Source of the DNA: an uncultured Caldilineaceae bacterium
Lineage (GTDB): Bacteria > Chloroflexota > Anaerolineae > Caldilineales > Caldilineaceae
Length of the DNA stretch: 64,000 nucleotides
Direction: 5' to 3'
Assembly: GCA_958295915.1 (NCBI GenBank)
Contig: OY282381.1
Location: 2,068,722-2,132,721 of the forward strand
The notes below the pieces were generated by a model that saw only the letters and a list, made by a program, of their open reading frames with translations, searched no databases and was not told the origin of the DNA. Position 1 is the stretch's first letter. Each line of letters begins with the position of its first letter. Positions 1-64,000 of this stretch are shown piece by piece. Made by a program: the position numbers and the translations under genes.

Positions 1-2
1 CG

Positions 3-512
3 CCTGCTGAGTGGGTGCTGGGCCAGATCGACACCACACAGATCCGGGAGATCTTCGGCATGGCTCACGAAACCCAGGGCATCAGTCATATCCGGTTTCA
101 GAACGGTGTAGACGGACTGCTGATCACCAGCATTGAGCCATCGGCTTCACCGGCCAACCGGTTGCTAGGCAGCGAGGGCGTTATTGAAGTGGGTGTCAGC
201 CAGGAGACGCCTATACGCATGTGCACTGCGCAAACCGTCGGCTGGCAGAATGTCGACCCGAACGGTTCGATTCACGATTTGGATGCAGTGCAAAAGGGTA
301 TTGTGGATCTGGTAGAGGCGCTGAGGGACAAAAGAGAGCCAGAACTATCCGGGCAGCGGGCTTTGCGGGCCGCCGAACTGACATTCGCCACCTATGAATC
401 CAGTCGCCGCCGGGGTCGGGTGCGCCTGCCCCTGGAGATCGATGATTCGCCCCTGTTGGCGCTGTTGAACAGCGCTACGCACAGGGCGCCGACAACAAAA
501 AGTTGCCAGTAG
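3..512 (+). CDS. Gfo/Idh/MocA-family oxidoreductase, C-terminal part (left-truncated)
   Basis: The frame is open to the window edge (codons P-A-E-W precede the first internal GTG at 15), so the N-terminal NAD-binding Rossmann domain lies outside. The visible ~169 residues match the C-terminal alpha/beta domain of NAD(P)-dependent sugar or inositol dehydrogenases: an LLGSEGVIEV strand typical of the central sheet, and a final helix AALR..AELTFATYESSRR followed by RVRLPLEIDDSPL. The same ending (AVYESQRRAGARVEFPL..EDNPL) occurs in the complete family member at 61597, so the two belong to one subfamily. The substrate cannot be told. The TAG stop (510-512) falls inside a short repeat of the CCAGTAGTCAGT type, so the original C-terminus may have been altered by repeat insertion. 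Confidence 0.8.
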   Translation, partial: PAEWVLGQIDTTQIREIFGMAHETQGISHIRFQNGVDGLLITSIEPSASPANRLLGSEGVIEVGVSQETPIRMCTAQTVGWQNVDPNGSIHDLDAVQKGIVDLVEALRDKREPELSGQRALRAAELTFATYESSRRRGRVRLPLEIDDSPLLALLNSATHRAPTTKSCQ

Positions 513-813
513 TCAGTTTCAAATGAAGGTGCATCCTTAAAATGGGAGCGCGTTTCTCGCGAAATGATCAACGAGCTCGGAAGAGTGGTGAATCTCCCCA
601 TCATCCAGCAACTCCAATATTGGCAACGTGAGGGACAACATAGTGGGTATCGGCATTCTTACCCTCCAGGGCTTCGAAGTGATTCTCTTTCAGTACGCGG
701 TATTTTCCTGGGATACAACCACCTTGGCATCAGAGACATCGAACTCCTTCTCTAACGGGCAACCACAAGGGTTGCCCCGACAAAGATCTGTCCCTATGGG
801 CCCGACAGGATAG
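513..813. other. Intergenic stretch with hairpin repeat and possible relic
   Basis: No intact gene is seen. It holds one family-C hairpin (757-778). On the minus strand at about 598-753 there are two coding-like segments in different frames (starting KEFDVSDAKVVVSQENTAY, then LKENHFEALEGKNADTHYVV) joined by an apparent frameshift near 693. The identity of this possible relic is unknown. Confidence 0.4.
757..778. repeat. Family C hairpin repeat
   Basis: GGGCAACC and GGTTGCCC arms close an ACAAG-type loop. The same unit recurs at 46269 and, changed, at 1884, 16958, 31904 and 44301. It lies downstream of the oppF-like gene on the minus strand and could act as a 3' end structure. Confidence 0.75.
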
Positions 814-1842
814 TCAGCCGAGAGCGGCAACGGGGGCAAAAATTTCTTCGCTTAAATCTAACTCCTCGGCAAAGTGACAACGTACCCAATGCCCGTCTCC
901 CATATCGCGCAGGGCTGGTTCTTCCGCCGAACATCGTTCCTGCGCGAAGGGACAGCGAGTGGAAAAGTGACAACCACTGGGTGGATTGATCGGGCTAGGC
1001 ACCTCACCTTCGAGGACATAGCCCTCATCACGACGCGTCGGGTCGGGGATAAGCGCAGAAGCCAACAGAGCCTTCGTATATGGATGCCGGTACTGCTCAA
1101 ATACCTGACGTGTTGTGCCGAGTTCTACCAACTGCCCCAAATACATGACAGCAATGCGATGGCTGATGTGTTTCACGATGCTCAGGTCATGGGCGATAAA
1201 AATGTAAGTCAGATTCATCTGACTTTGCAGATCCAGCAAAAGGTTGATGATCTGAGAGCGGACAGACACATCCAAGGCGGAGACAGGCTCATCGGCAACC
1301 ACGAGCGGCGGCGACACGATAAGAGCGCGGGCAATGCTGACGCGCTGGCGTTCGCCGCCACTCAACTCATGCGGGAAACGGTCAGCAAAGTGCGCCCCCA
1401 GCCCCACCGTCGGCAATAGTTCGAGCACCCGTCTGGCAGCCTCCGCCCGACCGATTCTCTGGGCAATCAGCGGTTCAGCAACGACATCTGTCACGCGCCA
1501 GCGCGGGTCAAGAGAGGAAAACGGGTCTTGGAAAATAATCTGCATCTGACGACGCACGTCCAGCATCTCTTTACGCGAGGCCGACACGATATCGAGGGCT
1601 TGTTGTTCCCCGTGCAGTACGATGCGACCCTTATCGGGTTCTACTAAGCGCAGGAGACAGCGCGCCAGCGTCGTCTTGCCGCAACCACTCTCGCCCACAA
1701 GCCCCAGACATTCACCTTTGTGGACGGTAAACGTCACATCGTCTACCGCCTTGACATGGGCCACCGTCTTGCGGAACAAACCGCGCTGCACCGGGAAATA
1801 TTTGCTCAGGTGTTCGACCTGCAGGATAGGTGTGTCGCTCAT
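814..1842 (-). CDS. oppF: Oligopeptide/glycan ABC importer ATPase (OppF-like)
   Basis: 342-residue ATP-hydrolysing subunit that would power the importer encoded upstream. Walker A GESGCGKT is at residues 50-57, the signature is LSGGERQR, and Walker B is LVVADEPVSALD with a following H-loop (FIAHDLS). The C-terminus carries the oligopeptide-transporter extension with a Cys-rich GCHFSTRCPFAQERC motif, which separates Opp/Dpp ATPases from other ABC proteins. It is last in the minus-strand order binding protein, OppB, OppC, OppD, OppF. No clear Shine-Dalgarno precedes the ATG at 1842. With OppD it may also serve the second Opp-type permease pair at 10666-12964, which lacks its own ATPases (inference). 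Confidence 0.95.
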   Translation of the reverse strand: MSDTPILQVEHLSKYFPVQRGLFRKTVAHVKAVDDVTFTVHKGECLGLVGESGCGKTTLARCLLRLVEPDKGRIVLHGEQQALDIVSASRKEMLDVRRQMQIIFQDPFSSLDPRWRVTDVVAEPLIAQRIGRAEAARRVLELLPTVGLGAHFADRFPHELSGGERQRVSIARALIVSPPLVVADEPVSALDVSVRSQIINLLLDLQSQMNLTYIFIAHDLSIVKHISHRIAVMYLGQLVELGTTRQVFEQYRHPYTKALLASALIPDPTRRDEGYVLEGEVPSPINPPSGCHFSTRCPFAQERCSAEEPALRDMGDGHWVRCHFAEELDLSEEIFAPVAALG

Positions 1843-1883
1843 TATCGTTGTTCGTTGCTGGTTGCTGATCTTTCGTGGCTAGT

Positions 1884-1905
1884 GGGCGCCCACAAGGAGC
1901 GCCCC
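1884..1905. repeat. Family C hairpin, variant stem
   Basis: GGGCGC and GCGCCC arms around a CACAAGG-containing loop. The loop matches other family C copies while both stem arms have changed together, which suggests that the fold is conserved. It lies between oppD and oppF. Confidence 0.55.
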
Positions 1906-1911
1906 TGAAAA

Positions 1912-2940
1912 CTAACTACGAAAAACTGCAGTTTCTGTTCCCGTTTCTTCATCGACATAGAGCCAGCAAGTGGCCGTATGCCGTGGCCCAAACGTCACAA
2001 CGGGGGGATCTTGTACACATCGGTCATGCGCAGATGGGCAACGATTGCGGAAGCGGCAGCCGCTGGGCGCGTTGCGGGGATCAGGAACCGAGCCGCTGAT
2101 AGAGTGGAGTTGCTCCCGAGAAGGAGTATCAGGCCGCACAATGGAACGGAGCAACGCCTGGGTATAAGGGTGCTTCGGGTTTTGAAATAGCTCCACAACA
2201 GGGGCCTGTTCCGCCATCTGACCCAAATACATGACTACCACAAAGTCCGCCAGTTGAGCGATGACAGCCAGATCGTGGGTGATCATGATCACGCTCATGT
2301 CCAAATCTCGTTGCAGGCTACGAATCAGGCGCAGAATCTGGGCCTGAATGGTCACGTCTAACGCGGTCGTCGGTTCATCAGCGATCAGAATGCGTGGCTG
2401 ACAGGACAGGGCAATGGCAATCATGACCCGCTGACGCATACCGCCGCTCATTTGATGGGGGTAGTCCCCAAAGCGGCGTTCGGCATCGGGAATGCCTACC
2501 TTATTCAGCATTGAAACGGCCAGTTCATACGCTTCATCTTCGGACAGAGTCTGGTGCTGACGGATACTCTCCAGAATCTGCTCGCCGATTGTATAGACCG
2601 GCGTCAATGAGGTCATGGGTTCCTGGAAGATCATGGCGATATCCCGGCCCCGAATGGCGCGGATTGCATTCCCCTTTGGATCCAGACTCACCAGATCGAC
2701 TGGCTGGTTGTCGGTATCAGAGCGATATAAAATCTGGCCGCTGGTCTGGCTGGAAGGAAGCAGACGCAAAATCGAGCGCGCGGTAACGCTCTTACCACAC
2801 CCACTCTCACCCACAATGCCCAGACAGCGGCCACGCTCGATCGCAAAGCTCACACCGTCCACCGCCCGCACCATGCCAGCTAACATCTTAAAATGCACGT
2901 GCAGATCGAGGACTTCGAGAATAGGGTGCGTATCGGACAT
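1912..2940 (-). CDS. oppD: Oligopeptide/glycan ABC importer ATPase (OppD-like)
   Basis: 342 residues from the ATG at 2940, chosen because GGAG stands 8 bases upstream and MSDTHPILEV aligns with family starts; the open frame extends 26 codons further without support. Walker A GESGCGKS is at 44-51, the signature is MSGGMRQR, Walker B is ILIADEPTTALD and the H-loop is MITHDL. The oligopeptide ATPase C-terminal motif GCRFRNRCPSAHDRC is present. It pairs with the OppF-like subunit as a heterodimeric motor on the cytoplasmic face. The TAG stop sits at the edge of a TAGTTAGTTTTCAG repeat remnant. Confidence 0.95.
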   Translation of the reverse strand: MSDTHPILEVLDLHVHFKMLAGMVRAVDGVSFAIERGRCLGIVGESGCGKSVTARSILRLLPSSQTSGQILYRSDTDNQPVDLVSLDPKGNAIRAIRGRDIAMIFQEPMTSLTPVYTIGEQILESIRQHQTLSEDEAYELAVSMLNKVGIPDAERRFGDYPHQMSGGMRQRVMIAIALSCQPRILIADEPTTALDVTIQAQILRLIRSLQRDLDMSVIMITHDLAVIAQLADFVVVMYLGQMAEQAPVVELFQNPKHPYTQALLRSIVRPDTPSREQLHSISGSVPDPRNAPSGCRFRNRCPSAHDRCVQDPPVVTFGPRHTATCWLYVDEETGTETAVFRS

Positions 2941-3060
2941 GGTCAGAACTCCATTATTTGGCCTAGGTTGCTCGACGCCAAATAAAGCGCTATGTATTCC
3001 GCTTGAACGTAGCCCCAAGGTGGCTCAAGCTGATCAATACAGTCTCACTGTTTCCACTAA

Positions 3061-3086
3061 GCGCCCGACTTCGAATCGGGGGTATT
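3061..3086. repeat. Possible degenerate family A hairpin
   Basis: GCGCCCGA, loop CTTCGAA, TCGGGGGT, then ATTG. Five stem pairs remain, and the loop resembles the GCTCGAA loop of family A. It lies between oppC and oppD. Confidence 0.4.
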
Positions 3087-3102
3087 GACGTCGCTGGTAC
3101 CG

Positions 3103-4239
3103 TCACCGTATCTGGGAATACGGGTCTAAGGCATCGCGCAGCGCGTCGCCAAGAAAGTTGACCGCCAGCACGGTCAGCACCATTAATACGCCCGGGGCCA
3201 GCAGCCACGGATGCTTGGTCAGAACCTGTACCGACTGCGCGTCCTTGAGCAACGTGCCCCAACTCACGAGCGGAGGCGTGATGCCAATACCCAGAAAACT
3301 CAGCGCGCCCTCGGCCAGAATCAAACCTGGAACGGAAAGAGTGGCAACGACGACGATGTGGCTGAAGCAGTTCGGAATGAGGTGCCGGAAGAGAATCGTA
3401 GGCGTGCTGGACCCCGCAGCGCGCCCGGCCATCACAAAGTCAGATTCCTTGAGCGCAAGCGTCTTGCCCCGGATCTGCCGGCACAGCCCGGCCCAACCGA
3501 TCAGGGCGAGTACGATGGTCACACCCAGATAGCGGTGCAAGGACGACAAGTCCGCAGGCAGCGTCGCCGCCAGAGCCATCCATAAGGGGATGCGCGGAAA
3601 GGACATCATCACCTCGGTGAGGCGCTGTATGAGAATATCGGCCACGCCACCCCAGTACCCCGAGGCCACGCCGATCGCTGAGCCTAGTATCACGCTGATC
3701 AGCATACCGATTATGGGTACCGAAAGCGATATGCGGGTGGCGACCAGGACGCGGGACAGAACATCGCGCCCTAGCCTCCCTGTACCGAAAAGGGCGATCA
3801 TACCACCCTCCTCAACGCCAAAAAAGTGAAGCCGGCTCGGTATCAGCCCCCACAGACGGTACGGCTCCCTCTGAACAAAGAAGTAGATCGGGTAGACCTG
3901 ATCAGGATCTTCGGTGTACGTCGTCAGGAAGGTCCGCGGGTCCCTCTCGCTTTTGTAGCCGTAGACAAAGGGACGCGAGGGCCGCCAGCTCCCCTCGCGA
4001 AAGAAATGCACGCGCTGTGGCGGCGCTCTCAGGGCTCCTTCATGCACGTGGTCGACCCCATACGGCGCAAAGAAGTCCGCGAAAAGAGCCACAGAGACCG
4101 TCAGCGCTAACCAGGCGATGCCGACGATGCCCAGACGATTGGCCATGATGCGGGCAGCCAGGATGCGGCCGCGCGAAACCACAGGCTGGGTGGACGCTAC
4201 ATCACTGGTTGGCCGACCAATATCAGTGATGGCGCTCAT
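3103..4239 (-). CDS. oppC: Peptide/glycan ABC importer permease (OppC-like)
   Basis: 378-residue inner-membrane subunit. The N-terminal OppC extension is followed by a first membrane segment (NRLGIVGIAWLALTVSVALF) and a long periplasmic insertion (about residues 60-150, PPQRVHFFREG...). The BPD_transp_1 core carries the EAA-type loop AGRAAGSSTPTILFRHLIPN. The ending LAVNFLGDALRDALDP is the conserved OppC/DppC tail. GGAGG six bases before the ATG supports the start at 4239. Its closest relative in the window is the permease at 10666-11976, which has the same periplasmic insertion, so the two importers probably handle related ligands. Confidence 0.95.
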   Translation of the reverse strand: MSAITDIGRPTSDVASTQPVVSRGRILAARIMANRLGIVGIAWLALTVSVALFADFFAPYGVDHVHEGALRAPPQRVHFFREGSWRPSRPFVYGYKSERDPRTFLTTYTEDPDQVYPIYFFVQREPYRLWGLIPSRLHFFGVEEGGMIALFGTGRLGRDVLSRVLVATRISLSVPIIGMLISVILGSAIGVASGYWGGVADILIQRLTEVMMSFPRIPLWMALAATLPADLSSLHRYLGVTIVLALIGWAGLCRQIRGKTLALKESDFVMAGRAAGSSTPTILFRHLIPNCFSHIVVVATLSVPGLILAEGALSFLGIGITPPLVSWGTLLKDAQSVQVLTKHPWLLAPGVLMVLTVLAVNFLGDALRDALDPYSQIR

Positions 4240-4263
4240 AGCGAACCTCCGAAAAGGTTGAAT

Positions 4264-4289
4264 GGGCCTCTGCTCGAAAGAGGCGCATT
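4264..4289. repeat. Family A hairpin repeat, intergenic
   Basis: Arms GGGCCTCT and AGAGGCGC (one mismatch) around loop GCTCGAA, followed by ATT. It lies in the 104-bp gap between oppB and oppC. Confidence 0.75.
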
Positions 4290-4343
4290 GGGGAACGATT
4301 GTCTGGCAGGCGCGATGCCGCCTTCCTCAGTCGGAGGCGCGCC

Positions 4344-5342
4344 CTAGTCGAAGCGAACACGCGGATCGACCCACGCCAGCAGCAGGTCGGCGATCAGATT
4401 GCCAAGCACCAGCATGACGCTAAGTATCATCAGGATCGCGGACGACACATAGACGTCTTGGGCTTGGAGGGCGGAGTTGAGCGTGGGACCGATGGTGCGA
4501 AGCCCCAGCACGATCGACGTAATGACCCCTCCGGAGATTATCTCCGGGAATTGCATACCCAGCAGACTGATCAGGGGGTTGATCGCCACGCGCACGGCAT
4601 GCTTAATAACCACCACTTTCTCGGCAAGCCCCTTGGCGCGGGCTGTCTCGACATACTGGCGTCCCAACTCGTCTAACAGGTTGCCGCGCATAATGCGCAT
4701 CAGGGAGGCGATGCCCGGGATGCCGCCTACGAGCACCGGCAGCCAGATGTGAGCCGCAAGATCCTGGATCCTGCCCCAACTCCAGGGCGCGTTCGCATAC
4801 TCCGGGGAATACAAGCCTGTCAGTAAAGGCGCGTCGAGGACGAAGGTCATAAAAACCAGAATGGCCAGCGCAAGGAGAAAGCCAGGCATGGAAAGACCAA
4901 CGAAACTGAGAATGGTAAACACCCCGTCCGACAGGGAATATTGACGGGCAGCAGAATAGATGCCCACGGGCAGGCCTACAGCCCAGGAAAGGGAGAGGGA
5001 GAGTGTGGCGATCAGCATCGTGTACCCCAGGTTCCTCCAGATCACCTCCGAAGCGACGCGATCGTAGGTAACCAGTGAAACGCCAAAGTCACCCTGCACA
5101 AAGGCGACCAGCCAATAGACGTACTGAACCGGTATCGAGCGGTCCAGTCCGTATTCCCTGCGAATATTGTCACCCTCTATTTTGGCGTCATCCGCGCTCC
5201 ACCCCCGGTTGCCTATGAGGTTTTGTTCATAGGTGGTAATTACGTCTCCGGCCGGGAGGTTTATGACTATGAAACAGATGAAAGAGATGAGCAGCAATGT
5301 GGGAATTGCAATCAACACTCTGCGGATGACGTAGTTCAGCAT
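4344..5342 (-). CDS. oppB: Peptide/glycan ABC importer permease (OppB-like)
   Basis: 332 residues from the ATG at 5342 (MLNYVIRRVLIAIPTLLLIS), the canonical OppB start: first membrane helix, then VINLPAGDVITTYE. The EAA loop reads VETARAKGLAEKVVVIKHAVRVA, and the tail LGNLIADLLLAWVDPRVRF is typical. The open frame continues 25 codons upstream into the intergenic hairpin and is not credible there; GAGGCAAGG upstream of 5342 supports the choice. It forms the membrane channel with OppC and follows the binding protein after a strong hairpin (5390-5428). Confidence 0.94.
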   Translation of the reverse strand: MLNYVIRRVLIAIPTLLLISFICFIVINLPAGDVITTYEQNLIGNRGWSADDAKIEGDNIRREYGLDRSIPVQYVYWLVAFVQGDFGVSLVTYDRVASEVIWRNLGYTMLIATLSLSLSWAVGLPVGIYSAARQYSLSDGVFTILSFVGLSMPGFLLALAILVFMTFVLDAPLLTGLYSPEYANAPWSWGRIQDLAAHIWLPVLVGGIPGIASLMRIMRGNLLDELGRQYVETARAKGLAEKVVVIKHAVRVAINPLISLLGMQFPEIISGGVITSIVLGLRTIGPTLNSALQAQDVYVSSAILMILSVMLVLGNLIADLLLAWVDPRVRFD

Positions 5343-5389
5343 CTGAACCTTGCCTCGGTTAAGAAGCGCAATAGATGAAGTGGGGGAAG

Positions 5390-5428
5390 AGAAGTGAGGA
5401 GTGAGAATGCCTCTCACTTCTCACTTCT
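5390..5428. terminator. 17-bp hairpin between binding-protein gene and oppB (family E)
   Basis: Arms of 17 bases (AGAAGTGAGG... and ...CCTTCTCACTTCT-type) pair with a single G.U/C.A position around loop ATGCC. There is no uridine tract, so partial termination or protection of the upstream binding-protein mRNA is more likely than full termination. A similar unit follows another binding-protein gene at 55971. Confidence 0.65.
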
Positions 5429-5444
5429 ATCCTCTCGTTTCTCG

Positions 5445-7406
5445 TTATGCCTTGATGTAGAACTGCTCCGGATAGGCGTAGGTGAAATCCTGCAGGCCAT
5501 TCCCCACGTCGGGTGCGTTGCCCACACGGTTGTTGACCAGGACCATGAGGGGCACATCGGCGATCAGATGGATGTCGAACTGCCACTCGACATGATACTG
5601 GAACAGTTCCTTGTGCAGGCGTTTGCTCTCCTCAGGGTCGACTTCTTTTTTGATCCTTTCCTGCAGCGCAAACAGACCATCGGCCCCTTCGGGCGGCCCG
5701 AGTGCTTGCAGCCACTCCGGCGCGTCATCATAATCCCCTTCTCTCAAGGAGCGAGAACTATCCTTCGTGGTAAAGATCGGCTGGTTGGGCCGCATCAGGG
5801 GAATCTCGTTTGCATCTGTGCCCCACATAAACGTATGGGTCTCTTGCCCCCCCCAACGGGAGAACAACACCGAGCGCTGGACTGCGTTCAGGCGCGCGTC
5901 GATGCCCGCGTCGCGCCAATCCGCCACCACCATCTCAGCGACCTGCTGATGCACTGTGATCTCGGTCGCCGCATCCATGATGATGGTCACCGGATTGCCG
6001 CTGGGGAATGTGCGCATACCGTCCGCCCCCTTTTCCAGACCCAGTTCGTCCAAGATCTGTTCCGCCCGGACCAAATCGAACTCGCCATTGGTCATGGTGA
6101 TGGACTCCATGTCCTCGTCCCAGTAGGGCGATGTGGCGCTGAGCGCATAGCTCGCGGCCCGACCTGCGCCGAAGTAAAGCGTGTCGTTGATCTCCTGGCG
6201 GTCGATAGCCACCGACAGCGCATGGCGGAAGTTCTTGTTGCGGAATAACTCAGCGAGCTCTCTCTCTTCTTCATCGCCGATGCGGTAGTTAAAGGTGATG
6301 TGGTTGCCCGTGGTGAACGAGGTGCCCGGCCAGAACAGCAGCCGATAGCCGCCACGCTCCTCGTTCTCCCTCAGCGTCGGGAGACTCTCGAACAACTGCA
6401 TGTTCCGAATCGCGACATCGATCTGGCCCGCGACCGCCATGAGGACCGCATTCTCCTGGGTGCCTGCAAAGGGGAAGACGTAATTGTCGCAGTAAGGGAG
6501 CTGATTGCCCTCAGTATCCACGGCGCAATAGTAGGGATTGCGCTCCAGCCGCAGCCCCGATTCATCATAGCCCTTTGACACCCAAGGGTATACGACCGGG
6601 AAGTCGGGATCGAGATAGTCATCATTCTCCCTTAAGTCCTTGTAGGTCGCCCCCTCCGTGTACTTGGGATGCCATTGCTTAAGATGGTGCTTGGGCTTGC
6701 TGACCAACGTCCTGCCTCGGAACAGAAAGGGGAATGTGGGATAGGGGGCGGGGAACTTGAATACCAAGGTGAAGTTGTTCGGCGCCTCCAACGTCACTGG
6801 TTCGCCGTCCACAAAGCATCTGGTGGGTGGTGTGGGACTGTACTCCTCGTCGAACCACATGTCCTCCCAAAGGAATAGAACATCCTGGGCCGTGAAGGGT
6901 TCACCGTCAGACCACTTCATCCCTTCCCGCAGGTGGATTGTGATCTGGGTGGCATCGTCGTTCCACTCAAAGCTCTCGCCCAGGTAGGAGTCCCAGCCGC
7001 CCACCGGCAGGTCCGCGCCGAAGGCCTCCAAATCGGGCGGAATGTCCAGAAAGCCGCGGTTCACAATATAGCCCGGCGCTGCCCTATCCGTCTCGTTGAG
7101 GGTAAAGCCACGTATTGTGTCGCTGTACTGACCGACCTCATGATGGGGAACGACGATCCGCGGGTTTACCGGTAAACGCTCATCCACCGGCGACAGATCG
7201 CCGGCCTCCACCAACTCTTTGAGCATCGGGGCTTCGTTGTACTTGGACGAGGATGCCGCCGGCGCGGGCGCTTCGGCCGGCGCAGCAGTTGGTTGCACGG
7301 CCGGCTCTTCAGAGCCGCCTCCACCACAGGCGGCCAGCAATGAGCCTGCTGTCGCCACTGCCGATAACTGCATGAATTCACGCCGGGTGATCGTTCGTTT
7401 TGCCAT
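5445..7406 (-). CDS. Family 5 extracellular solute-binding lipoprotein
   Basis: 653 residues. The twin-arginine lipoprotein signal is TRREFMQLSAVATAGSLLAAC, with the lipidated Cys at 27, followed by an Ala/Pro/Glu linker. The mature part is an SBP_bac_5 protein: the cluster [29 protein letters not shown] is the family hallmark, and later RHALSVAIDRQEI is the second conserved block. It captures peptides or oligosaccharides for OppBCDF. It is longer than E. coli OppA (about 540), as is common in Chloroflexota. AAAGGAGA lies just before the ATG, and a promoter is visible upstream (7450-7478). The ligand is unknown. Confidence 0.95.
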   Translation of the reverse strand: MAKRTITRREFMQLSAVATAGSLLAACGGGGSEEPAVQPTAAPAEAPAPAASSSKYNEAPMLKELVEAGDLSPVDERLPVNPRIVVPHHEVGQYSDTIRGFTLNETDRAAPGYIVNRGFLDIPPDLEAFGADLPVGGWDSYLGESFEWNDDATQITIHLREGMKWSDGEPFTAQDVLFLWEDMWFDEEYSPTPPTRCFVDGEPVTLEAPNNFTLVFKFPAPYPTFPFLFRGRTLVSKPKHHLKQWHPKYTEGATYKDLRENDDYLDPDFPVVYPWVSKGYDESGLRLERNPYYCAVDTEGNQLPYCDNYVFPFAGTQENAVLMAVAGQIDVAIRNMQLFESLPTLRENEERGGYRLLFWPGTSFTTGNHITFNYRIGDEEERELAELFRNKNFRHALSVAIDRQEINDTLYFGAGRAASYALSATSPYWDEDMESITMTNGEFDLVRAEQILDELGLEKGADGMRTFPSGNPVTIIMDAATEITVHQQVAEMVVADWRDAGIDARLNAVQRSVLFSRWGGQETHTFMWGTDANEIPLMRPNQPIFTTKDSSRSLREGDYDDAPEWLQALGPPEGADGLFALQERIKKEVDPEESKRLHKELFQYHVEWQFDIHLIADVPLMVLVNNRVGNAPDVGNGLQDFTYAYPEQFYIKA

Positions 7407-7449
7407 GACTTGTCTCCTTTGATTGTATTGGGAAAATTACGATTCGATT

Positions 7450-7478
7450 GCTATAGTCGATGGGAGATCGGGGAGCAA
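7450..7478 (-). promoter_or_regulatory. Putative sigma70-type promoter of the first Opp operon
   Basis: On the minus strand, TTGCTC (7473-7478) and TATAGC (7450-7455) are separated by 17 bases. Each matches consensus at 4 of 6 positions. The site is 44 bases upstream of the ATG at 7406. Confidence 0.45.
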
Positions 7479-7651
7479 CCATAACAACATTGTATTGTAG
7501 CCTGAATGGAGTGTCAACCGGCGCCAATCTCTGCTGTATGGCTGCGCGATGGATTTATTTTCGCCGAGACGGCAGACTCTGTCAAGGGCGCGAATTTTTC
7601 GTGGTTGCAGCGCTGACCGGCGGTGAATGGTTGAATTTGCGCGCCCCCTGG

Positions 7652-8986
7652 CTAAATGCCCCTGAATGCCTTCATTCTATTGATGTAAGCGCCCTGAGGC
7701 ACAGGGCCGGTAAGCAGCGGATCCTCGGTCTTTGTCATCCAGTCCCGCAACTGCCGCGCCAGGTCATCTCGTATTTCCGCATGGTCCGGATCTTCAGCCA
7801 GGTTATTCTGTTCCCAAGGATCATGCGCCAGGTCGAACAGTTCAAACGCTGGATGGTACTGTTCTGTGTACGGCACAGCCATCGCCCGACTGATTTCAGG
7901 GTATCCTTTGGCGTTATTGGCGTAGTCGGGTGGCGTTTCCTGCGCCGGCGCGAACTCGAAATTGGCCACAAGTTTCCATCGGTTTGTGCGGATAGCGCGC
8001 ATGGGATCGTAATAGGTGTGATAGGTCTTTTCGGCAAATACGCATTCACGCGGCGTATATTCATCTCCGCTGATCAGGCTCCAAAAACTACGCCCTTGAA
8101 CATTCTCTGGGATATCGATCCGCAACATATCAAGGATTGTGGGGACAAAGTCCACGTTCGAAATCATTTCAGAGTAGTTCGCGCCGCCGGGGACCCCCGG
8201 TATGCGCATGAGTAACGGCACTTCAATGCCCGGATCATACAAACTCATTTTTGCGCGTGGAAATGGGATGCCGTGATCGGCTGTGAAGACAACCAGTGTG
8301 TGTTCCGCGAGTCCAACGGCCTCAAGTGTTTCAAGCATTCTGCCAAATGCTTGATCGATCGAAGCGATGGATGCCTCAAAATCGACAAAATCCGCACGCA
8401 CTTCAGGGATATCCGGCAGGTAAGGAGGAATGGCGATTGCATTTGCGTCAAGACCTTGCACGTCGTGCAGGAACGGACGATGCGGTTCGAATAAACCGAT
8501 CTGAGCGAAAAAGGGACCTACGGTCTGTGCGCCTCTGCTCGAAAGAGGCGCATTCAACAACTTTCTCTGCGTCAGGAAATCACAAAACGCTGTCGCTACC
8601 TGGGCGCAGGTCCCCCGCGGATGTGTATGCGTATATCCGCAGCGTTCCGGGCTACTGGCTTCATGTTGAACGCCGAAGAGATGCGTTTCGTATCCGTTCG
8701 CAGACAGTATCTGCGCGAGATGTCGCTCATCCGGATTCAAGTCATTCTGAAATCCCGAGTGGGCAAGTCCGACCACGCCATTCGAGTGAGGGTAGCGGCC
8801 AGTCCAGAGGGCTGCCCGAGATGGGCTGCATTGCGGAGCGGCGCAGAAACTGTTTTCAAATCGCAAAGAGGATGCCGCAAAGGCATCGATATTTGATGAA
8901 CGAACGCCTGTAACGCCGTAACAACCTACATATCGTCCAAGATCATGACAGATGACGACCACAATGTTCGGCTGATTCGTATTCAT
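7652..8986 (-). CDS. Sulfatase (alkaline phosphatase superfamily)
   Basis: 444 residues from the ATG at 8986, with GAGG 8 bases upstream. The motif CSPSRAALWTGR at 53-64 is the C-x-P-S-R sulfatase signature, whose Cys becomes formylglycine. The N-terminal metal ligands lie in VICHDLGRYVGCYG, and later FTADHG is the conserved Asp-His pair. No signal peptide is seen, so action may be cytoplasmic on imported sulfated sugars. Unusual: residues about 145-154 (NAPLSSRGAQ) are encoded by a family A palindrome and form an insertion in the loop before FFAQIGLFEPHRPF, where relatives usually have a short linker. An anaerobic or FGE-type maturase is not in the window. Confidence 0.93.
   Translation of the reverse strand: MNTNQPNIVVVICHDLGRYVGCYGVTGVRSSNIDAFAASSLRFENSFCAAPQCSPSRAALWTGRYPHSNGVVGLAHSGFQNDLNPDERHLAQILSANGYETHLFGVQHEASSPERCGYTHTHPRGTCAQVATAFCDFLTQRKLLNAPLSSRGAQTVGPFFAQIGLFEPHRPFLHDVQGLDANAIAIPPYLPDIPEVRADFVDFEASIASIDQAFGRMLETLEAVGLAEHTLVVFTADHGIPFPRAKMSLYDPGIEVPLLMRIPGVPGGANYSEMISNVDFVPTILDMLRIDIPENVQGRSFWSLISGDEYTPRECVFAEKTYHTYYDPMRAIRTNRWKLVANFEFAPAQETPPDYANNAKGYPEISRAMAVPYTEQYHPAFELFDLAHDPWEQNNLAEDPDHAEIRDDLARQLRDWMTKTEDPLLTGPVPQGAYINRMKAFRGI
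8529..8554. repeat. Family A palindrome inside the sulfatase gene, in frame
   Basis: Perfect 8-bp stem GCGCCTCT/AGAGGCGC with loop GCTCGAA, then ATT. Read on the minus strand it encodes N-A-P-L-S-S-R-G-A. Confidence 0.85.
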
Positions 8987-9009
8987 GTGATGTACCTCAT
9001 CCAAAGCCC

Positions 9010-9123
9010 TCAGCGTCCACCAAGACCGGTAAGGGCAATGCCTTTAACGAAGAAACGCTGCGTACAGAAAAATACAACGAGCACGGGCACGATCATGATG
9101 ACAGCATACCCCACGTCTGTTCC
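9010..9123 (-). pseudogene. C-terminal remnant of a carbohydrate ABC permease
   Basis: The frame ending at 9010 reads YAVIMIVPVLVVFFCTQRFF and then VKGIALTGLGGR, the standard last membrane helix and tail of CUT1 permeases (compare QRYFMEGILLTGLSGR at 44409 in this window). Everything upstream is replaced by TnpB sequence; the junction lies near 9110-9125, where the two reading frames overlap. The intact ancestor probably preceded the sulfatase in one operon. Confidence 0.7.
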
Positions 9124-10013
9124 ATCATACTGCGATGCAAGCCGCGTTTCCGACTTCCGCCCGTACGAGACATGTTCTTGATTGCCAGCTTTTCTACCGC
9201 TATCTTCTGATAGTTTCGCACGATAGCGGTGGTCAACCGATGGCATTCATTCCGATTGCGCACCGTATTCCTACGCCTCTCACGAGCAAAAGTGGCGATT
9301 GTCTTTCTCCGTCGATTGCTGCCTTTCTTCTTTGTGGCAATCGCCTGCTGCAGCTTCGTTTCCCTGCTTCTGTCAATCATGCGCCGGGATACTGTCTTCC
9401 CATCGCTGAAGGTCATCCTCTCATTCACGCCCACATCGATGCCAACCGCAGTATCCACAGAAGTAAGTGGCTCACTTTCCTCTTCATAGACCAGGTCAAC
9501 TGTCAGGATGCGCCCGTGCATCACGATTCGCAACGCTTTCAACCGGCTGCTATCTGGCAATTCACGATTTGGGCGTATCCGAATAGCGGGCAATCCTTTC
9601 ACCTTGATACGATTGCCCTTCACCATGCCCGCTGTAACGCTTGCCAACTCAAGGCATTGATAGCGCTGATGGGGCTTGAAGCGTGGATAACCAGGCTTCT
9701 CCCCAGCCTTTACCCTGCGAAAGAACGCTTTGAACGACCTGTCTACACGCTTCAAGACCCCACGGGAAACTGTTAACCCTATATCGCGCCAGAACTGCTG
9801 GTCCTGCCGCAGTTGGGTCAGCTCTTTCATCTGCCTATACATGGTCATGCCCTTGCCGCAGGCGCGGTATATGTCTCGTCTCTGTTCAAGGGCGCGATTG
9901 TAGAGCCAGCAGCAGGCGCGCAACACCTCACGGACGCGGGCATAGCCAGCTCGCGAACAGTAGCCGCGCTCTTGGTAGGTCTTGTGGATTGTGGTAAGAT
10001 GGGGGGTATCCAT
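9093..10013 (-). mobile_element. tnpB: Truncated TnpB (IS200/IS605-family OrfB)
   Basis: 306 residues with the TnpB N-terminal helix-rich part (ACCWLYNRALEQRRDIYR), the RAFKAFFRR-type block KRVDRSFKAFFRRVKAGEKP GYPRFK, and the RuvC-I region VGIDVGVNERMTFSDG with its catalytic Asp. The frame then loses homology after HRSMMEQTWGM. The second and third RuvC motifs and the C-terminal zinc finger are missing, because the coding sequence runs into a permease remnant and ends at TGA 9093-9095. The nuclease is therefore probably inactive, and the 3' end that would carry the guide RNA is lost. No tnpA is present. Confidence 0.85.
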
Positions 10014-10029
10014 AAGCCATTCTCTTGTG

Positions 10030-10070
10030 GATCATAGCCCGTAGTGCGCCAACACTGACGGGCTTCTCTC
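10030..10070. repeat. Subterminal hairpin of the IS200/IS605-like end
   Basis: AGCCCGT and ACGGGCT arms (7 bp) flank a 15-base loop just upstream of the tnpB start. This fits the imperfect palindrome recognised at IS200/IS605 ends. The exact element border cannot be fixed, because the other end is deleted. Confidence 0.4.
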
Positions 10071-10161
10071 TTACTTGAACTATTCCCAGTATGCCACATA
10101 CTCACAGCCTACGCCAATCCAACACGCTGAAATCCTTGTGCAGTTAAGTACATAATTCCCT

Positions 10162-10395
10162 TTACTTGCCTGCTTTGCTATCCGCTTCGCCCTCCATCAG
10201 TTCGTGTAGCCGACCCACACATTCCGCGAGATATTCATCGCTGGGTCGTTCGCCCCACAACGGCATGAAACTCAATATGTCGCCAATATCCCATATCCAA
10301 CGGAGCTTAACAAAGGTTGGCATGAGTTGTTTTTCCAGGTCAGATAGGAGGCGAACAGATTCAATGTAAGGCTTTCCCTTCAGGTACACACGCAT
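10162..10395 (-). CDS. Small protein of unknown function
   Basis: 77 residues, not recognised. The sequence begins MRVYLKGKPYIESVRLLSDL and has a charged C-terminus (LHELMEGEADSKAGK). It is Leu/Trp-rich with no clear signal peptide. Coding is plausible from its protein-like composition, and an in-frame TGA lies 15 bases before the ATG. No clear ribosome site is seen. It stands between the TnpB remnant and the second Opp operon and may have travelled with the insertion element. Confidence 0.4.
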   Translation of the reverse strand: MRVYLKGKPYIESVRLLSDLEKQLMPTFVKLRWIWDIGDILSFMPLWGERPSDEYLAECVGRLHELMEGEADSKAGK

Positions 10396-10665
10396 GACGA
10401 ATTTTTGTCAGCGGTTTGGATAAGGTAATTGTGATTAAATCCACTGCGAACTCATTCGCAGTGGGCTGGTTCGGGTAAGTTGTAGTTCCCTGGAACAACG
10501 GGTCGCGCGTCTTCAGCGTCCAGAACGGTGTTTGTCTTTGCGAATGGTTGGCCCATCTTTGCGGACATCCTTTATGGATTCTGGTATCGATTCCCACTTC
10601 CTATGTGAAAGTTGAATGCGCCCTTTTCGAGCAAGGGCGCATTGTTGGACGAAGGCTGAGAATCG
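10396..10665. other. Intergenic stretch with family A hairpin
   Basis: 270 bases downstream of the second oppC-like gene. No convincing gene is seen; the only clear structure is the hairpin at 10615-10643. Confidence 0.5.
10615..10643. repeat. Family A hairpin with compensated stem
   Basis: Perfect 11-bp stem AATGCGCCCTT/AAGGGCGCATT around loop TTCGAGC. The loop equals the family loop, while inner stem pairs differ on both arms from other copies (CTCT/AGAG becomes CCTT/AAGG). It lies just downstream of the second oppC stop. Confidence 0.8.
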
Positions 10666-11976
10666 TTAGCGATACGGGTCAGCTGCATCGCGCAGCCCAT
10701 CGCCGAGGAAATTCAAGGCCAGTATCGTAACAATAATGACGACGCCGGGGAGCAGCAACCAGGGCGCCAGCGCCACAGACCGCAGATTCTGGGACTCCTG
10801 CAGCAGAACGCCCCAGCTAATCGTGGGTGGACGCAGACCCAGCCCAAGGAAGCTGAGCGACGTTTCGCTGAGGATCATAGCGGGGACGGCCAGGGTGGCG
10901 GAAGCGATCAGGTGGCTGAAAAATGAGGGCACCATGTGCCGCAGGATAATGCGCATCTCACCGGCGCCAGCGAAGCGGGCGGCAAGGATGAACTCCTCCT
11001 CGCGCATAGCCAGAAAACGGCCGCGCACAGCGCGCGCCAGGAAGGTCCAGCCGATCAGCGAAAGGATGATGGTAATACCGAAATAGATCCTGAGGCTGGA
11101 CCAATCCCTGGGCAGGGAGGCGCTCAAGGCCATCCACAAGGGGATGGACGGGACGGAGCGGATGAACTCGATCAGACGCTGAATGATGACATCCACCGCG
11201 CCGCCGTAGTACCCAGAGATACCACCCAGAACAACGCCAAAGAGAAAACTCAAGATAACGCCGATCAGACCGATCGACAGAGATATGCGTGACCCATAGA
11301 TGATGCGGGTCAACATATCCCGCCCCAGTTTATCAGCGCCCAAGACAAACAGTGTGGCGAACGAAGGCGCGCCTTCCTCCCTAGCTTCGTCAACAACCGC
11401 TTCGTTGATGCCAAAGAGGTGGCGGTTACTCTCAAACAACCCCCAGATGCGATAGCTATCCCCCTCGGGCCAGAAATAGATGGGATAGCGTACCGTCTCA
11501 TCGATCTGGAACTCCATGCGCAGGGTTTCGGGATTGCGCGCCTGCGTAAGCCCATAGACAAAGGGCCTGCCCTGGAATTTTCCCTCATGGAAGAAGTGAA
11601 TCCGCTGCGGCGGCGCGTAAGTAAGGGCCACCTCATAGGTCTCTGGATTGTACGGTGAGAGAAACTCAGCGAAGATGGCGATCAGGTAAAGCAGAATGAC
11701 AATCACGCCGCCAACGACCGCCATCTTATGCTTGGTGAAACGCCACCACATCATCTGCAGCGGGGCAGCGACATAGAGCCGATCCTGCTCCTCATTAGCG
11801 TCGAGATAGGAGGCCGTGTCGTCGTAGACCTCATCCATGTCGAGATGGAAATCCCCCGCCTTCGTCGCCGAAGGTTTGAACGCGCCTCCGCTCGAAAGAG
11901 GCGCATTGCCGGGCGGGTCGGTGTCGCCCGCTGCCCGCGGGCGAGACGCCCGCGATCCCGATCGATCTACATCCAT
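10666..11976 (-). CDS. Peptide/glycan ABC importer permease (OppC-like), second system
   Basis: 436 residues from the ATG at 11976, one base after the upstream oppB-like stop, with GGGAGGG as ribosome site. An unusual hydrophilic N-terminal region of about 70 residues comes first. It includes NAPLSSGGAF encoded by a family A palindrome (11882-11907). Then come the first membrane helix, a long periplasmic insertion (PPQRIHFFHEGKF..) and the BPD_transp_1 core with AARFAGAGEMRIILRHMVPS. The tail LALNFLGDGLRDAADPY is diagnostic of OppC. An alternative start is the ATG at 11838 (MDEVYDD), which would place the palindrome in the leader. There are no ATPase genes in this operon. Confidence 0.92.
   Translation of the reverse strand: MDVDRSGSRASRPRAAGDTDPPGNAPLSSGGAFKPSATKAGDFHLDMDEVYDDTASYLDANEEQDRLYVAAPLQMMWWRFTKHKMAVVGGVIVILLYLIAIFAEFLSPYNPETYEVALTYAPPQRIHFFHEGKFQGRPFVYGLTQARNPETLRMEFQIDETVRYPIYFWPEGDSYRIWGLFESNRHLFGINEAVVDEAREEGAPSFATLFVLGADKLGRDMLTRIIYGSRISLSIGLIGVILSFLFGVVLGGISGYYGGAVDVIIQRLIEFIRSVPSIPLWMALSASLPRDWSSLRIYFGITIILSLIGWTFLARAVRGRFLAMREEEFILAARFAGAGEMRIILRHMVPSFFSHLIASATLAVPAMILSETSLSFLGLGLRPPTISWGVLLQESQNLRSVALAPWLLLPGVVIIVTILALNFLGDGLRDAADPYR
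11882..11907. repeat. Family A palindrome inside oppC-like gene, in frame
   Basis: GCGCCTCC, loop GCTCGAA, AGAGGCGC, ATT (one stem mismatch). Read on the minus strand it encodes N-A-P-L-S-S-G-G-A, the same frame and orientation as in the sulfatase. Confidence 0.8.
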
Positions 11977-11977
11977 G

Positions 11978-12964
11978 CTACCCTCCCATCCGAATGCGCG
12001 GATCAAGCAGAGCGAGAAGTATATCTGAAATCAAGGTGCCGATGATCGTCAATGTGCTGAGCATCAACAAGAAGCTGGCCGCCAGATACATGTCCTGGGT
12101 CAACAGCGAACGCAGCAGAAGCGGGCCGGTGGTTGGCAGGCTCAGTACAACAGAGACGATGATCGAACCAGACACCAGTTGGGGCAGTGCCCAGCCCATG
12201 GTACTCACAAACGGGTTCAATGCCACCCGTGTGGGATATTTGAGCACGAGCCTGAGTTCATTCAGCCCTTTCGCTCTCCCAGTCTCGACATAGGGTTTGC
12301 TCAATTCATCCAATAGATTGGCGCGCATGGTGCGCACAAGCCCGGCCGAACCAGCCGTCCCCACAATGATGGCCGGCGCCCACAGATGTTTGAGCAGATC
12401 AACGAACTTGGCTATGCTCCAGGGCGCGTCCACAAACTCGCGAGAGAAGAGGCCGGAAATATTGACGCCAAAATAGGCAAAGGCCATCCACATCAGGATG
12501 AGGGCCAGCAGAAAGTTGGGTGTGCCCAATCCAATAAAGCTCAAGGCCGTAAACAGATAGTCCCAAACGGAATACTGATAGACGGCCGAAAGTATCCCCA
12601 CCACAAGCCCGACAAACCACGAAAACAGCAAGGCGCTGAGAGCGACTATCACCGTGAAGCCCAGACGGTCCCAGATCAGATCGCTTACAGGAAGCTGCCA
12701 TTCAAACGAGAAGCCAAATTTGCCCTGCACAACGTTGGCCAACCATTTCAAATACCGAATCTGAACAGGCTGATCAAGCCCATACTGCTTCGTGAGCGCG
12801 TCGATTTCGTCCTGACGCGGCGAGTCACCTTGAGCCATTCGATTGGCGATATAGGAGGTGATATAGTCGCCGGGAGGAAGTTCAATGACGATAAAGGAGA
12901 TCAGCGATATCATAAACAGAGTTGGGATCATCAAGAGGAACCGGCGGAAAATAAATGATGACAT
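11978..12964 (-). CDS. Peptide/glycan ABC importer permease (OppB-like), second system
   Basis: 328 residues from the ATG at 12964 (MSSFIFRRFLLMIPTLFMIS); a TTG four codons upstream is less likely. OppB features: VIELPPGDYITSYI after the first helix, the EAA loop VETGRAKGLNELRLVLKYPTRVA, and the tail IGTLISDILLALLDPRIRM. It forms the channel with the downstream OppC-like subunit, with only one base between the genes. It is preceded by a repeat hairpin that separates it from the binding-protein gene. Confidence 0.93.
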   Translation of the reverse strand: MSSFIFRRFLLMIPTLFMISLISFIVIELPPGDYITSYIANRMAQGDSPRQDEIDALTKQYGLDQPVQIRYLKWLANVVQGKFGFSFEWQLPVSDLIWDRLGFTVIVALSALLFSWFVGLVVGILSAVYQYSVWDYLFTALSFIGLGTPNFLLALILMWMAFAYFGVNISGLFSREFVDAPWSIAKFVDLLKHLWAPAIIVGTAGSAGLVRTMRANLLDELSKPYVETGRAKGLNELRLVLKYPTRVALNPFVSTMGWALPQLVSGSIIVSVVLSLPTTGPLLLRSLLTQDMYLAASFLLMLSTLTIIGTLISDILLALLDPRIRMGG

Positions 12965-12988
12965 GGCGAACACCAATGGTTCGTGGTC

Positions 12989-13053
12989 AGTGGCCAGTAG
13001 CTAGTTTCCAGTAGCCAGCGCCTGCAGTTTCTGGCCACTAGCCACTGGCCACT
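12989..13053. terminator. Long repeat hairpin (family D) between binding protein and oppB-like gene
   Basis: A 16-base arm AGTGGCCAGTAGCTAG (12989-13004) pairs with CTAGCCACTGGCCACT (13038-13053) with one mismatch, enclosing 33 bases. It is made of AGTGGCCAGTAG-type units that recur at 28309, 29775, 29885 and 46246. Its position suggests an mRNA-stability or attenuation element. Confidence 0.6.
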
Positions 13054-13073
13054 GGTGTTACTGAAGGTAGGGG

Positions 13074-15059
13074 TTACTGTCGGAGGAAATACTGCTCCGG
13101 CCAGGTATTCCCCGGTGTCTGCAGATGCCAGGTGGCGATTGCCTGGCGGGGAACATTGCCCATGTTCTTGCTGACCACCACGGGCGAAGGCAGGCTGACA
13201 GCCATACTAAAGGTCCAGAGATTCTCCTTATTAATGTCCAGAATCTCCTGGAACAGACGGTGATGTTCGTCGTTATCCGCTGTCGCCTTGATCGCTTCGT
13301 ACAGATCGATCACTTTGCGCAGATCGCCGGTTGGCTCTACGCCGTTCGCCCCGCCTGACTGATACCAGAGGGCATAGCAGGCCGCGTGATGCGAACTGCC
13401 TTGGGCGAAGGGCAAAAAGTGCCGAGGGTCGATAAGCGGGTTAAATTCGCTGGATCCAGTCCAGACAGTCATATCATGTTCGGAGGCCTGTACCCGTTGC
13501 GACCAGAGCGGACGCGCTTCTTCTTTAAGGTTCAGTTGCACACCCACCGCAGCCAAGTATTTCTGCATCAACTCGGCGATACTACTCCACGCGCCAAAGA
13601 CAGGAGCGTAGGAGAAGGTGATGCTGAGTGTTTCGCCGTCCGGTCGCAGGCGGATTCCATTGGCGTCTTTTTCGGTCAGACCCATCTCGTCCAGCAGCGA
13701 ATTGGCCAGGTCCGGATTGTACTCGGTGGCGTTTTTGGCCTGCGATTCATCATAGAAGGAGGAGGTAGACAGAGGTGACGGCTGCCCTGGCTCTCCCTGC
13801 CCCAGGTAGACGGCCTCGACGACCTCATTGCGGTTCATAGCATGGGACATGGCAAAGCGGAAGCGTTTGTCGTTGAAGATCTCGTGTAAGACCGGGTCCG
13901 GATGGCAGAGGTTGAAGGAGAGCACCGCGTCGCTGGTGTTGCCGTAGGTCCACAGGAAGATCTCATAGTTTCCAGCCTCTTCATTCTCTTTGAAGAGAGA
14001 GAAGTTCTCCATCAGGATATGGCGGTTCTGCATATCGATCTCGCCAGCGACCGCACGCAGGTTCAATACCTCGGCATCTTCAACAACATCTGTTGACACC
14101 TTGTCGATATAGGGCAACTGATTCCCAGCCGAGTCCACTTTCCAGTAGTAGGGGTTGCGTTCCATCACAATGGGTACTTCAGGCGTAATCTGTGTGAAGC
14201 GCCAGGCAAACAGGACCGGCAAGTCCAAATTGAGACGCTGCGTAGCCCGATTGGTGAAGAGTTGATGCCAGAATTCAAATTCATCTTCCTGGGCCATTGT
14301 CGTCAACTCTGCTTCATCGACGTAATTACGATGGAACTGGGACAGATAGTGTTTGGGATGCCAGGTCATCTCGGCGCCGCTGGCCCCGGCGAGGAAGGTC
14401 AGGAAGAGACCGTGAGGCGCGGGGAAGGTGAAACGAATGGTAAATTCGTCCGGCGCGTCCATGACAACGGGTTCGCCCCCTACAGTTAACCAAACTGGGA
14501 AGCTGGGAGCCAGATCTTCATCCCCCAGTTTATCTTCATACCAGAACATCAGGTCTTCAGAGGTGAAGGGTTCGCCATCCGACCATTTGACGCCCTTGCG
14601 CAGATGGAAGGTGTAAGTTGTGGCATCGTCTGAAACTTCCCACGATTCGGCTAAGTTGGGAATATATTCAGTGCCGTTAATGCTATAACGGATCAACTGA
14701 GGATACATCAGACGGAATCTGTAGATACCCGCGTCACCTGGCCCTACAGCAATGCGCCTCCAAGTGCCGCCATATTGACCGATCTCATCCCATGGTTCGA
14801 TGACCAAGGGGTTGGAAGGCAGTCGCTGGTCCACGGGGGGCAGATCGCCATTGGCGACCATCTCGGCCAACATCGGCGCTTCGTTGTACTGGGATGCGGC
14901 TGCAGCGGGCGCTTCTGCGGCAGCGGGTTCTGCAGCCGCAGCCGGCGCTTCTTCGGGGGCAGGCGCCGCGCCGCCGCCGCAGGCAGCCAATACCGCGCCT
15001 GCGGTGGCAAAGGCAGATGCCTGCAGGAATCGTCTACGGGAAATGTGTTTCTGGGTCAT
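13074..15059 (-). CDS. Family 5 extracellular solute-binding lipoprotein, second system
   Basis: 661 residues with twin-arginine lipoprotein signal [21 protein letters not shown], Cys at 27, then an Ala/Glu/Pro-rich linker. SBP_bac_5 hallmark: [22 protein letters not shown]; second block [20 protein letters not shown]. Its N-terminal region after the linker ([22 protein letters not shown]) is nearly the same as in the first system's protein (NEAPMLKELVEAGDLSPVDERL), pointing to duplicated importers with diverged ligands. GGAGGG precedes the ATG. The genes for OppD and OppF are absent, so it probably shares those at 814-2940. Confidence 0.94.
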
Positions 15060-15179
15060 GGAGTCCCTCCAAATGGAATGGTTGGATCGAACTATATTGT
15101 TGCCGCACCCGAGATCAGTCTTTCAACAGACTGTCTGCTGGTGAAGAGGCGCAAGAATAACAGGGGCACAGAGCCAAGC

Positions 15180-15520
15180 GCCATGTCGAACATGATATGT
15201 CCGCATTTGTGTAGTCCTACTCAATCTTGCCAATGGAGCTCTGTTGTCAGGGGGTACAGCCAAAGCCCTACGATGGCCAGGCAAGGTCAATCCAGGTTGT
15301 TTCAGATGTCGAGTATATTGAGTAGAGCTTCGATGTCGGGGGGGATAATACAACGCTCCACGATGGCCAAAGTTCGGTCAATCCAGGTTGTTGCAGATGC
15401 CGAATTATCTTACGTGAAGCCCTGTTGTCGGGGATACAATTGGCGCTCCACAATGGCCAGGTTTGTTCAATCCAGATTATGGTTTCAGGTCGATAGTGTT
15501 GCTTGTTCTTCAGGCAAAAT
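15180..15520. repeat. Degenerate 90-bp tandem repeat
   Basis: Units starting ACGATGGCCAGG (15270), ACGATGGCCAAA (15360) and ACAATGGCCAGG (15450) are spaced exactly 90 bases and share GGTCAATCCAGGTTGTT-like and TGTCGGGG-like blocks. A fourth, weaker unit precedes at 15180, and the last one is cut short. No spacers or conserved hairpin are present, so this is not CRISPR. It fills most of the 561-base gap between the second Opp operon and the restriction enzyme gene; nothing else is seen there. Confidence 0.8.
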
Positions 15521-15620
15521 AGCTGATTTAACCATTATACACCTAGGGCCTTATACAACGCAATGTCGCCAGGACGCGGAGACGCAAGGGAAACCCTATG
15601 GGCAGGCACAAGCCCCGCCT

Positions 15621-18600
15621 CTACGGGTCAATCCCTAGCCCCGGCAAGTTGGGTACAATGTTTACTGTCTCCAGGCTCACGCTGATGACCTTTCCGATCA
15701 GGTTGACGATGTACCGCGGGTCATCGGCGCGATTGGGGTCGTTGACGATGCCGCTGCGTCTGTCTGTCTTGACCCGGTATTGATCGATGATCCATTCCAG
15801 AGCCGAGCGGTTGCCCAACCGATAGTCAAAAGCTTTTGCTGGAATCCCGCCCAGTGTCAGGAAGTTATTGTAGCGAATCTGCGTTTTGTCTCGGGACAGC
15901 TTCATCTTCTCGACGCGCCAATCAAGCGGCAGATCCGGGTTTTCGCTGACTGTCAGCGGATAGGCGGGCATCTCTTCATAGCCGACGTGGATTCCCCCCA
16001 GGCGCGCGCCGGCTCTGGCAAAGGCCCGGAAGTCCGGGGCAAAGGGCAGACGCGGCAAGTCGCGCTTGAGGTTGGCTTGATACCGCTGCCGATAGGCGGG
16101 ATGATGCAGCAGGCCGTAGACGTAATGGAAGATATCCCATTTGCTGATTGTGTCATCGCGGTAGCGCGCGCGGAACTGCGCCAGCGCCCAATCGGTGATG
16201 TTCTCCCGGCGGTTGCCGCCGTCCTCGTCGTAGGTGTAGAAGGGAAAGCATTGGGAAGCATCAATGGAGGTTAGCGCTACATTCGGAATCATATCTGTGC
16301 AGAAACACCAATACTCAGCGCGTCCCCCAGCGCCTGGAACAATGATCGCCCGATTTTCCGTTTCGGTCTGCGGTGTGGGGAAGATCGATGGGCAGACGTA
16401 TACACGTTCGTTCATCATTCTGTCAAAGTAAAGGTTCGATTGTGTAAACGGGCGATAGAGTGATGTCCTCAGCTTTTCTTGCGAAAAATCAGTGATTTTC
16501 CCTCGTGTCAAATTTCGTTTAAGTGTCTCGCCCCAGCTAATGCGACGGTCATCAGAGACTACAAAATCATCGACGTTGGCATCTCGGCCTGCCTGTCGTT
16601 CCCACTTGAACACCTGCTCGTTGTAGAAATCGATCATCCGACTCATGTTCTCTGTGAGCGCGTCACGGTTGAAATTGTACGCCCAGGCATCACGGCTAGT
16701 GCTGGCGCCACGGCTGTACGTCTTACATATCACATCCACCGCCTCGCCTTTTGCCCCCTTCGCTTCCTGGCTCCCCAGCGGCATAAAGCTCTCAAATTCA
16801 GCGTGGAGTCCCTCGGTCAGCCAGGTGTGTCGCTTGTCCGGTCTGATCTCTTGCCACTCTATATTGCCTGCGTGTTGGCGTTCATGCAGAAAGTCGAATT
16901 TTCGCTTTTTGTTCCACAGATCGTCGGTTCGATAGTAGAAGATACGGGATAGCTGGCCTTGTGGTTGCCCGCCCCTACGCTTCACAAACAGGTTGATGCT
17001 TACCCCCACCCGAATGCCGAATACATTGGCATCCGAGACCTTCAAGCCCTTGCGCGCATTCCCGCCCAAATCGAGACTGTACAGGGTATCGAAATCGTCT
17101 GCCAGGTGTTTTCTCATGCCATCAAACGCCACAGCGTCGAGAAAGCTGTTGTTGGTGATAAAGGCGACAATCCCCTCCTCTCCAATGCGGTCCGCTGCCC
17201 AGCGTATCGCCTTCACATACGGGTCGGAGAGCGCGTTTTTATTGGTCGCCTTGGAATCGTGCGCGTAGGTCTCGCGCACCCGCTTGTCCAGTGTCTCATA
17301 TTTGCGGTTCTTGTTGTTGTCGTTCTCGTTGACCTGTCCCACGTTGTAGGGCGGATTGCCGATGACCACGAACATCGGCAGCTGGCGGTCCTCCGCCAGA
17401 TCGAAGGTATCGACAAGGCAGATGCCTTCAAAGGGCTGATACGTGCCGGTCGCCGCGTAAAATTCATGCTCGATGTTCATGCTGGCGATGTAGTAGGGCA
17501 GCAGCATCACCTCGTTGCCGTGCAGCTCCGACCTGTACTTGCCCTCCAGCGCGGTTCTGTGTATCTCCCGCATCAGGCGCACGATGAAGTTGCCCATGCC
17601 CACAAACGGGTCGATGATGTGAACCCCAGGGTCGGATAGCGAGCGCCCAAACTCGCTCTGCAGGATGTGGGCAACGCTTTGCGCCATGAAATCGACGATC
17701 GGCTGTGGCGTATAGACGATGCCATGCGTATCGGCCACCCTGACCGAAAAGCCCTGGAAAAACTGCTCATAGACCGTGTTGAGAAAATTCTGCTTCTGCG
17801 AAAAGTCGCTAATGGTTGCAGCCACGCGCTCGATGACCGCGTAGAAGCGGTCCAGGCTGTGGAGAAAATCACCACGACTGAACGACTGCGATGTGAGCGC
17901 GTTGATTACCTTCTCGATCTCATTGGCGATGACATTGCGCTGGGTGAAGTCGGGATTGCTGAACACTGTGCGGAACAGACGCTCGGTCAACAGATGCTGT
18001 ATCAGCATCTCCTCGACCGCCGCCTCAGACAGGTTCGGATTGATCGAGTGACGACATTTTTCCAGAAACTCGCCAAAGGCGGCCGTAAAACGATGATTCG
18101 TCTGCCGCTCCTTGTGGATCAACGCCGCCAACCCGCGCCCGATCTCCGGCACCCTGTCTTTGAACTGCGCCACCGCCTCCTCCCAGACAGCGTACTCCTG
18201 CGGACGATAGCCGAAGAAGGCTTCCAGTACCCCGATCAGCTGCGCCGGGTCGCTCAGGTCCGCGTCAAGCAGCTGCCGCCCGTTCTGCCACAGGATGGCG
18301 CGTTGCGGCGTCTGAAAAAGGATGTTGTCGTCCGGATAGCCGGCCTCGAACTTGCGCCGCGCTTCAGACAGCAGATCGTCGTGGATATCCTTCGCCTCCC
18401 AGATGCCATGGATCAGCTGGAAATCGTCGATCAATGCGCCGTCGACCACGATGCGCCGCTTGCCGCGCGCAGTGTTCGATACGCCGCTGCTCGCAAGAGG
18501 CGCGATGGCCTGTTCCGGCGCCAGCGTCCACGCGCACTGCCGCGCGCAGTGTTCAAGCAGCGCCTGAAAGGCGGCGCGCGCCGCGCTTTCATGGCTGATG

Positions 18601-18671
18601 CCGAGGCGCTCGAGCGCGGCGTAGTATGCCCGGATAGGCTTGTGCGTGGATTTGAGGGTGAGTGTCGGCAT
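15621..18671 (-). CDS. Type ISP-like restriction/modification enzyme (nuclease-methylase)
   Basis: 1016 residues. An N-terminal segment IDDFQLIHGIWEAKD (82-95) looks like a PD-(D/E)XK nuclease core with E92 and K94. The N6-adenine methylase follows: motif I DPFVGMGNF at 354-362 and motif IV NPPY at 439-442. The last ~400 residues should hold target recognition. The SNF2-like helicase of full type ISP enzymes (about 1500 residues) is absent. Two repeat-derived stretches lie in frame: residues 55-64 (AIAPLASSGV, family A) just before the nuclease motif, and about 564-573 (RRGGQPQGQL, family C) in the methylase part. No separate specificity or methylase gene is near, so it probably acts alone in phage defence. 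Confidence 0.88.
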   Translation of the reverse strand: MPTLTLKSTHKPIRAYYAALERLGISHESAARAAFQALLEHCARQCAWTLAPEQAIAPLASSGVSNTARGKRRIVVDGALIDDFQLIHGIWEAKDIHDDLLSEARRKFEAGYPDDNILFQTPQRAILWQNGRQLLDADLSDPAQLIGVLEAFFGYRPQEYAVWEEAVAQFKDRVPEIGRGLAALIHKERQTNHRFTAAFGEFLEKCRHSINPNLSEAAVEEMLIQHLLTERLFRTVFSNPDFTQRNVIANEIEKVINALTSQSFSRGDFLHSLDRFYAVIERVAATISDFSQKQNFLNTVYEQFFQGFSVRVADTHGIVYTPQPIVDFMAQSVAHILQSEFGRSLSDPGVHIIDPFVGMGNFIVRLMREIHRTALEGKYRSELHGNEVMLLPYYIASMNIEHEFYAATGTYQPFEGICLVDTFDLAEDRQLPMFVVIGNPPYNVGQVNENDNNKNRKYETLDKRVRETYAHDSKATNKNALSDPYVKAIRWAADRIGEEGIVAFITNNSFLDAVAFDGMRKHLADDFDTLYSLDLGGNARKGLKVSDANVFGIRVGVSINLFVKRRGGQPQGQLSRIFYYRTDDLWNKKRKFDFLHERQHAGNIEWQEIRPDKRHTWLTEGLHAEFESFMPLGSQEAKGAKGEAVDVICKTYSRGASTSRDAWAYNFNRDALTENMSRMIDFYNEQVFKWERQAGRDANVDDFVVSDDRRISWGETLKRNLTRGKITDFSQEKLRTSLYRPFTQSNLYFDRMMNERVYVCPSIFPTPQTETENRAIIVPGAGGRAEYWCFCTDMIPNVALTSIDASQCFPFYTYDEDGGNRRENITDWALAQFRARYRDDTISKWDIFHYVYGLLHHPAYRQRYQANLKRDLPRLPFAPDFRAFARAGARLGGIHVGYEEMPAYPLTVSENPDLPLDWRVEKMKLSRDKTQIRYNNFLTLGGIPAKAFDYRLGNRSALEWIIDQYRVKTDRRSGIVNDPNRADDPRYIVNLIGKVISVSLETVNIVPNLPGLGIDP
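16958..16978. repeat. Family C half-element inside the restriction enzyme gene
   Basis: On the minus strand GTAGGGGCGGGCAACCACAA is the left half of the family C unit (compare 44301 and 46269). It is read in frame as RRGGQPQG. Confidence 0.55.
18481..18505. repeat. Family A palindrome inside the restriction enzyme gene, in frame
   Basis: ACGCCGCT, loop GCTCGCA, AGAGGCGC: a more diverged copy. Minus-strand reading gives I-A-P-L-A-S-S-G-V, the same frame as in the two other coding copies. Confidence 0.65.
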
Positions 18672-18700
18672 TGGGATTTATCGACGCTGCCATGAATCTT

Positions 18701-19429
18701 CTATGATTCCCGCAACACTTCCCTGACCTGGCGCGCGCCATTGCCGGGCACGTTGTAGGCGAAGGTGTTGGCCCAACGGGGTTGGCGCGACCTGTTGGGC
18801 GCGGAGCCGTGGATCACCAGGGATGTGAAGAAGATGCCGTCTCCCGGCTCCATCGGTATGGTAGTCCCTTCCTCCCGCTTGTAATAGCGACCGGGCAGGA
18901 AGACGCCGAAGGTCTCCTCGTGCCGCTCATGCTCCTGTAGGCCCCAACGGTGACTGCCGGGGATGAACTCCAGACAGCCGTTTTCCAGCGTCATCGGATC
19001 GATGGCAACCTGGCAGTTGAGCATGAAGGGCTGATTCTCGTCCGTCTTCCAGTAAGCGTAATCTTGATGCCAGGGAGTCGCTGCGCCCACACCCGCCTCC
19101 TTCGGCAGCAGCTTGCTGTGGTAAAGCGCCACCTGCGGGTGCATCAACTCGGCGACGATGTCCAGTATAGCGTCGCCGCGCAGAACGCGGTTGATGGTGG
19201 GGCTGACCAGTTCACTGTGCATCAATTGGCGGATGATCTTGCGCTCATCCGGCGCGTCCGCGTCCTCCCAGGAGACAATGACCTCGGCCGGCGAGTCGGC
19301 CGCCATGCGCTGGTGAATGTCAGTCAGTTCCTGCCGGATCTGCCCGATCGCCTCCAGGGACACAAGGCCCTTCTTAAGCAGATAGCCGTTCGATTCAAAG
19401 GATTTTTTCTCTTGGCTGGTAAGACTCAT
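18701..19429 (-). CDS. Phytanoyl-CoA dioxygenase (PhyH) family protein
   Basis: 242-residue Fe(II)/2-oxoglutarate oxygenase. The first iron ligands lie in WHQDYAYWK (H-x-D), the distal His in LVIHGSAPNRSRQPR, and the following Arg should bind 2-oxoglutarate. FIPGSHRWG and MEPGDGIFF are standard PhyH blocks. Substrates in this family are very diverse; next to sugar-processing genes it probably hydroxylates a small metabolite. GAGAGA precedes the ATG. Two more intact PhyH genes (26610, 27461) and two PhyH fragments occur in the window, an unusual density. Confidence 0.9.
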   Translation of the reverse strand: MSLTSQEKKSFESNGYLLKKGLVSLEAIGQIRQELTDIHQRMAADSPAEVIVSWEDADAPDERKIIRQLMHSELVSPTINRVLRGDAILDIVAELMHPQVALYHSKLLPKEAGVGAATPWHQDYAYWKTDENQPFMLNCQVAIDPMTLENGCLEFIPGSHRWGLQEHERHEETFGVFLPGRYYKREEGTTIPMEPGDGIFFTSLVIHGSAPNRSRQPRWANTFAYNVPGNGARQVREVLRES

Positions 19430-19509
19430 CAGATCTCTCTACTTTATATTGTCCTTGCTGTTCAGGTAGCGGGCAGGCACAAGACGCCGACCCTATATTA
19501 GTACGGTAT

Positions 19510-21102
19510 TCAAGAACTGAATGTGAAACTGTATAGCTTGCTCCGATTCAGGGTGAAGCGGATCTGTACGGCATCCTCGATTGTTGCGATATCGGCGGTC
19601 TTCCATCTGATCTGCCAGTGTAGTTCGTCCGTTCTCAGCGGGACGCATTCCTCGCGGGAGAATCCGTCCACAATGCGCCCATCGGGACCGCACAGCTCGG
19701 CGCGTAGCTGACCACCTGCGGCATTGGCGTTCACCTCCAGGCGTGCGGCGCCTGCAGGCGGGAACAGGAGTTTGGTCACGACCATACCCTCGTTTGTGGC
19801 GCTGAGCGCGACAAAGCGATCTCTTTGCCAGGTGGCTCTTCCCAACCTCTTGACGCGTTTCTCCATATCGAGTTCGCCGTGGGTATGCTCACAGCCCGTG
19901 TAATACCAGTGAACTTCGTCCCCCTCGATGATCGGCTCTTTGGCTGTGCCGATGATCATGCCTCTGTCGAAAGCGCCCGCGCCGCCCCGGGGGATCGCCT
20001 CCGTCCGCTCGCGGTCGCCATGCACCCAGCTGATTCCGTCTCGGCTGTATACGATCTGCGCATCGATGGGGCCGTCGCAAGGTATCTGGTTCCTCTCGCC
20101 TGGCGTCTGCTCCGCCGTCACATACAGCGCCCCCACCAAACCGAGATGGATGTTGTTGTAGCGAAAGGCCGACAGGTTGTGGAACTCCGCGCGCAGTGCC
20201 CCGTACTTCCGATAGGCAACCGCATCATCCCAGCTAGTCGGCTCCACTATGGGGTAGGAGGTTTTCCAGGGACCTGCGAGAGAGGGACTTTCCGAGTAAC
20301 AGATGACTCTCCGCTTCTCTTTGTCATCGGAACGCTCGATCGAATAGGCCCGGTAGACAAGGCCCCTGGCATCGTAGGTCACATTGAATGTGCCCTCGTT
20401 GCTGCGTTGTAACACAGGTTCGAGATAGTCCCTGTCATCCCAGTGGATACCATCGGCAGAGGTAAGCAGGAATATGCTGCGGTAGCGCCGACAAAAGCCG
20501 ATGGCTTTGTAGCGTTTGCCAGGATTCTCTTCCTCCCGATCGATGAACACGGAGGCGCCGTGGAGATCCCAGATGATGTTGTTCTCAGCGCTTCCATTGA
20601 ATGTGAAGATGCCCAGACTCGGTTTGACCCAGTTGACCCCATCATCGCTCTCGGCATATAAGGTCAGGTCGCCGCGGTCGTTGTCCACAAAGGTTCGCCC
20701 ATACCTATCCTCAGTGACCCCGTTGCAGGCGTAGGGTCGCGCATCGGTGCGCGGCACATACAGACCAGGGATCTGATAATTTCCGCTGGGTACACGCCAA
20801 TGGGGGCCCATGCGGCCGAAGTACCACATGCGGTATTTCCCTGCCAGATCGTCGTATAGGGTTGTGCCGTAGAGATGGATGCGCTTGCTCATGCCGGGAC
20901 CGCAATACTCCCAGGGTTTGTCCTCGTCGGGCTCCATGACGAAAGGGATCTTCCTGCCCGCTTGGACCTCCCGAGTAATGCCGCTTTCCTCCTCGATCAG
21001 AGTCTCGTCAAGAAGCAAGACGCTCTCGTTCCCTGGGATCGCGGGCATCTCGCCCGCATCGTCGGCAAACGTCCGCTGGGGGCCTGCGTAAGGGTGGTTC
21101 AT
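19510..21102 (-). CDS. Glycosidase-like beta-propeller protein
   Basis: 530 residues, no signal peptide. Repeated blade-like segments (YRMWYFGRM, LTLYAESDDGVNWVKPSLGIF, IFLLTSADGIHWDDRD, AQIVYSRDGISWVHGDRE) fit the five-bladed propeller of GH32/GH43/GH130-related proteins; S-x-DG-x-x-W motifs mark the blades. A C-terminal beta-sandwich (about 430-530) follows. Catalytic acids cannot be assigned with confidence, so activity on a glycoside is inferred. It lies between PhyH and an inositol-dehydrogenase-like gene. A family A hairpin ends three bases before the ATG and replaces any ribosome site; the ATG at 21048 (MPAIPGNESV) is an alternative start. Confidence 0.7.
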   Translation of the reverse strand: MNHPYAGPQRTFADDAGEMPAIPGNESVLLLDETLIEEESGITREVQAGRKIPFVMEPDEDKPWEYCGPGMSKRIHLYGTTLYDDLAGKYRMWYFGRMGPHWRVPSGNYQIPGLYVPRTDARPYACNGVTEDRYGRTFVDNDRGDLTLYAESDDGVNWVKPSLGIFTFNGSAENNIIWDLHGASVFIDREEENPGKRYKAIGFCRRYRSIFLLTSADGIHWDDRDYLEPVLQRSNEGTFNVTYDARGLVYRAYSIERSDDKEKRRVICYSESPSLAGPWKTSYPIVEPTSWDDAVAYRKYGALRAEFHNLSAFRYNNIHLGLVGALYVTAEQTPGERNQIPCDGPIDAQIVYSRDGISWVHGDRERTEAIPRGGAGAFDRGMIIGTAKEPIIEGDEVHWYYTGCEHTHGELDMEKRVKRLGRATWQRDRFVALSATNEGMVVTKLLFPPAGAARLEVNANAAGGQLRAELCGPDGRIVDGFSREECVPLRTDELHWQIRWKTADIATIEDAVQIRFTLNRSKLYSFTFSS

Positions 21103-21105
21103 ATC

Positions 21106-21131
21106 GCGCCTCTTTCGAGCAGAGGCGCATT
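21106..21131. repeat. Family A hairpin directly upstream of a start codon
   Basis: Perfect stem GCGCCTCT/AGAGGCGC, loop TTCGAGC, then ATT. It begins four bases from the ATG at 21102 (minus strand), where it could occlude ribosome binding. Confidence 0.8.
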
Positions 21132-21178
21132 CAACCTTTCTCCGCTCATTGGTCGCATTCCTTCAGGCTTGGGAGCAG

Positions 21179-22162
21179 TCATGCAGGTATTGTCAGCGGT
21201 TGGTTCGTCTGCAAGGATTCGACAGCCGCTTCGGCGATGAGTTGGGCCTGTACCCCATCTTGCAATGATGGCGAGACCGCTATGCCCATTTCGACCGCGT
21301 GGATGAAGGCATCCAGCGCGGCCGCGAAGCTTTCCTGCCCGTAGGATTCAGGAAAGCCGCTCTGCGCCATGCCCGCTTCCGTAAAGTGAACCAGCTGATG
21401 GGTCTGAGTCGGTCTTGACTGCAGCATCCCCTTGGCGCCAAAGACCTCAATCCGTTCATCACAGCCATAGATGGCGCGGCGGCTGTTCTCAATGACGCAG
21501 AGCGCGCCGCTGGACAGGCGTAGCGTCACCATAGCGGTGTCGATATCGCCAGCTTGACCGATGGCTGGATCGATGAGACAAGAGCCAGTTGCGTACACTT
21601 CGGTCGGTCTCTCGTCGGCAAGCCAGCAGACCAGATCAAAGTAGTGGATCATTTTATCGCGCAAGAAACCGCCCGACGCGTTCAGGTAGACAAGCGATGG
21701 CGGTTCAAAGTCGCGCGCGATCATGTGTATCGTCTCGATCCGTCCCACAGCGCCATTTTGGATGCTTTGGCGCATACGTTGGAAGTCCGGCAGAAAACGA
21801 CGTCGAAATCCAATACAGATCGGCAGGTCAGTCTGCGCCGCCTCTGCCACGACCATCCTGACCTTGTCGATATCGAGATCGATCGGCTTTTCGCAATAGG
21901 TTGGCTTGTCTGCTCGCATCGCCCGCTGGAGCAGATCGACGTGCGTATCGGTAGACGAGGCAATCAATACTGCGTCTACATCGTCCGCCCCCCAGATATC
22001 TTCTTGGCTAGGGACTACCTGCCCTCCAAAGGCTGCCGCCAGCCGCTGCGCCGCCGTCCGATCGATGTCAAAAACATAGCCTAATTCGGCATGGGGATGG
22101 TTGGCAATATTGTGGGCGTGGATTGTGCCGGCCCGACCGGCGCCAAACAGGGCAAATCGCAT
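21179..22162 (-). CDS. Gfo/Idh/MocA-family dehydrogenase, inositol 2-dehydrogenase-like
   Basis: 327 residues. The N-terminal Rossmann fingerprint is GAGRAG (8-13) with acidic D32 after strand 2 for NAD. The catalytic lysine is in EKP (K92), and D169 and H173 in RDKMIHYFD are spaced like the Asp/His pair of Bacillus IolG. It would oxidise a cyclic polyol or sugar. Residues about 171-233 are duplicated as a fragment at 26334-26523, showing that this gene took part in a tandem duplication. A family B palindrome begins 22 bases upstream of the ATG. Confidence 0.88.
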   Translation of the reverse strand: MRFALFGAGRAGTIHAHNIANHPHAELGYVFDIDRTAAQRLAAAFGGQVVPSQEDIWGADDVDAVLIASSTDTHVDLLQRAMRADKPTYCEKPIDLDIDKVRMVVAEAAQTDLPICIGFRRRFLPDFQRMRQSIQNGAVGRIETIHMIARDFEPPSLVYLNASGGFLRDKMIHYFDLVCWLADERPTEVYATGSCLIDPAIGQAGDIDTAMVTLRLSSGALCVIENSRRAIYGCDERIEVFGAKGMLQSRPTQTHQLVHFTEAGMAQSGFPESYGQESFAAALDAFIHAVEMGIAVSPSLQDGVQAQLIAEAAVESLQTNQPLTIPA

Positions 22163-22183
22163 TCTATTTGTCCCCGCAATTCA

Positions 22184-22214
22184 GTCGCGCCCAGCAGTGG
22201 CGCGCAATTCAACC
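22184..22214. repeat. Family B palindromic repeat
   Basis: Stem CGCGCC/GGCGCG, loop CAGCAGT, tail CAATTCAACC. It lies 22 bases upstream of the dehydrogenase start and directly abuts a PhyH fragment. Confidence 0.85.
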
Positions 22215-22454
22215 TGTGAGATATTCGCCAGGAATACGCGAGCTGGGATACTCTCGATTGGCATCCCGGTTGGCGATACCCTCGGGGATCTCGCCCTCCC
22301 AATAGGCGGGAACTGTATCCGGCCGCTTGTGCCAGGCCAAAATCAGGGTTCTGCGCTGGTCGATCAGGTTCCTGCGCGCCGAGTGCAAGAGGCGGGCAGC
22401 CGCCAAAACGACCGCGCGCCGACACGCATACATCGACCTCATGCGGATGATCGC
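22209..22454 (-). pseudogene. Duplicated C-terminal fragment of a PhyH dioxygenase
   Basis: About 245 bases nearly identical to 26612-26860, the end of the intact PhyH gene (LLHSARRNL-DQRRTLILAW, PDTVPAYWEGEIPE). Homology stops at ATGATCGCT, where the intact copy continues upstream. A small deletion near 22415 has also broken the frame. It is a non-functional relic of a tandem duplication. Confidence 0.85.
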
Positions 22455-22504
22455 TTATGTCGGTTACATTCCATGAATTCTACCACACCTGACCTGAATG
22501 CCTC

Positions 22505-22659
22505 CTACCGCCGGATCGTGTCGCGGCTTTGCCTGTTGATCACATCGGCCAATCCGAGCTTGGGTACGCAAACCTGTGCCGTGGTATCGACTGGGACAGT
22601 CACTTTCATGGCGCGAGAGTCATTCCCCCGCCGCCAATCTACGGCTACTGGCAGCGTAT
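22505..22659 (-). pseudogene. Probable C-terminal relic of an alpha-L-rhamnosidase
   Basis: Minus-strand frame VDWRRGND.RAMKVTVPVDTT then AQVCVPKLG, ending at TAG 22505-22507. The pattern V-x-W-R ... V-x-V-P-x-(N/D)-T-T-A-x-V-x-V-P is the usual final beta-sandwich of GH78 rhamnosidases. Nothing of the catalytic domain remains; the 3' end of the histidine kinase overlaps its upstream side. Confidence 0.45.
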
Positions 22660-24096
22660 CTAGTTGGTCGTTGTCATTGAATGCAGTGGGAGATCGAACC
22701 GCACGGTTGTCCCCTGTCCCAGCCCCTTGCTGATGACAGCAATCGTACCATTGTGTGCCTCGATAATAGCGCGGGCGATGGCCAGCCCTAGCCCCGTGCC
22801 ACCTGTGCGCCGATCGCGAGATCGATCGGCGCGGTACAGGCGGTTGAATATGTGGGGCAAATCGGCCAAATCAATCCCTGCCCCATCATCCGTTACCGAA
22901 ATTCCCACCTCCCCGCCCTTTTCCATGGTTGCCACAACCGTGACTCGTCCGCCCGCCTCCGTATGCTGGAGCGCATTGTGTATGACATTGCCTAACGCCT
23001 GACTCATCCGTATCCGGTCGAGATTGAGCATCGGCAACTCAGAAAGTGATTGCAGCGACAAGGTGATCCGGTTCATCTGAGCTTGTGGCTGCCAGCGTTC
23101 CACTTCAGCAATGAGCAATTGATGAATCGAGTACGGTTCAACAGTGAGCCGCAGGTCGTCTGATTCGGTTTCGGCCAGCCAGTTCAAATCACGCGCCAAA
23201 TTGCGAAGCATATTCACTTCTTGAATGATCTGGTCGGCCGCTTGTGTGGGCGTCTGCAGCCCTTTGCGTAACCCGTGCGCTTCCAATCGGATGATGCTCA
23301 GCGGTGTGTTCAGTTCATGCGAGACATCATCGAGTAGCCGCTTGCGTAAGTCACGTTGTGTTTGCAGAGCGGTTGTCATCTGGTTGAATGCCACGCTCAT
23401 CTGCCCCAGTTCGTCAGAGGAAGTAACCGAGAGCAAAGCGGTATCGCCGCGTTGGGCAATGGCTTGGGTGGCTTGAGTCAGCGCTGTGACAGGAGCGGTG
23501 ATGCGTCTGGAGAGCCATGTGGCCAACAAAAGAGCCATAGCGGCAGTCAACAGGCCGCCCATGATAGTCGCGTAAAGCAAACTTTGAAGAAAACCATGCG
23601 ATTCGGTTTCCCAAAATTCACGATTCACATCAATATACGCATATCCCACTAGCTGGCGGAGGCGCAAATCGAATATATTGACGCGTTGTCCATCCAATTC
23701 TGGTGCGACCTCACCCTGTAGTAGCTCGGAAAAGTTATCTAGTAAGACATATCCATCGACATCAATGATGACAACACGTATACGGTCTCTGTTAGACTCT
23801 CTATGGAAGAATTCAAAGGATTCCTCTTTCGCTTCTTCGGGGCGCTCTTGTTCCGCTCCTGGATCGAAGAGATAGCCTGTCTCAGATAGAGCCGCACCTA
23901 ACGTTTCCCAGCCATCCGACGAGGTGTACGCCTGACTCAACCTCCGGGCTAAATTATTTGCTTCATCGCTACTGAGCTCGCCAATAAATGTGTCCAATTG
24001 CTCCTGTGTTGTATAGTATCCAACGCCCACACTAAGCGAGACAGTAAAGACAATGATCAGAATAAATGCGCCCAGAAAGCGCCAGTGTAACGACAT
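22660..24096 (-). CDS. Sensor histidine kinase
   Basis: 478 residues from the ATG at 24096, overlapping the regulator stop by one base (TGATG) with GGAGG upstream. Membrane helix at 8-28, a sensory loop of about 140 residues rich in Glu, second helix about 172-195, and a HAMP segment (195-250). The phospho-acceptor His260 is in DDVSHELNTPLS. HATPase blocks follow: NVIHNALQHT (N-box), DDGAGID, and GGTGLGL (G-box). The loop is long enough for a PAS/CACHE-type sensor, but no specific motif is seen. It pairs with the OmpR-type regulator, and the Gly/Glu/His-rich lipoprotein upstream is a likely partner or target (inference). Confidence 0.95.
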   Translation of the reverse strand: MSLHWRFLGAFILIIVFTVSLSVGVGYYTTQEQLDTFIGELSSDEANNLARRLSQAYTSSDGWETLGAALSETGYLFDPGAEQERPEEAKEESFEFFHRESNRDRIRVVIIDVDGYVLLDNFSELLQGEVAPELDGQRVNIFDLRLRQLVGYAYIDVNREFWETESHGFLQSLLYATIMGGLLTAAMALLLATWLSRRITAPVTALTQATQAIAQRGDTALLSVTSSDELGQMSVAFNQMTTALQTQRDLRKRLLDDVSHELNTPLSIIRLEAHGLRKGLQTPTQAADQIIQEVNMLRNLARDLNWLAETESDDLRLTVEPYSIHQLLIAEVERWQPQAQMNRITLSLQSLSELPMLNLDRIRMSQALGNVIHNALQHTEAGGRVTVVATMEKGGEVGISVTDDGAGIDLADLPHIFNRLYRADRSRDRRTGGTGLGLAIARAIIEAHNGTIAVISKGLGQGTTVRFDLPLHSMTTTN

Positions 24097-24776
24097 CAAC
24101 CATCCTCCGTTACAAATCTGTAGCCAGCGCCATAGACAGTTTGAATCGGCTGGTTACCCTCTACAGTAATTTGCTTGCGCAGACGAAGGATATGGTTGTC
24201 AATGGCCCGATCAAATCCATCAAAATCATTATTGAAGGCGAGGGCGATTAGCTGGTCGCGTGTGAGCGTCTGATTCGGATGACGCATGAAGGTAGCGAGC
24301 AGGAGGAATTGTGCCTGACTCAAGTTGACCGGTTGCTCGTTAATCGTCACGCGCTGTGTCGTTTCATCGATAGTAATGTTGCCACAAATCAGTACCTGTT
24401 GAACTTTGTCATTGACCCGACGCAACACGGCTTTGGCGCGTGCCACGACTTCTTCGGGGTCGAACGGTTTGACGACATAATCATCTGCGCCGCTTTCCAA
24501 GCCGTTGATACGGTCGGCATGGGCTTCCCTGGCGGTGAGCATGATGATGGGAATATCTGATTCGCAACGCAAAATGCGACAAAGCTCCATCCCATTGAGG
24601 CGGGGGAGCATCAGATCGAGCACAATCAGGTCGGGGGCCAAGGTGCGGGCCAGGGTGAGCCCTATCTTGCCATCGTAGGCGACTTCGGCCGCAAATCCCG
24701 CCTCCTCAAAAAAAATCTTCACCCAGTTCGCGAGCCGTGTATCATCTTCAACAATCAAAATCATGTAACTCATCAT
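24096..24776 (-). CDS. OmpR/PhoB-family response regulator
   Basis: 226 residues. Receiver domain: acidic pair D11/D12, phospho-acceptor Asp54 in VLDLMLP, Thr81 and Lys103 in VVKPFDP. The winged-helix DNA-binding domain has RDQLIALAFNNDFDGFDRAIDNHILRLRKQI and ends QTVYGAGYRF, the usual OmpR pattern. Several in-frame starts exist (TTG 24779, ATG 24776, 24773, 24764); MILIVEDD at 24764 is a good alternative. It is first in a two-gene unit with the kinase, 130 bases downstream of the lipoprotein gene, with a strong hairpin between. Confidence 0.95.
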   Translation of the reverse strand: MMSYMILIVEDDTRLANWVKIFFEEAGFAAEVAYDGKIGLTLARTLAPDLIVLDLMLPRLNGMELCRILRCESDIPIIMLTAREAHADRINGLESGADDYVVKPFDPEEVVARAKAVLRRVNDKVQQVLICGNITIDETTQRVTINEQPVNLSQAQFLLLATFMRHPNQTLTRDQLIALAFNNDFDGFDRAIDNHILRLRKQITVEGNQPIQTVYGAGYRFVTEDG

Positions 24777-24797
24777 CAATTCTCAAATGAAACTGTA

Positions 24798-24830
24798 CAG
24801 ACGCGATGCCCAGTATGAGCATCGCGTCTG
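24798..24830 (-). terminator. 12-bp hairpin after the lipoprotein gene
   Basis: CAGACGCGATGC and GCATCGCGTCTG pair perfectly around a 9-base loop. On the minus strand it follows the lipoprotein stop and precedes the regulator; TACAGTTT after it is only weakly U-rich. It is probably a terminator or attenuator that sets lipoprotein expression apart from the two-component genes. Confidence 0.65.
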
Positions 24831-24906
24831 AAGTATCGTACCTGTCTGCAAATGTAACGACTGCTCGCTTCTAAATCGAAGGCGTCACATCGTCTTTCGC
24901 TCGCTT

Positions 24907-25923
24907 TTAACCGTTGCCTGAGCTGTGCTCGCCACCAGATTCGCTACCGCCTTCACCACCACCTTCACCAGCTCCTACCTCTGCATGAGGCGTCCAGCCA
25001 TCGAATGGTTGGGCTGTTGCCGGAAGCGCCACACCCATTATCGCGCCAGGAGCCAAATCAGTCGGCGTTGTTGGGCCAAGTTCGGTACCATTTGACAAGT
25101 GGACTTCGATTCGGACTCGATTCAACGTCGCGCTGGTCGTGTTCTCGACTGTGCCGATAAAGGAATTGCTTGCCGCATCGTAGTTCATGATAAGTCGAGC
25201 GCCTGCCCGAACCATGTCGAAGGTCTCGTTGAGAGCTAAGGCATTGCCACCTTCTTCACTACCGATTGCGCTGCCGCTTTCACTCATCTCGCCACCGCTT
25301 TCACCGCTGCCTTCGCCAGCGCCATGTTGTTCACCACCGCCTTCACCACCACCTTCTGTATGAACAGGGCCAGGACCACCACAGTCAAACGTCTCTGGGT
25401 GAATCTCCCAAGCGTTGAATGCAACGCCTGCGGCGGATGGCTCATCGGCAACCAATAGATCGACAGTGGTTTGGGCGCCAGGGGCAAGGTCTCCGACAGG
25501 CTGTGGCCCAAGTTCTACGACCGTTGTCGTTTCCTGCTTGAGGTTAAGCTCGATCTGCACAAAGCAGAGCGTCTGGTTGGTCGTATTCTCCACGATTCCA
25601 GAAAATGACCTCGCAACAGGAGAATACGACATGGCAGTTCTCACCCCGTTGACGACGCCATCCCAACCCTCATCGAGGGCAAGGATTGGGCTTGACGGGT
25701 CTCCACTTTCACCACTGCCTTCGCCGCCGCCATGTTGTTCACCACCGCCTTCGCCGCCGCTACCATGTTCGCCCCGCCTTTCTGTGAAACTGCCCGATCC
25801 GTGGCGCTCGCCGGTTCCAGCTTCAATGGAACAGCCGCCAATAACGGCTACCATCATACCGACAATCAATGCCAATATCGCTAACGTACTTGACCTCGTC
25901 AACTTCGGTTTCTTTTGCATCAT
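24907..25923 (-). CDS. Gly/Glu/His/Ser-rich lipoprotein with two FxLYD-like domains
   Basis: 338 residues. Signal with lipobox VIGGC (Cys about 31 of the form starting at 25923; a second ATG is at 25920). Low-complexity linkers of GGEGGGEQHG..GEGSGESG type occur three times (about 45-75, 190-225, and the C-terminus), the first two nearly identical. They separate two similar domains, each with FxGxVENTT...TL..V.IE..L....ELGP...LAPGA, a pattern seen in FxLYD-like immunoglobulin folds. It is surface-anchored. The Glu/His-rich linkers could bind metal ions (inference). GAGGTG precedes the ATG, and TATAAT (25940-25945) lies upstream. Confidence 0.8.
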   Translation of the reverse strand: MMQKKPKLTRSSTLAILALIVGMMVAVIGGCSIEAGTGERHGSGSFTERRGEHGSGGEGGGEQHGGGEGSGESGDPSSPILALDEGWDGVVNGVRTAMSYSPVARSFSGIVENTTNQTLCFVQIELNLKQETTTVVELGPQPVGDLAPGAQTTVDLLVADEPSAAGVAFNAWEIHPETFDCGGPGPVHTEGGGEGGGEQHGAGEGSGESGGEMSESGSAIGSEEGGNALALNETFDMVRAGARLIMNYDAASNSFIGTVENTTSATLNRVRIEVHLSNGTELGPTTPTDLAPGAIMGVALPATAQPFDGWTPHAEVGAGEGGGEGGSESGGEHSSGNG

Positions 25924-25939
25924 TTTTTCACCTCAATTC

Positions 25940-25971
25940 ATTATAGTTGGTTATTTGAGGGTATGTCCCTC
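25940..25971 (-). promoter_or_regulatory. Putative promoter and operator of the lipoprotein gene
   Basis: On the minus strand a perfect TATAAT (25940-25945) stands 17 bases after a poor -35. The inverted repeat GAGGG-5-CCCTC (25957-25971) covers the -35 position, so a regulator, possibly the neighbouring OmpR-type protein, may replace -35 contacts. Confidence 0.45.
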
Positions 25972-26333
25972 ACACTGCCAATGATAGAGATGAAATGTCG
26001 CACAAATATGTCAAATTGAGACACAATCGCGCAGCAACAGAGGCAAGGACGTCATTTGACCGCGCAAATCCCCCAATACCAACCAGGAGCGCGTGACGCA
26101 GTGCGCCCGGGTGTGAACTGCGGCGTTTGAAGTCGGACAATCCCACAATTGCCTGGAGAGGATACATCTGCCTATGCGGCTCACCGTCACCGTCAGCAAC
26201 CAGCGCGGGGATGGTGTAGAGGGAAGCCAAAACCACGTTCTCAGTCCGTGCAACGGCCAGCGTAATAGCCACCGTGATCGTGACGACAGCGCAAAGCGGC
26301 GCCAGCGTCGGCACGATCCGGGTGATCAGATAG
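25970..26333 (-). pseudogene. Possible decayed permease fragment
   Basis: The minus-strand reading frame (LFSYLITRIVPTLAP, AITLAVA, then MYPLQAIVG) loosely follows the last third of LplC/YtcP-type permeases (RIVLPL..A....FYAV..W....LYI.....YPLQ). The fit is weak and there is no ribosome site. It sits exactly at a rearrangement junction. An unrelated small membrane protein cannot be excluded. Confidence 0.3.
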
Positions 26334-26523
26334 CTGAACAGCCATAGATGGCGCGGCGACTGTTTTCAATGACACAGAGCGCGCCACCGGACAGGCGTAG
26401 CGTCACCATAGCCGTGTCGCTATCGCCAGCCTGGCCGATGGCTGGATCGATGAGACAAGAGCCAGTTGCGTACACTTCGTCCGGTCTCTCGTCGGCAAGC
26501 CAACAGACCAGATCAAAGTAGTG
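26334..26523 (-). pseudogene. Duplicated internal fragment of the Gfo/Idh/MocA dehydrogenase
   Basis: 190 bases that match 21462-21651 with only a few differences (codons about 171-233). Homology ends at GATCA, where family B palindromes begin. No start or stop of its own. Confidence 0.85.
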
Positions 26524-26526
26524 GAT

Positions 26527-26610
26527 CAGTCGCGCCCAACAGTGGCGCGCAATTCAGTCGCGCCCAACAGTGGCGCGCAATTCAGTCGCGCCCAACAGTG
26601 GCGCGCAATT
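26527..26610. repeat. Three head-to-tail family B palindromes (28-bp units)
   Basis: Three identical 28-base units (26527, 26555, 26583), each with stem CGCGCC/GGCGCG and loop CAACAGT. There are no spacers, so this is a local amplification of the repeat, not CRISPR. The last unit's tail supplies the TGA stop of the PhyH gene. Confidence 0.9.
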
Positions 26611-27398
26611 CAACCTGTGAGATATTCGCCGGGAATACGCGAGCTGGAATACTCTCGATTGGCATCCCGGTTGGCGATAACCTCAGGGATCTCGCCCTCC
26701 CAATAGGCGGGAACTGTATCCGGCCGCTTGTGCCAGGCCAAAATCAGGGTTCTGCGCTGGTCGGTCAGGTTCCTGCGCGCCGAGTGCAAGAGGCGGGCAT
26801 CCGCCAAAACGACCGCGCGCGCAGGAACGCATACATCGACCTCATGCGGATGATCGCTGAACATAATCGGATGATCTTCTTCGACATGGCGCGCGCCCTG
26901 TTCGTGGGCAGGAACCAATTGATCGTGCAGGTCAATGCGTTTGTGATGGGTGCCTGGGATTACCTTGAGGCAGCCGTTCTCGATGGTTGTATCGCTCAGA
27001 TAGTAAGACACAAACATCTTCTGCGGCCAGGGCGTACAACTGAGCGGATCGTTCCATTCCATCCAATCCTGGTGCCAATAGAGGGCAGGTTCGTCTGGAT
27101 CTTTGGTCAGGATGATAATGCCCCCTGTGCTCTCGAAATCTCCAAAACCCATCTCTTCCAGCGCTCTGCGCGTCGGCGCCCACCCCAACAGCCTCTGGAT
27201 GACATCATTGTCTTCACCACGCACATTCACGTGCTGCCCTTGATACTTCACATCGGGCGGCGGTTCGTGAGCGGCGATCAGACGCTCAGATTCTTCACGC
27301 AGCTCCTGTAGGAAATCTTCGGTCAGGATACCCTCTACAAAGCAGTACCCTTCATGCAACATCTGTTCCCGTTTTGCTAAGGCCGCTTCTGGCTTCAT
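26610..27398 (-). CDS. Phytanoyl-CoA dioxygenase (PhyH) family protein
   Basis: 262 residues; AGAAGGAGGAGG lies just before the ATG. Iron site WHQDWMEW (H-x-D) and distal His in LLHSARRNLTDQRR, where the Arg binds 2-oxoglutarate. VIPGTHHKR and ENGCLKV are typical. The TGA stop is formed at the border with a family B repeat (26610-26612), so the natural end could have been changed. Its last ~80 codons are duplicated at 22209-22454. It is first-neighbour to a second PhyH gene upstream with a 62-base gap, and the two are only distantly similar. Confidence 0.9.
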   Translation of the reverse strand: MKPEAALAKREQMLHEGYCFVEGILTEDFLQELREESERLIAAHEPPPDVKYQGQHVNVRGEDNDVIQRLLGWAPTRRALEEMGFGDFESTGGIIILTKDPDEPALYWHQDWMEWNDPLSCTPWPQKMFVSYYLSDTTIENGCLKVIPGTHHKRIDLHDQLVPAHEQGARHVEEDHPIMFSDHPHEVDVCVPARAVVLADARLLHSARRNLTDQRRTLILAWHKRPDTVPAYWEGEIPEVIANRDANREYSSSRIPGEYLTG

Positions 27399-27460
27399 AT
27401 CCTCCTCCTTCTGTGACTTGCCCGCATCTCTCTTCTCTTTCCTCTGCCCTCTCTGCTCGG

Positions 27461-28252
27461 CTACAACTGCGCTGGATCGAGCGCCCCCTCGCCGAAGATC
27501 ACAGAGTAGGCATGATGTTGGCTGTCCACTGTCGCTGCATCCATGAAACAGACGCTGAAGGCGCGCCGGGCAATGGGCGTGCGATTGACACCGGAACTGT
27601 GGGGTAGATAATTGTGGAGCAGCGCCGCTTCGCCGGCGTCTAACTCGAGCGGCATCGGCTCAATCTCCGCCACCAAAGCCTGCGCCTGATCATCGGTCAT
27701 AAAGCCAGAGGCATGGGAGGGATTGATAAGGGTGTGATGCCGGCGGGGCGCGATGTAGACGCAACCGTTTGCAATCGTGGCCGGATCGAGGGCGGTCCAG
27801 ATGGTGATCAGCGGGTCGCGATCGAAATTCGTCCAGCGATCTTGATGCCAGACCAGGTGGGTGCCTTCGCCGGCGGGCTTGTTCATAAACATGGCGCGCA
27901 TACAGGCAATGGAGGTGTCCGCTCCGTAGACGTGAGCGCAGATGTGCCGGAAGAGCGGCTTTTGCATATAGCGCAAGAAGAGCGGATCGAACTCAAGATC
28001 CTGGATTTTGCGATAGCGCAGCGTAGCTCCTTTGTGTCCCCGGCCCCCCGGGCCAGGCTTGTTCGTCTTGCCGGGGATGCGATCCAACTGCATAAATGTG
28101 CGGCTGTAATCGATCGACGCCGTGCCCAACATAATGTCATCCATGCGTTGCTGCGCGGCGGCCAGTTCATCATCGGTCAGACACCGCCCCAAGCGCAGAT
28201 AGCCTTCTTGTTCATACTCTTGCCATTGAGACCGGCTGAGTTGCTGTAACAT
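27461..28252 (-). CDS. Phytanoyl-CoA dioxygenase (PhyH) family protein
   Basis: 263 residues; GGAGGAG precedes the ATG. H-x-D in WHQDRWTNFD, distal His in LPHSSGVNRTPIARR. DPATIANGCVYIAPRRHH resembles family members acting on amino acids or small acids, but the substrate is unknown. It lies between a DegT-type aminotransferase (upstream) and another PhyH (downstream) in the same direction, so the three probably form one transcription unit. Confidence 0.9.
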   Translation of the reverse strand: MLQQLSRSQWQEYEQEGYLRLGRCLTDDELAAAQQRMDDIMLGTASIDYSRTFMQLDRIPGKTNKPGPGGRGHKGATLRYRKIQDLEFDPLFLRYMQKPLFRHICAHVYGADTSIACMRAMFMNKPAGEGTHLVWHQDRWTNFDRDPLITIWTALDPATIANGCVYIAPRRHHTLINPSHASGFMTDDQAQALVAEIEPMPLELDAGEAALLHNYLPHSSGVNRTPIARRAFSVCFMDAATVDSQHHAYSVIFGEGALDPAQL

Positions 28253-28308
28253 TGGGACTCCTCCATCAAGAATAACGATGTATCTCCATTGATCAGTTGT
28301 CAGTAGTC

Positions 28309-28334
28309 AGTGGCCAGTAACGGCACTGGCAACT
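28309..28334. repeat. Family D hairpin
   Basis: AGTGGCCAGT, loop AACGGC, ACTGGCAACT (one mismatch). It lies in the 121-base gap between the aminotransferase and PhyH genes; the aminotransferase TAG stop is in adjoining repeat-like sequence. Confidence 0.65.
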
Positions 28335-28373
28335 AGCCGCTAACCACTACAGTACAGGCATGCTATCCGACCA

Positions 28374-29654
28374 CTACTCGACGTACCCCTCCAGATCGCC
28401 GATATTCTCTACCACCTTGATCACCGCGTCCAGGTATTGTTCCATCTGGTCGGGTCCATTGGGGGCCGAGAGATGTGGCTGCAGGAAATTGAACTCCCGA
28501 TCCACCAGCCCTTCGGTGACCGGCAACGAGCCGATGGAGTAGTCAGCTTCGCCCTTGTAGTGGGGACATTGGAAGGGACAACCATGCCCGTATACGTTCT
28601 TTTCCTGAAAGATGGCGCGGTGGTGGATCGGCCCTGAAGGCATCGGCTGGCCGCCAGGGTGGAAAAGAAAATTGGCGCTGTTGACATAGGTAAGGGCGGT
28701 GACCCCCTCGGCGTTCAAGGCCTTGACGAACGTATCCCTGGGAACGCCCAACTCCTCCTCCGAGTAGAGACCGGAATACATATGATAGACATGTTTGGCG
28801 TAGGGCGCCACATAGGGCGGCGTGATCCCCGCTACCTTGCTCAGTTCCTGGGTGAGCAGGTTGCAGTTGGCGATGCGGGCTTCGTTTGCCTCCTCGAAAG
28901 TATCGAGGGCCTCGTAAGCCACTGTCATGGCGAACCTGTCGATACGGTGGTTGTCACCGTATCCTCCGGTCGATGCGTACTTGAGGAGTTCGGAATTGGT
29001 CAGAATTTTGGAAAGGGTCGAAGGATGTTGACCACCCAAAGCGCCGCGCTCATAGTAGTCGCGATTGTTGGTCGTCATCACCCCACCGCTGGTGGCTGCG
29101 ATAGGCTTGCCGGCGAAGCTGAAACAGGTGATGTCGGCCAGCCCCCCGACCGGCAGCCCATCGACCTGGGCCCCCGTAGCCTGGGCGGAATCCTCGATCA
29201 GGACCACATCATGTTCTCTGGCGATAGCAAGCAGCTCTTTCAAATTCACCGGATGGCCGTATAGATCTACGGCGATGATGGCTTTCGTGCGTGGGGTGAT
29301 CTTGCGGCGCACATCCTCAGGGTCGAGTGTGAAGGTACTGAGATCGACATCGGCGAAGATAGGCACGGCGTTGTTGTGCATAATGCAGCTTACGCTGGCA
29401 ATCCACGTGAATGAAGGCACGATTACCTCGTCCCCCGGTCCAGCTTGGGCAGCCACCAGGGCCGAATTCAAGGCGACCTGTCCCGATGAGACCGGCAGAG
29501 CGTATTCGACCTGCATCTTCCTGGCAAAGGCCTCGGAGAACTCTTCCCAGGTAGGCATCCGACCACTCTCCCACATGGGAGACCTGTGATGGGAATCGGA
29601 CTGCGGCTCGGTCGTAACCGCTTTCTCACCACCGAGTAGGGCTAACTTGCTCAT
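28374..29654 (-). CDS. DegT/DnrJ/EryC1/StrS-family PLP aminotransferase
   Basis: 426 residues from the ATG at 29654, preceded by GAGGAG; the open frame upstream runs through repeats and is not coding. PLP lysine K183 in FSFAGKPIAATSGG, with D155 and Q158 in IEDSAQA. SSGQVALNSAL and PGDEVIVPSFTW are the N-terminal family blocks. Members make or modify amino sugars; the GG-turn after the lysine is intact, so activity is likely. It stands divergent from a sugar importer (30022) and may act on the imported sugar or on a keto-inositol. Confidence 0.92.
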   Translation of the reverse strand: MSKLALLGGEKAVTTEPQSDSHHRSPMWESGRMPTWEEFSEAFARKMQVEYALPVSSGQVALNSALVAAQAGPGDEVIVPSFTWIASVSCIMHNNAVPIFADVDLSTFTLDPEDVRRKITPRTKAIIAVDLYGHPVNLKELLAIAREHDVVLIEDSAQATGAQVDGLPVGGLADITCFSFAGKPIAATSGGVMTTNNRDYYERGALGGQHPSTLSKILTNSELLKYASTGGYGDNHRIDRFAMTVAYEALDTFEEANEARIANCNLLTQELSKVAGITPPYVAPYAKHVYHMYSGLYSEEELGVPRDTFVKALNAEGVTALTYVNSANFLFHPGGQPMPSGPIHHRAIFQEKNVYGHGCPFQCPHYKGEADYSIGSLPVTEGLVDREFNFLQPHLSAPNGPDQMEQYLDAVIKVVENIGDLEGYVE

Positions 29655-29677
29655 CTGCAACTCCTCTGGTTTGTAGT

Positions 29678-29707
29678 GTTGAATTGCGCGCCACTGTTGG
29701 GCGCGCC
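29678..29707. repeat. Family B palindromic repeat
   Basis: GTTGAATTG tail, then CGCGCC, loop ACTGTTG in this strand, GGCGCG. It begins 24 bases upstream of the aminotransferase ATG (minus strand). Confidence 0.85.
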
Positions 29708-29774
29708 ATGGGTAGACAGGGATTCGGACGGCGCAATCCCCCAGCCTTAAATGCAGTGGCCAGTAGTCAGTTTC

Positions 29775-29802
29775 CAGTGGCCAGTAACGGCACTGGCCAC
29801 TG
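29775..29802. repeat. Family D hairpin
   Basis: Perfect 11-bp stem CAGTGGCCAGT/ACTGGCCACTG around AACGGC. Confidence 0.75.
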
Positions 29803-29884
29803 TAGCGGTCAGGTAAACAACTTGCGTAACCTTGATTATACTTATATACTTGCCGGGTAAGGAAGTCTCGCGCAATCGTTAAAG

Positions 29885-29935
29885 GCAGTAGCCAGTAAAA
29901 TATCCAGTGGTCGGTGAAACCCCAGTGGCTACTGC
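29885..29935. repeat. Family D hairpin, long loop
   Basis: GCAGTAGCCA (29885-29894) pairs with TGGCTACTGC (29926-29935). Confidence 0.6.
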
Positions 29936-29953
29936 AGTAAAGAAACACAGCCT

Positions 29954-29984
29954 GTCGCGCCCAACAGTGGCGCGCAATTCAACC
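29954..29984. repeat. Family B palindromic repeat
   Basis: Stem CGCGCC/GGCGCG, loop CAACAGT, tail CAATTCAACC; it ends 37 bases before the binding-protein ATG at 30022. Confidence 0.85.
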
Positions 29985-30021
29985 TATTCTATCCAAAGGA
30001 AAACGGAAAGGAAAGAACACG

Positions 30022-31542
30022 ATGACAGACCGTGTTATTTCGCGACGCGCATTTCTCAGAACAGTAGGTGTGGCTACCCTCGGCGCGGGGATGGGCAGCG
30101 CGCTGGCCGCCTGCCAGGCGCCGGCCGCGCCGACGGGCGATGGCGATGAAGCCGCCCCGGCCGAGATCAAAGAATTAACCACCTATTGGGGTAGCTGGAC
30201 GCCGACCCAGGATATGGTGCGCTCTGAGGACAACCCCATGCCCCACGATAAGATCGTGGACGTGCTGGATGCCTACATGACCGAACATCCCAATGTGCAG
30301 ATCGAGTGGATTCGGCTCCCAACGGCCGGAGGAAACGAACGGGACTGGATGATAGCCCAACAGGCGGCCGGTACCATCCCCCACATTGTCAGTGAAGCGC
30401 ACTGGAATATCAAGGATGACATGGACAAGAACTGGTGGGTTGAATTGACACCCTTCTTGGACGAGCCAAACCCCTACGTCTCCTCCGGCGAACCGGGCAG
30501 CGAGAAGTGGCTGGATCAGTTCTATCCCCTGCCCACGAGCGAAACCCGCATACGTGGTGGTTTCTGGAATGTTGTGTTCGGCATGGCCACCACCTTCTTC
30601 TTCTACAACGTGGATTGGTTCAATGATATGGGCTTGGAAGCGCCAGGAACCTATTCTGAGTTTCTCGCTGTCTGCCAGGCCTTCAAGGATGAGGGTGTCA
30701 ACGCCTATGGCCACTGGGTCGGACGCGTGTCGGACACCGATACCTGGTACCGTATCCAACTGGGTGGCATGATCATGGCCAGTGAAATCGAGCCCCAGGT
30801 CAACCCCGACCGCAGCACAGCCACGCAGGATGAAGTTGCCTGTGCGATTCAGAACGGCATCTACCACGCGCATCTGCCTCAGTATCGGGAATGGATGGAG
30901 CTGTGGAAAAGAACCATCCCCTACCGGGAGGCCGACTGGCCGACCCGACGAGGAAGTGGAGTGGACGAATTCTCCAGGTACTTGAACAAAGCGGAACCGA
31001 TACATGAAAGCGGCACCTGGGCCTTCCCACGCCTCGAGAATGATCCGCTGATGGACTTTGAATGGGACACCTTCTTCGCTCCCACGCTGACAAGGGAACT
31101 CAGCGCATTCGCCACCGACCCGCCGACCCCAGCCTGGCCTATAGGCGGAGCTGTTGGCGACCAACGTGCAGTGCCGACGCGGTCCGAGAAGGACGGTGTG
31201 CTGGATGAAGCTATCGACCTGCTGCGCTTCATCTCGAAGCCAAGCAATCTTCACACCATCCAGTCTGAGATCGGCACAGTCTTACCCAACATCAAGAACG
31301 TTCCCATCGACCCACGATTCGAGAAACCCTTTGCGTTGCTGACCACACAGATCGGCGAAACCCAGATGTTCATCTACGAGGATGTCAAATTAGACCGCGA
31401 GTCCGCCGAGCCCATCGGCTTGGCCTGGCGTTCCTATCTGCTCGACCAGATGGAGCTGGACGACGCCCTCGATACTATCCAGATTGCGTTTGAGGAGTTT
31501 CTCGAGCGTTACAGCGAAAGTGTAGATCTGAATTGCTCCTAG
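30022..31542 (+). CDS. Family 1 extracellular solute-binding lipoprotein (CUT1 importer)
   Basis: 506 residues; AAAGGAAAG upstream of the ATG. Twin-arginine lipoprotein signal SRRAFLRTVGVATLGAGMG then ALAAC, Cys at 31. It is longer than classic maltose-type proteins (about 420). SBP_bac_1 traits: EHPNVQIEWIRLP early and FYNVDWFNDMGLEAPGTYSEFLAVCQAF in the middle. It captures a sugar for the two permeases at 31946 and 32905. The mRNA after it folds into a 14-bp hairpin, then a PhyH stub separates it from the permeases. Confidence 0.92.
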   Translation: MTDRVISRRAFLRTVGVATLGAGMGSALAACQAPAAPTGDGDEAAPAEIKELTTYWGSWTPTQDMVRSEDNPMPHDKIVDVLDAYMTEHPNVQIEWIRLPTAGGNERDWMIAQQAAGTIPHIVSEAHWNIKDDMDKNWWVELTPFLDEPNPYVSSGEPGSEKWLDQFYPLPTSETRIRGGFWNVVFGMATTFFFYNVDWFNDMGLEAPGTYSEFLAVCQAFKDEGVNAYGHWVGRVSDTDTWYRIQLGGMIMASEIEPQVNPDRSTATQDEVACAIQNGIYHAHLPQYREWMELWKRTIPYREADWPTRRGSGVDEFSRYLNKAEPIHESGTWAFPRLENDPLMDFEWDTFFAPTLTRELSAFATDPPTPAWPIGGAVGDQRAVPTRSEKDGVLDEAIDLLRFISKPSNLHTIQSEIGTVLPNIKNVPIDPRFEKPFALLTTQIGETQMFIYEDVKLDRESAEPIGLAWRSYLLDQMELDDALDTIQIAFEEFLERYSESVDLNCS

Positions 31543-31612
31543 CGCATCTCAGCGTGAATAGCTACGGCGATTATTCGTGATTGGACTGCAAACAGACTGA
31601 AACCCAAAGTTC

Positions 31613-31644
31613 AGTAGCATTCCACGCTGGCGTGGAATGCTACT
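31613..31644 (+). terminator. 14-bp hairpin after the binding-protein gene
   Basis: AGTAGCATTCCACG and CGTGGAATGCTACT pair perfectly around CTGG, 70 bases after the stop. No U-tract follows. It probably protects or partly terminates the binding-protein mRNA. Confidence 0.7.
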
Positions 31645-31747
31645 CGCGCGTTCCGTTGCGGCTACTGTCATAGAAATCGCAGACCGACCTGGCCCAGCAG
31701 TGGCGCCGTTCATGAACAATTCGCGCTGCCGATGGATAGATGGCTAC

Positions 31748-31906
31748 ATGAGGCAAGGCTTGAACACACAAATCTCTGAAACCCAGATCGAATTCTACCG
31801 CGCGAACGGCTATGTCGTCATTGAGGGCCTGCTCGATGATGCGGAACTGGGTGTGTGGCGCGAGACGCTCGCTGATGAACATCTGCCCTTGATTTACACA
31901 AAGTAG
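31748..31906 (+). pseudogene. N-terminal stub of a PhyH dioxygenase
   Basis: 52 codons starting MRQGLNTQISETQIEFYRAN and continuing GYVVIEGLLDDAEL, the standard PhyH N-terminus (compare EYEQEGYLRLGRCLTDDEL at 27461). The frame then ends at a TAG (31904-31906) that belongs to a family C repeat. All iron ligands are missing, so it cannot be an active oxygenase. A piece of a family B repeat lies just upstream (about 31690-31710). Confidence 0.65.
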
Positions 31907-31928
31907 GGACAACCCTTGTGGTTGCCCC
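31904..31928. repeat. Family C hairpin repeat
   Basis: TAGGGACAACC, loop CTTGT, GGTTGCCCC. It supplies the stop of the PhyH stub and ends 18 bases before the permease ATG. Confidence 0.7.
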
Positions 31929-31945
31929 TAGCCACAGGTGTTTAT

Positions 31946-32902
31946 ATGGCTGTAGAACAGATGCCCGCCCTACCAGAGGCGGCCCAATCCATAGGCGCGC
32001 AGGAACGCAAGAAAACATTGTGGAAACGGATACGCGAAGGGCGTGTGGCCTATTTGATGCTCATGCCTACGTTTATCTTTCTCCTGATCTTCATGTACTA
32101 CCCCGCCCTTTTGGGATTGTACCGCTCTCTCTTCAAGTGGAGCGCCGGCCTCCAAGGCAAGTTCATCGGCATCGACAATTTTGTCCGACTCTTCACGAAA
32201 GACAAAGTTTTCCTGAACTCTCTGGACAACATGCTCCAGCTTGCCGCCTGGTATGTGGTGTCCACAGTCGGTGTCTCCTTGTTTATTGCGATCCTGATTC
32301 ACCGGCTCAGAAGAGGTAGAACCCAGTACACCTTCCGTCTGCTGATGATCCTGCCTGTGGTCATTCCCAGCATCGTTCCTCTCATGCTCTGGAAGTTTAT
32401 CTACGACTTCAAAGTCGGTCCGCTCAATGTTTTCCTGACTTGGGCCGGCCTGGAAACATGGACGCGCCCCTGGCTTGCCGATCCCAATGTAGCGCTCTAT
32501 GCCGTCATGCTGCGCAACTTTCCCTGGGTGGATGGCGTCGCCATCCTGATTCTGCTGGCGGGCTTACAGGCCATTCCCTATGAAATCGTGGAAAGCGCCA
32601 TGATCGACGGCGCCGGTGAGATGCGCCGTTTCTGGTCTATCGAACTGCCCCTCATCGCCGGCCAGATCAAGCTCATCTCCGTTCTCACTATCATGTGGGG
32701 CGTACAGGAATTCACCGCGGTCTTTGCCATGACCCAGGGCGGCCCCATCAATAGCACCATGGTGCCGGGTATGTGGATGTACTTCAATGCCTTCAGCGTT
32801 GGCAAGATGGGCTACGCATCGTCCATAGGCGTAGTGCTGTTTCTCATTACGCTGGTATTAACGGTGGTTAACATGAAGTACATCACAACGGAGGAGTACT
32901 AA
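31946..32902 (+). CDS. Carbohydrate ABC importer permease (CUT1, MalF/UgpA-like)
   Basis: 318 residues from the ATG at 31946; the open frame upstream is within a family C repeat. Six membrane helices, the first VAYLMLMPTFIFLLIFMYYP. The EAA loop is EIVESAMIDGAGEMRRFWSIELPLI, which contacts a MalK-type ATPase not encoded here. It pairs with the downstream permease, whose ATG follows this stop by two bases. The ribosome site is weak (AGG), suggesting lower expression than the binding protein. Confidence 0.93.
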   Translation: MAVEQMPALPEAAQSIGAQERKKTLWKRIREGRVAYLMLMPTFIFLLIFMYYPALLGLYRSLFKWSAGLQGKFIGIDNFVRLFTKDKVFLNSLDNMLQLAAWYVVSTVGVSLFIAILIHRLRRGRTQYTFRLLMILPVVIPSIVPLMLWKFIYDFKVGPLNVFLTWAGLETWTRPWLADPNVALYAVMLRNFPWVDGVAILILLAGLQAIPYEIVESAMIDGAGEMRRFWSIELPLIAGQIKLISVLTIMWGVQEFTAVFAMTQGGPINSTMVPGMWMYFNAFSVGKMGYASSIGVVLFLITLVLTVVNMKYITTEEY

Positions 32903-32904
32903 AG

Positions 32905-33783
32905 ATGAGTGTTGACACCTCGGATCCCAAACCGATTTCGGCCGTGAGCGCTGGCCAGCAAGTTGCTATATTCAAGCGCGGCGACTGGTGGCGTACTGTC
33001 GTTTTGAGCTTGTTCTGGCTGGGCGCCATTTTGCCTATGGTGATGGCATTTTTCATCTCCTTCAAGACGCTTTCCCAATTCGCGCGTCAGCCATTTATCC
33101 TCACATCTCCCCTGCACTGGGAGAATTACGACCTGGCCTGGCAAGTTGTGCAACAGTTCATCCTCAACAGCCTTATCATCAGTAGTGTGACTGTTATCGG
33201 TGTGCTGCTGTGCGCCTCGCTGTCGGCCTACGCCTTTGGCATTCTGGACTTTCCGGGCAGGCATATCCTGTTCTACATGGTGCTGACCTTGATGATGGTG
33301 CCCTCGGCCTTGACTCTGATCCCCTCCTTTGTCCTGGTCAAGGATCTGCGCCTGCTCAATACCTATTGGGCCATGATACTGCCCTGGATCGCCAGCGGAC
33401 AGGTCTTCGCCATGTTCATCCTGCGCACCTTCTTTGAGAGCCTGCCCAAAGAGCTTTTCGACGCGGCGCGCATCGACGGCGCCAGCGAATGGCAGAGCTA
33501 CTGGCGCATCGCGCTACCGCTCAGCAAATCGATGCTCGGTGTGGCCGCTATTCTCAATATCCTGGGTACCTGGAACAACCTGATTTGGCCCTTTCTTACC
33601 GTCACCCGACAAGATCTGCTGCCTCTGACGCCGGGTCTCTGGACATATCAGACAGCGAATTTCACTCGCTATGGATTGATGATGGCAGGAATACTTATCG
33701 GCTCGATACCCCTCGTGATCCTTTTCATCTTTACCAGCCGTTGGTTTGTCGCCGGCCTTACTTCCGGCGCCATCAAGGTGTGA
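32905..33783 (+). CDS. Carbohydrate ABC importer permease (CUT1, MalG/UgpE-like)
   Basis: 292 residues; GGAGGAG overlaps the upstream stop. The first helix is VVLSLFWLGAILPMVMAFFI and the EAA loop ELFDAARIDGASEWQSYWRIALPLS. The tail RWFVAGLTSGAIKV is typical of the MalG side. It forms a heterodimer with the product of 31946. It is last in this importer operon; 205 bases with a family B palindrome follow before the aminopeptidase gene. Confidence 0.94.
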   Translation: MSVDTSDPKPISAVSAGQQVAIFKRGDWWRTVVLSLFWLGAILPMVMAFFISFKTLSQFARQPFILTSPLHWENYDLAWQVVQQFILNSLIISSVTVIGVLLCASLSAYAFGILDFPGRHILFYMVLTLMMVPSALTLIPSFVLVKDLRLLNTYWAMILPWIASGQVFAMFILRTFFESLPKELFDAARIDGASEWQSYWRIALPLSKSMLGVAAILNILGTWNNLIWPFLTVTRQDLLPLTPGLWTYQTANFTRYGLMMAGILIGSIPLVILFIFTSRWFVAGLTSGAIKV

Positions 33784-33896
33784 GGTATGAGCGCGCCGCA
33801 GGTTTTGCGCAGCGTGCGAATACTGAATTAGCGGAACGCGCCGACCTAAACGCAGACCACCGACTTCAACCCCAAAGCCGCCTAACAGGGTGCATG

Positions 33897-33918
33897 GCGC
33901 GCCACTGTTGGGCGCGAC
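33897..33918. repeat. Family B palindromic repeat
   Basis: CGCGCC/GGCGCG stem around the 7-base loop, 71 bases upstream of the aminopeptidase ATG. Confidence 0.8.
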
Positions 33919-33988
33919 TAGGAATTGATGTGGAAGCGCCACCCTACAGATCAATTTGTAATCGACCATATCAGCGGAGCCGACAGCC

Positions 33989-34783
33989 ATGAAAATCTTT
34001 ATGATCACAGACATGGAAGGGGTGGCAGGAGTTGTGTCCTTCGTGGATCAGTCCTATCCCGATGGCCGTTACTACGATGCCGGCAAACGTCTGGTTACCG
34101 GCGAAGTCAACGCCGCCATAGATGGTCTGCTGGCAGCCGGAGTGGAGGAGACCCTTGTCTGGGACGGTCACGGCGCCGGCGCCATCGATTTCGAAGAGTT
34201 GCATCCCAAAGCCCTCTTGCTACATGGTCGGCCTTCCCCTCTCTGGAGCCGATTGCAGGAGGTGATCCGGCGCTACGATGCCTGTGTCATCGTCGGCCAG
34301 CATGCCATGGCCGGGGTCGCCACCAGCAACCAGAACCATACCCAAAACAGTCACACTGTGGATGCCTACCGGCTCAACGGCAAGCTGATTGGCGAGATTG
34401 GACAGCTCGCCCTCTTCATGGGTGGGCTGGGTTTGCCCCTGCTCTTTCTCAGCGGCGAGCGAGATGCCTGTCGGGAGGCGGAAGATCTGGTGTCAGGGAT
34501 CACCACGGTGGCCGTTAAAGAAGGGTTGGGGCGAGGCTCCGCCATCTCTCTTTCCGCCCAAACGGCGCGCCAGCGCATCCGGCAGGGGATCGCCACAGCC
34601 GTGGCCCAGCATCGCCAAAATCCGATTGCCCCCCTGATCTGGCCCGGACCGTATCTGTTGGAGAAACGCTTCTTCTTTACCGACACAGCCGATGCCGAGA
34701 TGACTAAACCCGGCGCAGATCGGGTGAACGCGCAGGTTGTGCGCTTTCGCAGCGACAACATTCTCGATATTGTCTACCGGTAA
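33989..34783 (+). CDS. M55-family D-aminopeptidase (DppA-like)
   Basis: 264 residues; GGAG before the ATG. Zinc ligands known from Bacillus DppA align as D8 and E10 in ITDMEG, H61 in WDGHGAG, H105 in GQHAMAG and E136 in IGEIGQ. NHTQNSHTV is the conserved central loop. The enzyme removes N-terminal D-amino acids (D-Ala, Gly) from short peptides and forms decamers in relatives. No signal peptide, so it acts on imported peptides, which fits the two Opp-type importers in the window. It starts a run of catabolic hydrolases and is followed by a convergent enolase-superfamily gene with a 21-base gap. Confidence 0.93.
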   Translation: MKIFMITDMEGVAGVVSFVDQSYPDGRYYDAGKRLVTGEVNAAIDGLLAAGVEETLVWDGHGAGAIDFEELHPKALLLHGRPSPLWSRLQEVIRRYDACVIVGQHAMAGVATSNQNHTQNSHTVDAYRLNGKLIGEIGQLALFMGGLGLPLLFLSGERDACREAEDLVSGITTVAVKEGLGRGSAISLSAQTARQRIRQGIATAVAQHRQNPIAPLIWPGPYLLEKRFFFTDTADAEMTKPGADRVNAQVVRFRSDNILDIVYR

Positions 34784-34804
34784 TGTCAGGGAGCGAACGC
34801 CGAA

Positions 34805-36160
34805 TCAATAAAGTCCTGGCCCCATGGCCGCCGGTAGGATCAATTGGCCGTCTGCGATCTGAAAATAGTCGGGATAGGCAGCCTTTTCATCTGGCCGCGC
34901 CAGAGGCATAAACTGGCGATGATTGCCTTCGAAACAGTCCACATCCAGGCGCAAGTGGGCGCAAAAGTTGGCGCTGTGAACCAATGCCAGACCAGGGTTG
35001 GTGAGGTCTTGCAGCGTGAGATAGAGCCCATGGTGACGGCCCCAGCAGTAGGCCAACAGCGAATGGGTATGGCCCTTGCAGGTCTTTACCGCCAGCCCGG
35101 ACCAGCCCAAACGGCGCAGCCAATCGAGATTGTCCAGGTCGTCCAGGCTTTCGTCGACGATCACCGGTACCCGGTCGGCCACGTCGTGGAGCGTGTCGGT
35201 ATAGCTCCCCAGATCGCGGGGGGTGGGCTGTTCGATGTAGTCCAACGCAGGTAGCGCCTGGGGCTTTTCCGCTGCCACCCGATCCAGCATTTCGAGCATC
35301 ACATTGGGCTCACGGTAGCCTTCGTTGGGATCCACCGACAGACGCGGGCCGCCCGGCACACCCACAGCTTCCAGCGCTTGGGAGGCCACAGTGTGTACAT
35401 CTATCAGGCGATCGGCATCTTCGGCCGGCGATTGGCCGCGCAGCTTGAGCTTCAGATGGCGCACTCGATCGCGCTCGATCCACGTCGTCAGGTCAGCCGG
35501 GATCCCCGCCGGCGCCGGCTGCTCCGGGCCCACCTGTGCCGGAGTCAGGGCATCGTTGATACCGACCACATGTTGAACGGGCAGCGCGCGCCGCCTTGGG
35601 ATCAGGTAGTCTGCCGGGTAGCGCCCGACAAAGTCCGCGCCCAGATAAACGCCCAGATCCTGGTTCAGATATGTTTCGGTGTATGCGGTGTAGAGGGGTA
35701 CAGGGAGGGCCGCGCCCCAGGCGTCGTGAAGCGCGGCGTCGAAAGGCGCCATGCAGTTGAGCACAGCCAGCCGCGGCATCGGCGTCCTCTGCAGAAAAGG
35801 CTCTTCACCGGCCAACTGGCCGGCCCGTTCGACCGCGACCCGTTCCAACGCTACGCCCTTTTCCATGGGGTCGCCGTAGGTGTCATTTTCCAGCCAGGCG
35901 GCAATGGCCGCGCACAGCCGGCGCATGAGACGGTCCTTCTCTGCGTGGCTCAGATCCGGCGCGGGAAAGGACCACACGTCCGAGAGCAGAATGGCGCCCA
36001 CACCCTGCACGCCCGCGCCTGCCCGGGTGCGCGCCTGCAAGGTGACTGTGGCATAGGTGATCGCATCAATCACGCCTCTGCTGAGATGCAAGGGGACGCT
36101 CAAACGCTCATCGGCAAAGGCTACCTTCACTGTCTCCACACGGATATCGGTCGGGTTCAT
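34805..36160 (-). CDS. Enolase-superfamily enzyme (mandelate racemase/muconate lactonizing type)
   Basis: 451 residues from the ATG at 36160 with AGGAGAG upstream. The barrel shows the superfamily order: K-x-K at 237-239 (HLKLKL), metal ligands D277 (SVDPNEGY), E310 (YIEQPTP), then D336/E337 (VIVDESLDD) and a C-terminal lysine (K359 or K362, AVKTCKGH). The N-terminal capping domain is longer than usual (about 230 residues). It would abstract an alpha-proton from a carboxylate, as in sugar-acid dehydratases or dipeptide epimerases. With D-aminopeptidase next door an epimerase role is attractive but unproven. A family B repeat lies 31 bases upstream. Confidence 0.88.
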   Translation of the reverse strand: MNPTDIRVETVKVAFADERLSVPLHLSRGVIDAITYATVTLQARTRAGAGVQGVGAILLSDVWSFPAPDLSHAEKDRLMRRLCAAIAAWLENDTYGDPMEKGVALERVAVERAGQLAGEEPFLQRTPMPRLAVLNCMAPFDAALHDAWGAALPVPLYTAYTETYLNQDLGVYLGADFVGRYPADYLIPRRRALPVQHVVGINDALTPAQVGPEQPAPAGIPADLTTWIERDRVRHLKLKLRGQSPAEDADRLIDVHTVASQALEAVGVPGGPRLSVDPNEGYREPNVMLEMLDRVAAEKPQALPALDYIEQPTPRDLGSYTDTLHDVADRVPVIVDESLDDLDNLDWLRRLGWSGLAVKTCKGHTHSLLAYCWGRHHGLYLTLQDLTNPGLALVHSANFCAHLRLDVDCFEGNHRQFMPLARPDEKAAYPDYFQIADGQLILPAAMGPGLY

Positions 36161-36190
36161 GGCAAGCTCTCCTACAGGGACGCGGGTACA

Positions 36191-36221
36191 GGTTCCATTG
36201 CGCGCCGCTGTTGGGCGCGAC
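36191..36221. repeat. Family B palindromic repeat
   Basis: GGTTCCATTG tail, stem CGCGCC/GGCGCG with loop GCTGTTG in this strand; 31 bases upstream of the enolase-family start. Confidence 0.85.
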
Positions 36222-36503
36222 ATTTGCGCGCGCTAGGGCGCGGCTGTTCCATAAAAATCTACTGTTCGTTTCGCCGCATGTCTGCTAGAATTAAGCGGTC
36301 CAACACCCACCCGATAGAACAGACCCCGGAGGCTACTGGCAGCAGGCGTTACCGTTGCGTAATTCTGAGTATTATGATAGCATAACCAACAAAAGAGTTC
36401 TATGGTGTCGTACTGAAAGGACACAGGCGAGAACCAAGCTATTGTGGGTCGAGTAAGCCATAGGACGAAACGGTACCCAACGTGTACTTATTATCGTGCG
36501 TTG

Positions 36504-36532
36504 TTGAGACTTACGTTTACGCAACAAATAAT
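36504..36532 (+). promoter_or_regulatory. Putative promoter of the creatininase-family gene
   Basis: TTGAGA (36504-36509), 17-base spacer, AATAAT (36527-36532); the ATG follows 14 bases later, so the leader would be very short. Confidence 0.5.
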
Positions 36533-36546
36533 GTATCGGATGAACT

Positions 36547-37299
36547 ATGCATGATCAACATGTCTTCATCGGTGATCTCACCCGGCGTGAATTTCGCGAA
36601 GCGTTAGCAGCCGATACCTTTCAGACGGCCATCATTCCCACCGGCAGCATCGAGCAACATCTCGAACATCTGGCCATGGAGCACGACATCCGTATGGCCA
36701 CCCATATCGCCGAACAGGTGGCCCGCCAATTATATCCCCAGGTAATCGTCACCCTCCCGATACGCGCCGGTATCTCGGAACATCACATGATGCACCAGGG
36801 CACGATCACCGTCAAACCGGGTTCCTGGCTGAGCGTGCTGTTCGACGCGGTAGAGAGTTTGGTGCGCCACGGCATCAACAATGTTCTGATCTTAAACGGG
36901 CACGGCGGCAATGAAGCGCCCGTCTATGGCATCATCCGCCAGTGGCAGCTCTATTTTCAGGCGCAAGCGCCAGCAGCCAATGTGCAGTTTCACTCCTACT
37001 GGAATCTGAGCCGACCGGAAGCAGAGAAGCTATGTAAAGGCAACGTGCCGGGTCATGCCCAGGAATACGAAACCGCTATGGCCCTGGCCGTGTTTCCGCA
37101 AAACGTGCGCCCGGATGCCATGCGCGACCAGGAAGACAGAGAGCCATTGGATGCCGCAGCGGAACAAGGGCAACAGTTGGTCGACGCGGCCGTGAATGCC
37201 ACCCGCCGCTACGTGGAAGAGATGATCGCGGGTCAGCGCCGGGAGATCCAGGACCACCTCTTCTCCGACCAGCTGGACCCACAGGCGCATCGCCGCTAA
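36547..37299 (+). CDS. Creatininase-family amidohydrolase
   Basis: 250 residues. Metal-binding pattern complete: PTGSIEQH (E36, H38), EHD (D47), NGHGGN (H119), and PGHAQEYETA (E173). The family opens cyclic or linear amides (creatinine, formamides, or mycofactocin and riboflavin intermediates); substrate preference cannot be read from sequence. The position beside an M20 peptidase and a nitrilase suggests a role in amide breakdown. It is convergent with the M20 gene, with only 26 bases between the stops. Confidence 0.92.
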   Translation: MHDQHVFIGDLTRREFREALAADTFQTAIIPTGSIEQHLEHLAMEHDIRMATHIAEQVARQLYPQVIVTLPIRAGISEHHMMHQGTITVKPGSWLSVLFDAVESLVRHGINNVLILNGHGGNEAPVYGIIRQWQLYFQAQAPAANVQFHSYWNLSRPEAEKLCKGNVPGHAQEYETAMALAVFPQNVRPDAMRDQEDREPLDAAAEQGQQLVDAAVNATRRYVEEMIAGQRREIQDHLFSDQLDPQAHRR

Positions 37300-37325
37300 C
37301 GGCCTGTGCAGGGTTATTTTGCGCG

Positions 37326-38561
37326 CTACTGGTCCGGCCGTGTAGAGGCCAGACCGCAATAGCCTACGGCGGTGAGCGCATAGACCTGCGCGGCCTGTTT
37401 CAAGCGCGTAAGTGATACCCACTCCCCATCCGCATGGGCTGTGTCATTGGAAGGGCCGTAATAGAAGGCCGGCACACCCCCCAGATTGACGTACAAGTTG
37501 GCGTCGCCCACAATGCGTTTGCCGCTGATAGCAACCTGGCTGCCATGCACGAAGCGGTGGGCTTGCGCCGCTGCCCGAACCGCAGCATCATCGCTTGGGG
37601 TTTCGAAGGGTTCTCGCTCGTGCGTCATGTTTACGCTCAGATCCAACTGGCCGGCCTCGGCAAAAGGTGCGGCCAGGGCCCGCAACTCGGCCAATACGTC
37701 GTCGGCGTTGACGCCAGGCCCCCAGCGTCGTGTACCGGTCAGTCGACAATGCACGGGCGTACGGTTGAAGTAGTCGCCAGCTTGCGCCATACCTAAATCG
37801 ATCCGCTCGGCTCCCGCCAGGGGATGCGCCGTGCCTGCGTTCAATTCTGCCTGATAGGCAGTGATACGCTGGATCAGGTCGCCTACAAAGCGAATCGGAT
37901 TCTCGGCGAAGGGCACATAGGTGGTGTGAGTTCCGCCGCGTGGGGATGTCAGTTGGATTGTGAACACCATGGATCCCATACTCATGACCCACAGTTCATT
38001 CCAGCCCTCGCCGATCAATATTCTGTCACCGCCGACGCGACCACTTTTGTGATCCTCGATCAGGGTGAGGGGGCCATCCTTCTCAGCCTCCGGCTCCTCG
38101 TGGCCAACAATGGCCGTAAGCCACAGATCGCCGGCCAAGGAGATATCTGTCGCCTTCAGGGCCCGCAGCGCGCCGAGCATGGCGGCCATCGCCCCCTTCA
38201 TATCGGTAGCCCCGCGACCGTACAGACGGTCGCCCTCCCGACGACAGGACACACAGTTGCCGATGGGAATCGTGTCCAGATGACCGTTCAACATCAAGCT
38301 GGGCCCGTTGCCGATGCCTGGAAGACGGGCGTACAGGTTGTAACGACCGCTGCTTACTTGGCGTTGGTCCACCGTCAAGCCGAGGCCCCGCAATTGGGAG
38401 GCATAGGTCTGACAGATTTCAGCCTCCTGCATGGTCACGCTGGGAATTTCTACCAACGTCTGCGCCTGTTGGGCAATCCAATCGCCATCCACAGCGTTTT
38501 TTAGCGTCGTCCACTGCTCTTGTGCCTGTTGTTCCATCTGCATCCTCTGTTTGGTTGTCAT
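37326..38561 (-). CDS. M20-family metallopeptidase (ArgE/DapE type)
   Basis: 411 residues. Zinc motifs in order: NGHLDTIP (His, Asp), GRGATDMKG (bridging Asp), GHEEPE (catalytic and ligand Glu), and a late His in TAHADGEW. A dimerisation domain lies in between (about 200-310). These enzymes hydrolyse N-acyl amino acids or dipeptides in the cytoplasm. AAAGAGA precedes the ATG. It follows, on the same strand but after 520 bases, the aminotransferase/nitrilase/deacetylase operon. Confidence 0.93.
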   Translation of the reverse strand: MTTKQRMQMEQQAQEQWTTLKNAVDGDWIAQQAQTLVEIPSVTMQEAEICQTYASQLRGLGLTVDQRQVSSGRYNLYARLPGIGNGPSLMLNGHLDTIPIGNCVSCRREGDRLYGRGATDMKGAMAAMLGALRALKATDISLAGDLWLTAIVGHEEPEAEKDGPLTLIEDHKSGRVGGDRILIGEGWNELWVMSMGSMVFTIQLTSPRGGTHTTYVPFAENPIRFVGDLIQRITAYQAELNAGTAHPLAGAERIDLGMAQAGDYFNRTPVHCRLTGTRRWGPGVNADDVLAELRALAAPFAEAGQLDLSVNMTHEREPFETPSDDAAVRAAAQAHRFVHGSQVAISGKRIVGDANLYVNLGGVPAFYYGPSNDTAHADGEWVSLTRLKQAAQVYALTAVGYCGLASTRPDQ

Positions 38562-38778
38562 GAAAATCTCTTTGCAGGCGCGCCAGAATGCCTCTTCAGC
38601 CTGAACCCTGCGGAAGCCTGCATGCTCTACGTAGGAATCGGGAGATAGTCGGAAGAAGTGAGCAGTGAGAGGGCTGCTGTCTCTCTCCTCTCAGAGTGGA
38701 GCTATCATAGCACGGAGATTTCTGAAATTCAAACGCAGAATCGTTGGCCAGAAATTTCGATAGCATACTGTCGAAGAG
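38562..38778. other. Intergenic stretch with family E repeat
   Basis: GAAGAAGTGAGCAGTGAGAG... with CTCTCTCCTCTC (about 38652-38695) resembles the GAGAAGTGAG hairpin family, but pairing is poor. No gene is seen. Confidence 0.45.
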
Positions 38779-39031
38779 GTGGAGCAAGTCCTGGCTGAGC
38801 ATTACGAAACCGTACAACGGATCGAAGATATATATCCCCGACATGTGTTTGTGCGGGTTTCTCCCTGCCCCGGAGGCGCCGATATTGTCATTGAATATGA
38901 AAGCTATCAAGAGAAGATAGAGATTGAAAAAATTCTTGATGAAACAGATGCGAGAGAGGAAGCGCCATGGAAATTTTTCGGCGTTCCATTTCGAATAGTA
39001 GGTTACATTGCGCGCCACTGTTGGGCGCGAC
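38779..39031 (+). pseudogene. Small unknown gene read through by a family B repeat
   Basis: From GTG 38779 the frame gives a protein-like stretch (EHYETVQRIEDIYPRHVFVR, later GGADIVIEYESYQEKIEIEK) of about 75 residues ending PWKFFGVPFRIVGY. It then enters a family B palindrome (read as IARHCWARH) and continues without a natural stop. The function is not recognised. It is probably a real small gene whose 3' end was replaced by the repeat. Confidence 0.35.
39001..39031. repeat. Family B palindromic repeat
   Basis: GGTTACATTG tail, stem CGCGCC/GGCGCG; it lies 51 bases downstream of the class-V aminotransferase stop (minus strand). Confidence 0.85.
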
Positions 39032-39081
39032 ATGATAGGTTAGGGAATTGGTTGTTGCGGCCGAAACGAGCCAAAGATCGC

Positions 39082-40260
39082 CTACCGTCGGCTCTGGGCC
39101 AGGCTACGCACCGCATCGATAAGCAGGTCGATCTCGTCCTCCAGCAGGAAGAAGGAAACGCTGGCGCGCACGCCATTGTGGGCGATGGTGAGAGGGCGGA
39201 CGATGATCCGCCATCGATCCCGCAAAGTCTGGGTCAGTTCTGCCCCGTCCCAGCCGGCCACAGTAAAGCTGACCAGGGCGGCAGAGCGCTCGGTCTCAAA
39301 GGGGGTATAGAGTGTGACGCCAGGGATGGCGAGCAGCCCCTGCTTGAGGCGGCGGGTGAGCTGCGCGGTTCGTCCCCAGATAGTGTCCAGCCCGATGGCC
39401 GCCAGGTAGTCGGCGGCAAAGGCCCAGGTATGCACCAGCGGCCACGACCAGGGGCCATATTCGAACCGATCTGCCCCCTCCTTCAGTGCATAGGTATCGG
39501 TATCGTAGCGTAGCCAGGCTTCGGCGCGCCCGCCGGCATAGGTGACCTGCAACGCTTCGAACTGCTCCGAACGGATGTAAAGCGCGCCGGAGGCATAGGG
39601 AGCGTACATCCACTTATAGGAGAGAATGCCGGCGAAATCACAGCCTAGCTCAGGCAAGTCGATGGGAAATAGACCGGCCGAGTGGGCCAGATCGACGAAG
39701 GTGGGGATGCCTCGTTCTCGGGCCTGCGCGCAGATCTGGGCAACAGGGAGACGGAAACCGGTATCCGTGGTGACGTGGCTGATGGCGAGCAGGCGGGTGC
39801 GATCGGTAGTACGCGCCGCGAAGGCGTCTGGCTGCGCCTCCATATCCGCCAGCAGAGGAACCTTGACCACATCGACGCCGTGTCTATCCCGCAAGTGCAG
39901 GGACGGCAGATAGAGGGCGGCATCTTCTTCAGCCGTCGTCAACACCTGATCGCCGCGGCGCCAGGTCAGGCCGCGCAGCACCGTCTGATAGGCTTCGCTG
40001 ACGCCGCGCATGAGGGCCAGTTCAGGCGGCGCGACGCCGAAAAACCGGGCCAATCGGGATTTGGAGCGGGCGCGTCGGGGATATTCCTCGTCCGGGTAGA
40101 CGATGTGCATGGGCCCCCGCTCCACCATCTCCCGCATGAAGCGCATCTGTTCAGCGGCGATGGCGCGCGGGGTTACACTCACCCCGCCATTCTGAAACCA
40201 GACAGAGTGCGCCAACGCAGGGATGTCGGCGCGTATCTTCTCAAGCGCCGCGCGCTGCAT
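39082..40260 (-). CDS. Class-V aminotransferase (isopenicillin-N epimerase/cysteine desulfurase-like)
   Basis: 392 residues from the ATG at 40260, overlapping the end of the nitrilase gene by 20 bases. PLP lysine K216 in ILSYKWMYAP; D190 and H193 in FVDLAHSAG. The start WFQNGGVSVTPRAI is the typical class-V N-terminus. The S/T-x-H-K of cysteine desulfurases is replaced by SYK and no desulfurase Cys loop is evident, so epimerase or transaminase activity is more likely. It is last in the order nuclease, deacetylase-like, nitrilase, aminotransferase. Confidence 0.9.
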   Translation of the reverse strand: MQRAALEKIRADIPALAHSVWFQNGGVSVTPRAIAAEQMRFMREMVERGPMHIVYPDEEYPRRARSKSRLARFFGVAPPELALMRGVSEAYQTVLRGLTWRRGDQVLTTAEEDAALYLPSLHLRDRHGVDVVKVPLLADMEAQPDAFAARTTDRTRLLAISHVTTDTGFRLPVAQICAQARERGIPTFVDLAHSAGLFPIDLPELGCDFAGILSYKWMYAPYASGALYIRSEQFEALQVTYAGGRAEAWLRYDTDTYALKEGADRFEYGPWSWPLVHTWAFAADYLAAIGLDTIWGRTAQLTRRLKQGLLAIPGVTLYTPFETERSAALVSFTVAGWDGAELTQTLRDRWRIIVRPLTIAHNGVRASVSFFLLEDEIDLLIDAVRSLAQSRR

Positions 40261-41146
40261 GGGAGAGGTCCAGTGCAGTTTGCCAGGCAGGGGTTTCGCT
40301 CTGCTGTTCAATCAACTCGTAATAGGTCTCAGGGCGTCGCATCCCCAGATAGCAGTCTTTCAGGGTGGGATAGCGCTTTTTGAGTTCGCCCGTGTACCAG
40401 GTTTCATACCCGGCATCGAGATCGACGTCGGCAAAGACCAGGCCGGGCCGGTGGGAGGTATCTGCCAGACTACGCCCGTACGGGTCGACGATGCGCGAAT
40501 GACCCATGGAGCGACCGGCCAGGAAGGGCTGCATCACAAAATGGGAAGAAACCAGGTAGACCTGGTTGTCGATGGCGCGGGCGTTGACGATCGACTCAAT
40601 ATGATCGCCTGTGTAGTCGATACACATGGTGGGAAAGAGCAGCGCATGCGCGCCCTTCAGGGCCAGGATGCGCCACATCTCTGGATAGTGAATATCCATA
40701 CAGATCCCCATGCCTACACGTCCGAAATCGCACTCAAAAACCGGATAGCCCAGGTCACCGGGCAAAACCTCATCCTCCTCACCGGGGGCCAAGTGCATCT
40801 TGCGATACGTGCCCACCAGCTCGCCCTTGCGGTCCAGCAGTACGCCCGTATTATAGATGCGGTCACCGGCCCGCTCGCGTTGGCTATAGGCTACATAGAT
40901 GTTGTTGTCCCTGGCCCGTTGGGCAAACTGGGCCAGAGTGGCGCCGCCGGGAATCGGTTCGGGCAGATCAGGCACATGGTCGGCGCGACATCCGACCACA
41001 TCAGGCTCTTCCGGCAAGAGGACGATGTCCGCCTGGGCGTCGCCGGCGCGGTCGATCATCTCCAGACAACGGTCGATACAGCGGCTGGGATAGCTGGGCG
41101 GTTCATCGAGCAGAATGCTGGCCGTGGCCAGACGCGCGGGTCTCAT
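40241..41146 (-). CDS. Carbon-nitrogen hydrolase (nitrilase superfamily amidase)
   Basis: 301 residues. Catalytic triad E46 (LLPEEPD), K116 (YRKMHLAPGEE), C149 (GICMDIHYPE). The RKMHL and GEE context resembles N-carbamoyl-amino-acid amidases and beta-ureidopropionase relatives. It would release ammonia, or CO2 and ammonia, from a carbamoyl or amide group. Its ATG overlaps the deacetylase-like gene's TGA (ATGA, 41143-41146), showing translational coupling. Confidence 0.93.
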   Translation of the reverse strand: MRPARLATASILLDEPPSYPSRCIDRCLEMIDRAGDAQADIVLLPEEPDVVGCRADHVPDLPEPIPGGATLAQFAQRARDNNIYVAYSQRERAGDRIYNTGVLLDRKGELVGTYRKMHLAPGEEDEVLPGDLGYPVFECDFGRVGMGICMDIHYPEMWRILALKGAHALLFPTMCIDYTGDHIESIVNARAIDNQVYLVSSHFVMQPFLAGRSMGHSRIVDPYGRSLADTSHRPGLVFADVDLDAGYETWYTGELKKRYPTLKDCYLGMRRPETYYELIEQQSETPAWQTALDLSHAARGA

Positions 41147-42141
41147 TGGCTGGAACCTCCGACGGATAGGGTAACGGGCTGTGACAGATCCAAGGTGGCG
41201 CGCAGCGCGCTGCCTGTGACGAGCAGTCCGGGTTGGGGCTGTCCATTCAGCATGATGTAGGGATTGCGCCGCAGGTTGGGCGCAACTTCGATATCAACCG
41301 TGACCTGCCGACTGGCCACGGGGACCGGCAGATCGCGCAACCGCAGACGATAGCTCTCCTGCCCAGACGCAGCGGGTTCGATCTGCAGATGGCGACGGCA
41401 CACGATGTAGTCCAGGATCTCCTCGGCCGTAGCAATCCAGACCTCGTCCCCGCCGCTTTCCACAACCGCATGCAAGCGGGCGCGATGTTCGTCGATATAC
41501 AGATCTTTGCTTTCGTGGGGAATGGACGGCGCCGGACAATGACAGTAGTCAATTACCCAACCCGATTCCCTTTGCGCTTGCATCAGCCGATGGTGGGGGT
41601 CAAAGGCGGAGAACAGCGGCGTCCAGGCCTGATGCAGATTGCTGGCGCGGTTCAGAAACCAGAGATCCGCGTCAGGGCGGTTGATGTCGTCGGTGACGGA
41701 CAGAGCGCACAGATAGCCGGACTCCTGCAGGGCCGCGGTGATGGCCGGCGTAATGTTGGCGTTGCTGCCCGGCGCGGTGTAGACGGTCACACGCTGGCCG
41801 ATCGCCTCTTCCAACACCTGTTTGGCCTGACGGATTTCGAGATCCAGATTCTCCTCCACAATGCCGTGACTCCAGGAGTGGTTGCCGACACCCCACCCCA
41901 TGTCGATCAGCTCCCGCAGCCTGTCCGCGCCCATGTGATGATAGCCGTTGTAGCTGGAGTTGCCGATCTGGCGCACTTGGCCCATCTGCCCCACCACAAC
42001 CTCTACATGGCCGGGGATACCGAGCTCCTCGTGCAGGGGAACCGTATGGTCGAACAGTTCCGTAAGCGCCTCATCGTAGGTGACCGTATAGGCCCATTCT
42101 TTGCCATGCTTCCAAGTGGTTGGGGTGATCTGGATGTTCAT
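41143..42141 (-). CDS. Polysaccharide deacetylase-like (NodB fold) protein
   Basis: 332 residues, no signal peptide. NodB motifs: VTYDEAL for the first Asp, GNHSWSHG for the zinc His pair, YTAPGSNANI for the R/APG motif. The last ~90 residues form an added beta-domain. Cytoplasmic location and company with amidases suggest deacylation or amide cleavage of a small compound (compare allantoinase-like NodB proteins) rather than cell-wall work. It overlaps by four bases both the nuclease gene before it and the nitrilase gene after it. Confidence 0.85.
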   Translation of the reverse strand: MNIQITPTTWKHGKEWAYTVTYDEALTELFDHTVPLHEELGIPGHVEVVVGQMGQVRQIGNSSYNGYHHMGADRLRELIDMGWGVGNHSWSHGIVEENLDLEIRQAKQVLEEAIGQRVTVYTAPGSNANITPAITAALQESGYLCALSVTDDINRPDADLWFLNRASNLHQAWTPLFSAFDPHHRLMQAQRESGWVIDYCHCPAPSIPHESKDLYIDEHRARLHAVVESGGDEVWIATAEEILDYIVCRRHLQIEPAASGQESYRLRLRDLPVPVASRQVTVDIEVAPNLRRNPYIMLNGQPQPGLLVTGSALRATLDLSQPVTLSVGGSSQ

Positions 42142-42965
42142 AGTTCTCTTTCAAAATCATCGAATAATCCCAATTGATATGAACCATCAGCTTTCAAGTC
42201 AATTTTCCGCGGCACATATTTCCCGTCATTCACTCCACCTAAATTGTTGATGGCTTTTGTAACCTGAGGGACACAATACATCTCCACCTGTTCTTGTATT
42301 TGAAAAGTTGTAAAGTGGAATACATTCCAACCAACCGCTTTGAGATTATTGTCGCGCACATTATCTTGTACAGATTTCTCTGGATTCGCGTGCCATGTGT
42401 CACCATCCGCTTCAACGGCAATGTTGCCTTTCGCACAATAGATAGCAAAATCTAATCTATAGTTCTGGTTTTCAACCGTGACAAACTCTTGCCGCTCAGC
42501 GGGAATATTGTATTTCTTGAACACTGCCCACAAACGGTCCTCCAATGGACTTTCATCATACAAATCATTGATTTCAATCGCATTGATAAATTTCTGCCAA
42601 GTCGTTGGAATAAAAACGATTCTGCGCCAACGTCGACTAAAAATAGGTTGGTGTAACTTCTTTCGTGGGCCGAGAATAAGCTGATAATACCTATCATTGC
42701 TTTTCTTATCCGCTGGATCGTTGGGAAACAGTTGCCAACGGCGAACGATTCGAATATCAAGTACTTGCGCATAATAATTTACAGAGTACGCTTCATGTCC
42801 AAATACTTTCGTTTGATAAAACGCAATCCACTGGGGCGGCCATCGTTCTTTCAACCAGTTCCTGACACTGGAAACAGGAATTCGATACCAATTTTGGTCT
42901 CGAATCATGGCAAAGTCTCGTTTATTATTGACAATCGCCACCAATACTTCACCGCGTTCAGACAT
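42138..42965 (-). CDS. PD-(D/E)XK endonuclease-like protein (DUF559-type C-terminus)
   Basis: 275 residues. The C-terminal part carries ESPLEDRLWAVFKKYNI, then RLDFAIYC (D172) and IAVEADGDTWH (E185, D187), the D..ExD nuclease core of DUF559/Vsr-like proteins. A HFTTFQI block after NPEKSVQDNVRDNNLKAVGW also matches. The first 130 residues are unassigned (WLKERWPPQWIAFYQTKVFG). The gene is visibly more AT-rich than its neighbours, a sign of transfer. Unusually, its stop overlaps the deacetylase-like start (ATGA), so a nuclease is translationally coupled to metabolic genes. DNA target and role are unknown; stand-alone defence or repair is possible. Confidence 0.8.
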   Translation of the reverse strand: MSERGEVLVAIVNNKRDFAMIRDQNWYRIPVSSVRNWLKERWPPQWIAFYQTKVFGHEAYSVNYYAQVLDIRIVRRWQLFPNDPADKKSNDRYYQLILGPRKKLHQPIFSRRWRRIVFIPTTWQKFINAIEINDLYDESPLEDRLWAVFKKYNIPAERQEFVTVENQNYRLDFAIYCAKGNIAVEADGDTWHANPEKSVQDNVRDNNLKAVGWNVFHFTTFQIQEQVEMYCVPQVTKAINNLGGVNDGKYVPRKIDLKADGSYQLGLFDDFEREL

Positions 42966-42971
42966 GTTTTT

Positions 42972-43025
42972 CGAGAAGTGAAGAGATATGAAGCAAGGGG
43001 GTGTTCTCTCCTCTTCCCTTTCTCC
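42972..43025. repeat. Family E-like repeat
   Basis: GAGAAGTGAAGAGA facing TCTCCTCTTCCCTTTCTCC, imperfect pairing; it fills the 69-base gap between the DegT and nuclease genes. Confidence 0.45.
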
Positions 43026-43034
43026 TCTCTTTGG

Positions 43035-44285
43035 CTAAATGTAGTTATCCTCCGCAACTGTACGCACAATCGACGCTGCCAGTTCACAATCCTCCGGCTG
43101 ATACTTTTCGCAGAAGGACGACCAGCGAATAAAGTTTTGCAGAAACGCCTGGGCGCTTGGGCAATTGTCACCGCTGTAGGTATATGCGCGGGAGGCCGGC
43201 GGCATGGCATATTGATGGGTTTTGTTGCTGGCGCGTTTCTGCAGAAAGGCGCAGGCCGCTGGCATCAAGTAGTATCTACCCTGTCCCGCGCCAGGAATGC
43301 CGGCGGCGGCCAACTGCTGGGCGAACTCCTCCGGGCTACAGCGAAACGCGGCCGGCTCGATGCTGAACCCCGCCATCCAGCAGGAGTAGACATCCATATA
43401 ATCAGGAATGGAAAGGGGCGTGATCCCAGGGATCTCGGCCAGCAGTCCGCTCAACAGGCGGATCATGCGATCTCGCTGCTCTACCTGCGCCTGGATAATC
43501 TCCAGTTGGCCGAGGGTAATCGCCGCCGTGGCCTGGGGCATGCGATAGGCATAGCCAAGCGCGGAGTGGACCCGTCCGAAATGCGGCGCCATCTCGCCAC
43601 CGCGGCTGTGGCCGATAAAGCGCAGGGTCTCGGCCAACGCATCGTCATTCGTGACCACACAGCCCCCTGTATCTGAGCCTAAAGTCTTTTCGGAATCGAA
43701 TGAAAACCCCGCGGCCTGGGCCAGCGTGCCGGCCATGCGCCCCTTGTAGCGACCCAAAACCGCCTGGCAGACATCCTCGTAGACGAAGAGGCCATATTTG
43801 GCGGCCAGATCGTTGATCGGATCCATGTCACAGATGATGCCTGTCTTGTGAACCACCAGCGCCGCGCGCGTCCGCTGCGTGATACAGGCTTCGATGCTCC
43901 GGGCGCTGATGTTCACCGTGCCGGGTTCCGTGTCGGCAAATACAGGGATATAGTTTTCCAGACAAAGGCCCTGGATGGTGCCGAAATCCGTGATAGGGCT
44001 GACGATGATCTCATCGCCCGGTTCAAAAGGGAAGGCCGCGGCCAGAACGCCCAAAGCCGGCGTGCAGCCGGGCGTGGCAATACAGTGTTTGACGCCAAGC
44101 GCGTCGGCGAACGCCTTCTCAAAGCGTCCGATCATATCCACCGTGAGGCCGCTGTCCACGACCTCTTGCAGATAGGTGAGACAGTTCGGGCCCATCGTGC
44201 GGGGAAAGGGGGCCGGTAAGGCGCTCCGCGCCCCGGCAAGGCTGGCCGCGCCGTACGTAGCGCGTGTTCTCGGTGCAGTAGTCAT
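43035..44285 (-). CDS. DegT/DnrJ/EryC1/StrS-family PLP aminotransferase
   Basis: 416 residues from the ATG at 44285; no clear ribosome site, since repeat sequence lies upstream. PLP lysine K200 in FSFDSEKTLGSDTGG, with D171 and Q174 in YEDVCQA. IATPGCTPALGVLAAAF and PGDEIIVSPITDF are the N-terminal blocks. It is related to, but clearly different from, the DegT protein at 28374. The lack of a nearby nucleotide-sugar pathway argues against surface-sugar synthesis, and linkage to an importer argues for amino-sugar or aminocyclitol breakdown (inference). Confidence 0.92.
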   Translation of the reverse strand: MTTAPRTRATYGAASLAGARSALPAPFPRTMGPNCLTYLQEVVDSGLTVDMIGRFEKAFADALGVKHCIATPGCTPALGVLAAAFPFEPGDEIIVSPITDFGTIQGLCLENYIPVFADTEPGTVNISARSIEACITQRTRAALVVHKTGIICDMDPINDLAAKYGLFVYEDVCQAVLGRYKGRMAGTLAQAAGFSFDSEKTLGSDTGGCVVTNDDALAETLRFIGHSRGGEMAPHFGRVHSALGYAYRMPQATAAITLGQLEIIQAQVEQRDRMIRLLSGLLAEIPGITPLSIPDYMDVYSCWMAGFSIEPAAFRCSPEEFAQQLAAAGIPGAGQGRYYLMPAACAFLQKRASNKTHQYAMPPASRAYTYSGDNCPSAQAFLQNFIRWSSFCEKYQPEDCELAASIVRTVAEDNYI

Positions 44286-44300
44286 TCTGATTTTTTGTTT

Positions 44301-44329
44301 GTAGGGGCGGGTCTTGTGCCCGCCCTGGG
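44301..44329. repeat. Family C hairpin, long-stem variant
   Basis: GTAGGGGCGGGTCTTGTGCC then CGCCCTGGG: arms GGGCGGG and CCCGCCC around a TCTTGTG loop. Confidence 0.65.
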
Positions 44330-44344
44330 CCACCCCAAGGTTGT

Positions 44345-44368
44345 TTTGCGCGCCACTGTGGGGCGCGA
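44345..44368. repeat. Family B palindromic repeat
   Basis: CGCGCC, loop ACTGTGG in this strand, GGCGCG; between the permease stop and the DegT start, next to a family D fragment (44386-44408). Confidence 0.75.
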
Positions 44369-44408
44369 TGGTTGCTCCTACGGGAAACTGACCACTAGAA
44401 ACTGCAGT

Positions 44409-45302
44409 TTAACGTCCCGACAGGCCTGTCAGCAAGATCCCCTCCATGAAGTAGCGCTGAGCGGCAAAGAACAGGATCAACACCGGAATCAGTGTCAAGG
44501 TTGATCCGGCCATCAGGTAGTTCCACTGCGTAACCTGTTGGTCGCGAAAAAACTGTAAGCCCAGGGCCAGGGTGCGCATGTGGGGTTTATTCATATAGAT
44601 CAGCGGCCCCATGAAATCATTCCAGTGGGACAATACTGTGAAGACCGTAATCGCCGCCAAAGGGGCCTTGGAAAAGGGCAGTATGATCTCCCACCAGACG
44701 CGCAGGCTCGACGCGCCGTCGATATAGGCGGCCTCGTCGTAATCGTAGGGCAAAGTGAGGTAAAACTGGCGCAGCAGAAAGATGTAGAAAGCGCCTCCGC
44801 CAAAAAAGGAGGGCACAGTCAAGGGCAGAAATGTGTTCACCCAGCCCAAACGGGTAAATAGCACAAAGGTGGGGATCAGGGTGACGATACCCGGCAGCAT
44901 CATCGTAGAAAGCAACACGGCAAACAGAAATTCTCGCTCAGGAAAGCGGCGCCGGGCAAAACCAAAGGCCACCAGACTTGCCGACAACACCGTGCCAAAG
45001 GTAGCCAGCCCGGTCACGATCAGCGTATTACGCAGATAGAGGAAGAACGGAAACTTCTGAATCGCCACTACATAGTTCCACCAGACAATCGGGCGCGGCA
45101 TCAGTTGGGGTGGGTAGGCGAAGATCTGTTGCGGTTCCTTTAACGATGTGCTGAGCATCCACAGATTGGGGAAGAGCAACACCAAACAGACAGCGCTCAG
45201 AAAAAGATACAGCGCCACGCGCGCCGCCGTTATCATCGACAGCCGCGCGGCGTCTCTCCGCTGTCCGCCTGCGAGCCTAAGGGGAACACTTGTGTGCGTC
45301 AT
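44409..45302 (-). CDS. Carbohydrate ABC importer permease (CUT1, MalG-like)
   Basis: 297 residues. First helix VALYLFLSAVCLVLLFPNLW; EAA loop DEAAYIDGASSLRVWWEIILPFS; tail AQRYFMEGILLTGLSGR. It is the second permease of the importer whose binding protein is at 46320, with two bases between the permease genes. A cognate ATPase gene is absent. A family D repeat begins directly after its TAA. Confidence 0.94.
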   Translation of the reverse strand: MTHTSVPLRLAGGQRRDAARLSMITAARVALYLFLSAVCLVLLFPNLWMLSTSLKEPQQIFAYPPQLMPRPIVWWNYVVAIQKFPFFLYLRNTLIVTGLATFGTVLSASLVAFGFARRRFPEREFLFAVLLSTMMLPGIVTLIPTFVLFTRLGWVNTFLPLTVPSFFGGGAFYIFLLRQFYLTLPYDYDEAAYIDGASSLRVWWEIILPFSKAPLAAITVFTVLSHWNDFMGPLIYMNKPHMRTLALGLQFFRDQQVTQWNYLMAGSTLTLIPVLILFFAAQRYFMEGILLTGLSGR

Positions 45303-45304
45303 TG

Positions 45305-46231
45305 TTAGCGCTCCGCCTCATAGAAAACCCACAGGCGCGCCATGCGCAGTTGGGTGATGGTGAAGATGAGAATAATCACAAACAGTACCCAGGCCAGCGC
45401 CGATGCATATCCCATCTTGAAGAACCGAAAGGCATTGTTATACAGATACAGGACGTAGAACAGAGTTGAATTGGCCGGCCCGCCGGCCGTAATGATATAG
45501 GCGCCGGTGAAGACCTGAAAGGTGCCGATGATGCCCAGCACCAGATTGAAAAAGATCAGCGGCGTCATCATCGGCACGGTAATATGGCGGAAACGATACC
45601 AGAGGTTTGCGCCATCGATGCTGGCCGCTTCGTAAAGGACCCGGGGCACATTTTGCAGGCCGGCCAAAAAGATAATCACGCTGCCGCCGATGCCCCAAAA
45701 GCCCATAATCACGAAAATGAGCTTGGTGATCTTGGGATCAAAAAGCCAGTTGAAGGTGGGCAGGCCCACGGTTCTGAGCACGGCGTTCACCAGGCCATAA
45801 TCGCCCGAAAAGAGCATCCCCCAAGTCAAAGCGCTGGCCACCGCCGGCGTAATCACCGGCAGATAATAGAGGGTGCGATATAGGTTGATGCCGCGCACCT
45901 GCACGCTCAACAGCAAGGCCACCAGGAACGCCGCAAACAGGCTCAAAGGAACGGAGAGAAAGACAAAGTAGAAGGTGTTGTAAAGGCTGAGCCTGAACAG
46001 GCGGTCATCGCCGAAAATCCTGGTGTAGTTCGCCAACCCCAACCAATCCGCGCCGGAGAGTACCGAATACTTGGTGAAAGAAAAGATAACGGAGGCGAGC
46101 ATCGGGCCGATCGTGAAGATCAGAAACCCCAAAACCCAAGGCAGAATATACAGCCGCCCTTCCCACGCCTCTTTGCGCGCCAGAGGGCCTGGCCTGGTAG
46201 GGATTGTGTTGCGCGCCGCTCGGAGCGCCAT
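45305..46231 (-). CDS. Carbohydrate ABC importer permease (CUT1, MalF-like)
   Basis: 308 residues from the ATG at 46231 (MALRAARNTIP). Helix 1 is YILPWVLGFLIFTIGPMLAS, and the EAA loop VLYEAASIDGANLWYRFRHITVP. The first nine codons lie in GCGC-rich palindromic sequence (46207-46229), so the start was probably built from a repeat; the open frame extends 23 codons further through family C and D repeats and is not credible there. It pairs with the permease at 44409. Confidence 0.9.
   Translation of the reverse strand: MALRAARNTIPTRPGPLARKEAWEGRLYILPWVLGFLIFTIGPMLASVIFSFTKYSVLSGADWLGLANYTRIFGDDRLFRLSLYNTFYFVFLSVPLSLFAAFLVALLLSVQVRGINLYRTLYYLPVITPAVASALTWGMLFSGDYGLVNAVLRTVGLPTFNWLFDPKITKLIFVIMGFWGIGGSVIIFLAGLQNVPRVLYEAASIDGANLWYRFRHITVPMMTPLIFFNLVLGIIGTFQVFTGAYIITAGGPANSTLFYVLYLYNNAFRFFKMGYASALAWVLFVIILIFTITQLRMARLWVFYEAER
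46207..46229. repeat. Palindromic element at the permease start
   Basis: GCGCGCC, GCTCGGA, GCGCC: it resembles families A and B and overlaps the ATG and first codons of the permease gene on the minus strand. Confidence 0.5.
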
Positions 46232-46245
46232 GCAGATACTCCCAA

Positions 46246-46318
46246 CTGCAGTGACCAGTAACTGCACTGGGCAACCACAAGGGTTGCCCCTACTGACCAC
46301 TGGCTACTGATCACCGCA
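46246..46318. repeat. Family D repeat with a family C hairpin nested inside
   Basis: AGTGACCAGTAACTGCACTG is followed by the family C hairpin at 46269-46293 (GGGCAACC ... GGTTGCCC), then TGACCACTGGCTACTGATCA resumes family D. It occupies the binding-protein/permease junction. Confidence 0.7.
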
Positions 46319-46319
46319 G

Positions 46320-47651
46320 TTATGCGTTGACGAGGTCTGTCGATTCCTCGGCGAGCTGACCCAAAATCTCCTCGACCGGACGTGTCCCCAGCACCATCTC
46401 ATCCCAGGCCGCATCCCAGAAAGTGATCCATTCAGACTCTTTGGGGCTGGTGCTATAGGTGCGCAGGATCGGACGGATGGCTTCGTAGACCTCCGTATCT
46501 TCCCAACTGTAGACGGTAGCTGGCGCAACGCTCTTGATGGAGGGGAAGCGACCGCCGCCGATCTGAGCATAGATTCGGGCCGCGGCTTCCGAGAAGGAGC
46601 GCTCCTTATACCAGGCCCAGGCCGGATCGACATTGCCAGGGTTCTTGGAAAAATAGAAGGAGTTGAGCGCGGCCACAGAATACTGGCCACTCGGCCCTTT
46701 GGGGAAGGGCGCCATGCCGATGTCGAAAAGATCCGGCGCGCCGTCCTGAACGATATTGCGCGTGTACCACTGACCGGCCATGGTCGCCATGGAGCGGCCG
46801 TTGGTGAAGCTCAACGGCTGATCCGGGGTGCTGGCCCCGGGCAAAGGGGTCAGCCCATCGATGTAGAACTGTTGTATCCATTTCCAGAGGGCGATATTCT
46901 CCTCCGAGTCCATCAGGCTGGCTGAGAAGTCATCGCTCCACTGTTGCGTGCCCCAGGCCCAGGCCAACATCGCGTAGACCGAAACGCTGCGCGCCGACGA
47001 CATGCTGTAGCCGTAGATGGGAACACCGTCCTGTTCGCGGGTAAAGTCTTTGGCGAACTGGAGCCAGGCATCGTAGTCCCATTCGCCGCTTTCGTTCATC
47101 GCTTTGGGCGTGGTATAGCCGGCTTCGTTCACCGCTGTCAGGTTGTACCAGTGCAGCCAGCCACTGATGAACCAGGCCAAGCCATAGGTATCCCCCTCAA
47201 CCGTCTCCTTGGCGTAACCAAAGAAGTCATCGGCAGAGATGGTGGGATCGGCGTCGATCAGGTCGTCCAGTGGCCCGATAACGTCGTTTTCAATAAAGAG
47301 GGGCAACCATTGCCAGTAGCCGTAGATCACATCATATTTGGAGCCGCCAGCAATGGAGGTAAGCAGTTTTTCTGTGAACCCGGTCCAGGGCGCCTGTTCA
47401 CGCACCACCGCATAGTCCGGATACTTTTCGGTGAAATATTCGATAAACTCTTCATCCGCCACCACCCAAGCATCTGTGCCCGTCGGGTCGTAGTCGAAAA
47501 CATAGGCAACCACCTTTTCCCTATTCCCCGCCTGTGTTTCACCATCCATCGAATCCTGTGAAGCGACGGGGGCACAGGCGGCAAGTGTTAAACCTGTCCC
47601 GATCAAACCCGCATTGCGCATGAACTCCCGGCGACTCAGTTTTCTGTGCAT
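46320..47651 (-). CDS. Family 1 extracellular solute-binding lipoprotein (CUT1 importer)
   Basis: 443 residues from the ATG at 47651, with AAGGAGAC upstream; the frame before it is not supported. Twin-arginine lipoprotein signal SRREFMRNAGLIGTGLTLAAC, Cys at 26. SBP_bac_1 pattern: FIEYFTEKYPDYAVVREQAP, GSKYDVIYGYWQWLPLFIEN, and FTNGRSMATMAGQWYTRNI. A 14-base perfect palindrome of LacI-operator type lies 24 bases upstream, so expression is probably repressed by a LacI-family protein not found in the window. Confidence 0.93.
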   Translation of the reverse strand: MHRKLSRREFMRNAGLIGTGLTLAACAPVASQDSMDGETQAGNREKVVAYVFDYDPTGTDAWVVADEEFIEYFTEKYPDYAVVREQAPWTGFTEKLLTSIAGGSKYDVIYGYWQWLPLFIENDVIGPLDDLIDADPTISADDFFGYAKETVEGDTYGLAWFISGWLHWYNLTAVNEAGYTTPKAMNESGEWDYDAWLQFAKDFTREQDGVPIYGYSMSSARSVSVYAMLAWAWGTQQWSDDFSASLMDSEENIALWKWIQQFYIDGLTPLPGASTPDQPLSFTNGRSMATMAGQWYTRNIVQDGAPDLFDIGMAPFPKGPSGQYSVAALNSFYFSKNPGNVDPAWAWYKERSFSEAAARIYAQIGGGRFPSIKSVAPATVYSWEDTEVYEAIRPILRTYSTSPKESEWITFWDAAWDEMVLGTRPVEEILGQLAEESTDLVNA

Positions 47652-47674
47652 GTTGTCCTGTCTCCTTGTTAAAT

Positions 47675-47688
47675 GAGAAGCGCTTCTC
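47675..47688. promoter_or_regulatory. LacI-family-type operator palindrome
   Basis: GAGAAGCGCTTCTC is a perfect 14-bp palindrome with central CG, as in LacI/CcpA-type operators. It lies 24-37 bases upstream of the binding-protein ATG at 47651. Confidence 0.6.
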
Positions 47689-47862
47689 GAAAGTGACATA
47701 AAATTCAATTCCGAAGTGGACAGCTCTCAATTCGGAATTCTAAATTACGATGATATGCCCGTAAAGTGGATGTACCCATCATCAATTATTGCATCGACCT
47801 TTCATTCTCGCAAACTCTTACCCCACTTCGCCACATTGAGAACTGCTTAGCGATTCAGTCAT

Positions 47863-47891
47863 TTGACACAGTTGCCGGCATGTGTTGAAAT
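47863..47891 (+). promoter_or_regulatory. Putative promoter of the LplB/LplC/LplA-type operon
   Basis: TTGACA (47863-47868), 17-base spacer, TGAAAT (47886-47891). Confidence 0.45.
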
Positions 47892-47988
47892 GGCAAGGGT
47901 AGATCTTGTGCCCACCTTGTGCCCACCATGGGCAACCACAAATTCAATTACGAATCAAAGACCTCTTAATTCGTAATTCGTAATTACA

Positions 47989-48930
47989 ATGTCTGACTTA
48001 GTCAGCCACAGTAGCCGACGCAGCCACTTTCGGCAGGAGCTGAGACGGGCCTGGAAGTACCGTGAGCTTTACCTCCTGTTACTCCCTGCGCTCCTCTTTT
48101 TCGTAATCTTCCGCTACATCCCCATGGGCGGGCTGGTGATGGGTTTTCAAAACTTCTCGCCAGCCAGGGGATTCCTGGGCAGTCCTTGGGTGGGCTTTCA
48201 ACATTTCGAGACCCTTTTTGCCCTGCCCAAATTTCTGGAGGTCTTTCGCAATACAGTTATCATCAGCCTCTATAAGCTCTTCATCGGCTTTCCTATCCCC
48301 GTGATCTTTGCTTTACTGCTCAATGAAGTGCGGCGCCTGTTCTTTAAGCGCACGATTCAGACAGTGACCTATTTCCCGCATTTCCTGTCTTGGGTCGTTT
48401 ACGGCGGCATTATGGTGCTCTTCATTGGACCAGGTGGCGTTGTGCCGGAAGGGCTGGAGATGATCGGCTTTCAAATGCCAGCCCTGTTGGTCAACCCCCG
48501 CTACTTTCGCGCAATTCTGGTCATCACCAACATTATGAAGGAATTTGGCTGGGCCGCGATCGTCTACCTGGCCGCCATTGCCTCAATTGATCCGTCGATC
48601 TATGAAGCCGCGATGGTTGACGGGGCAAACCGGTTTCAGCAAGCGATGTACATCACACTGCCCGGCTTGCGCGGGGTGATGGGGATCGTCTTTATCCTCA
48701 GTATGGGCAGTATTTTGGAGGCCGGTTTTGAACAGGTCTTTGTGATGTACAATCCGGCGGTCTATTCTGTGGGCGATATTCTGGACACCTATATCTATCG
48801 GATTGGGCTGGTAGACGGCCGCTTTAGTTTGGCCACCGCGGTGGGCTTGTTTCGCTCCGCCATCGCCGCGGTGATGATCGTGTTAGCCAACCAGATTCTG
48901 AAACGCGCGGACCAACCGACGCTCTGGTAG
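47989..48930 (+). CDS. ABC importer permease (LplB/YtcP-group, CUT1)
   Basis: 313 residues. LplB hallmarks: ELYLLLLPALLFFVIFRYIPMGGLVMGFQNFSP, FFKRTIQTVTYFPHFLSWVV and the EAA loop SIYEAAMVDGANRFQQAMYI. The group handles complex oligosaccharides such as rhamnogalacturonan or xylan fragments. No Shine-Dalgarno precedes the ATG; the AATTCGTAATTAC repeat abuts the start directly, so translation may be weak or start differently. Here the two permeases come first and the binding protein last, the reverse of the other importers in the window. Confidence 0.92.
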   Translation: MSDLVSHSSRRSHFRQELRRAWKYRELYLLLLPALLFFVIFRYIPMGGLVMGFQNFSPARGFLGSPWVGFQHFETLFALPKFLEVFRNTVIISLYKLFIGFPIPVIFALLLNEVRRLFFKRTIQTVTYFPHFLSWVVYGGIMVLFIGPGGVVPEGLEMIGFQMPALLVNPRYFRAILVITNIMKEFGWAAIVYLAAIASIDPSIYEAAMVDGANRFQQAMYITLPGLRGVMGIVFILSMGSILEAGFEQVFVMYNPAVYSVGDILDTYIYRIGLVDGRFSLATAVGLFRSAIAAVMIVLANQILKRADQPTLW

Positions 48931-48939
48931 CGTAGATCT

Positions 48940-49863
48940 ATGAGCGCACGAATCGACACTACAGCGTACGCGCAACAACTACAGCCAACCAGGCAGTACA
49001 GCAATCGTCTGGCCGAAACCACCATCTATAGCGTGCTGTTGTTGCTTGGAATCATCAGTGTGCTGCCAATCTTGCACACAGTTAACGCTTCGCTGAGCAG
49101 CCCCGAAAAGGTAGCGCAAGCGGTGCTGCTGCTGTGGCCGCAAGATTTCACCTTAGACTCCTATATTTTCATCTTCAAAGGTGAAGCGCTGATACGTTCG
49201 TTTGGCGTCACCGTTTTTATTACGGTGGTGGGCACCGCCCTCAATCTTTTGGTTACGGCGGCAGCGGCCTATCCCCTCTCGCGCCAAGATCTACCCGGCC
49301 GCCGAAGTATTATGCTCTTCATTATGGTTACCTTTATTTTTCACGCCGGGATTGTGCCCGGCTTTATTCTGGTGCGTAGTTTGGGTCTGATCAATAGTCT
49401 GTGGGCGATGATCTGGCCGACCTTGGTCAATGTGTTTTATCTGATTCTGTTACGCAATTTCTTTGAAAACCTGCCGGATTCGGTCATCGAGTCGGCGCGT
49501 ATGGATGGAGCCAGCGAACTACGTATTCTATTTCAGATCGTGATCCCCATGTCGCTGCCGGCGATTGCGACGATGGGTCTGTTTTACGCCGTGTCCCATT
49601 GGAATGAGTTCTTTCGTGGCATCTTCTATATCTATGAGCCGGCAAAATGGCCGTTACAGGTGCTGCTGCGGTCTGTTGTGATCCAAGCCAATTTGAACGA
49701 GATCGGCTTCAGCAATCAGGATATGTACGGAAACGCGGCCGTCAGCCAGCTCACGATCCGGGCGGCTACAGTGATCGCTGCCATCGTCCCCATGGCGCTC
49801 CTTTATCCCTTTGTGCAACGTTTCTTCGTGCAGGGGATTGTGTTGGGCGCTGAGAAGGGTTAG
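48940..49863 (+). CDS. ABC importer permease (LplC/YtcP-like, CUT1)
   Basis: 307 residues. First helix TTIYSVLLLLGIISVLPILH; the LplC signature AQAVLLLWPQDFTLDSYIFIF (shown in part) and PAKWPLQVLLRSVVIQAN before the last helices; EAA loop ESARMDGASELRILFQIVIP. The tail QRFFVQGIVLGAEKG is characteristic of LplC proteins. It starts nine bases after the LplB-like stop. Confidence 0.93.
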   Translation: MSARIDTTAYAQQLQPTRQYSNRLAETTIYSVLLLLGIISVLPILHTVNASLSSPEKVAQAVLLLWPQDFTLDSYIFIFKGEALIRSFGVTVFITVVGTALNLLVTAAAAYPLSRQDLPGRRSIMLFIMVTFIFHAGIVPGFILVRSLGLINSLWAMIWPTLVNVFYLILLRNFFENLPDSVIESARMDGASELRILFQIVIPMSLPAIATMGLFYAVSHWNEFFRGIFYIYEPAKWPLQVLLRSVVIQANLNEIGFSNQDMYGNAAVSQLTIRAATVIAAIVPMALLYPFVQRFFVQGIVLGAEKG

Positions 49864-49959
49864 ACGTTAGCCGTGAAGAGAGGAGGTATCGTCATCAACA
49901 GAATATAGGTGGTTTGCAGATTCGCTTCACCGAACCAATAAACAGATCAGGAGGAATCT

Positions 49960-51555
49960 ATGAAACGCATTCTATCGAGTCTGGCGCTGATCGCCATTGG
50001 CGCTGTATTGCTGTCCGCCTGCGCGGGTGCGCCGGCAGTGAGCACGGACAGTGAGGAAGCAGAGGATGTCACGGTTGTCTATCTGGGCATCGGCGATAGC
50101 TGGGTGGCCGATAACGAGTGGGTGCCCCTCATCGAAGCGGGGGCCGACGTGCAGATGGAGTATCGCATGGTGCCTAACCCTGAGTATGAGGAAAAACGCA
50201 ATGTGCTGATGGCCGCCGGCGATTATCCCGACGTTATACGCCTCAACCCCAATTCGCGGCAGTTCAAACAGTATCTCAACGACGGTTTGTTAATTCCTAT
50301 TGACGAATACTTGGCGCGTTATCCGGCCGTCCGCGATGCTTTCCCAGCCGAAATTTGGGAGAATAACCGTCAGGCCGACGGGAAGATCTACCATATCCCC
50401 AGAATCACAGGGAACCTGCCGCGCTGTCTGCACTATCGCACCGACTGGCTGGCAAAATTGGGGATGGATGAACCAACCACCCTGGCTGAATTCCGTACTT
50501 TCCTGGAACGGATTCGTGATGAAGATCCCGGTAATATCGGCGACCCGCTGATCCCCTTCGTGCCCAACCGTCTGGACAGCGTTACCTGGTCGATGGAACC
50601 CTTTTTGAGCGCTTTTGGCGTCGATCATCTGGCCTGGACGCCGTCAGCGGATGACCCCAGCCAACTTGTGTTCGCCAATACACTGCCCGCCCTGAAAGAG
50701 GGGCTACAGTGGGTCAGAGAGCTGTATGCCGACGGTCTGATGGACCCCACCTTTATGGTCGCCACCGATCGCGGTCTGTTCAAATTCTACGCCGGCAATG
50801 TCGGCGTCACCACCGACTGGCCGCGCTTCAAACATTTCCGTCTGGAAGCCATCCAAAATGCCTATCCCGACGCCAATGCCGACACAGGGTACATCTGTAG
50901 CCTCACCGGCCCGACCGGCATCCAGAGTGGCCCCATGGTCGTGCCCAACAGTCAGAGCAATGGCACAGCCCTGACCATCGCCGCCACACCGGCCGAAGCA
51001 GACGCCTTCTTCCGCGTGGTCAACTGGCAATATACCGAAGGCTGGGATTTGATGACAGTGGGCGTCGAGGGAATCACCTACGATCTGGTTGATGGCATTC
51101 CCGTTACGCGTGGCCGCGATGCGATCTTGAACGACAACCCCCAATACGACCTGTACTCGCGTGACTATCTGTTCAAGAATGAACCGCCCGCCTACTTCGA
51201 TTATCGGCGCGATAACGTGAAATGGGTCGATGTCCCCGACGACATGATGCGCTATGTGCAGGGCGTCTTGAAAGATGCGCTGGAAGAAAAACGGCATATC
51301 AACTATCTGGTCGATCGCGATGATGCCGCCATCTTGGACAACCTGAAAGCGCTGGAAGAGTTGGCCAATGAATTCGCTGCCAAGGTCGTCTTGAATCCGG
51401 ATCTGGATATCGAGACGGAGTGGGAGAGCTATCTGGCTGCGTTGGAGGCAAATAACCTGGCTGCGGTGACCGAGGCCATCAATCGCCTCAACGATATCGA
51501 AACCATCAACACGATGGCCGCGGCCATCACCAGCCCGGATGATATGCCGAGGTAA
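49960..51555 (+). CDS. Extracellular solute-binding lipoprotein (LplA-type)
   Basis: 531 residues; AGGAGGAATCT before the ATG. A Sec-type lipoprotein signal LALIAIGAVLLSAC (Cys 21) replaces the twin-arginine signal used by the other six binding proteins. LplA-like traits: AAGDYPDVIRL, KIYHIPRITGN, and WVRELYADGLMDPTFM. The C-terminal half is longer than in short sugar-binding proteins. It is last in its importer operon, and a 12-bp hairpin follows. Confidence 0.92.
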   Translation: MKRILSSLALIAIGAVLLSACAGAPAVSTDSEEAEDVTVVYLGIGDSWVADNEWVPLIEAGADVQMEYRMVPNPEYEEKRNVLMAAGDYPDVIRLNPNSRQFKQYLNDGLLIPIDEYLARYPAVRDAFPAEIWENNRQADGKIYHIPRITGNLPRCLHYRTDWLAKLGMDEPTTLAEFRTFLERIRDEDPGNIGDPLIPFVPNRLDSVTWSMEPFLSAFGVDHLAWTPSADDPSQLVFANTLPALKEGLQWVRELYADGLMDPTFMVATDRGLFKFYAGNVGVTTDWPRFKHFRLEAIQNAYPDANADTGYICSLTGPTGIQSGPMVVPNSQSNGTALTIAATPAEADAFFRVVNWQYTEGWDLMTVGVEGITYDLVDGIPVTRGRDAILNDNPQYDLYSRDYLFKNEPPAYFDYRRDNVKWVDVPDDMMRYVQGVLKDALEEKRHINYLVDRDDAAILDNLKALEELANEFAAKVVLNPDLDIETEWESYLAALEANNLAAVTEAINRLNDIETINTMAAAITSPDDMPR

Positions 51556-51559
51556 ATTA

Positions 51560-51586
51560 GTGATTGGGGAAGATTTCCCCAATCAC
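51560..51586 (+). terminator. 12-bp hairpin after the LplA-type gene
   Basis: GTGATTGGGGAA and TTCCCCAATCAC pair perfectly around GAT, four bases after the TAA. No U-tract follows, and the FAD oxidoreductase starts 18 bases later. Confidence 0.65.
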
Positions 51587-51604
51587 CACTCTGCATTCTG
51601 AAAA

Positions 51605-53029
51605 ATGAGACACACAATTGAGACAGATGTTCTAATCATCGGCGGCGGCTCCGGCGGCTTTGGCGCGGCGATTCGTGCCGCGCGCGCGCATCCTGGGGCG
51701 CGCATCCTCCTGCTCGACAGCATGGGCCAACTGGGCGGCACCTCGACGGTGGGAGGCGTCAACAACTGGGAGCCGGGCATCGGCGGGCTTGGCGTTCATT
51801 ATGAGCTGTATGCGCGGCTGGCCCCTGATGCGATCGGCGTGGGCAAGACGGTGCACTTTTCCAGCAAGGAGGAGCCATACGGCTTCTCGCGCATCGACCC
51901 GCACAGTTCCTATGAAAGCTCGTTGCGCCGTTCCGCACTGTCCAAACCCGACGTCCGCCGCGTCCACTTTGAGCCGGACATCATGGCCCAAGCCATGCAT
52001 GCCATGCTGAGCGAAGCGGGCGTCGAGATTCGCTATCGCACCCGTTTTGCTGACGTAAGCGTGCAGGGGCGGCAAATTGTCTCGGTCACGGCCCAACCAC
52101 TCGATGGCGCCCCACCCTATGCAGTGCGCAGCAAGCTCTTTGTCGATTGCTCCGGTGGCTGTCATCTGGCCCGGGCCGCTGAATGCACTATGGCCTTTGG
52201 CGAAGAGCCACATGATCTCTACCAGGAGCCATCGGCTCCCGACAACGCCTCCCCCATTGTCAACGGCATTTCGCAGGTATTCCGCGTGACGCCGGCCGCC
52301 GAAGCGGGGGTTGATGAACTGCCCGCCGCCGCCAGCGCGCCCGAGATCCAGGCCTGGTTGGCTATGCGCACACCGGCCGCCCATGTCACTGAGTATCCCA
52401 ACGGTGATCTGTGCGTGAATGTGTTGCCGACCATGGAGGGCGCGGAATTTCACAGTATGCCTTATCCCCAGGCGCAGGCGATTGCCCAGGCGCGCATGCA
52501 CGCGCATTGGCGACGCATGCAAACCGACTATGGCTTCGATCGCTATCGCTTCAAGAGTATGTTTCCACTGGTAGGCATCCGCGAGTCGCACCGGTTGGTG
52601 GGCCGCTATGTGTTGCGTGAACAGGATGTGCGCGCTGGTCTCCTGCAGCAGCCGCGGCAGGGTGAGATCATCGCCCTGGCCGACCATCCACTGGATACGC
52701 ACGGTGAGCGCAGAGTCAAAGGCCCGAAACTCAACGAATTGGCGCAGCCCTATGGCATTCCTTATGCCTGTCTGCTGCCCACTGAATATGACAATCTGAT
52801 CGCCGCGTCGCGCGGGGCATCCTTTTCCCACATTGCGGCCTCCTCCTGCCGCCTCTCGCGCACCATGATGGCGCTGGGGGAAGCCGCCGGCGTGGCCTCA
52901 GCCCTGGCCTTGCGCAGCGGCGTGGCCTATACTGACGTGGCCATCGCCGATATACGGGAGCGGCTCGAAATACCTGCCTTTGTTGAGAAGACACTCAGCA
53001 ATTGGGGGCTGCGCAACCTAATAATTTAG
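51605..53029 (+). CDS. FAD-dependent oxidoreductase
   Basis: 474 residues. The FAD fingerprint GGGSGGFGA (14-22) follows LIIGG, with LLLDSMGQLGGTSTVGGVN as the family block after strand 2. SKLFVDCSGGCHLARAA and the C-terminal EAAGVASALALRSG complete a fumarate-reductase/FAD_oxidored-type fold. No signal peptide. Its only operon partner is the oligosaccharide importer, so oxidation or dehydration of a sugar derivative is plausible but unproven. The stop is 44 bases from the convergent epimerase gene. Confidence 0.9.
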   Translation: MRHTIETDVLIIGGGSGGFGAAIRAARAHPGARILLLDSMGQLGGTSTVGGVNNWEPGIGGLGVHYELYARLAPDAIGVGKTVHFSSKEEPYGFSRIDPHSSYESSLRRSALSKPDVRRVHFEPDIMAQAMHAMLSEAGVEIRYRTRFADVSVQGRQIVSVTAQPLDGAPPYAVRSKLFVDCSGGCHLARAAECTMAFGEEPHDLYQEPSAPDNASPIVNGISQVFRVTPAAEAGVDELPAAASAPEIQAWLAMRTPAAHVTEYPNGDLCVNVLPTMEGAEFHSMPYPQAQAIAQARMHAHWRRMQTDYGFDRYRFKSMFPLVGIRESHRLVGRYVLREQDVRAGLLQQPRQGEIIALADHPLDTHGERRVKGPKLNELAQPYGIPYACLLPTEYDNLIAASRGASFSHIAASSCRLSRTMMALGEAAGVASALALRSGVAYTDVAIADIRERLEIPAFVEKTLSNWGLRNLII

Positions 53030-53073
53030 CATATCGAGCGGATGTCGCTGCAACGCAAGCGCGAGCCGTTGCC

Positions 53074-54159
53074 TCAGAACTTCCCATCGCGCGTCTCAAA
53101 ATGCGTGGGTTTATCCAAAGTGGCGCCGTCGCTCTGCACCCACTCTGCAATCCATTGAAGCATCTGACGCAAGGAAACGCGGGGATAGCCAAATATCTGC
53201 TGGGCTTTGGCAGCGTTGTTGAGCAACGCGGTCGGCGCTTCCTCACCGCTGAAATGGGGTTTTCTGTCGAGCAGTTCACCCAACATGTCAGCCACCCGGC
53301 GCACAGAGATGGTTTCCGGCCCGCTGACATTGAGCACGAATGGCGGCGAAGCGCAGTGATCGAAAAGCGCGAGGGCCTGGGCGTTGGCGTCCCCTTGCCA
53401 GATCACATTGGCCGCGCCCATGTCCAGGGCGATGGGCTGCTCCGCTTTGATCTTGCGAGCAATGTCCACCAGAACACCGTAGCGCATCTCAACCGCGTAG
53501 TTGAGGCGCATGATGGCGCAGCGCAACCCGTGCACGCGCGAAAAATAGGCAAAAATGCGCTCGCGTCCCAGGCAGGACATAGCGTATTCACCCACCGGCG
53601 CCAACGGGTCGCTCTCCAGGGAACCCCCGGCGACGACGGGCGCGAGCGGATAGACGTTTCCCGTGGAAAAGGCGACGATGCGGGCATGGAGATAGCGTTC
53701 GCACACCAATGCCGGCAGATAGGTGTTGATGGCCCAAGTCATGTGCTGATTGCCCATGGCGCCGAACTTCTGACCGATCATACAGATCACGTTGCTGCTA
53801 TCCGGCAGGGCGGACAGCTCCGCCCGATCCAACAAATCACAGACCAGCGTCTGCACGCCCCACCCTTCTAGCCGATCTCGGGTATGGGGCTGGCTGAATC
53901 GAGCTACGCCGTAGACGCAGTGGGACGAGTTCAATTCATCCAGGGCACGCACGGCCATACGCGCCAGAGTGGGACCCATCTTGCCGCTAACGCCGAGGAT
54001 CACCAGATCCGAATCCAATTTCTTCAGGGCAGACAACGTTGCCGGAGAGGGCTGCGAGAGCAGCCTGTCAAGCTCCTCCTCATCGCGGATCCGATCCGGC
54101 AGCGAGAGCGGCTCGACAGCCGCTGTCTCCTCCCCGCGTGCGAATGGTGTGGCGCTCAT
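53074..54159 (-). CDS. NAD(P)-dependent epimerase/dehydratase-like protein with altered catalytic site
   Basis: 361 residues; AAGGAGATG before the ATG. Rossmann glycine motif GVSGKMG after VILG, preceded by ~55 extra N-terminal residues. FSTGNVYPL is the usual Ser block. The expected Y-x-x-x-K is YAMSC (GEYAMSCLGRE), so the catalytic lysine is replaced by Cys, and true short-chain dehydrogenase chemistry is doubtful. RLNYAVEMRYGVLVDIARKI keeps the extended-SDR pattern. It is divergent from the importer array at 54567. Confidence 0.85.
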   Translation of the reverse strand: MSATPFARGEETAAVEPLSLPDRIRDEEELDRLLSQPSPATLSALKKLDSDLVILGVSGKMGPTLARMAVRALDELNSSHCVYGVARFSQPHTRDRLEGWGVQTLVCDLLDRAELSALPDSSNVICMIGQKFGAMGNQHMTWAINTYLPALVCERYLHARIVAFSTGNVYPLAPVVAGGSLESDPLAPVGEYAMSCLGRERIFAYFSRVHGLRCAIMRLNYAVEMRYGVLVDIARKIKAEQPIALDMGAANVIWQGDANAQALALFDHCASPPFVLNVSGPETISVRRVADMLGELLDRKPHFSGEEAPTALLNNAAKAQQIFGYPRVSLRQMLQWIAEWVQSDGATLDKPTHFETRDGKF

Positions 54160-54271
54160 CGTTCATCTCCTTCGCTGATAAGCTGTCTGCTCTGATCCAT
54201 GGCGTTCGCCGCGCGTTTCGTTCTCCATCGAGGCAGATTTGACTGTAATATAGAACATGATGAGTGTCAAT

Positions 54272-54326
54272 GCGCGCCCTACAGTGGCGCGCCAAACAAC
54301 GTAATAGCGCCCCACAGTGGCGCGCC
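54272..54326. repeat. Two family B palindromes in direct repeat
   Basis: CGCGCC, loop CTACAGT, GGCGCG (54273-54291) and a second unit with CCACAGT (54307-54326), 33 bases apart, each followed by CAAACAAC. Confidence 0.8.
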
Positions 54327-54348
54327 AAACAACATTAATTTCGTGCCT

Positions 54349-54377
54349 TTGACAACTGAAAGAAGATCTGATATAGT
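54349..54377 (+). promoter_or_regulatory. Strong sigma70-type promoter
   Basis: TTGACA (54349-54354), 17-base spacer, TATAGT (54372-54377): the best match to consensus in the window. It drives the array from 54567. Confidence 0.75.
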
Positions 54378-54566
54378 ATAAAAACTTCAATGCAAATGCC
54401 TTCTAATTGACGAAATTATTTCGCCCGAACGACTAGGTTGGCCTCATGTCCGTTCGTAGAACCTTCATCGGCTCCAGTGTTTCCCCTGCAACTGAACTCA
54501 GAGAATTTCGGTCTGTATTTCGTCCTCAACAAAAATTTTTGTAGTTCCAATCAAAAGGAGGGATTC

Positions 54567-55964
54567 ATGAAAATGTCGAAGAATCGGGTAAGTCGCCGAG
54601 ATTTCCTGAGGCTTTCTGCGATTACAGCTCTTTCGAGTATTGGTGTAAATGCGTTGGCAGCGTGTACACCGGCGCCTGCGCAATCACCATCTGCGGAGAT
54701 GGCAGGGGAAGAGCCGGCCCAGGTCAGGCATCCTATCACCTATTGGGATTGGTGGGGACCAACTGGCAGTGCCGCCAACAAAGCACTGTTCGATAGGTTG
54801 CCTGTCGCCTTGGAAGAGCGGAACCCTGAACTGGAATTGAATTACCAGAACGTTCCCTTCGGCGAGTATTTCCGAAAATTCCTGGCAGCCCATGCGGCCG
54901 ACGATGTTCCTGATGTCATGCATAGCTCCGTTTACTGGGCACGTGACTTCTTTGACAAGGGCGCGCTCCTGGACCTGACCCCCTTCATTGAAGTTACGCC
55001 GGACTTGGCGCCGGACAAGTTCCTGACCGGCGCGTTGCTTCAGGCCACCAAGGGCCCTGCCCAGTACGGCGTGCTCGGCGAGGGGCCGGACAGCAATCAG
55101 ATATTCTACAACGTAGATCTTTTTGAAGATGCGGGCATTACCACTGATCCCGAAGAAATTGCACAGTGGAATTGGGCGGACTTCACCGAGGCAGCCAAAG
55201 AGCTGACCCGCCGAGATGGCGACGATATCGTTCAATCGGGCTTCCTGGTAGGCACACCCACCGCCCAAACCCTGAGCGTATGGGCCAGCTGCCATGATGC
55301 AGGCTTTTATTCCAAAAACGATGCTGGCATCGAGAATGGCATTGGTTTCAACGAGAAAAACGCCGCGGTGAATGGCCTACACTGGTTCCTAGACATGCTC
55401 CACATGGACAGAGTCTCCCAACCTATAGCGCCTGAACGCCAGGACTGGGCACAGTTCCAGCAAGGAAAGACCGCCATGGCCCAATCTGGCCCCTGGCAAT
55501 ATGGGCGCTTGCGTGCAGATGTACCAGAATTGAACTGGTTTACTATGTTGTGGCCGTCGGCGCCTGTGGAGGGCGGAAAGCAAGGCACAGCCCTCTGGAA
55601 CAACATGCTCGTGGTGCCAACCAAGTCCAAAAACAAAGATGCCGGTTGGTCCTTCCTGGAATTCTGGTGCGGCCTGGACTGGATGTTGGAGCGGTTCAAG
55701 ATCGGCGACTGGTTGGCGCCACGCAAGGATTTCTACGACACACCTGAATATCAGACTAAATTCCAGCAGTTGCCAGTGCTGACCATGGTACCGCAGGCCA
55801 CATCAGTGGGTACACCGTTGGTGTACATTCAGCAGAGCGCGCTGGATGCCGCCATTCGACCGGTACTCGAAGCAGCCATTCTACAAGCGGAAGAGCCCGA
55901 AACAGCGATAGATCGGCTCGTCCAGGAATGCAATGACATTATGGCCAAGGCTGGATACGAATAG
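54567..55964 (+). CDS. Family 1 extracellular solute-binding lipoprotein (CUT1 importer)
   Basis: 465 residues from the ATG at 54567, with AAAGGAGGG upstream. Twin-arginine lipoprotein signal SRRDFLRLSAITALSSIG then NALAAC, Cys at 33. SBP_bac_1 pattern: LEERNPELELNYQNVPFGEY, ADDVPDVMHSSVYWARDF and FQQGKTAMAQSGPWQYGRL. First gene of a long plus-strand array, driven by a strong promoter and followed by a hairpin that may let it be expressed above the permeases. Confidence 0.94.
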   Translation: MKMSKNRVSRRDFLRLSAITALSSIGVNALAACTPAPAQSPSAEMAGEEPAQVRHPITYWDWWGPTGSAANKALFDRLPVALEERNPELELNYQNVPFGEYFRKFLAAHAADDVPDVMHSSVYWARDFFDKGALLDLTPFIEVTPDLAPDKFLTGALLQATKGPAQYGVLGEGPDSNQIFYNVDLFEDAGITTDPEEIAQWNWADFTEAAKELTRRDGDDIVQSGFLVGTPTAQTLSVWASCHDAGFYSKNDAGIENGIGFNEKNAAVNGLHWFLDMLHMDRVSQPIAPERQDWAQFQQGKTAMAQSGPWQYGRLRADVPELNWFTMLWPSAPVEGGKQGTALWNNMLVVPTKSKNKDAGWSFLEFWCGLDWMLERFKIGDWLAPRKDFYDTPEYQTKFQQLPVLTMVPQATSVGTPLVYIQQSALDAAIRPVLEAAILQAEEPETAIDRLVQECNDIMAKAGYE

Positions 55965-55970
55965 TTGACG

Positions 55971-56010
55971 AGAAGTGAGGGAAGAGCGCTGTTTCTCTCT
56001 CCTCACTTCT
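55971..56010 (+). terminator. 16-bp hairpin between binding protein and permease (family E)
   Basis: AGAAGTGAGGGAAGAG pairs with CTCTCTCCTCACTTCT (two mismatches) around an 8-base loop, seven bases after the stop. Same family and position as at 5390. Confidence 0.6.
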
Positions 56011-56042
56011 GTTCTCTTTCCGCACGTCGGGGAAATGACAAA

Positions 56043-56975
56043 TTGACGACCCTAGCACAACAGCCACAGCCGCTTCAGCCCCAGGCAAGCAAGTACAGAG
56101 ACTTGTGGAAACGAGTCAGGAGAACCTGGCAGGGCTATCTCTTCATCAGTCCGGCTGCTGTCCTGATCTCCATCTTTTCCTACGTCGCCATTGTATTCTC
56201 TCTCTACATCAGTTTTCACCAATATGACATCATTACAGACGTGCGGCCTTTCGAAGGCCTGGCAAATTATAGCCGCGCGTTGACCGATTCCCTGGTACGC
56301 ATTAGTTTTCGCAACACCTTCATCTACGTAATCGTGATTGTGCCAGCAATTACGGTTGTCTCTTTATTTCTGGCTGTCCTTGGCAACCAGGTTCGACGAG
56401 GGCGGGCCCTGTTTCGTACTATTTTCTTCATTCCCACCATCACGCCTGTCGTAGTGACTTCTATGCTATGGGTGTGGCTGTATGAACCCACCGGCGGTGT
56501 CAACCAGTTGCTCAAGTTGGTGGGTATCAAAGGTCCCAATTGGCTGTTTAATCCTCTGACGGCGCTACCGGCCATCATGATCATGACGATTTGGGGCGCT
56601 GTCGGCTATTACATGATCATCTTTCTGGCTGGCCTGGCCGAAATTCCGGAGGTCTTTTATGAAGCGGCCAAGGTAGACGGCGCCGGCCGCCGGCACACCT
56701 TCTGGCACATCACCATTCCTCTGTTGCGGAACTCCCTGATCTTCGCGTTTGTAACCTTAACCATTGCCGCGTTTCAGGTCTTTACCCAGGTTTTCATCAT
56801 GACTCGGGGTGGGCCTATGAACCAGACCCAGACCGTCCAGATGGTAGTCTATCACTATGCCTTTGAAAATTTTGAAATGGGCTATGCGGCCGCAATCTCC
56901 TGGCTGCTGTTCGGTGTGATCTTCTTCTTCTCCGCGTTGCAATTGAAGTTGTTCATCTCCCGGGAGCTGTACTAA
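56043..56975 (+). CDS. Carbohydrate ABC importer permease (CUT1, MalF-like)
   Basis: 310 residues if begun at TTG 56043 (LTTLAQQPQ) with GGGGAA upstream; the frame before it is family E repeat. Helix 1 is YLFISPAAVLISIFSYVAIV, and the EAA loop VFYEAAKVDGAGRRHTFWHITIP. The tail LQLKLFISRELY resembles the MalF side. It pairs with the product of 56980 four bases downstream. The non-ATG start and weak ribosome site imply lower output than the binding protein. Confidence 0.9.
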   Translation: MTTLAQQPQPLQPQASKYRDLWKRVRRTWQGYLFISPAAVLISIFSYVAIVFSLYISFHQYDIITDVRPFEGLANYSRALTDSLVRISFRNTFIYVIVIVPAITVVSLFLAVLGNQVRRGRALFRTIFFIPTITPVVVTSMLWVWLYEPTGGVNQLLKLVGIKGPNWLFNPLTALPAIMIMTIWGAVGYYMIIFLAGLAEIPEVFYEAAKVDGAGRRHTFWHITIPLLRNSLIFAFVTLTIAAFQVFTQVFIMTRGGPMNQTQTVQMVVYHYAFENFEMGYAAAISWLLFGVIFFFSALQLKLFISRELY

Positions 56976-56979
56976 GTTT

Positions 56980-57864
56980 ATGGCGCGTACTATATCCAAC
57001 TCTATTGTCCAGGCCAGAGAACAGCGCAAGCTACTTCCAGGCATTGCCAGGCGTAGCTTCATACTCCTCATCTATACGATGCTGATCGTTCTTGCCATCA
57101 GCATGATCTTTCCCTATATCTGGATGCTGGCCAATTCGTTCAAAAGCCGGACCGATTTTTTCACCAATCCCTATTCGATCATCCCCATGCCCCCCACGTT
57201 CAGCACATATCACGATGCCTTGACCATCGGCCAGATGGGGGTATACCTGCGCAACAGCATTCTATATGCCGCGACGGTATTGATTATCCAACTTTTCATC
57301 GATTCCCTGGCTGCCTATTCGTTTGCCCGCGTGAATTTTCCGGGCCGGGAAGCTCTGTTTCTGGCCGTACTGGCCACCTTGATGCTGCCGGGGTCGGTCA
57401 CCCTGATCCCAACCTTTCTGATTGCCCATGGGTTAGGGCTGACCAACCGCTTCATGGGAGTGGTACTGCCGGGCTTTGCCGGCGCGTTTGGCATTTTCTT
57501 GTTGCGCCAGTTTTTTCTCAACATCCCGCGGGAGCTGGAAGATGCTGCCCGCATCGACGGCTCCGGCTTCTTCGGCACCTATTGGCGCATCATGTTACCG
57601 CTGGCCAAACCAGCTATGGTGACACTGGGCGTCTTTATCTTCCTTAATGAGTGGAGTTCGTTTGTCTGGCCCTTAATCATTCTCTCCGACTGGAAGAAAT
57701 ATCCGGTCACCGTCGGGATTGCCCTTTTCCGAGATGTAAATTCGATCAACTGGCCATCCGTATTCGCTGGCTCTACGATTGTTTCGTTTCCTATCATCAT
57801 CCTGTTCGTACTGGCGCAGGAATATATCATCGGCGGCATCAGCCTCTCTGGCCTCAAAGGCTAG
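56980..57864 (+). CDS. Carbohydrate ABC importer permease (CUT1, MalG-like)
   Basis: 294 residues. Helix 1 is FILLIYTMLIVLAISMIFPY; EAA loop ELEDAARIDGSGFFGTYWRI; tail AQEYIIGGISLSGLKG. It completes the importer with 54567 and 56043. The ribosome site is weak, and coupling to the upstream stop is likely. A structured 49-base palindromic segment follows. Confidence 0.93.
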   Translation: MARTISNSIVQAREQRKLLPGIARRSFILLIYTMLIVLAISMIFPYIWMLANSFKSRTDFFTNPYSIIPMPPTFSTYHDALTIGQMGVYLRNSILYAATVLIIQLFIDSLAAYSFARVNFPGREALFLAVLATLMLPGSVTLIPTFLIAHGLGLTNRFMGVVLPGFAGAFGIFLLRQFFLNIPRELEDAARIDGSGFFGTYWRIMLPLAKPAMVTLGVFIFLNEWSSFVWPLIILSDWKKYPVTVGIALFRDVNSINWPSVFAGSTIVSFPIIILFVLAQEYIIGGISLSGLKG

Positions 57865-57874
57865 AGCGCCTTCG

Positions 57875-57923
57875 TTCGACGTGAGCGCCTCGCACGTCTG
57901 CGGCGCATCGTGCAAACGTCGAA
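57875..57923. repeat. Compound palindromic segment between two importer operons
   Basis: TTCGACGT (57875) pairs with ACGTCGAA (57916), enclosing GCGCC/GGCGC and GCAC/GTGC inner arms. It is followed by GTGGCGCGCAAAA, half of a family B unit. Confidence 0.5.
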
Positions 57924-58010
57924 TTGTGGCGCGCAAAAGCAGCCCATGCCCCGCCCTTTTTCTTCATCTACTCCAGCCATCACTACAGACCGAAGCCTTA
58001 GGAGGCTACA

Positions 58011-59618
58011 ATGAACAAAGCGCTATCTCGTCGCCAATTCCTGGCGCGGAGTGGAGGGCTCGCTGTCGCCGGAATCGTTGCAGCGTGCGCGCCGCCGACA
58101 GCGCCAACGACTGCTGATCAAGAGGCAGGCGAAAGCGGAGCCCAGGAACTGCAGGGCGAGTTGACCATCGATATGCAATACATTCCGGGGAAAGTCACTG
58201 CCGATACGCCGGTCCCCCTCTTCGAAATCTTGCGGATCGCCGAAGAGTATCAGGACCAGAACCCAGGCGTCCAGGTCACGTTTGAGGAACCGTTCAGGGC
58301 AACCGAGGCCATGAATCAACCCACCTACTTCAAGGCGGGGGCAGCGGCAGGCACCCTGCCAGACATCAGCTTCACCTACGGTCTCTCTTTCATCTACGAC
58401 AAGGACACGATAGTCCCCACAACGGAATACCTGAACCAGCCAAACGCCTATATCCCCTCTGACCAGCCCGGCCATAATCGCTGGATCGATCAATGGTTTC
58501 AGGATGTGCATCCCCAACCGTTAGCCGATGGCAACAACTACGACATCCCTGTGGGTTGGGGCAGCCCCGGGCTGGTTATCGGTTACAACAAGGAGATGTT
58601 CGCCGAGGCCGGCATCACCGAGTTGCCCAACAAGACCTATTACGACTACTACGAGATGTGCCAGCAGATCCTGGATTCGGGAATGATCCCAGTAGAGAGC
58701 TCCCTCCTGAGCTGGGAGTGGGACCGCATGGTGGATTACCTGGTGCGGGCCATGGGTCTATTTGAACTGATCGACATCGACGGAGATGGATTCGCCACGG
58801 ATAAAGAAGAGACCCGGGCCGCCATCGCTGGCATCGTGCAACTGGACGCCCCCTACTGGGTAGAGCCGACCCGGATCTGGAAAGCGGCCACCGAATACTA
58901 CCAGCCTGGCTACCTGCAGATGACGACGACTACCTCAGCGATTGGCTTTGGCGAGATCTTCATGACCGAGCAGTCGGCCATGGTGTGGCACGCTGCCAAG
59001 ATCTGGCCACAGCTCATGGATCTGGGAGGAACCGAAAAGTTTGGGGTCTTCAATTTGCCGCGCTTGACAAATCAGCTGACGCCGTGGGCTGAAGAGGATC
59101 CGACCTGGCTGATCGCTCGCGCCACAGAGAGCAAGACAGTGACCAAGAGCGCGCGCGAACGCGGGCACGTTGAACTGGCTATCGATTTTCTAAAGTTCAT
59201 GACCACGCCCGCCAATTCGGCGCGCCTGATCACAGAGCGACTGGGACATCAGCTCGTCCTGCCCACCATCAAAGGGCTGGAAGACATCGAAGTGGACGAC
59301 GACGTCAAGGCGCTGGTCAGGGACTACGAACAGCAGACCGCCCCGCCCGGCTTCTCCTCCGACCGGATCGGCGACTGGCACTTCTGGTACGACTGGTTCT
59401 CGGCAATCCAAGCTTACTTCGCCGACGATATGACGCTGGAAGAGATGATCCAGGTGCAGGTCGATGTGCTGCCCACCTTCATCGAAAACATCCTGATCGA
59501 CAAAGAGTGGCACGACGAGGCAGCTGAGTGGGAGAAACTCAGAGCCGACTACACGCCACCACCTTGGGGCGACTACCAGGTCCCCACCGAACCCTTTGCG
59601 ATGCCGTTCAACGCCTAG
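58011..59618 (+). CDS. Family 1 extracellular solute-binding lipoprotein (CUT1 importer)
   Basis: 535 residues; AGGAGG before the ATG. Twin-arginine lipoprotein signal SRRQFLARSGGLAVAGIVAAC, Cys at 26. It is unusually long for the family, with DIDGDGFATDKEETR (about 258-272) resembling a calcium-binding D-x-D-x-D-G loop in the middle. SBP_bac_1 traits: EEYQDQNPGVQVTFEEPF and VIGYNKEMFAEAGITELPNK. The second importer of the array; its permeases start 145 bases downstream, after a nested hairpin. Confidence 0.92.
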   Translation: MNKALSRRQFLARSGGLAVAGIVAACAPPTAPTTADQEAGESGAQELQGELTIDMQYIPGKVTADTPVPLFEILRIAEEYQDQNPGVQVTFEEPFRATEAMNQPTYFKAGAAAGTLPDISFTYGLSFIYDKDTIVPTTEYLNQPNAYIPSDQPGHNRWIDQWFQDVHPQPLADGNNYDIPVGWGSPGLVIGYNKEMFAEAGITELPNKTYYDYYEMCQQILDSGMIPVESSLLSWEWDRMVDYLVRAMGLFELIDIDGDGFATDKEETRAAIAGIVQLDAPYWVEPTRIWKAATEYYQPGYLQMTTTTSAIGFGEIFMTEQSAMVWHAAKIWPQLMDLGGTEKFGVFNLPRLTNQLTPWAEEDPTWLIARATESKTVTKSARERGHVELAIDFLKFMTTPANSARLITERLGHQLVLPTIKGLEDIEVDDDVKALVRDYEQQTAPPGFSSDRIGDWHFWYDWFSAIQAYFADDMTLEEMIQVQVDVLPTFIENILIDKEWHDEAAEWEKLRADYTPPPWGDYQVPTEPFAMPFNA

Positions 59619-59625
59619 ACCCACT

Positions 59626-59649
59626 GCGCCCCTTTCGAGCGGGGATGGC
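59626..59649. repeat. Degenerate family A copy
   Basis: GCGCCCCT, loop TTCGAGC, GGGGATGG: loop kept, stem partly lost. Confidence 0.45.
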
Positions 59650-59660
59650 TGCGAGCCAGA

Positions 59661-59707
59661 GGGGGCGAAGGACGAACCAGACAAGCATCTGCTTGTCCTT
59701 CGCCCCC
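59661..59707 (+). terminator. Nested 13-bp hairpin between binding protein and permease
   Basis: GGGGGCGAAGGAC and GTCCTTCGCCCCC pair perfectly. Inside, GACAAGC-ATCT-GCTTGTC forms a competing 7-bp hairpin that shares the GTC, so two folds exclude each other. Confidence 0.7.
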
Positions 59708-59763
59708 ATGTCAACCATGCTCCAACCTGATTGAACAACGCCTACTTGGATAAATCGAACACC

Positions 59764-60723
59764 ATGTCAGGAACGGTTGCCCACGCCTCCCCCGATACCG
59801 AACTCTGGAGCAGTCGACGCCGGGCGCTGCGGCGCAACCTGACCGCGCTTCTGTTTCTGCTGCCTACGTTTCTCTTTCTGGCCATCTTTATGTACCAGCC
59901 AGCGCTCAATGTCGTTTACCACTCGCTTTTTCGCTGGGATGGCTTCTCGGTGGCTCGATTCATTGGCTTCAAGAACTACACGACGATGGTATCCGACCCC
60001 AATATGCATATTGCTACCCGCAATCTCGGCTGGTTCTTTCTCGGCTGGATGGTCCAGCGTATCTCGCCCTTCCTGGTGGCGGAACTGGTGTTCAACCTCA
60101 AACGGGAACGCTCCAAATACTGGTACCGTACCCTCTTCGTGTTGCCTATGGTAGTCCCGTTTCTGGTAACCATCATGATCTGGAAGTTTATCTACAATCC
60201 ACTGCCCAAGATCGGGGTCCTCAACCGTTTCCTGGGCGTTATCGGCCTGGAAGAGCTGCAGACAGCCTGGCTGGCGGAACCCAAATTGGTGATTCCCGCC
60301 CTGCTCCTGGTCAGTTTCCCTTGGATTTCCGGCTGGCCCTTTATGATCTTCTACGCCGGGCTACAGCAGATCCCCAATGAAGTGCTGGATGCGGCAGTCA
60401 TAGATGGCTGTAGCGTCTGGCAACGGATAGCGCGCATAGATATCCCCCTGGTGACCACATCTATCCAACTGGTGGCGATTCAGACCATGATCGGCATCAT
60501 CCAGGACTTCGCCTTTGTTCTGATCATGACCTTAGGTGGGCCGGCCAAGGCATCTCTGGTGCCCGGGCTCTTGCTGTATCTGGCGGCCTTCCGGGGCGAC
60601 AATATGGGATACGGCGCAACCATCGGCGTGACGATGTTCATGGCAATCTTTGTTCTGACCCTGTTGAGCTTCCGCTATACAACTTCTCCGTTTGCCCGCA
60701 CACGACGAACGAAGACAGGCTAA
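59764..60723 (+). CDS. Carbohydrate ABC importer permease (CUT1, MalF-like)
   Basis: 319 residues from the ATG at 59764 (MSGTVAHASPD). Helix 1 is LTALLFLLPTFLFLAIFMYQ; EAA loop EVLDAAVIDGCSVWQRIARIDIP. It pairs with the permease at 60728, which starts four bases after this stop. Confidence 0.93.
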   Translation: MSGTVAHASPDTELWSSRRRALRRNLTALLFLLPTFLFLAIFMYQPALNVVYHSLFRWDGFSVARFIGFKNYTTMVSDPNMHIATRNLGWFFLGWMVQRISPFLVAELVFNLKRERSKYWYRTLFVLPMVVPFLVTIMIWKFIYNPLPKIGVLNRFLGVIGLEELQTAWLAEPKLVIPALLLVSFPWISGWPFMIFYAGLQQIPNEVLDAAVIDGCSVWQRIARIDIPLVTTSIQLVAIQTMIGIIQDFAFVLIMTLGGPAKASLVPGLLLYLAAFRGDNMGYGATIGVTMFMAIFVLTLLSFRYTTSPFARTRRTKTG

Positions 60724-60727
60724 ACAG

Positions 60728-61600
60728 ATGAGAAACCAGTCCGTCCCCCCAGCGGCGAACCCTGTCCCGAACCGAATCAGCGCCATTGGCGCTCTGATCA
60801 AAGGTTCCTTGCATCATACGGCGCTTCTGCTACTGCTCTTTCTAACCTTCTTTCCTTTTATCTTTACGATTGTCACTTCGTTTAAGAGTTTTCAACAGCT
60901 GCTCGACTACTTTTGGATACCGGCTTGGCCACTCCAGCTGAATAACTATGTCCAGGCCTGGAACGAGATCTATCGCTTTATCTTGAACAGCAGCCTCGTC
61001 AGCATTGGAACCGTCTTAGGGGTGCTGCTGTGCGCATCGCTGGCCGCCTACGCCTTTGCCCGTATCGACTTCATTTGGCAGAACGGCGCCTACTACGCGG
61101 TGCTCTCGTTGTTGATGATTCCCAGCGTTCTCACCCTGATCGGACGCTACCTGTTGATCGTTGAGTTCAGGCTGATGGACTCCCTGTGGGGCCTGATTCT
61201 GCCTTATATCGCTGGCGGACTCGCCTTTGCTATCTTTCTGCTCACCGGTTTCTTTTCCGATCTGCCCGAGGAGCTGTTCGAAGCGGCCAGAATGGATGGC
61301 GGCACGGAGCTGCAGATGTATCGCTTGATCGCTCTGCCTCTGTCCCGCCCCATCATGGCGATTGTAGGTCTGCTGACCTTTCTCTCCACTTGGGGAGATT
61401 ATGTGTGGCCGCTGTTAGTGCTGCGCTCCAGGGAGAAGTTTACGCTGATGTTGGGGCTGGCCAACTTCACCGGTTCCAGCCAGGTGATGTACGGCCCCTT
61501 GATGGCCGGCTATGTGATCGCTTCGATCCCGACTGCGATTATCATCATCCTCATGATGCGCGCCTTCGCCGGCGCCGCCTTAGTAGGAGCATTCAAATGA
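60728..61600 (+). CDS. Carbohydrate ABC importer permease (CUT1, MalG-like)
   Basis: 290 residues from the ATG at 60728. Helix 1 is HTALLLLLFLTFFPFIFTIV; EAA loop ELFEAARMDGGTELQMYRLIALP; the tail RAFAGAALVGAFK lacks the usual aromatic QRYF motif. Its TGA overlaps the ATG of the oxidoreductase gene (ATGA), so import and oxidation are translationally coupled. Confidence 0.93.
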   Translation: MRNQSVPPAANPVPNRISAIGALIKGSLHHTALLLLLFLTFFPFIFTIVTSFKSFQQLLDYFWIPAWPLQLNNYVQAWNEIYRFILNSSLVSIGTVLGVLLCASLAAYAFARIDFIWQNGAYYAVLSLLMIPSVLTLIGRYLLIVEFRLMDSLWGLILPYIAGGLAFAIFLLTGFFSDLPEELFEAARMDGGTELQMYRLIALPLSRPIMAIVGLLTFLSTWGDYVWPLLVLRSREKFTLMLGLANFTGSSQVMYGPLMAGYVIASIPTAIIIILMMRAFAGAALVGAFK

Positions 61601-62691
61601 CAGATGATAGGACGTACCATGTAGGAATCGTTGGCTGCGGCCGTGTGGCCGGCCTGCATGCAGAGGCATACAGCCTTGTGCCCCAGACGCAAATGGTGGC
61701 AGCCGCCGACATCGATGCCGACAAACTGGATATCTTCTGTGAGCGCTGGTCCATTCCCCAGCGATACAGTAGCTATGAAGAGATGCTGGCGCAAGCTGGC
61801 CTGGATATTGTCAGCGTCTGCACGATGGACAATCTGCATGGCCCAGTTACCATTGCCGCAGCCCAAGCGGGCGCACGCGGCATACTGTGCGAAAAGCCGA
61901 TGGCCTTTCACCTGGCCGAGGCAGACAGAATGATCGAGGCTTGCGACCAAGCCGGCGCCAAACTCATAATCGATCACTCTATGCGCTTTGAAACCAATTT
62001 CCTCAATGTGAAAGCGATGATCGAGCAGGGGACTATTGGCGAGCTGCGCGCCATCCGGGGCAACCTACTCTCTACCAATCAGCGGGATCCCAGCAGCTGG
62101 CACTCTCAGTACCGGACAGCCGGCGGCGGCGAACTGATGCACAACGGCACTCATCTGTTCGATATTATCCGCTACTATGCCGGTGACCCTGAATGGGTTT
62201 TCGCCACTGTCGAGCGGGGCAACAAGGCGTTGACGATCGAGGATCTGGCGGCTGGTCTGTTCCATATGGACAGTGGCTGCCTCTTCTTTTTCGAATCCGG
62301 CGGACGCCGACGCTATGGCTCGTTCGAAATCTTGTTGGAAGGTGATGAAGGCCGTCTCGCTATTCAGCACGGCGCGCGCAACAGTCTGGAGAGATCCGGC
62401 GGCTACGGTTGGGAACCATATCTGCATCTGTGGAAGGGGAGAACTGAACCCGTCGAGTGGGAGCCGGTCGCCACCCAAACTGACAATGCCTGGGTGAACG
62501 TCGTGACAGACCTGATCGACTGCATCGAGCAGGATCGAGAGAGTGTCTCCAGCGGCAGACAGGGCCGCGCCGCGCTGGAGATGATCATGGCGGTCTATGA
62601 ATCCCAACGCCGCGCCGGCGCCCGCGTCGAATTTCCACTGACCATCGAAGACAACCCGCTGGAAGATATGCTCACGAAGGCACAGATATAA
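61597..62691 (+). CDS. Gfo/Idh/MocA-family oxidoreductase
   Basis: 364 residues, ATG overlapping the permease stop; GTAGGAGC upstream. Rossmann motif GCGRVAG (13-19) with D39 after strand 2; catalytic Lys in CEKPMAF; GGGELMHNGTHLFDIIRYY carries the conserved substrate-site His. The ending AVYESQRRAGARVEFPL matches the truncated protein at the left window edge. It probably oxidises the sugar or polyol brought in by the 58011-61600 importer. Confidence 0.93.
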   Translation: MTDDRTYHVGIVGCGRVAGLHAEAYSLVPQTQMVAAADIDADKLDIFCERWSIPQRYSSYEEMLAQAGLDIVSVCTMDNLHGPVTIAAAQAGARGILCEKPMAFHLAEADRMIEACDQAGAKLIIDHSMRFETNFLNVKAMIEQGTIGELRAIRGNLLSTNQRDPSSWHSQYRTAGGGELMHNGTHLFDIIRYYAGDPEWVFATVERGNKALTIEDLAAGLFHMDSGCLFFFESGGRRRYGSFEILLEGDEGRLAIQHGARNSLERSGGYGWEPYLHLWKGRTEPVEWEPVATQTDNAWVNVVTDLIDCIEQDRESVSSGRQGRAALEMIMAVYESQRRAGARVEFPLTIEDNPLEDMLTKAQI

Positions 62692-62708
62692 GGACAGAGG
62701 CCCAACGT

Positions 62709-63779
62709 ATGCGCCCATTGGAACTGACCCATCACGTGATCTACAAAAATCCCCACGCCTACTGCGCCTGGCCGGATATCAAAATCCTGCAGGATGGCGA
62801 GTGGGCGCTCGCTTTCTGCGAGGCCTTGCGTCGTTCCCAGATTACCCATCTCGATCCGAGCCTGCTCAACATGCTGCTGCGATCTGTCGACGGCGGCCAG
62901 AGCTGGGATGCGCCCCAAGTGATCGCCGGTTACGACTATTTTGGCATGGACGATCCCGGCATGGCGCAGCTGTCCAGCGGCGTTCTGCTGGTCAATACCG
63001 CCCGCAATACCTTTGTCTCCCTTGACGTAGCCGCCCAGAATCCTGCCCATGCGCGCTTTACCTCTCGCCCAGAGTTTGCTTGGGTCAGTTCGTATCCCGT
63101 GGCCGAGGGCACTTACATCCACCGCTCCCAGGACGGTGGGCGCACCTGGAGCGAGAGCGCCCGGGTCGATGTCTCTCCATACGCCTCTGGATATACCCTG
63201 CGCTCGATCGCCGAATTGGAGGACGGAACTCTGCTGCTACCGTGTTACGACGAGAGTCAGGTCCCATGTCCCGCCTTTGTCGTGCCCTCCTATGATCAGG
63301 GCCACACCTGGAGCGGCGCGCGGCTGATCGCGGGCGACGATACGATCGGTTTCTTCGAACCGGCATTGCTTTCCCTGCCGGGCGGCCGCATACTAGCTAT
63401 GTTGCGCACCCACGCAGAGGGCGACTATCATCTATACCAGTGCCACTCTGATGACGGTGGGCTTACATGGAGCAGAGCGCAGCCGACACCCATGCGCGGC
63501 CTGCCGGCCCACATGCTGCGCTTACAGGATGGACGCTTGCTGTGCGTCTACGGCTGTCGTTGGGCGCCTTTCGGGATTCGCGGCTGCCTGAGCAGCGATG
63601 GGGGCGCGAGCTGGGATATTGACAATGAGCTTATCCTGCGGGATGACTTTCCAAACGGGGATCTGGGCTATCCGACATCAGTTCAACGAGCCGACGGGTC
63701 CATCTGCACAGCCTACTATGGTCAGGACGGCGAAAGTGTGACCTGTATCCAGGCCAGTTCCTATCGGATTCCAGATTGA
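62709..63779 (+). CDS. Sialidase-like Asp-box (BNR) beta-propeller protein
   Basis: 356 residues, no signal peptide; GAGG before the ATG. Five Asp boxes (S-x-D-x-G-x-x-W) are visible: SVDGGQSWD, SQDGGRTWS, SYDQGHTWS, SDDGGLTWS and SSDGGASWD. The arginine triad of true sialidases cannot be confirmed, so the enzyme may be an exo-sialidase or another glycoside-active propeller. As last gene of the array, after the oxidoreductase, it probably cleaves a cytoplasmic glycoside. Confidence 0.85.
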   Translation: MRPLELTHHVIYKNPHAYCAWPDIKILQDGEWALAFCEALRRSQITHLDPSLLNMLLRSVDGGQSWDAPQVIAGYDYFGMDDPGMAQLSSGVLLVNTARNTFVSLDVAAQNPAHARFTSRPEFAWVSSYPVAEGTYIHRSQDGGRTWSESARVDVSPYASGYTLRSIAELEDGTLLLPCYDESQVPCPAFVVPSYDQGHTWSGARLIAGDDTIGFFEPALLSLPGGRILAMLRTHAEGDYHLYQCHSDDGGLTWSRAQPTPMRGLPAHMLRLQDGRLLCVYGCRWAPFGIRGCLSSDGGASWDIDNELILRDDFPNGDLGYPTSVQRADGSICTAYYGQDGESVTCIQASSYRIPD

Positions 63780-63803
63780 ATCCAGGAATAGAACGCCGAC
63801 CCC

Positions 63804-63834
63804 GTCGCGCCCTACAGTGGCGCGCAAAACAACC
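63804..63834. repeat. Family B palindromic repeat
   Basis: Stem CGCGCC/GGCGCG, loop CTACAGT, tail CAAAACAACC; 25 bases after the sialidase-like stop. Confidence 0.85.
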
Positions 63835-63927
63835 AAAAAATCGCGACAACGACTGGGCGCCCGGCGGCTATTGAATACTGACTTTCAACGCACGATTCAG
63901 ATCTTGCCAGCGTAATGCGAGAGGAGG

Positions 63928-64000
<73 letters not shown>

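What the first reader, a model, noticed from the sequence alone, without database searches (positions are those of the whole stretch)
33989..44285. Possible uncharacterised pathway for D-amino-acid or amide-bearing compounds
D-aminopeptidase, enolase-superfamily enzyme, creatininase-family amidohydrolase, M20 peptidase, class-V aminotransferase/epimerase, nitrilase-type amidase, NodB-type deacylase and DegT aminotransferase lie within 10 kb between two importers. Together they could take in a peptide or amidated sugar, remove acyl, carbamoyl and amino groups and epimerise a carboxylate. No named pathway that I know has this set.
Basis: inference. Interest (0 to 1): 0.6.

Follow-up and report, generated by a model that had tools for sequence, protein, structure and literature searches.

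The report
Uncharacterised amino-sugar breakdown gene module
A bacterium, probably a sponge symbiont, carries a sugar importer joined to an aminotransferase, an N-deacylase and an amide-cutting enzyme; the same trio recurs side by side in about ten other phyla, so it probably forms an undescribed route for breaking down nitrogen-bearing sugars, with an unknown substrate.

Summary
All eight enzymes are present at the stated coordinates. They are not one pathway unit. Comparison within the genus (Caldilineaceae, Chloroflexota) splits them into three blocks. (1) M55 peptidase + enolase-superfamily enzyme, a pair in all 13 same-genus genomes tested. (2) Creatininase-like + M20, a pair in all 16. 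(3) An accessory operon at 47708-39082 (-): sugar ABC importer, DegT aminotransferase, NodB hydrolase, nitrilase, class-V PLP enzyme; its genes are gained or lost together. The three blocks lie side by side only in the window's genome; two relatives have blocks 1+2 without 3, and most have 2+3 with 1 elsewhere. The strongest result lies outside the window. The DegT enzyme belongs to a distinct subfamily found under some 13 phylum labels. Of 56 loci outside Caldilineaceae, 43 encode a NodB hydrolase within 6 kb and 35 an isochorismatase-like cysteine hydrolase; a few have a nitrilase instead. Of 29 control loci around other DegT genes, none do. Heparinase- or oligoalginate-lyase-like genes sit nearby in 11 loci. 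The best reading is cytosolic catabolism of an imported N-acylated, probably amide-bearing amino sugar or amino-uronate. 'D-amino acid' is not supported for the operon. Substrate and order of steps are inferred.

The parts
46320..47708 (-). SBP2, extracellular solute-binding protein of a sugar-type ABC importer, first gene of the operon
   Evidence: PF01547 5e-18; syntenic in the operon-bearing relatives whose contigs reach this far
45305..46300 (-). P2a, ABC permease
   Evidence: PF00528 5.6e-10; syntenic
44409..45302 (-). P2b, ABC permease
   Evidence: PF00528 7.3e-17; syntenic
43035..44333 (-). DegT2, DegT/DnrJ/EryC1/StrS aminotransferase of a distinct subfamily; PLP lysine K216
   Evidence: PF01041 5.3e-65; subfamily one side of a branch at 99% SH-aLRT against 6 outgroup rows; K216 in 71 of 72
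42138..42965 (-). DUF559/MTES_1575-type nuclease-like protein, lineage-specific insertion in the operon
   Evidence: PF18741 7.8e-10, PF04480 3.1e-7; at this spot only in the window and G011
41143..42141 (-). NodB-fold metal-dependent amidohydrolase (predicted cytosolic N-deacylase)
   Evidence: PF01522 7.5e-9; AF2 pLDDT 93.7 with NodB fold; D23, H45, R57, H88, H92, H201 conserved
40241..41146 (-). Nitrilase-superfamily amidase
   Evidence: PF00795 2.1e-45; E-K-C triad conserved; present/absent with DegT2
39082..40311 (-). AT5, class-V PLP enzyme (SufS/CsdA/PvdN-like, no curated cut-off met)
   Evidence: PF00266 9.1e-45; present/absent with DegT2
37326..38561 (-). M20 metallohydrolase, ArgE/DapE type; universal genus pair with the creatininase homologue
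   Evidence: PF01546 5.8e-24; TIGR01910 146 bits under its 217.6 cut-off
36547..37299 (+). Creatininase-family metallo-amidohydrolase (not a true creatininase by NCBIfam cut-off)
   Evidence: PF02633 1.9e-42; TIGR04448 76 bits vs cut-off 235
34805..36223 (-). Enolase-superfamily enzyme, MLE subgroup; separate module with M55
   Evidence: PF13378 6.3e-9; AF2 pTM 0.84, VIA Z 27-31 to MLE/dipeptide epimerases
33989..34783 (+). M55-family peptidase (DppA-like); separate module with the enolase
   Evidence: PF04951 8.6e-63; DppA equivalog 132 bits under its cut-off of 430

Best explanation
The real functional unit is the minus-strand operon 47708-39082, with the creatininase/M20 pair as regular neighbours. 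Its core (DegT aminotransferase + NodB metal amidohydrolase + cysteine-dependent amidase) is a conserved, uncharacterised catabolic module. Proposed mechanism: the importer (SBP2/P2a/P2b) takes up an N-acylated amino sugar or amino-uronic acid derivative. In the cytosol the NodB enzyme removes the N-acyl group. DegT2 then moves the freed amino group to a keto acid, leaving a keto sugar. The nitrilase (or, in other phyla, an isochorismatase-like cysteine hydrolase) hydrolyses a remaining amide, such as a carboxamide or carbamoyl. In Caldilineaceae AT5, M20 and the creatininase-like enzyme act on further C-N bonds of this or related substrates. Shown: gene content, intact catalytic residues, co-inheritance, cross-phylum linkage. 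Inferred: substrate class, direction and order of steps. My probability that the trio acts in one pathway is about 0.85, that it is carbohydrate catabolism about 0.6, and that this exact order is right about 0.25.
For: Operon genes are gained and lost together: AT5 is in 10 of 16 same-genus genomes, the same ones that have DegT2 at 83% or more; nitrilase agrees in all 12 tested. Outside Caldilineaceae, 43 of 56 DegT2 loci have NodB within 6 kb and 35 an isochorismatase-like hydrolase (29 and 23 of 34 loci with at least 4 kb on both sides); 29 control loci around other DegT genes have none. The amidase type changes at least 4 times on the DegT2 tree, which points to replacement by unrelated enzymes for one job. 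Sugar-type ABC genes lie directly next to DegT2 in both Caldilineaceae clusters; cluster 2 also has glucuronoyl-esterase and xylose-isomerase-like genes. Heparinase II/III- or oligoalginate-lyase-like proteins occur in 11 DegT2 loci and no control. DegT relatives at 35-36% in Rhizobium sit in sugar-acid-type clusters. The NodB protein keeps its metal residues. Sponge Caldilineae are reported to degrade uronic acids and probably glycosaminoglycans (PMC6306507).
Against: No substrate, activity or expression data exist. DegT enzymes are better known in biosynthesis, and direction cannot be read from sequence. The lyase-like neighbours are in a minority of loci, c20 matches oligoalginate lyase only weakly (8.5e-6), and the controls are not lineage-matched. 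In nine of the 56 loci neither partner was found. No kinase, isomerase or aldolase lies in the window's operon to link the product to central metabolism. The neighbour scan used home-made ORF calls on MAG contigs.
Confidence: 0.5

Rival explanations
1. Glutamine transaminase plus omega-amidase: DegT2 aminates a keto sugar or cyclitol with glutamine, and the nitrilase (or isochorismatase-like enzyme) hydrolyses the 2-oxoglutaramate by-product. The module would then make or remodel an amino sugar, with NodB removing a protecting acyl group as ArnD does after ArnB.
For: The nitrilase matches NIT2, a known omega-amidase (2w1v), at 1.5e-25, close to its best PDB hit. Several DegT homologues with structures are glutamine-dependent cyclitol aminotransferases. 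Omega-amidase is known to be coupled to glutamine transaminases (reference titles in PMC3223725).
Against: The importer is the operon's leading unit. No glycosyltransferase or NDP-sugar enzyme is among the 25 commonest families near DegT2 loci. I know of no isochorismatase-fold omega-amidase. All nitrilase equivalog models lie far below cut-off.
Confidence: 0.15
2. Ureide, imide or hydantoin breakdown: the NodB enzyme opens a cyclic amide as PuuE allantoinase does, the cysteine amidase removes a carbamoyl group, and M20 and the creatininase-like enzyme continue.
For: The enzyme classes match by superfamily: NodB/PuuE, M20, class-V aminotransferase, N-carbamoyl amidases.
Against: PuuE allantoinases lack the MT1 aspartates and the second MT2 histidine (PMC10967932); here D23, H88 and H92 are kept in 27-28 of 28 family members. 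M20 scores as ArgE/DapE type and AT5 is SufS-like. The importer is sugar-type.
Confidence: 0.08
3. One pathway for all eight genes: a peptide or amidated sugar processed by M55, enolase, creatininase, M20 and the operon together.
For: M55-enolase-creatininase-M20 share the window's order in G010 and G012; creatininase is next to DegT in two other phyla; enolase homologues lie near DegT2 modules in Chthonomonas and Planctomycetaceae.
Against: M55+enolase persist in genomes without the operon and lie elsewhere in nearly all genomes that have it. M55 is a common family, with nine copies in one relative.
Confidence: 0.15
4. No joint function: unrelated enzymes that happen to share a neighbourhood in carbohydrate-rich genomes.
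For: M55/enolase do separate from the rest within the genus.
Against: Cross-phylum DegT-NodB-amidase linkage with 0 of 29 controls positive and all-or-nothing inheritance in the genus.
Confidence: 0.07

Closest known systems
arn operon pair ArnB (DegT) - ArnD (NodB deformylase)
   Same: A DegT aminotransferase and a NodB-fold de-N-acylase serve one amino sugar.
   Different: Here there is a sugar-type ABC importer and a cysteine amidase, and no ArnA/ArnC/ArnT was seen in the window's operon; the NodB protein is only distantly similar (ArnD structure 8t0j: VIA Z 16.5, rmsd 3.3 over 209 residues, 14% identity).
Perosamine synthase and sugar aminotransferases (3bn1, 3dr7, 7b0m)
   Same: Closest solved DegT relatives by sequence (3.7e-45 to 1.8e-38), PLP lysine present.
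   Different: The distinct subfamily has its own C-terminal region and conserved motifs (EDxCQA, FDxEKTxxSD) and pairs with NodB and amidase genes rather than NDP-sugar genes.
CE4/NodB polysaccharide deacetylases and PuuE allantoinase
   Same: NodB fold (VIA Z 17-22), MT1 Asp, two MT2 His and a His in MT5 position kept.
   Different: MT1 second Asp is Glu, MT3 Arg is missing, and no signal-peptide-like N-terminus is apparent; no match in 72,556 plasmids. The PuuE-specific losses are absent.
Nitrilase-superfamily amidases (NIT2, N-carbamoylputrescine amidase, Pyrococcus nitrilase)
   Same: E-K-C triad and fold family.
   Different: 96-99 bits against cut-offs of 355-500 in NCBIfam; substrate unknown.
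Creatinine amidohydrolase family, incl. creatininase, MftE and IolN
   Same: PF02633 match and EQHxxH and NGHGGN-type motifs.
   Different: All equivalog cut-offs missed by wide margins (76 vs 235, 69 vs 172, 63 vs 245).
Dipeptide epimerase / MLE subgroup of the enolase superfamily
   Same: KxK, D/E/D metal ligands, second lysine, fold (VIA Z about 29-31, rmsd about 3 over about 340 residues).
   Different: About 100 residues longer; invariant ExN near the C-terminus, where I recall DxD in dipeptide epimerases; belongs to the M55 module, not the operon.

Membership tests
DegT/DnrJ/EryC1/StrS aminotransferase (PF01041) | Pfam gathering score and PLP-binding lysine | tested here: met
   220 bits vs 19.8; K216 in 71 of 72 family members
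DegT-type sugar dehydratases (ColD/E1) | His in place of the PLP lysine | tested here: not met
   Lysine kept; defining feature from general knowledge
CE4/NodB amidohydrolase (PF01522) | NodB fold with MT1 Asp, MT2 two His, MT5 His | tested here: met
   AF2 model plus Foldseek/VIA; D23 27/28, H88 and H92 28/28, H201 28/28. Assigning H201 to MT5 is by position
CE4/NodB1.1 canonical | tandem Asp in MT1 and Arg in MT3 (RPPYG) | tested here: not met
   D-E in MT1; APG/CxPG without Arg in MT3, motifs as in PMC10967932
PuuE-type allantoinase | loss of MT1 Asp residues and of the second MT2 His | tested here: not met
   These residues are retained (definition)
Nitrilase superfamily (PF00795) | Glu-Lys-Cys triad | tested here: met
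   E46, K116, C149 conserved in 12-13 of 13
N-carbamoylputrescine amidase / deaminated glutathione amidase / nitrilase equivalogs | NCBIfam curated cut-off | tested here: not met
   96-99 bits vs 355-500
Creatininase (TIGR04448), MftE, IolN | NCBIfam curated cut-off | tested here: not met
   76 vs 235, 69 vs 172, 63 vs 245 bits
D-aminopeptidase DppA | NCBIfam equivalog cut-off | tested here: not met
   132.5 bits vs 430; M55 family itself met
MLE subgroup of enolase superfamily | KxK, three acidic metal ligands, second Lys | tested here: met
   K258/K260, D298, E331, D357, K380/K383 invariant in alignments A4 and A5
Dipeptide epimerase | DxD motif at the last barrel strand | tested here: inconclusive
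   Invariant E432-x-N434 lies near the expected place, but the position was not fixed on a structure alignment
Sugar-type (CUT1) ABC importer | SBP_bac_1 protein, two permeases, no ATPase in the operon | tested here: met
   ligand not testable here

The most novel reading that the evidence does not exclude
The DegT-NodB-cysteine amidase trio defines an undescribed catabolic pathway for N-acylated, amidated amino-uronic sugars (for example uronamide residues of bacterial or algal polysaccharides), spread across about ten mostly uncultured phyla, in which two unrelated cysteine amidases replace each other.
Probability: 0.3. Interest if true: 0.65.

Novelty: new variant of a known kind. Interest (0 to 1): 0.45.

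Why it matters
If right, it gives a testable gene set for how uncultured polysaccharide degraders (Latescibacterota, Armatimonadota, sponge Chloroflexota) recover carbon and nitrogen from amino-uronic sugars, and assigns a role to a DegT subfamily and a NodB subfamily that databases now label as biosynthetic aminotransferase or polysaccharide deacetylase.

Tried and rejected
Literature: no paper in the library holds DegT + nitrilase + polysaccharide deacetylase + isochorismatase together, nor DegT + sugar catabolism + aminotransferase + ABC transporter. Uronamide/aminotransferase/nitrilase searches gave only unrelated work on auxin and cyanide. Creatine/creatinine use by sponge symbionts (PMC6742649) was considered for the creatininase gene and dropped, because the protein is far below the creatininase cut-off. 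Plasmid searches with NodB found nothing; enolase and nitrilase gave only distant or generic hits. Fold search of the NodB model gives the fold but no substrate; the top VIA row is a phage turret protein (8qpg) and the next ones (4dwe, 3rxz) are uncharacterised. The first neighbour map was spoiled by antisense ORFs and was redone with a composition score. The overlap filter undercounts nitrilase in Caldilineaceae and hydrolases in L078/L080, so its counts are lower bounds.
Full report
OBSERVATION. The window lies in a complete 5.06-Mb genome whose same-genus relatives are Caldilineaceae MAGs of Chloroflexota. A ninth gene, DUF559-like, lies between DegT and NodB.

THREE BLOCKS, NOT ONE. Mapping window genes onto relatives and searching each gene in whole genomes gave a clear split. 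The operon SBP2-P2a-P2b-DegT2-(DUF559)-NodB-nitrilase-AT5 is inherited as a unit. DegT2 orthologues at 83% identity or more occur in G001-G006, G011 and G014-G016 and not in G007-G010, G012 or G013 (G007/G008 have only a 64-66% paralogue). AT5 agrees in all 16 same-genus genomes tested and nitrilase in all 12. Creatininase and M20 are a convergent pair in all 16 genomes, next to AT5 when the operon is present. M55 and enolase are a pair in all 13 genomes tested, usually with a Gfo/Idh/MocA oxidoreductase and far from the operon. In G010 and G012 the order M55-enolase-creatininase-M20 equals the window's but the operon is missing; enolase and creatininase are divergent there and in the window. 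Only the window's genome was seen with all three blocks together.

THE CORE MODULE ELSEWHERE. The DegT2 subfamily (47-85% identity; the next DegT proteins fall to 38% or less) was found in GTDB genomes labelled Chloroflexota, Armatimonadota/Zipacnadia, Latescibacterota, Handelsmanbacteria, Gemmatimonadota, Hydrogenedentota, Omnitrophota, Planctomycetota, Lentisphaerota and a few others; it is separated from six outgroup rows at 99% SH-aLRT. Single MAGs (Paceibacterota, Actinomycetota, Clostridia) may be binning errors. Of 56 loci outside Caldilineaceae, 43 have a NodB gene within 6 kb, 35 an isochorismatase-like hydrolase and 5 a nitrilase; with at least 4 kb on both sides, 29 and 23 of 34. 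Of 29 loci around other DegT genes, none has any of these families. The amidase type changes at least four times on the DegT2 tree. The isochorismatase-like proteins keep Cys193, but His40 and Trp42 stand where the usual Asp-x-Gln would be.

SUBSTRATE CLUES. The importer is sugar-type, with paralogous permeases beside the second DegT2 cluster in the genus, which also has glucuronoyl-esterase-like and xylose-isomerase-like genes. Heparinase II/III-like or oligoalginate-lyase-like proteins lie in 11 DegT2 loci and no control locus. The controls are not lineage-matched, so this is suggestive only. DegT relatives in Rhizobium plasmids lie beside altronate dehydratase, DHDPS-family aldolase and aldehyde dehydrogenase genes. 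Among the 25 commonest families of 103 neighbour proteins there is no glycosyltransferase or NDP-sugar enzyme, which speaks against biosynthesis but was not a full test. Sponge Caldilineae are described as uronic-acid and probable glycosaminoglycan degraders (PMC6306507), and Latescibacteria as alginate/ulvan degraders (PMC4454575).

ENZYME CHEMISTRY. The NodB protein models confidently (pLDDT 93.7). It keeps MT1 Asp23, MT2 His88/His92 and His201, unlike PuuE allantoinases. No signal-peptide-like N-terminus is apparent by eye, so a small cytosolic substrate is likely. DegT2 keeps its PLP lysine. The nitrilase keeps its triad. The enolase belongs to the MLE subgroup by residues and fold and with M55 fits D-amino-acid or peptide epimer chemistry, but that is the other module.

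MECHANISM. Import, N-deacylation by NodB, transamination by DegT2 and amide hydrolysis by nitrilase or isochorismatase-like enzyme is the simplest order that uses all members. It is inference. The omega-amidase reading of the nitrilase is the main rival.

VERDICT. Observation confirmed; interpretation partly supported. The grouping by position is partly accidental, but inside it lies a genuine, widely conserved and, as far as the library shows, undescribed module.

Noticed in passing
42138-42965 (-): DUF559/MTES_1575-type nuclease-like gene inside the operon, at this spot only in the window and G011 (77%); homologues at 57% and below lie elsewhere in other Chloroflexota genomes.
   Followed up: partly
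19510-21102 (-): 530-aa protein without any Pfam match; homologues at 25-26% lie in DegT2 loci L081, L108, L120, L138 and L140.
   Followed up: partly
15621-18671 (-): Type ISP restriction-modification enzyme (N6 methylase plus specificity domain).
   Followed up: no
18701-28252 (-): Three phytanoyl-CoA dioxygenase family genes within 10 kb, close to a second DegT gene at 28374-29948.
   Followed up: no
L130, L132, L133, L137, L146: Nearly identical 20-kb DegT2 loci in MAGs labelled Gemmatimonadota and Latescibacterota (DegT2 branch lengths 0-0.015): a labelling or binning problem or very recent transfer.
   Followed up: no
L121:11296-12078 and relatives: Isochorismatase-like family with invariant Cys193 but His40/Trp42 in place of the usual catalytic Asp-x-Gln; a possibly unusual active site.
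   Followed up: partly
L103, L105, L111, L113, L118, L125, L128: Second Caldilineaceae cluster: DegT2 paralogue, sugar ABC genes, another DegT, glucuronoyl-esterase-like and xylose-isomerase-like genes.
   Followed up: partly
63926-64001 (-): tRNA-Met (CAT) at the very end of the window.
   Followed up: no
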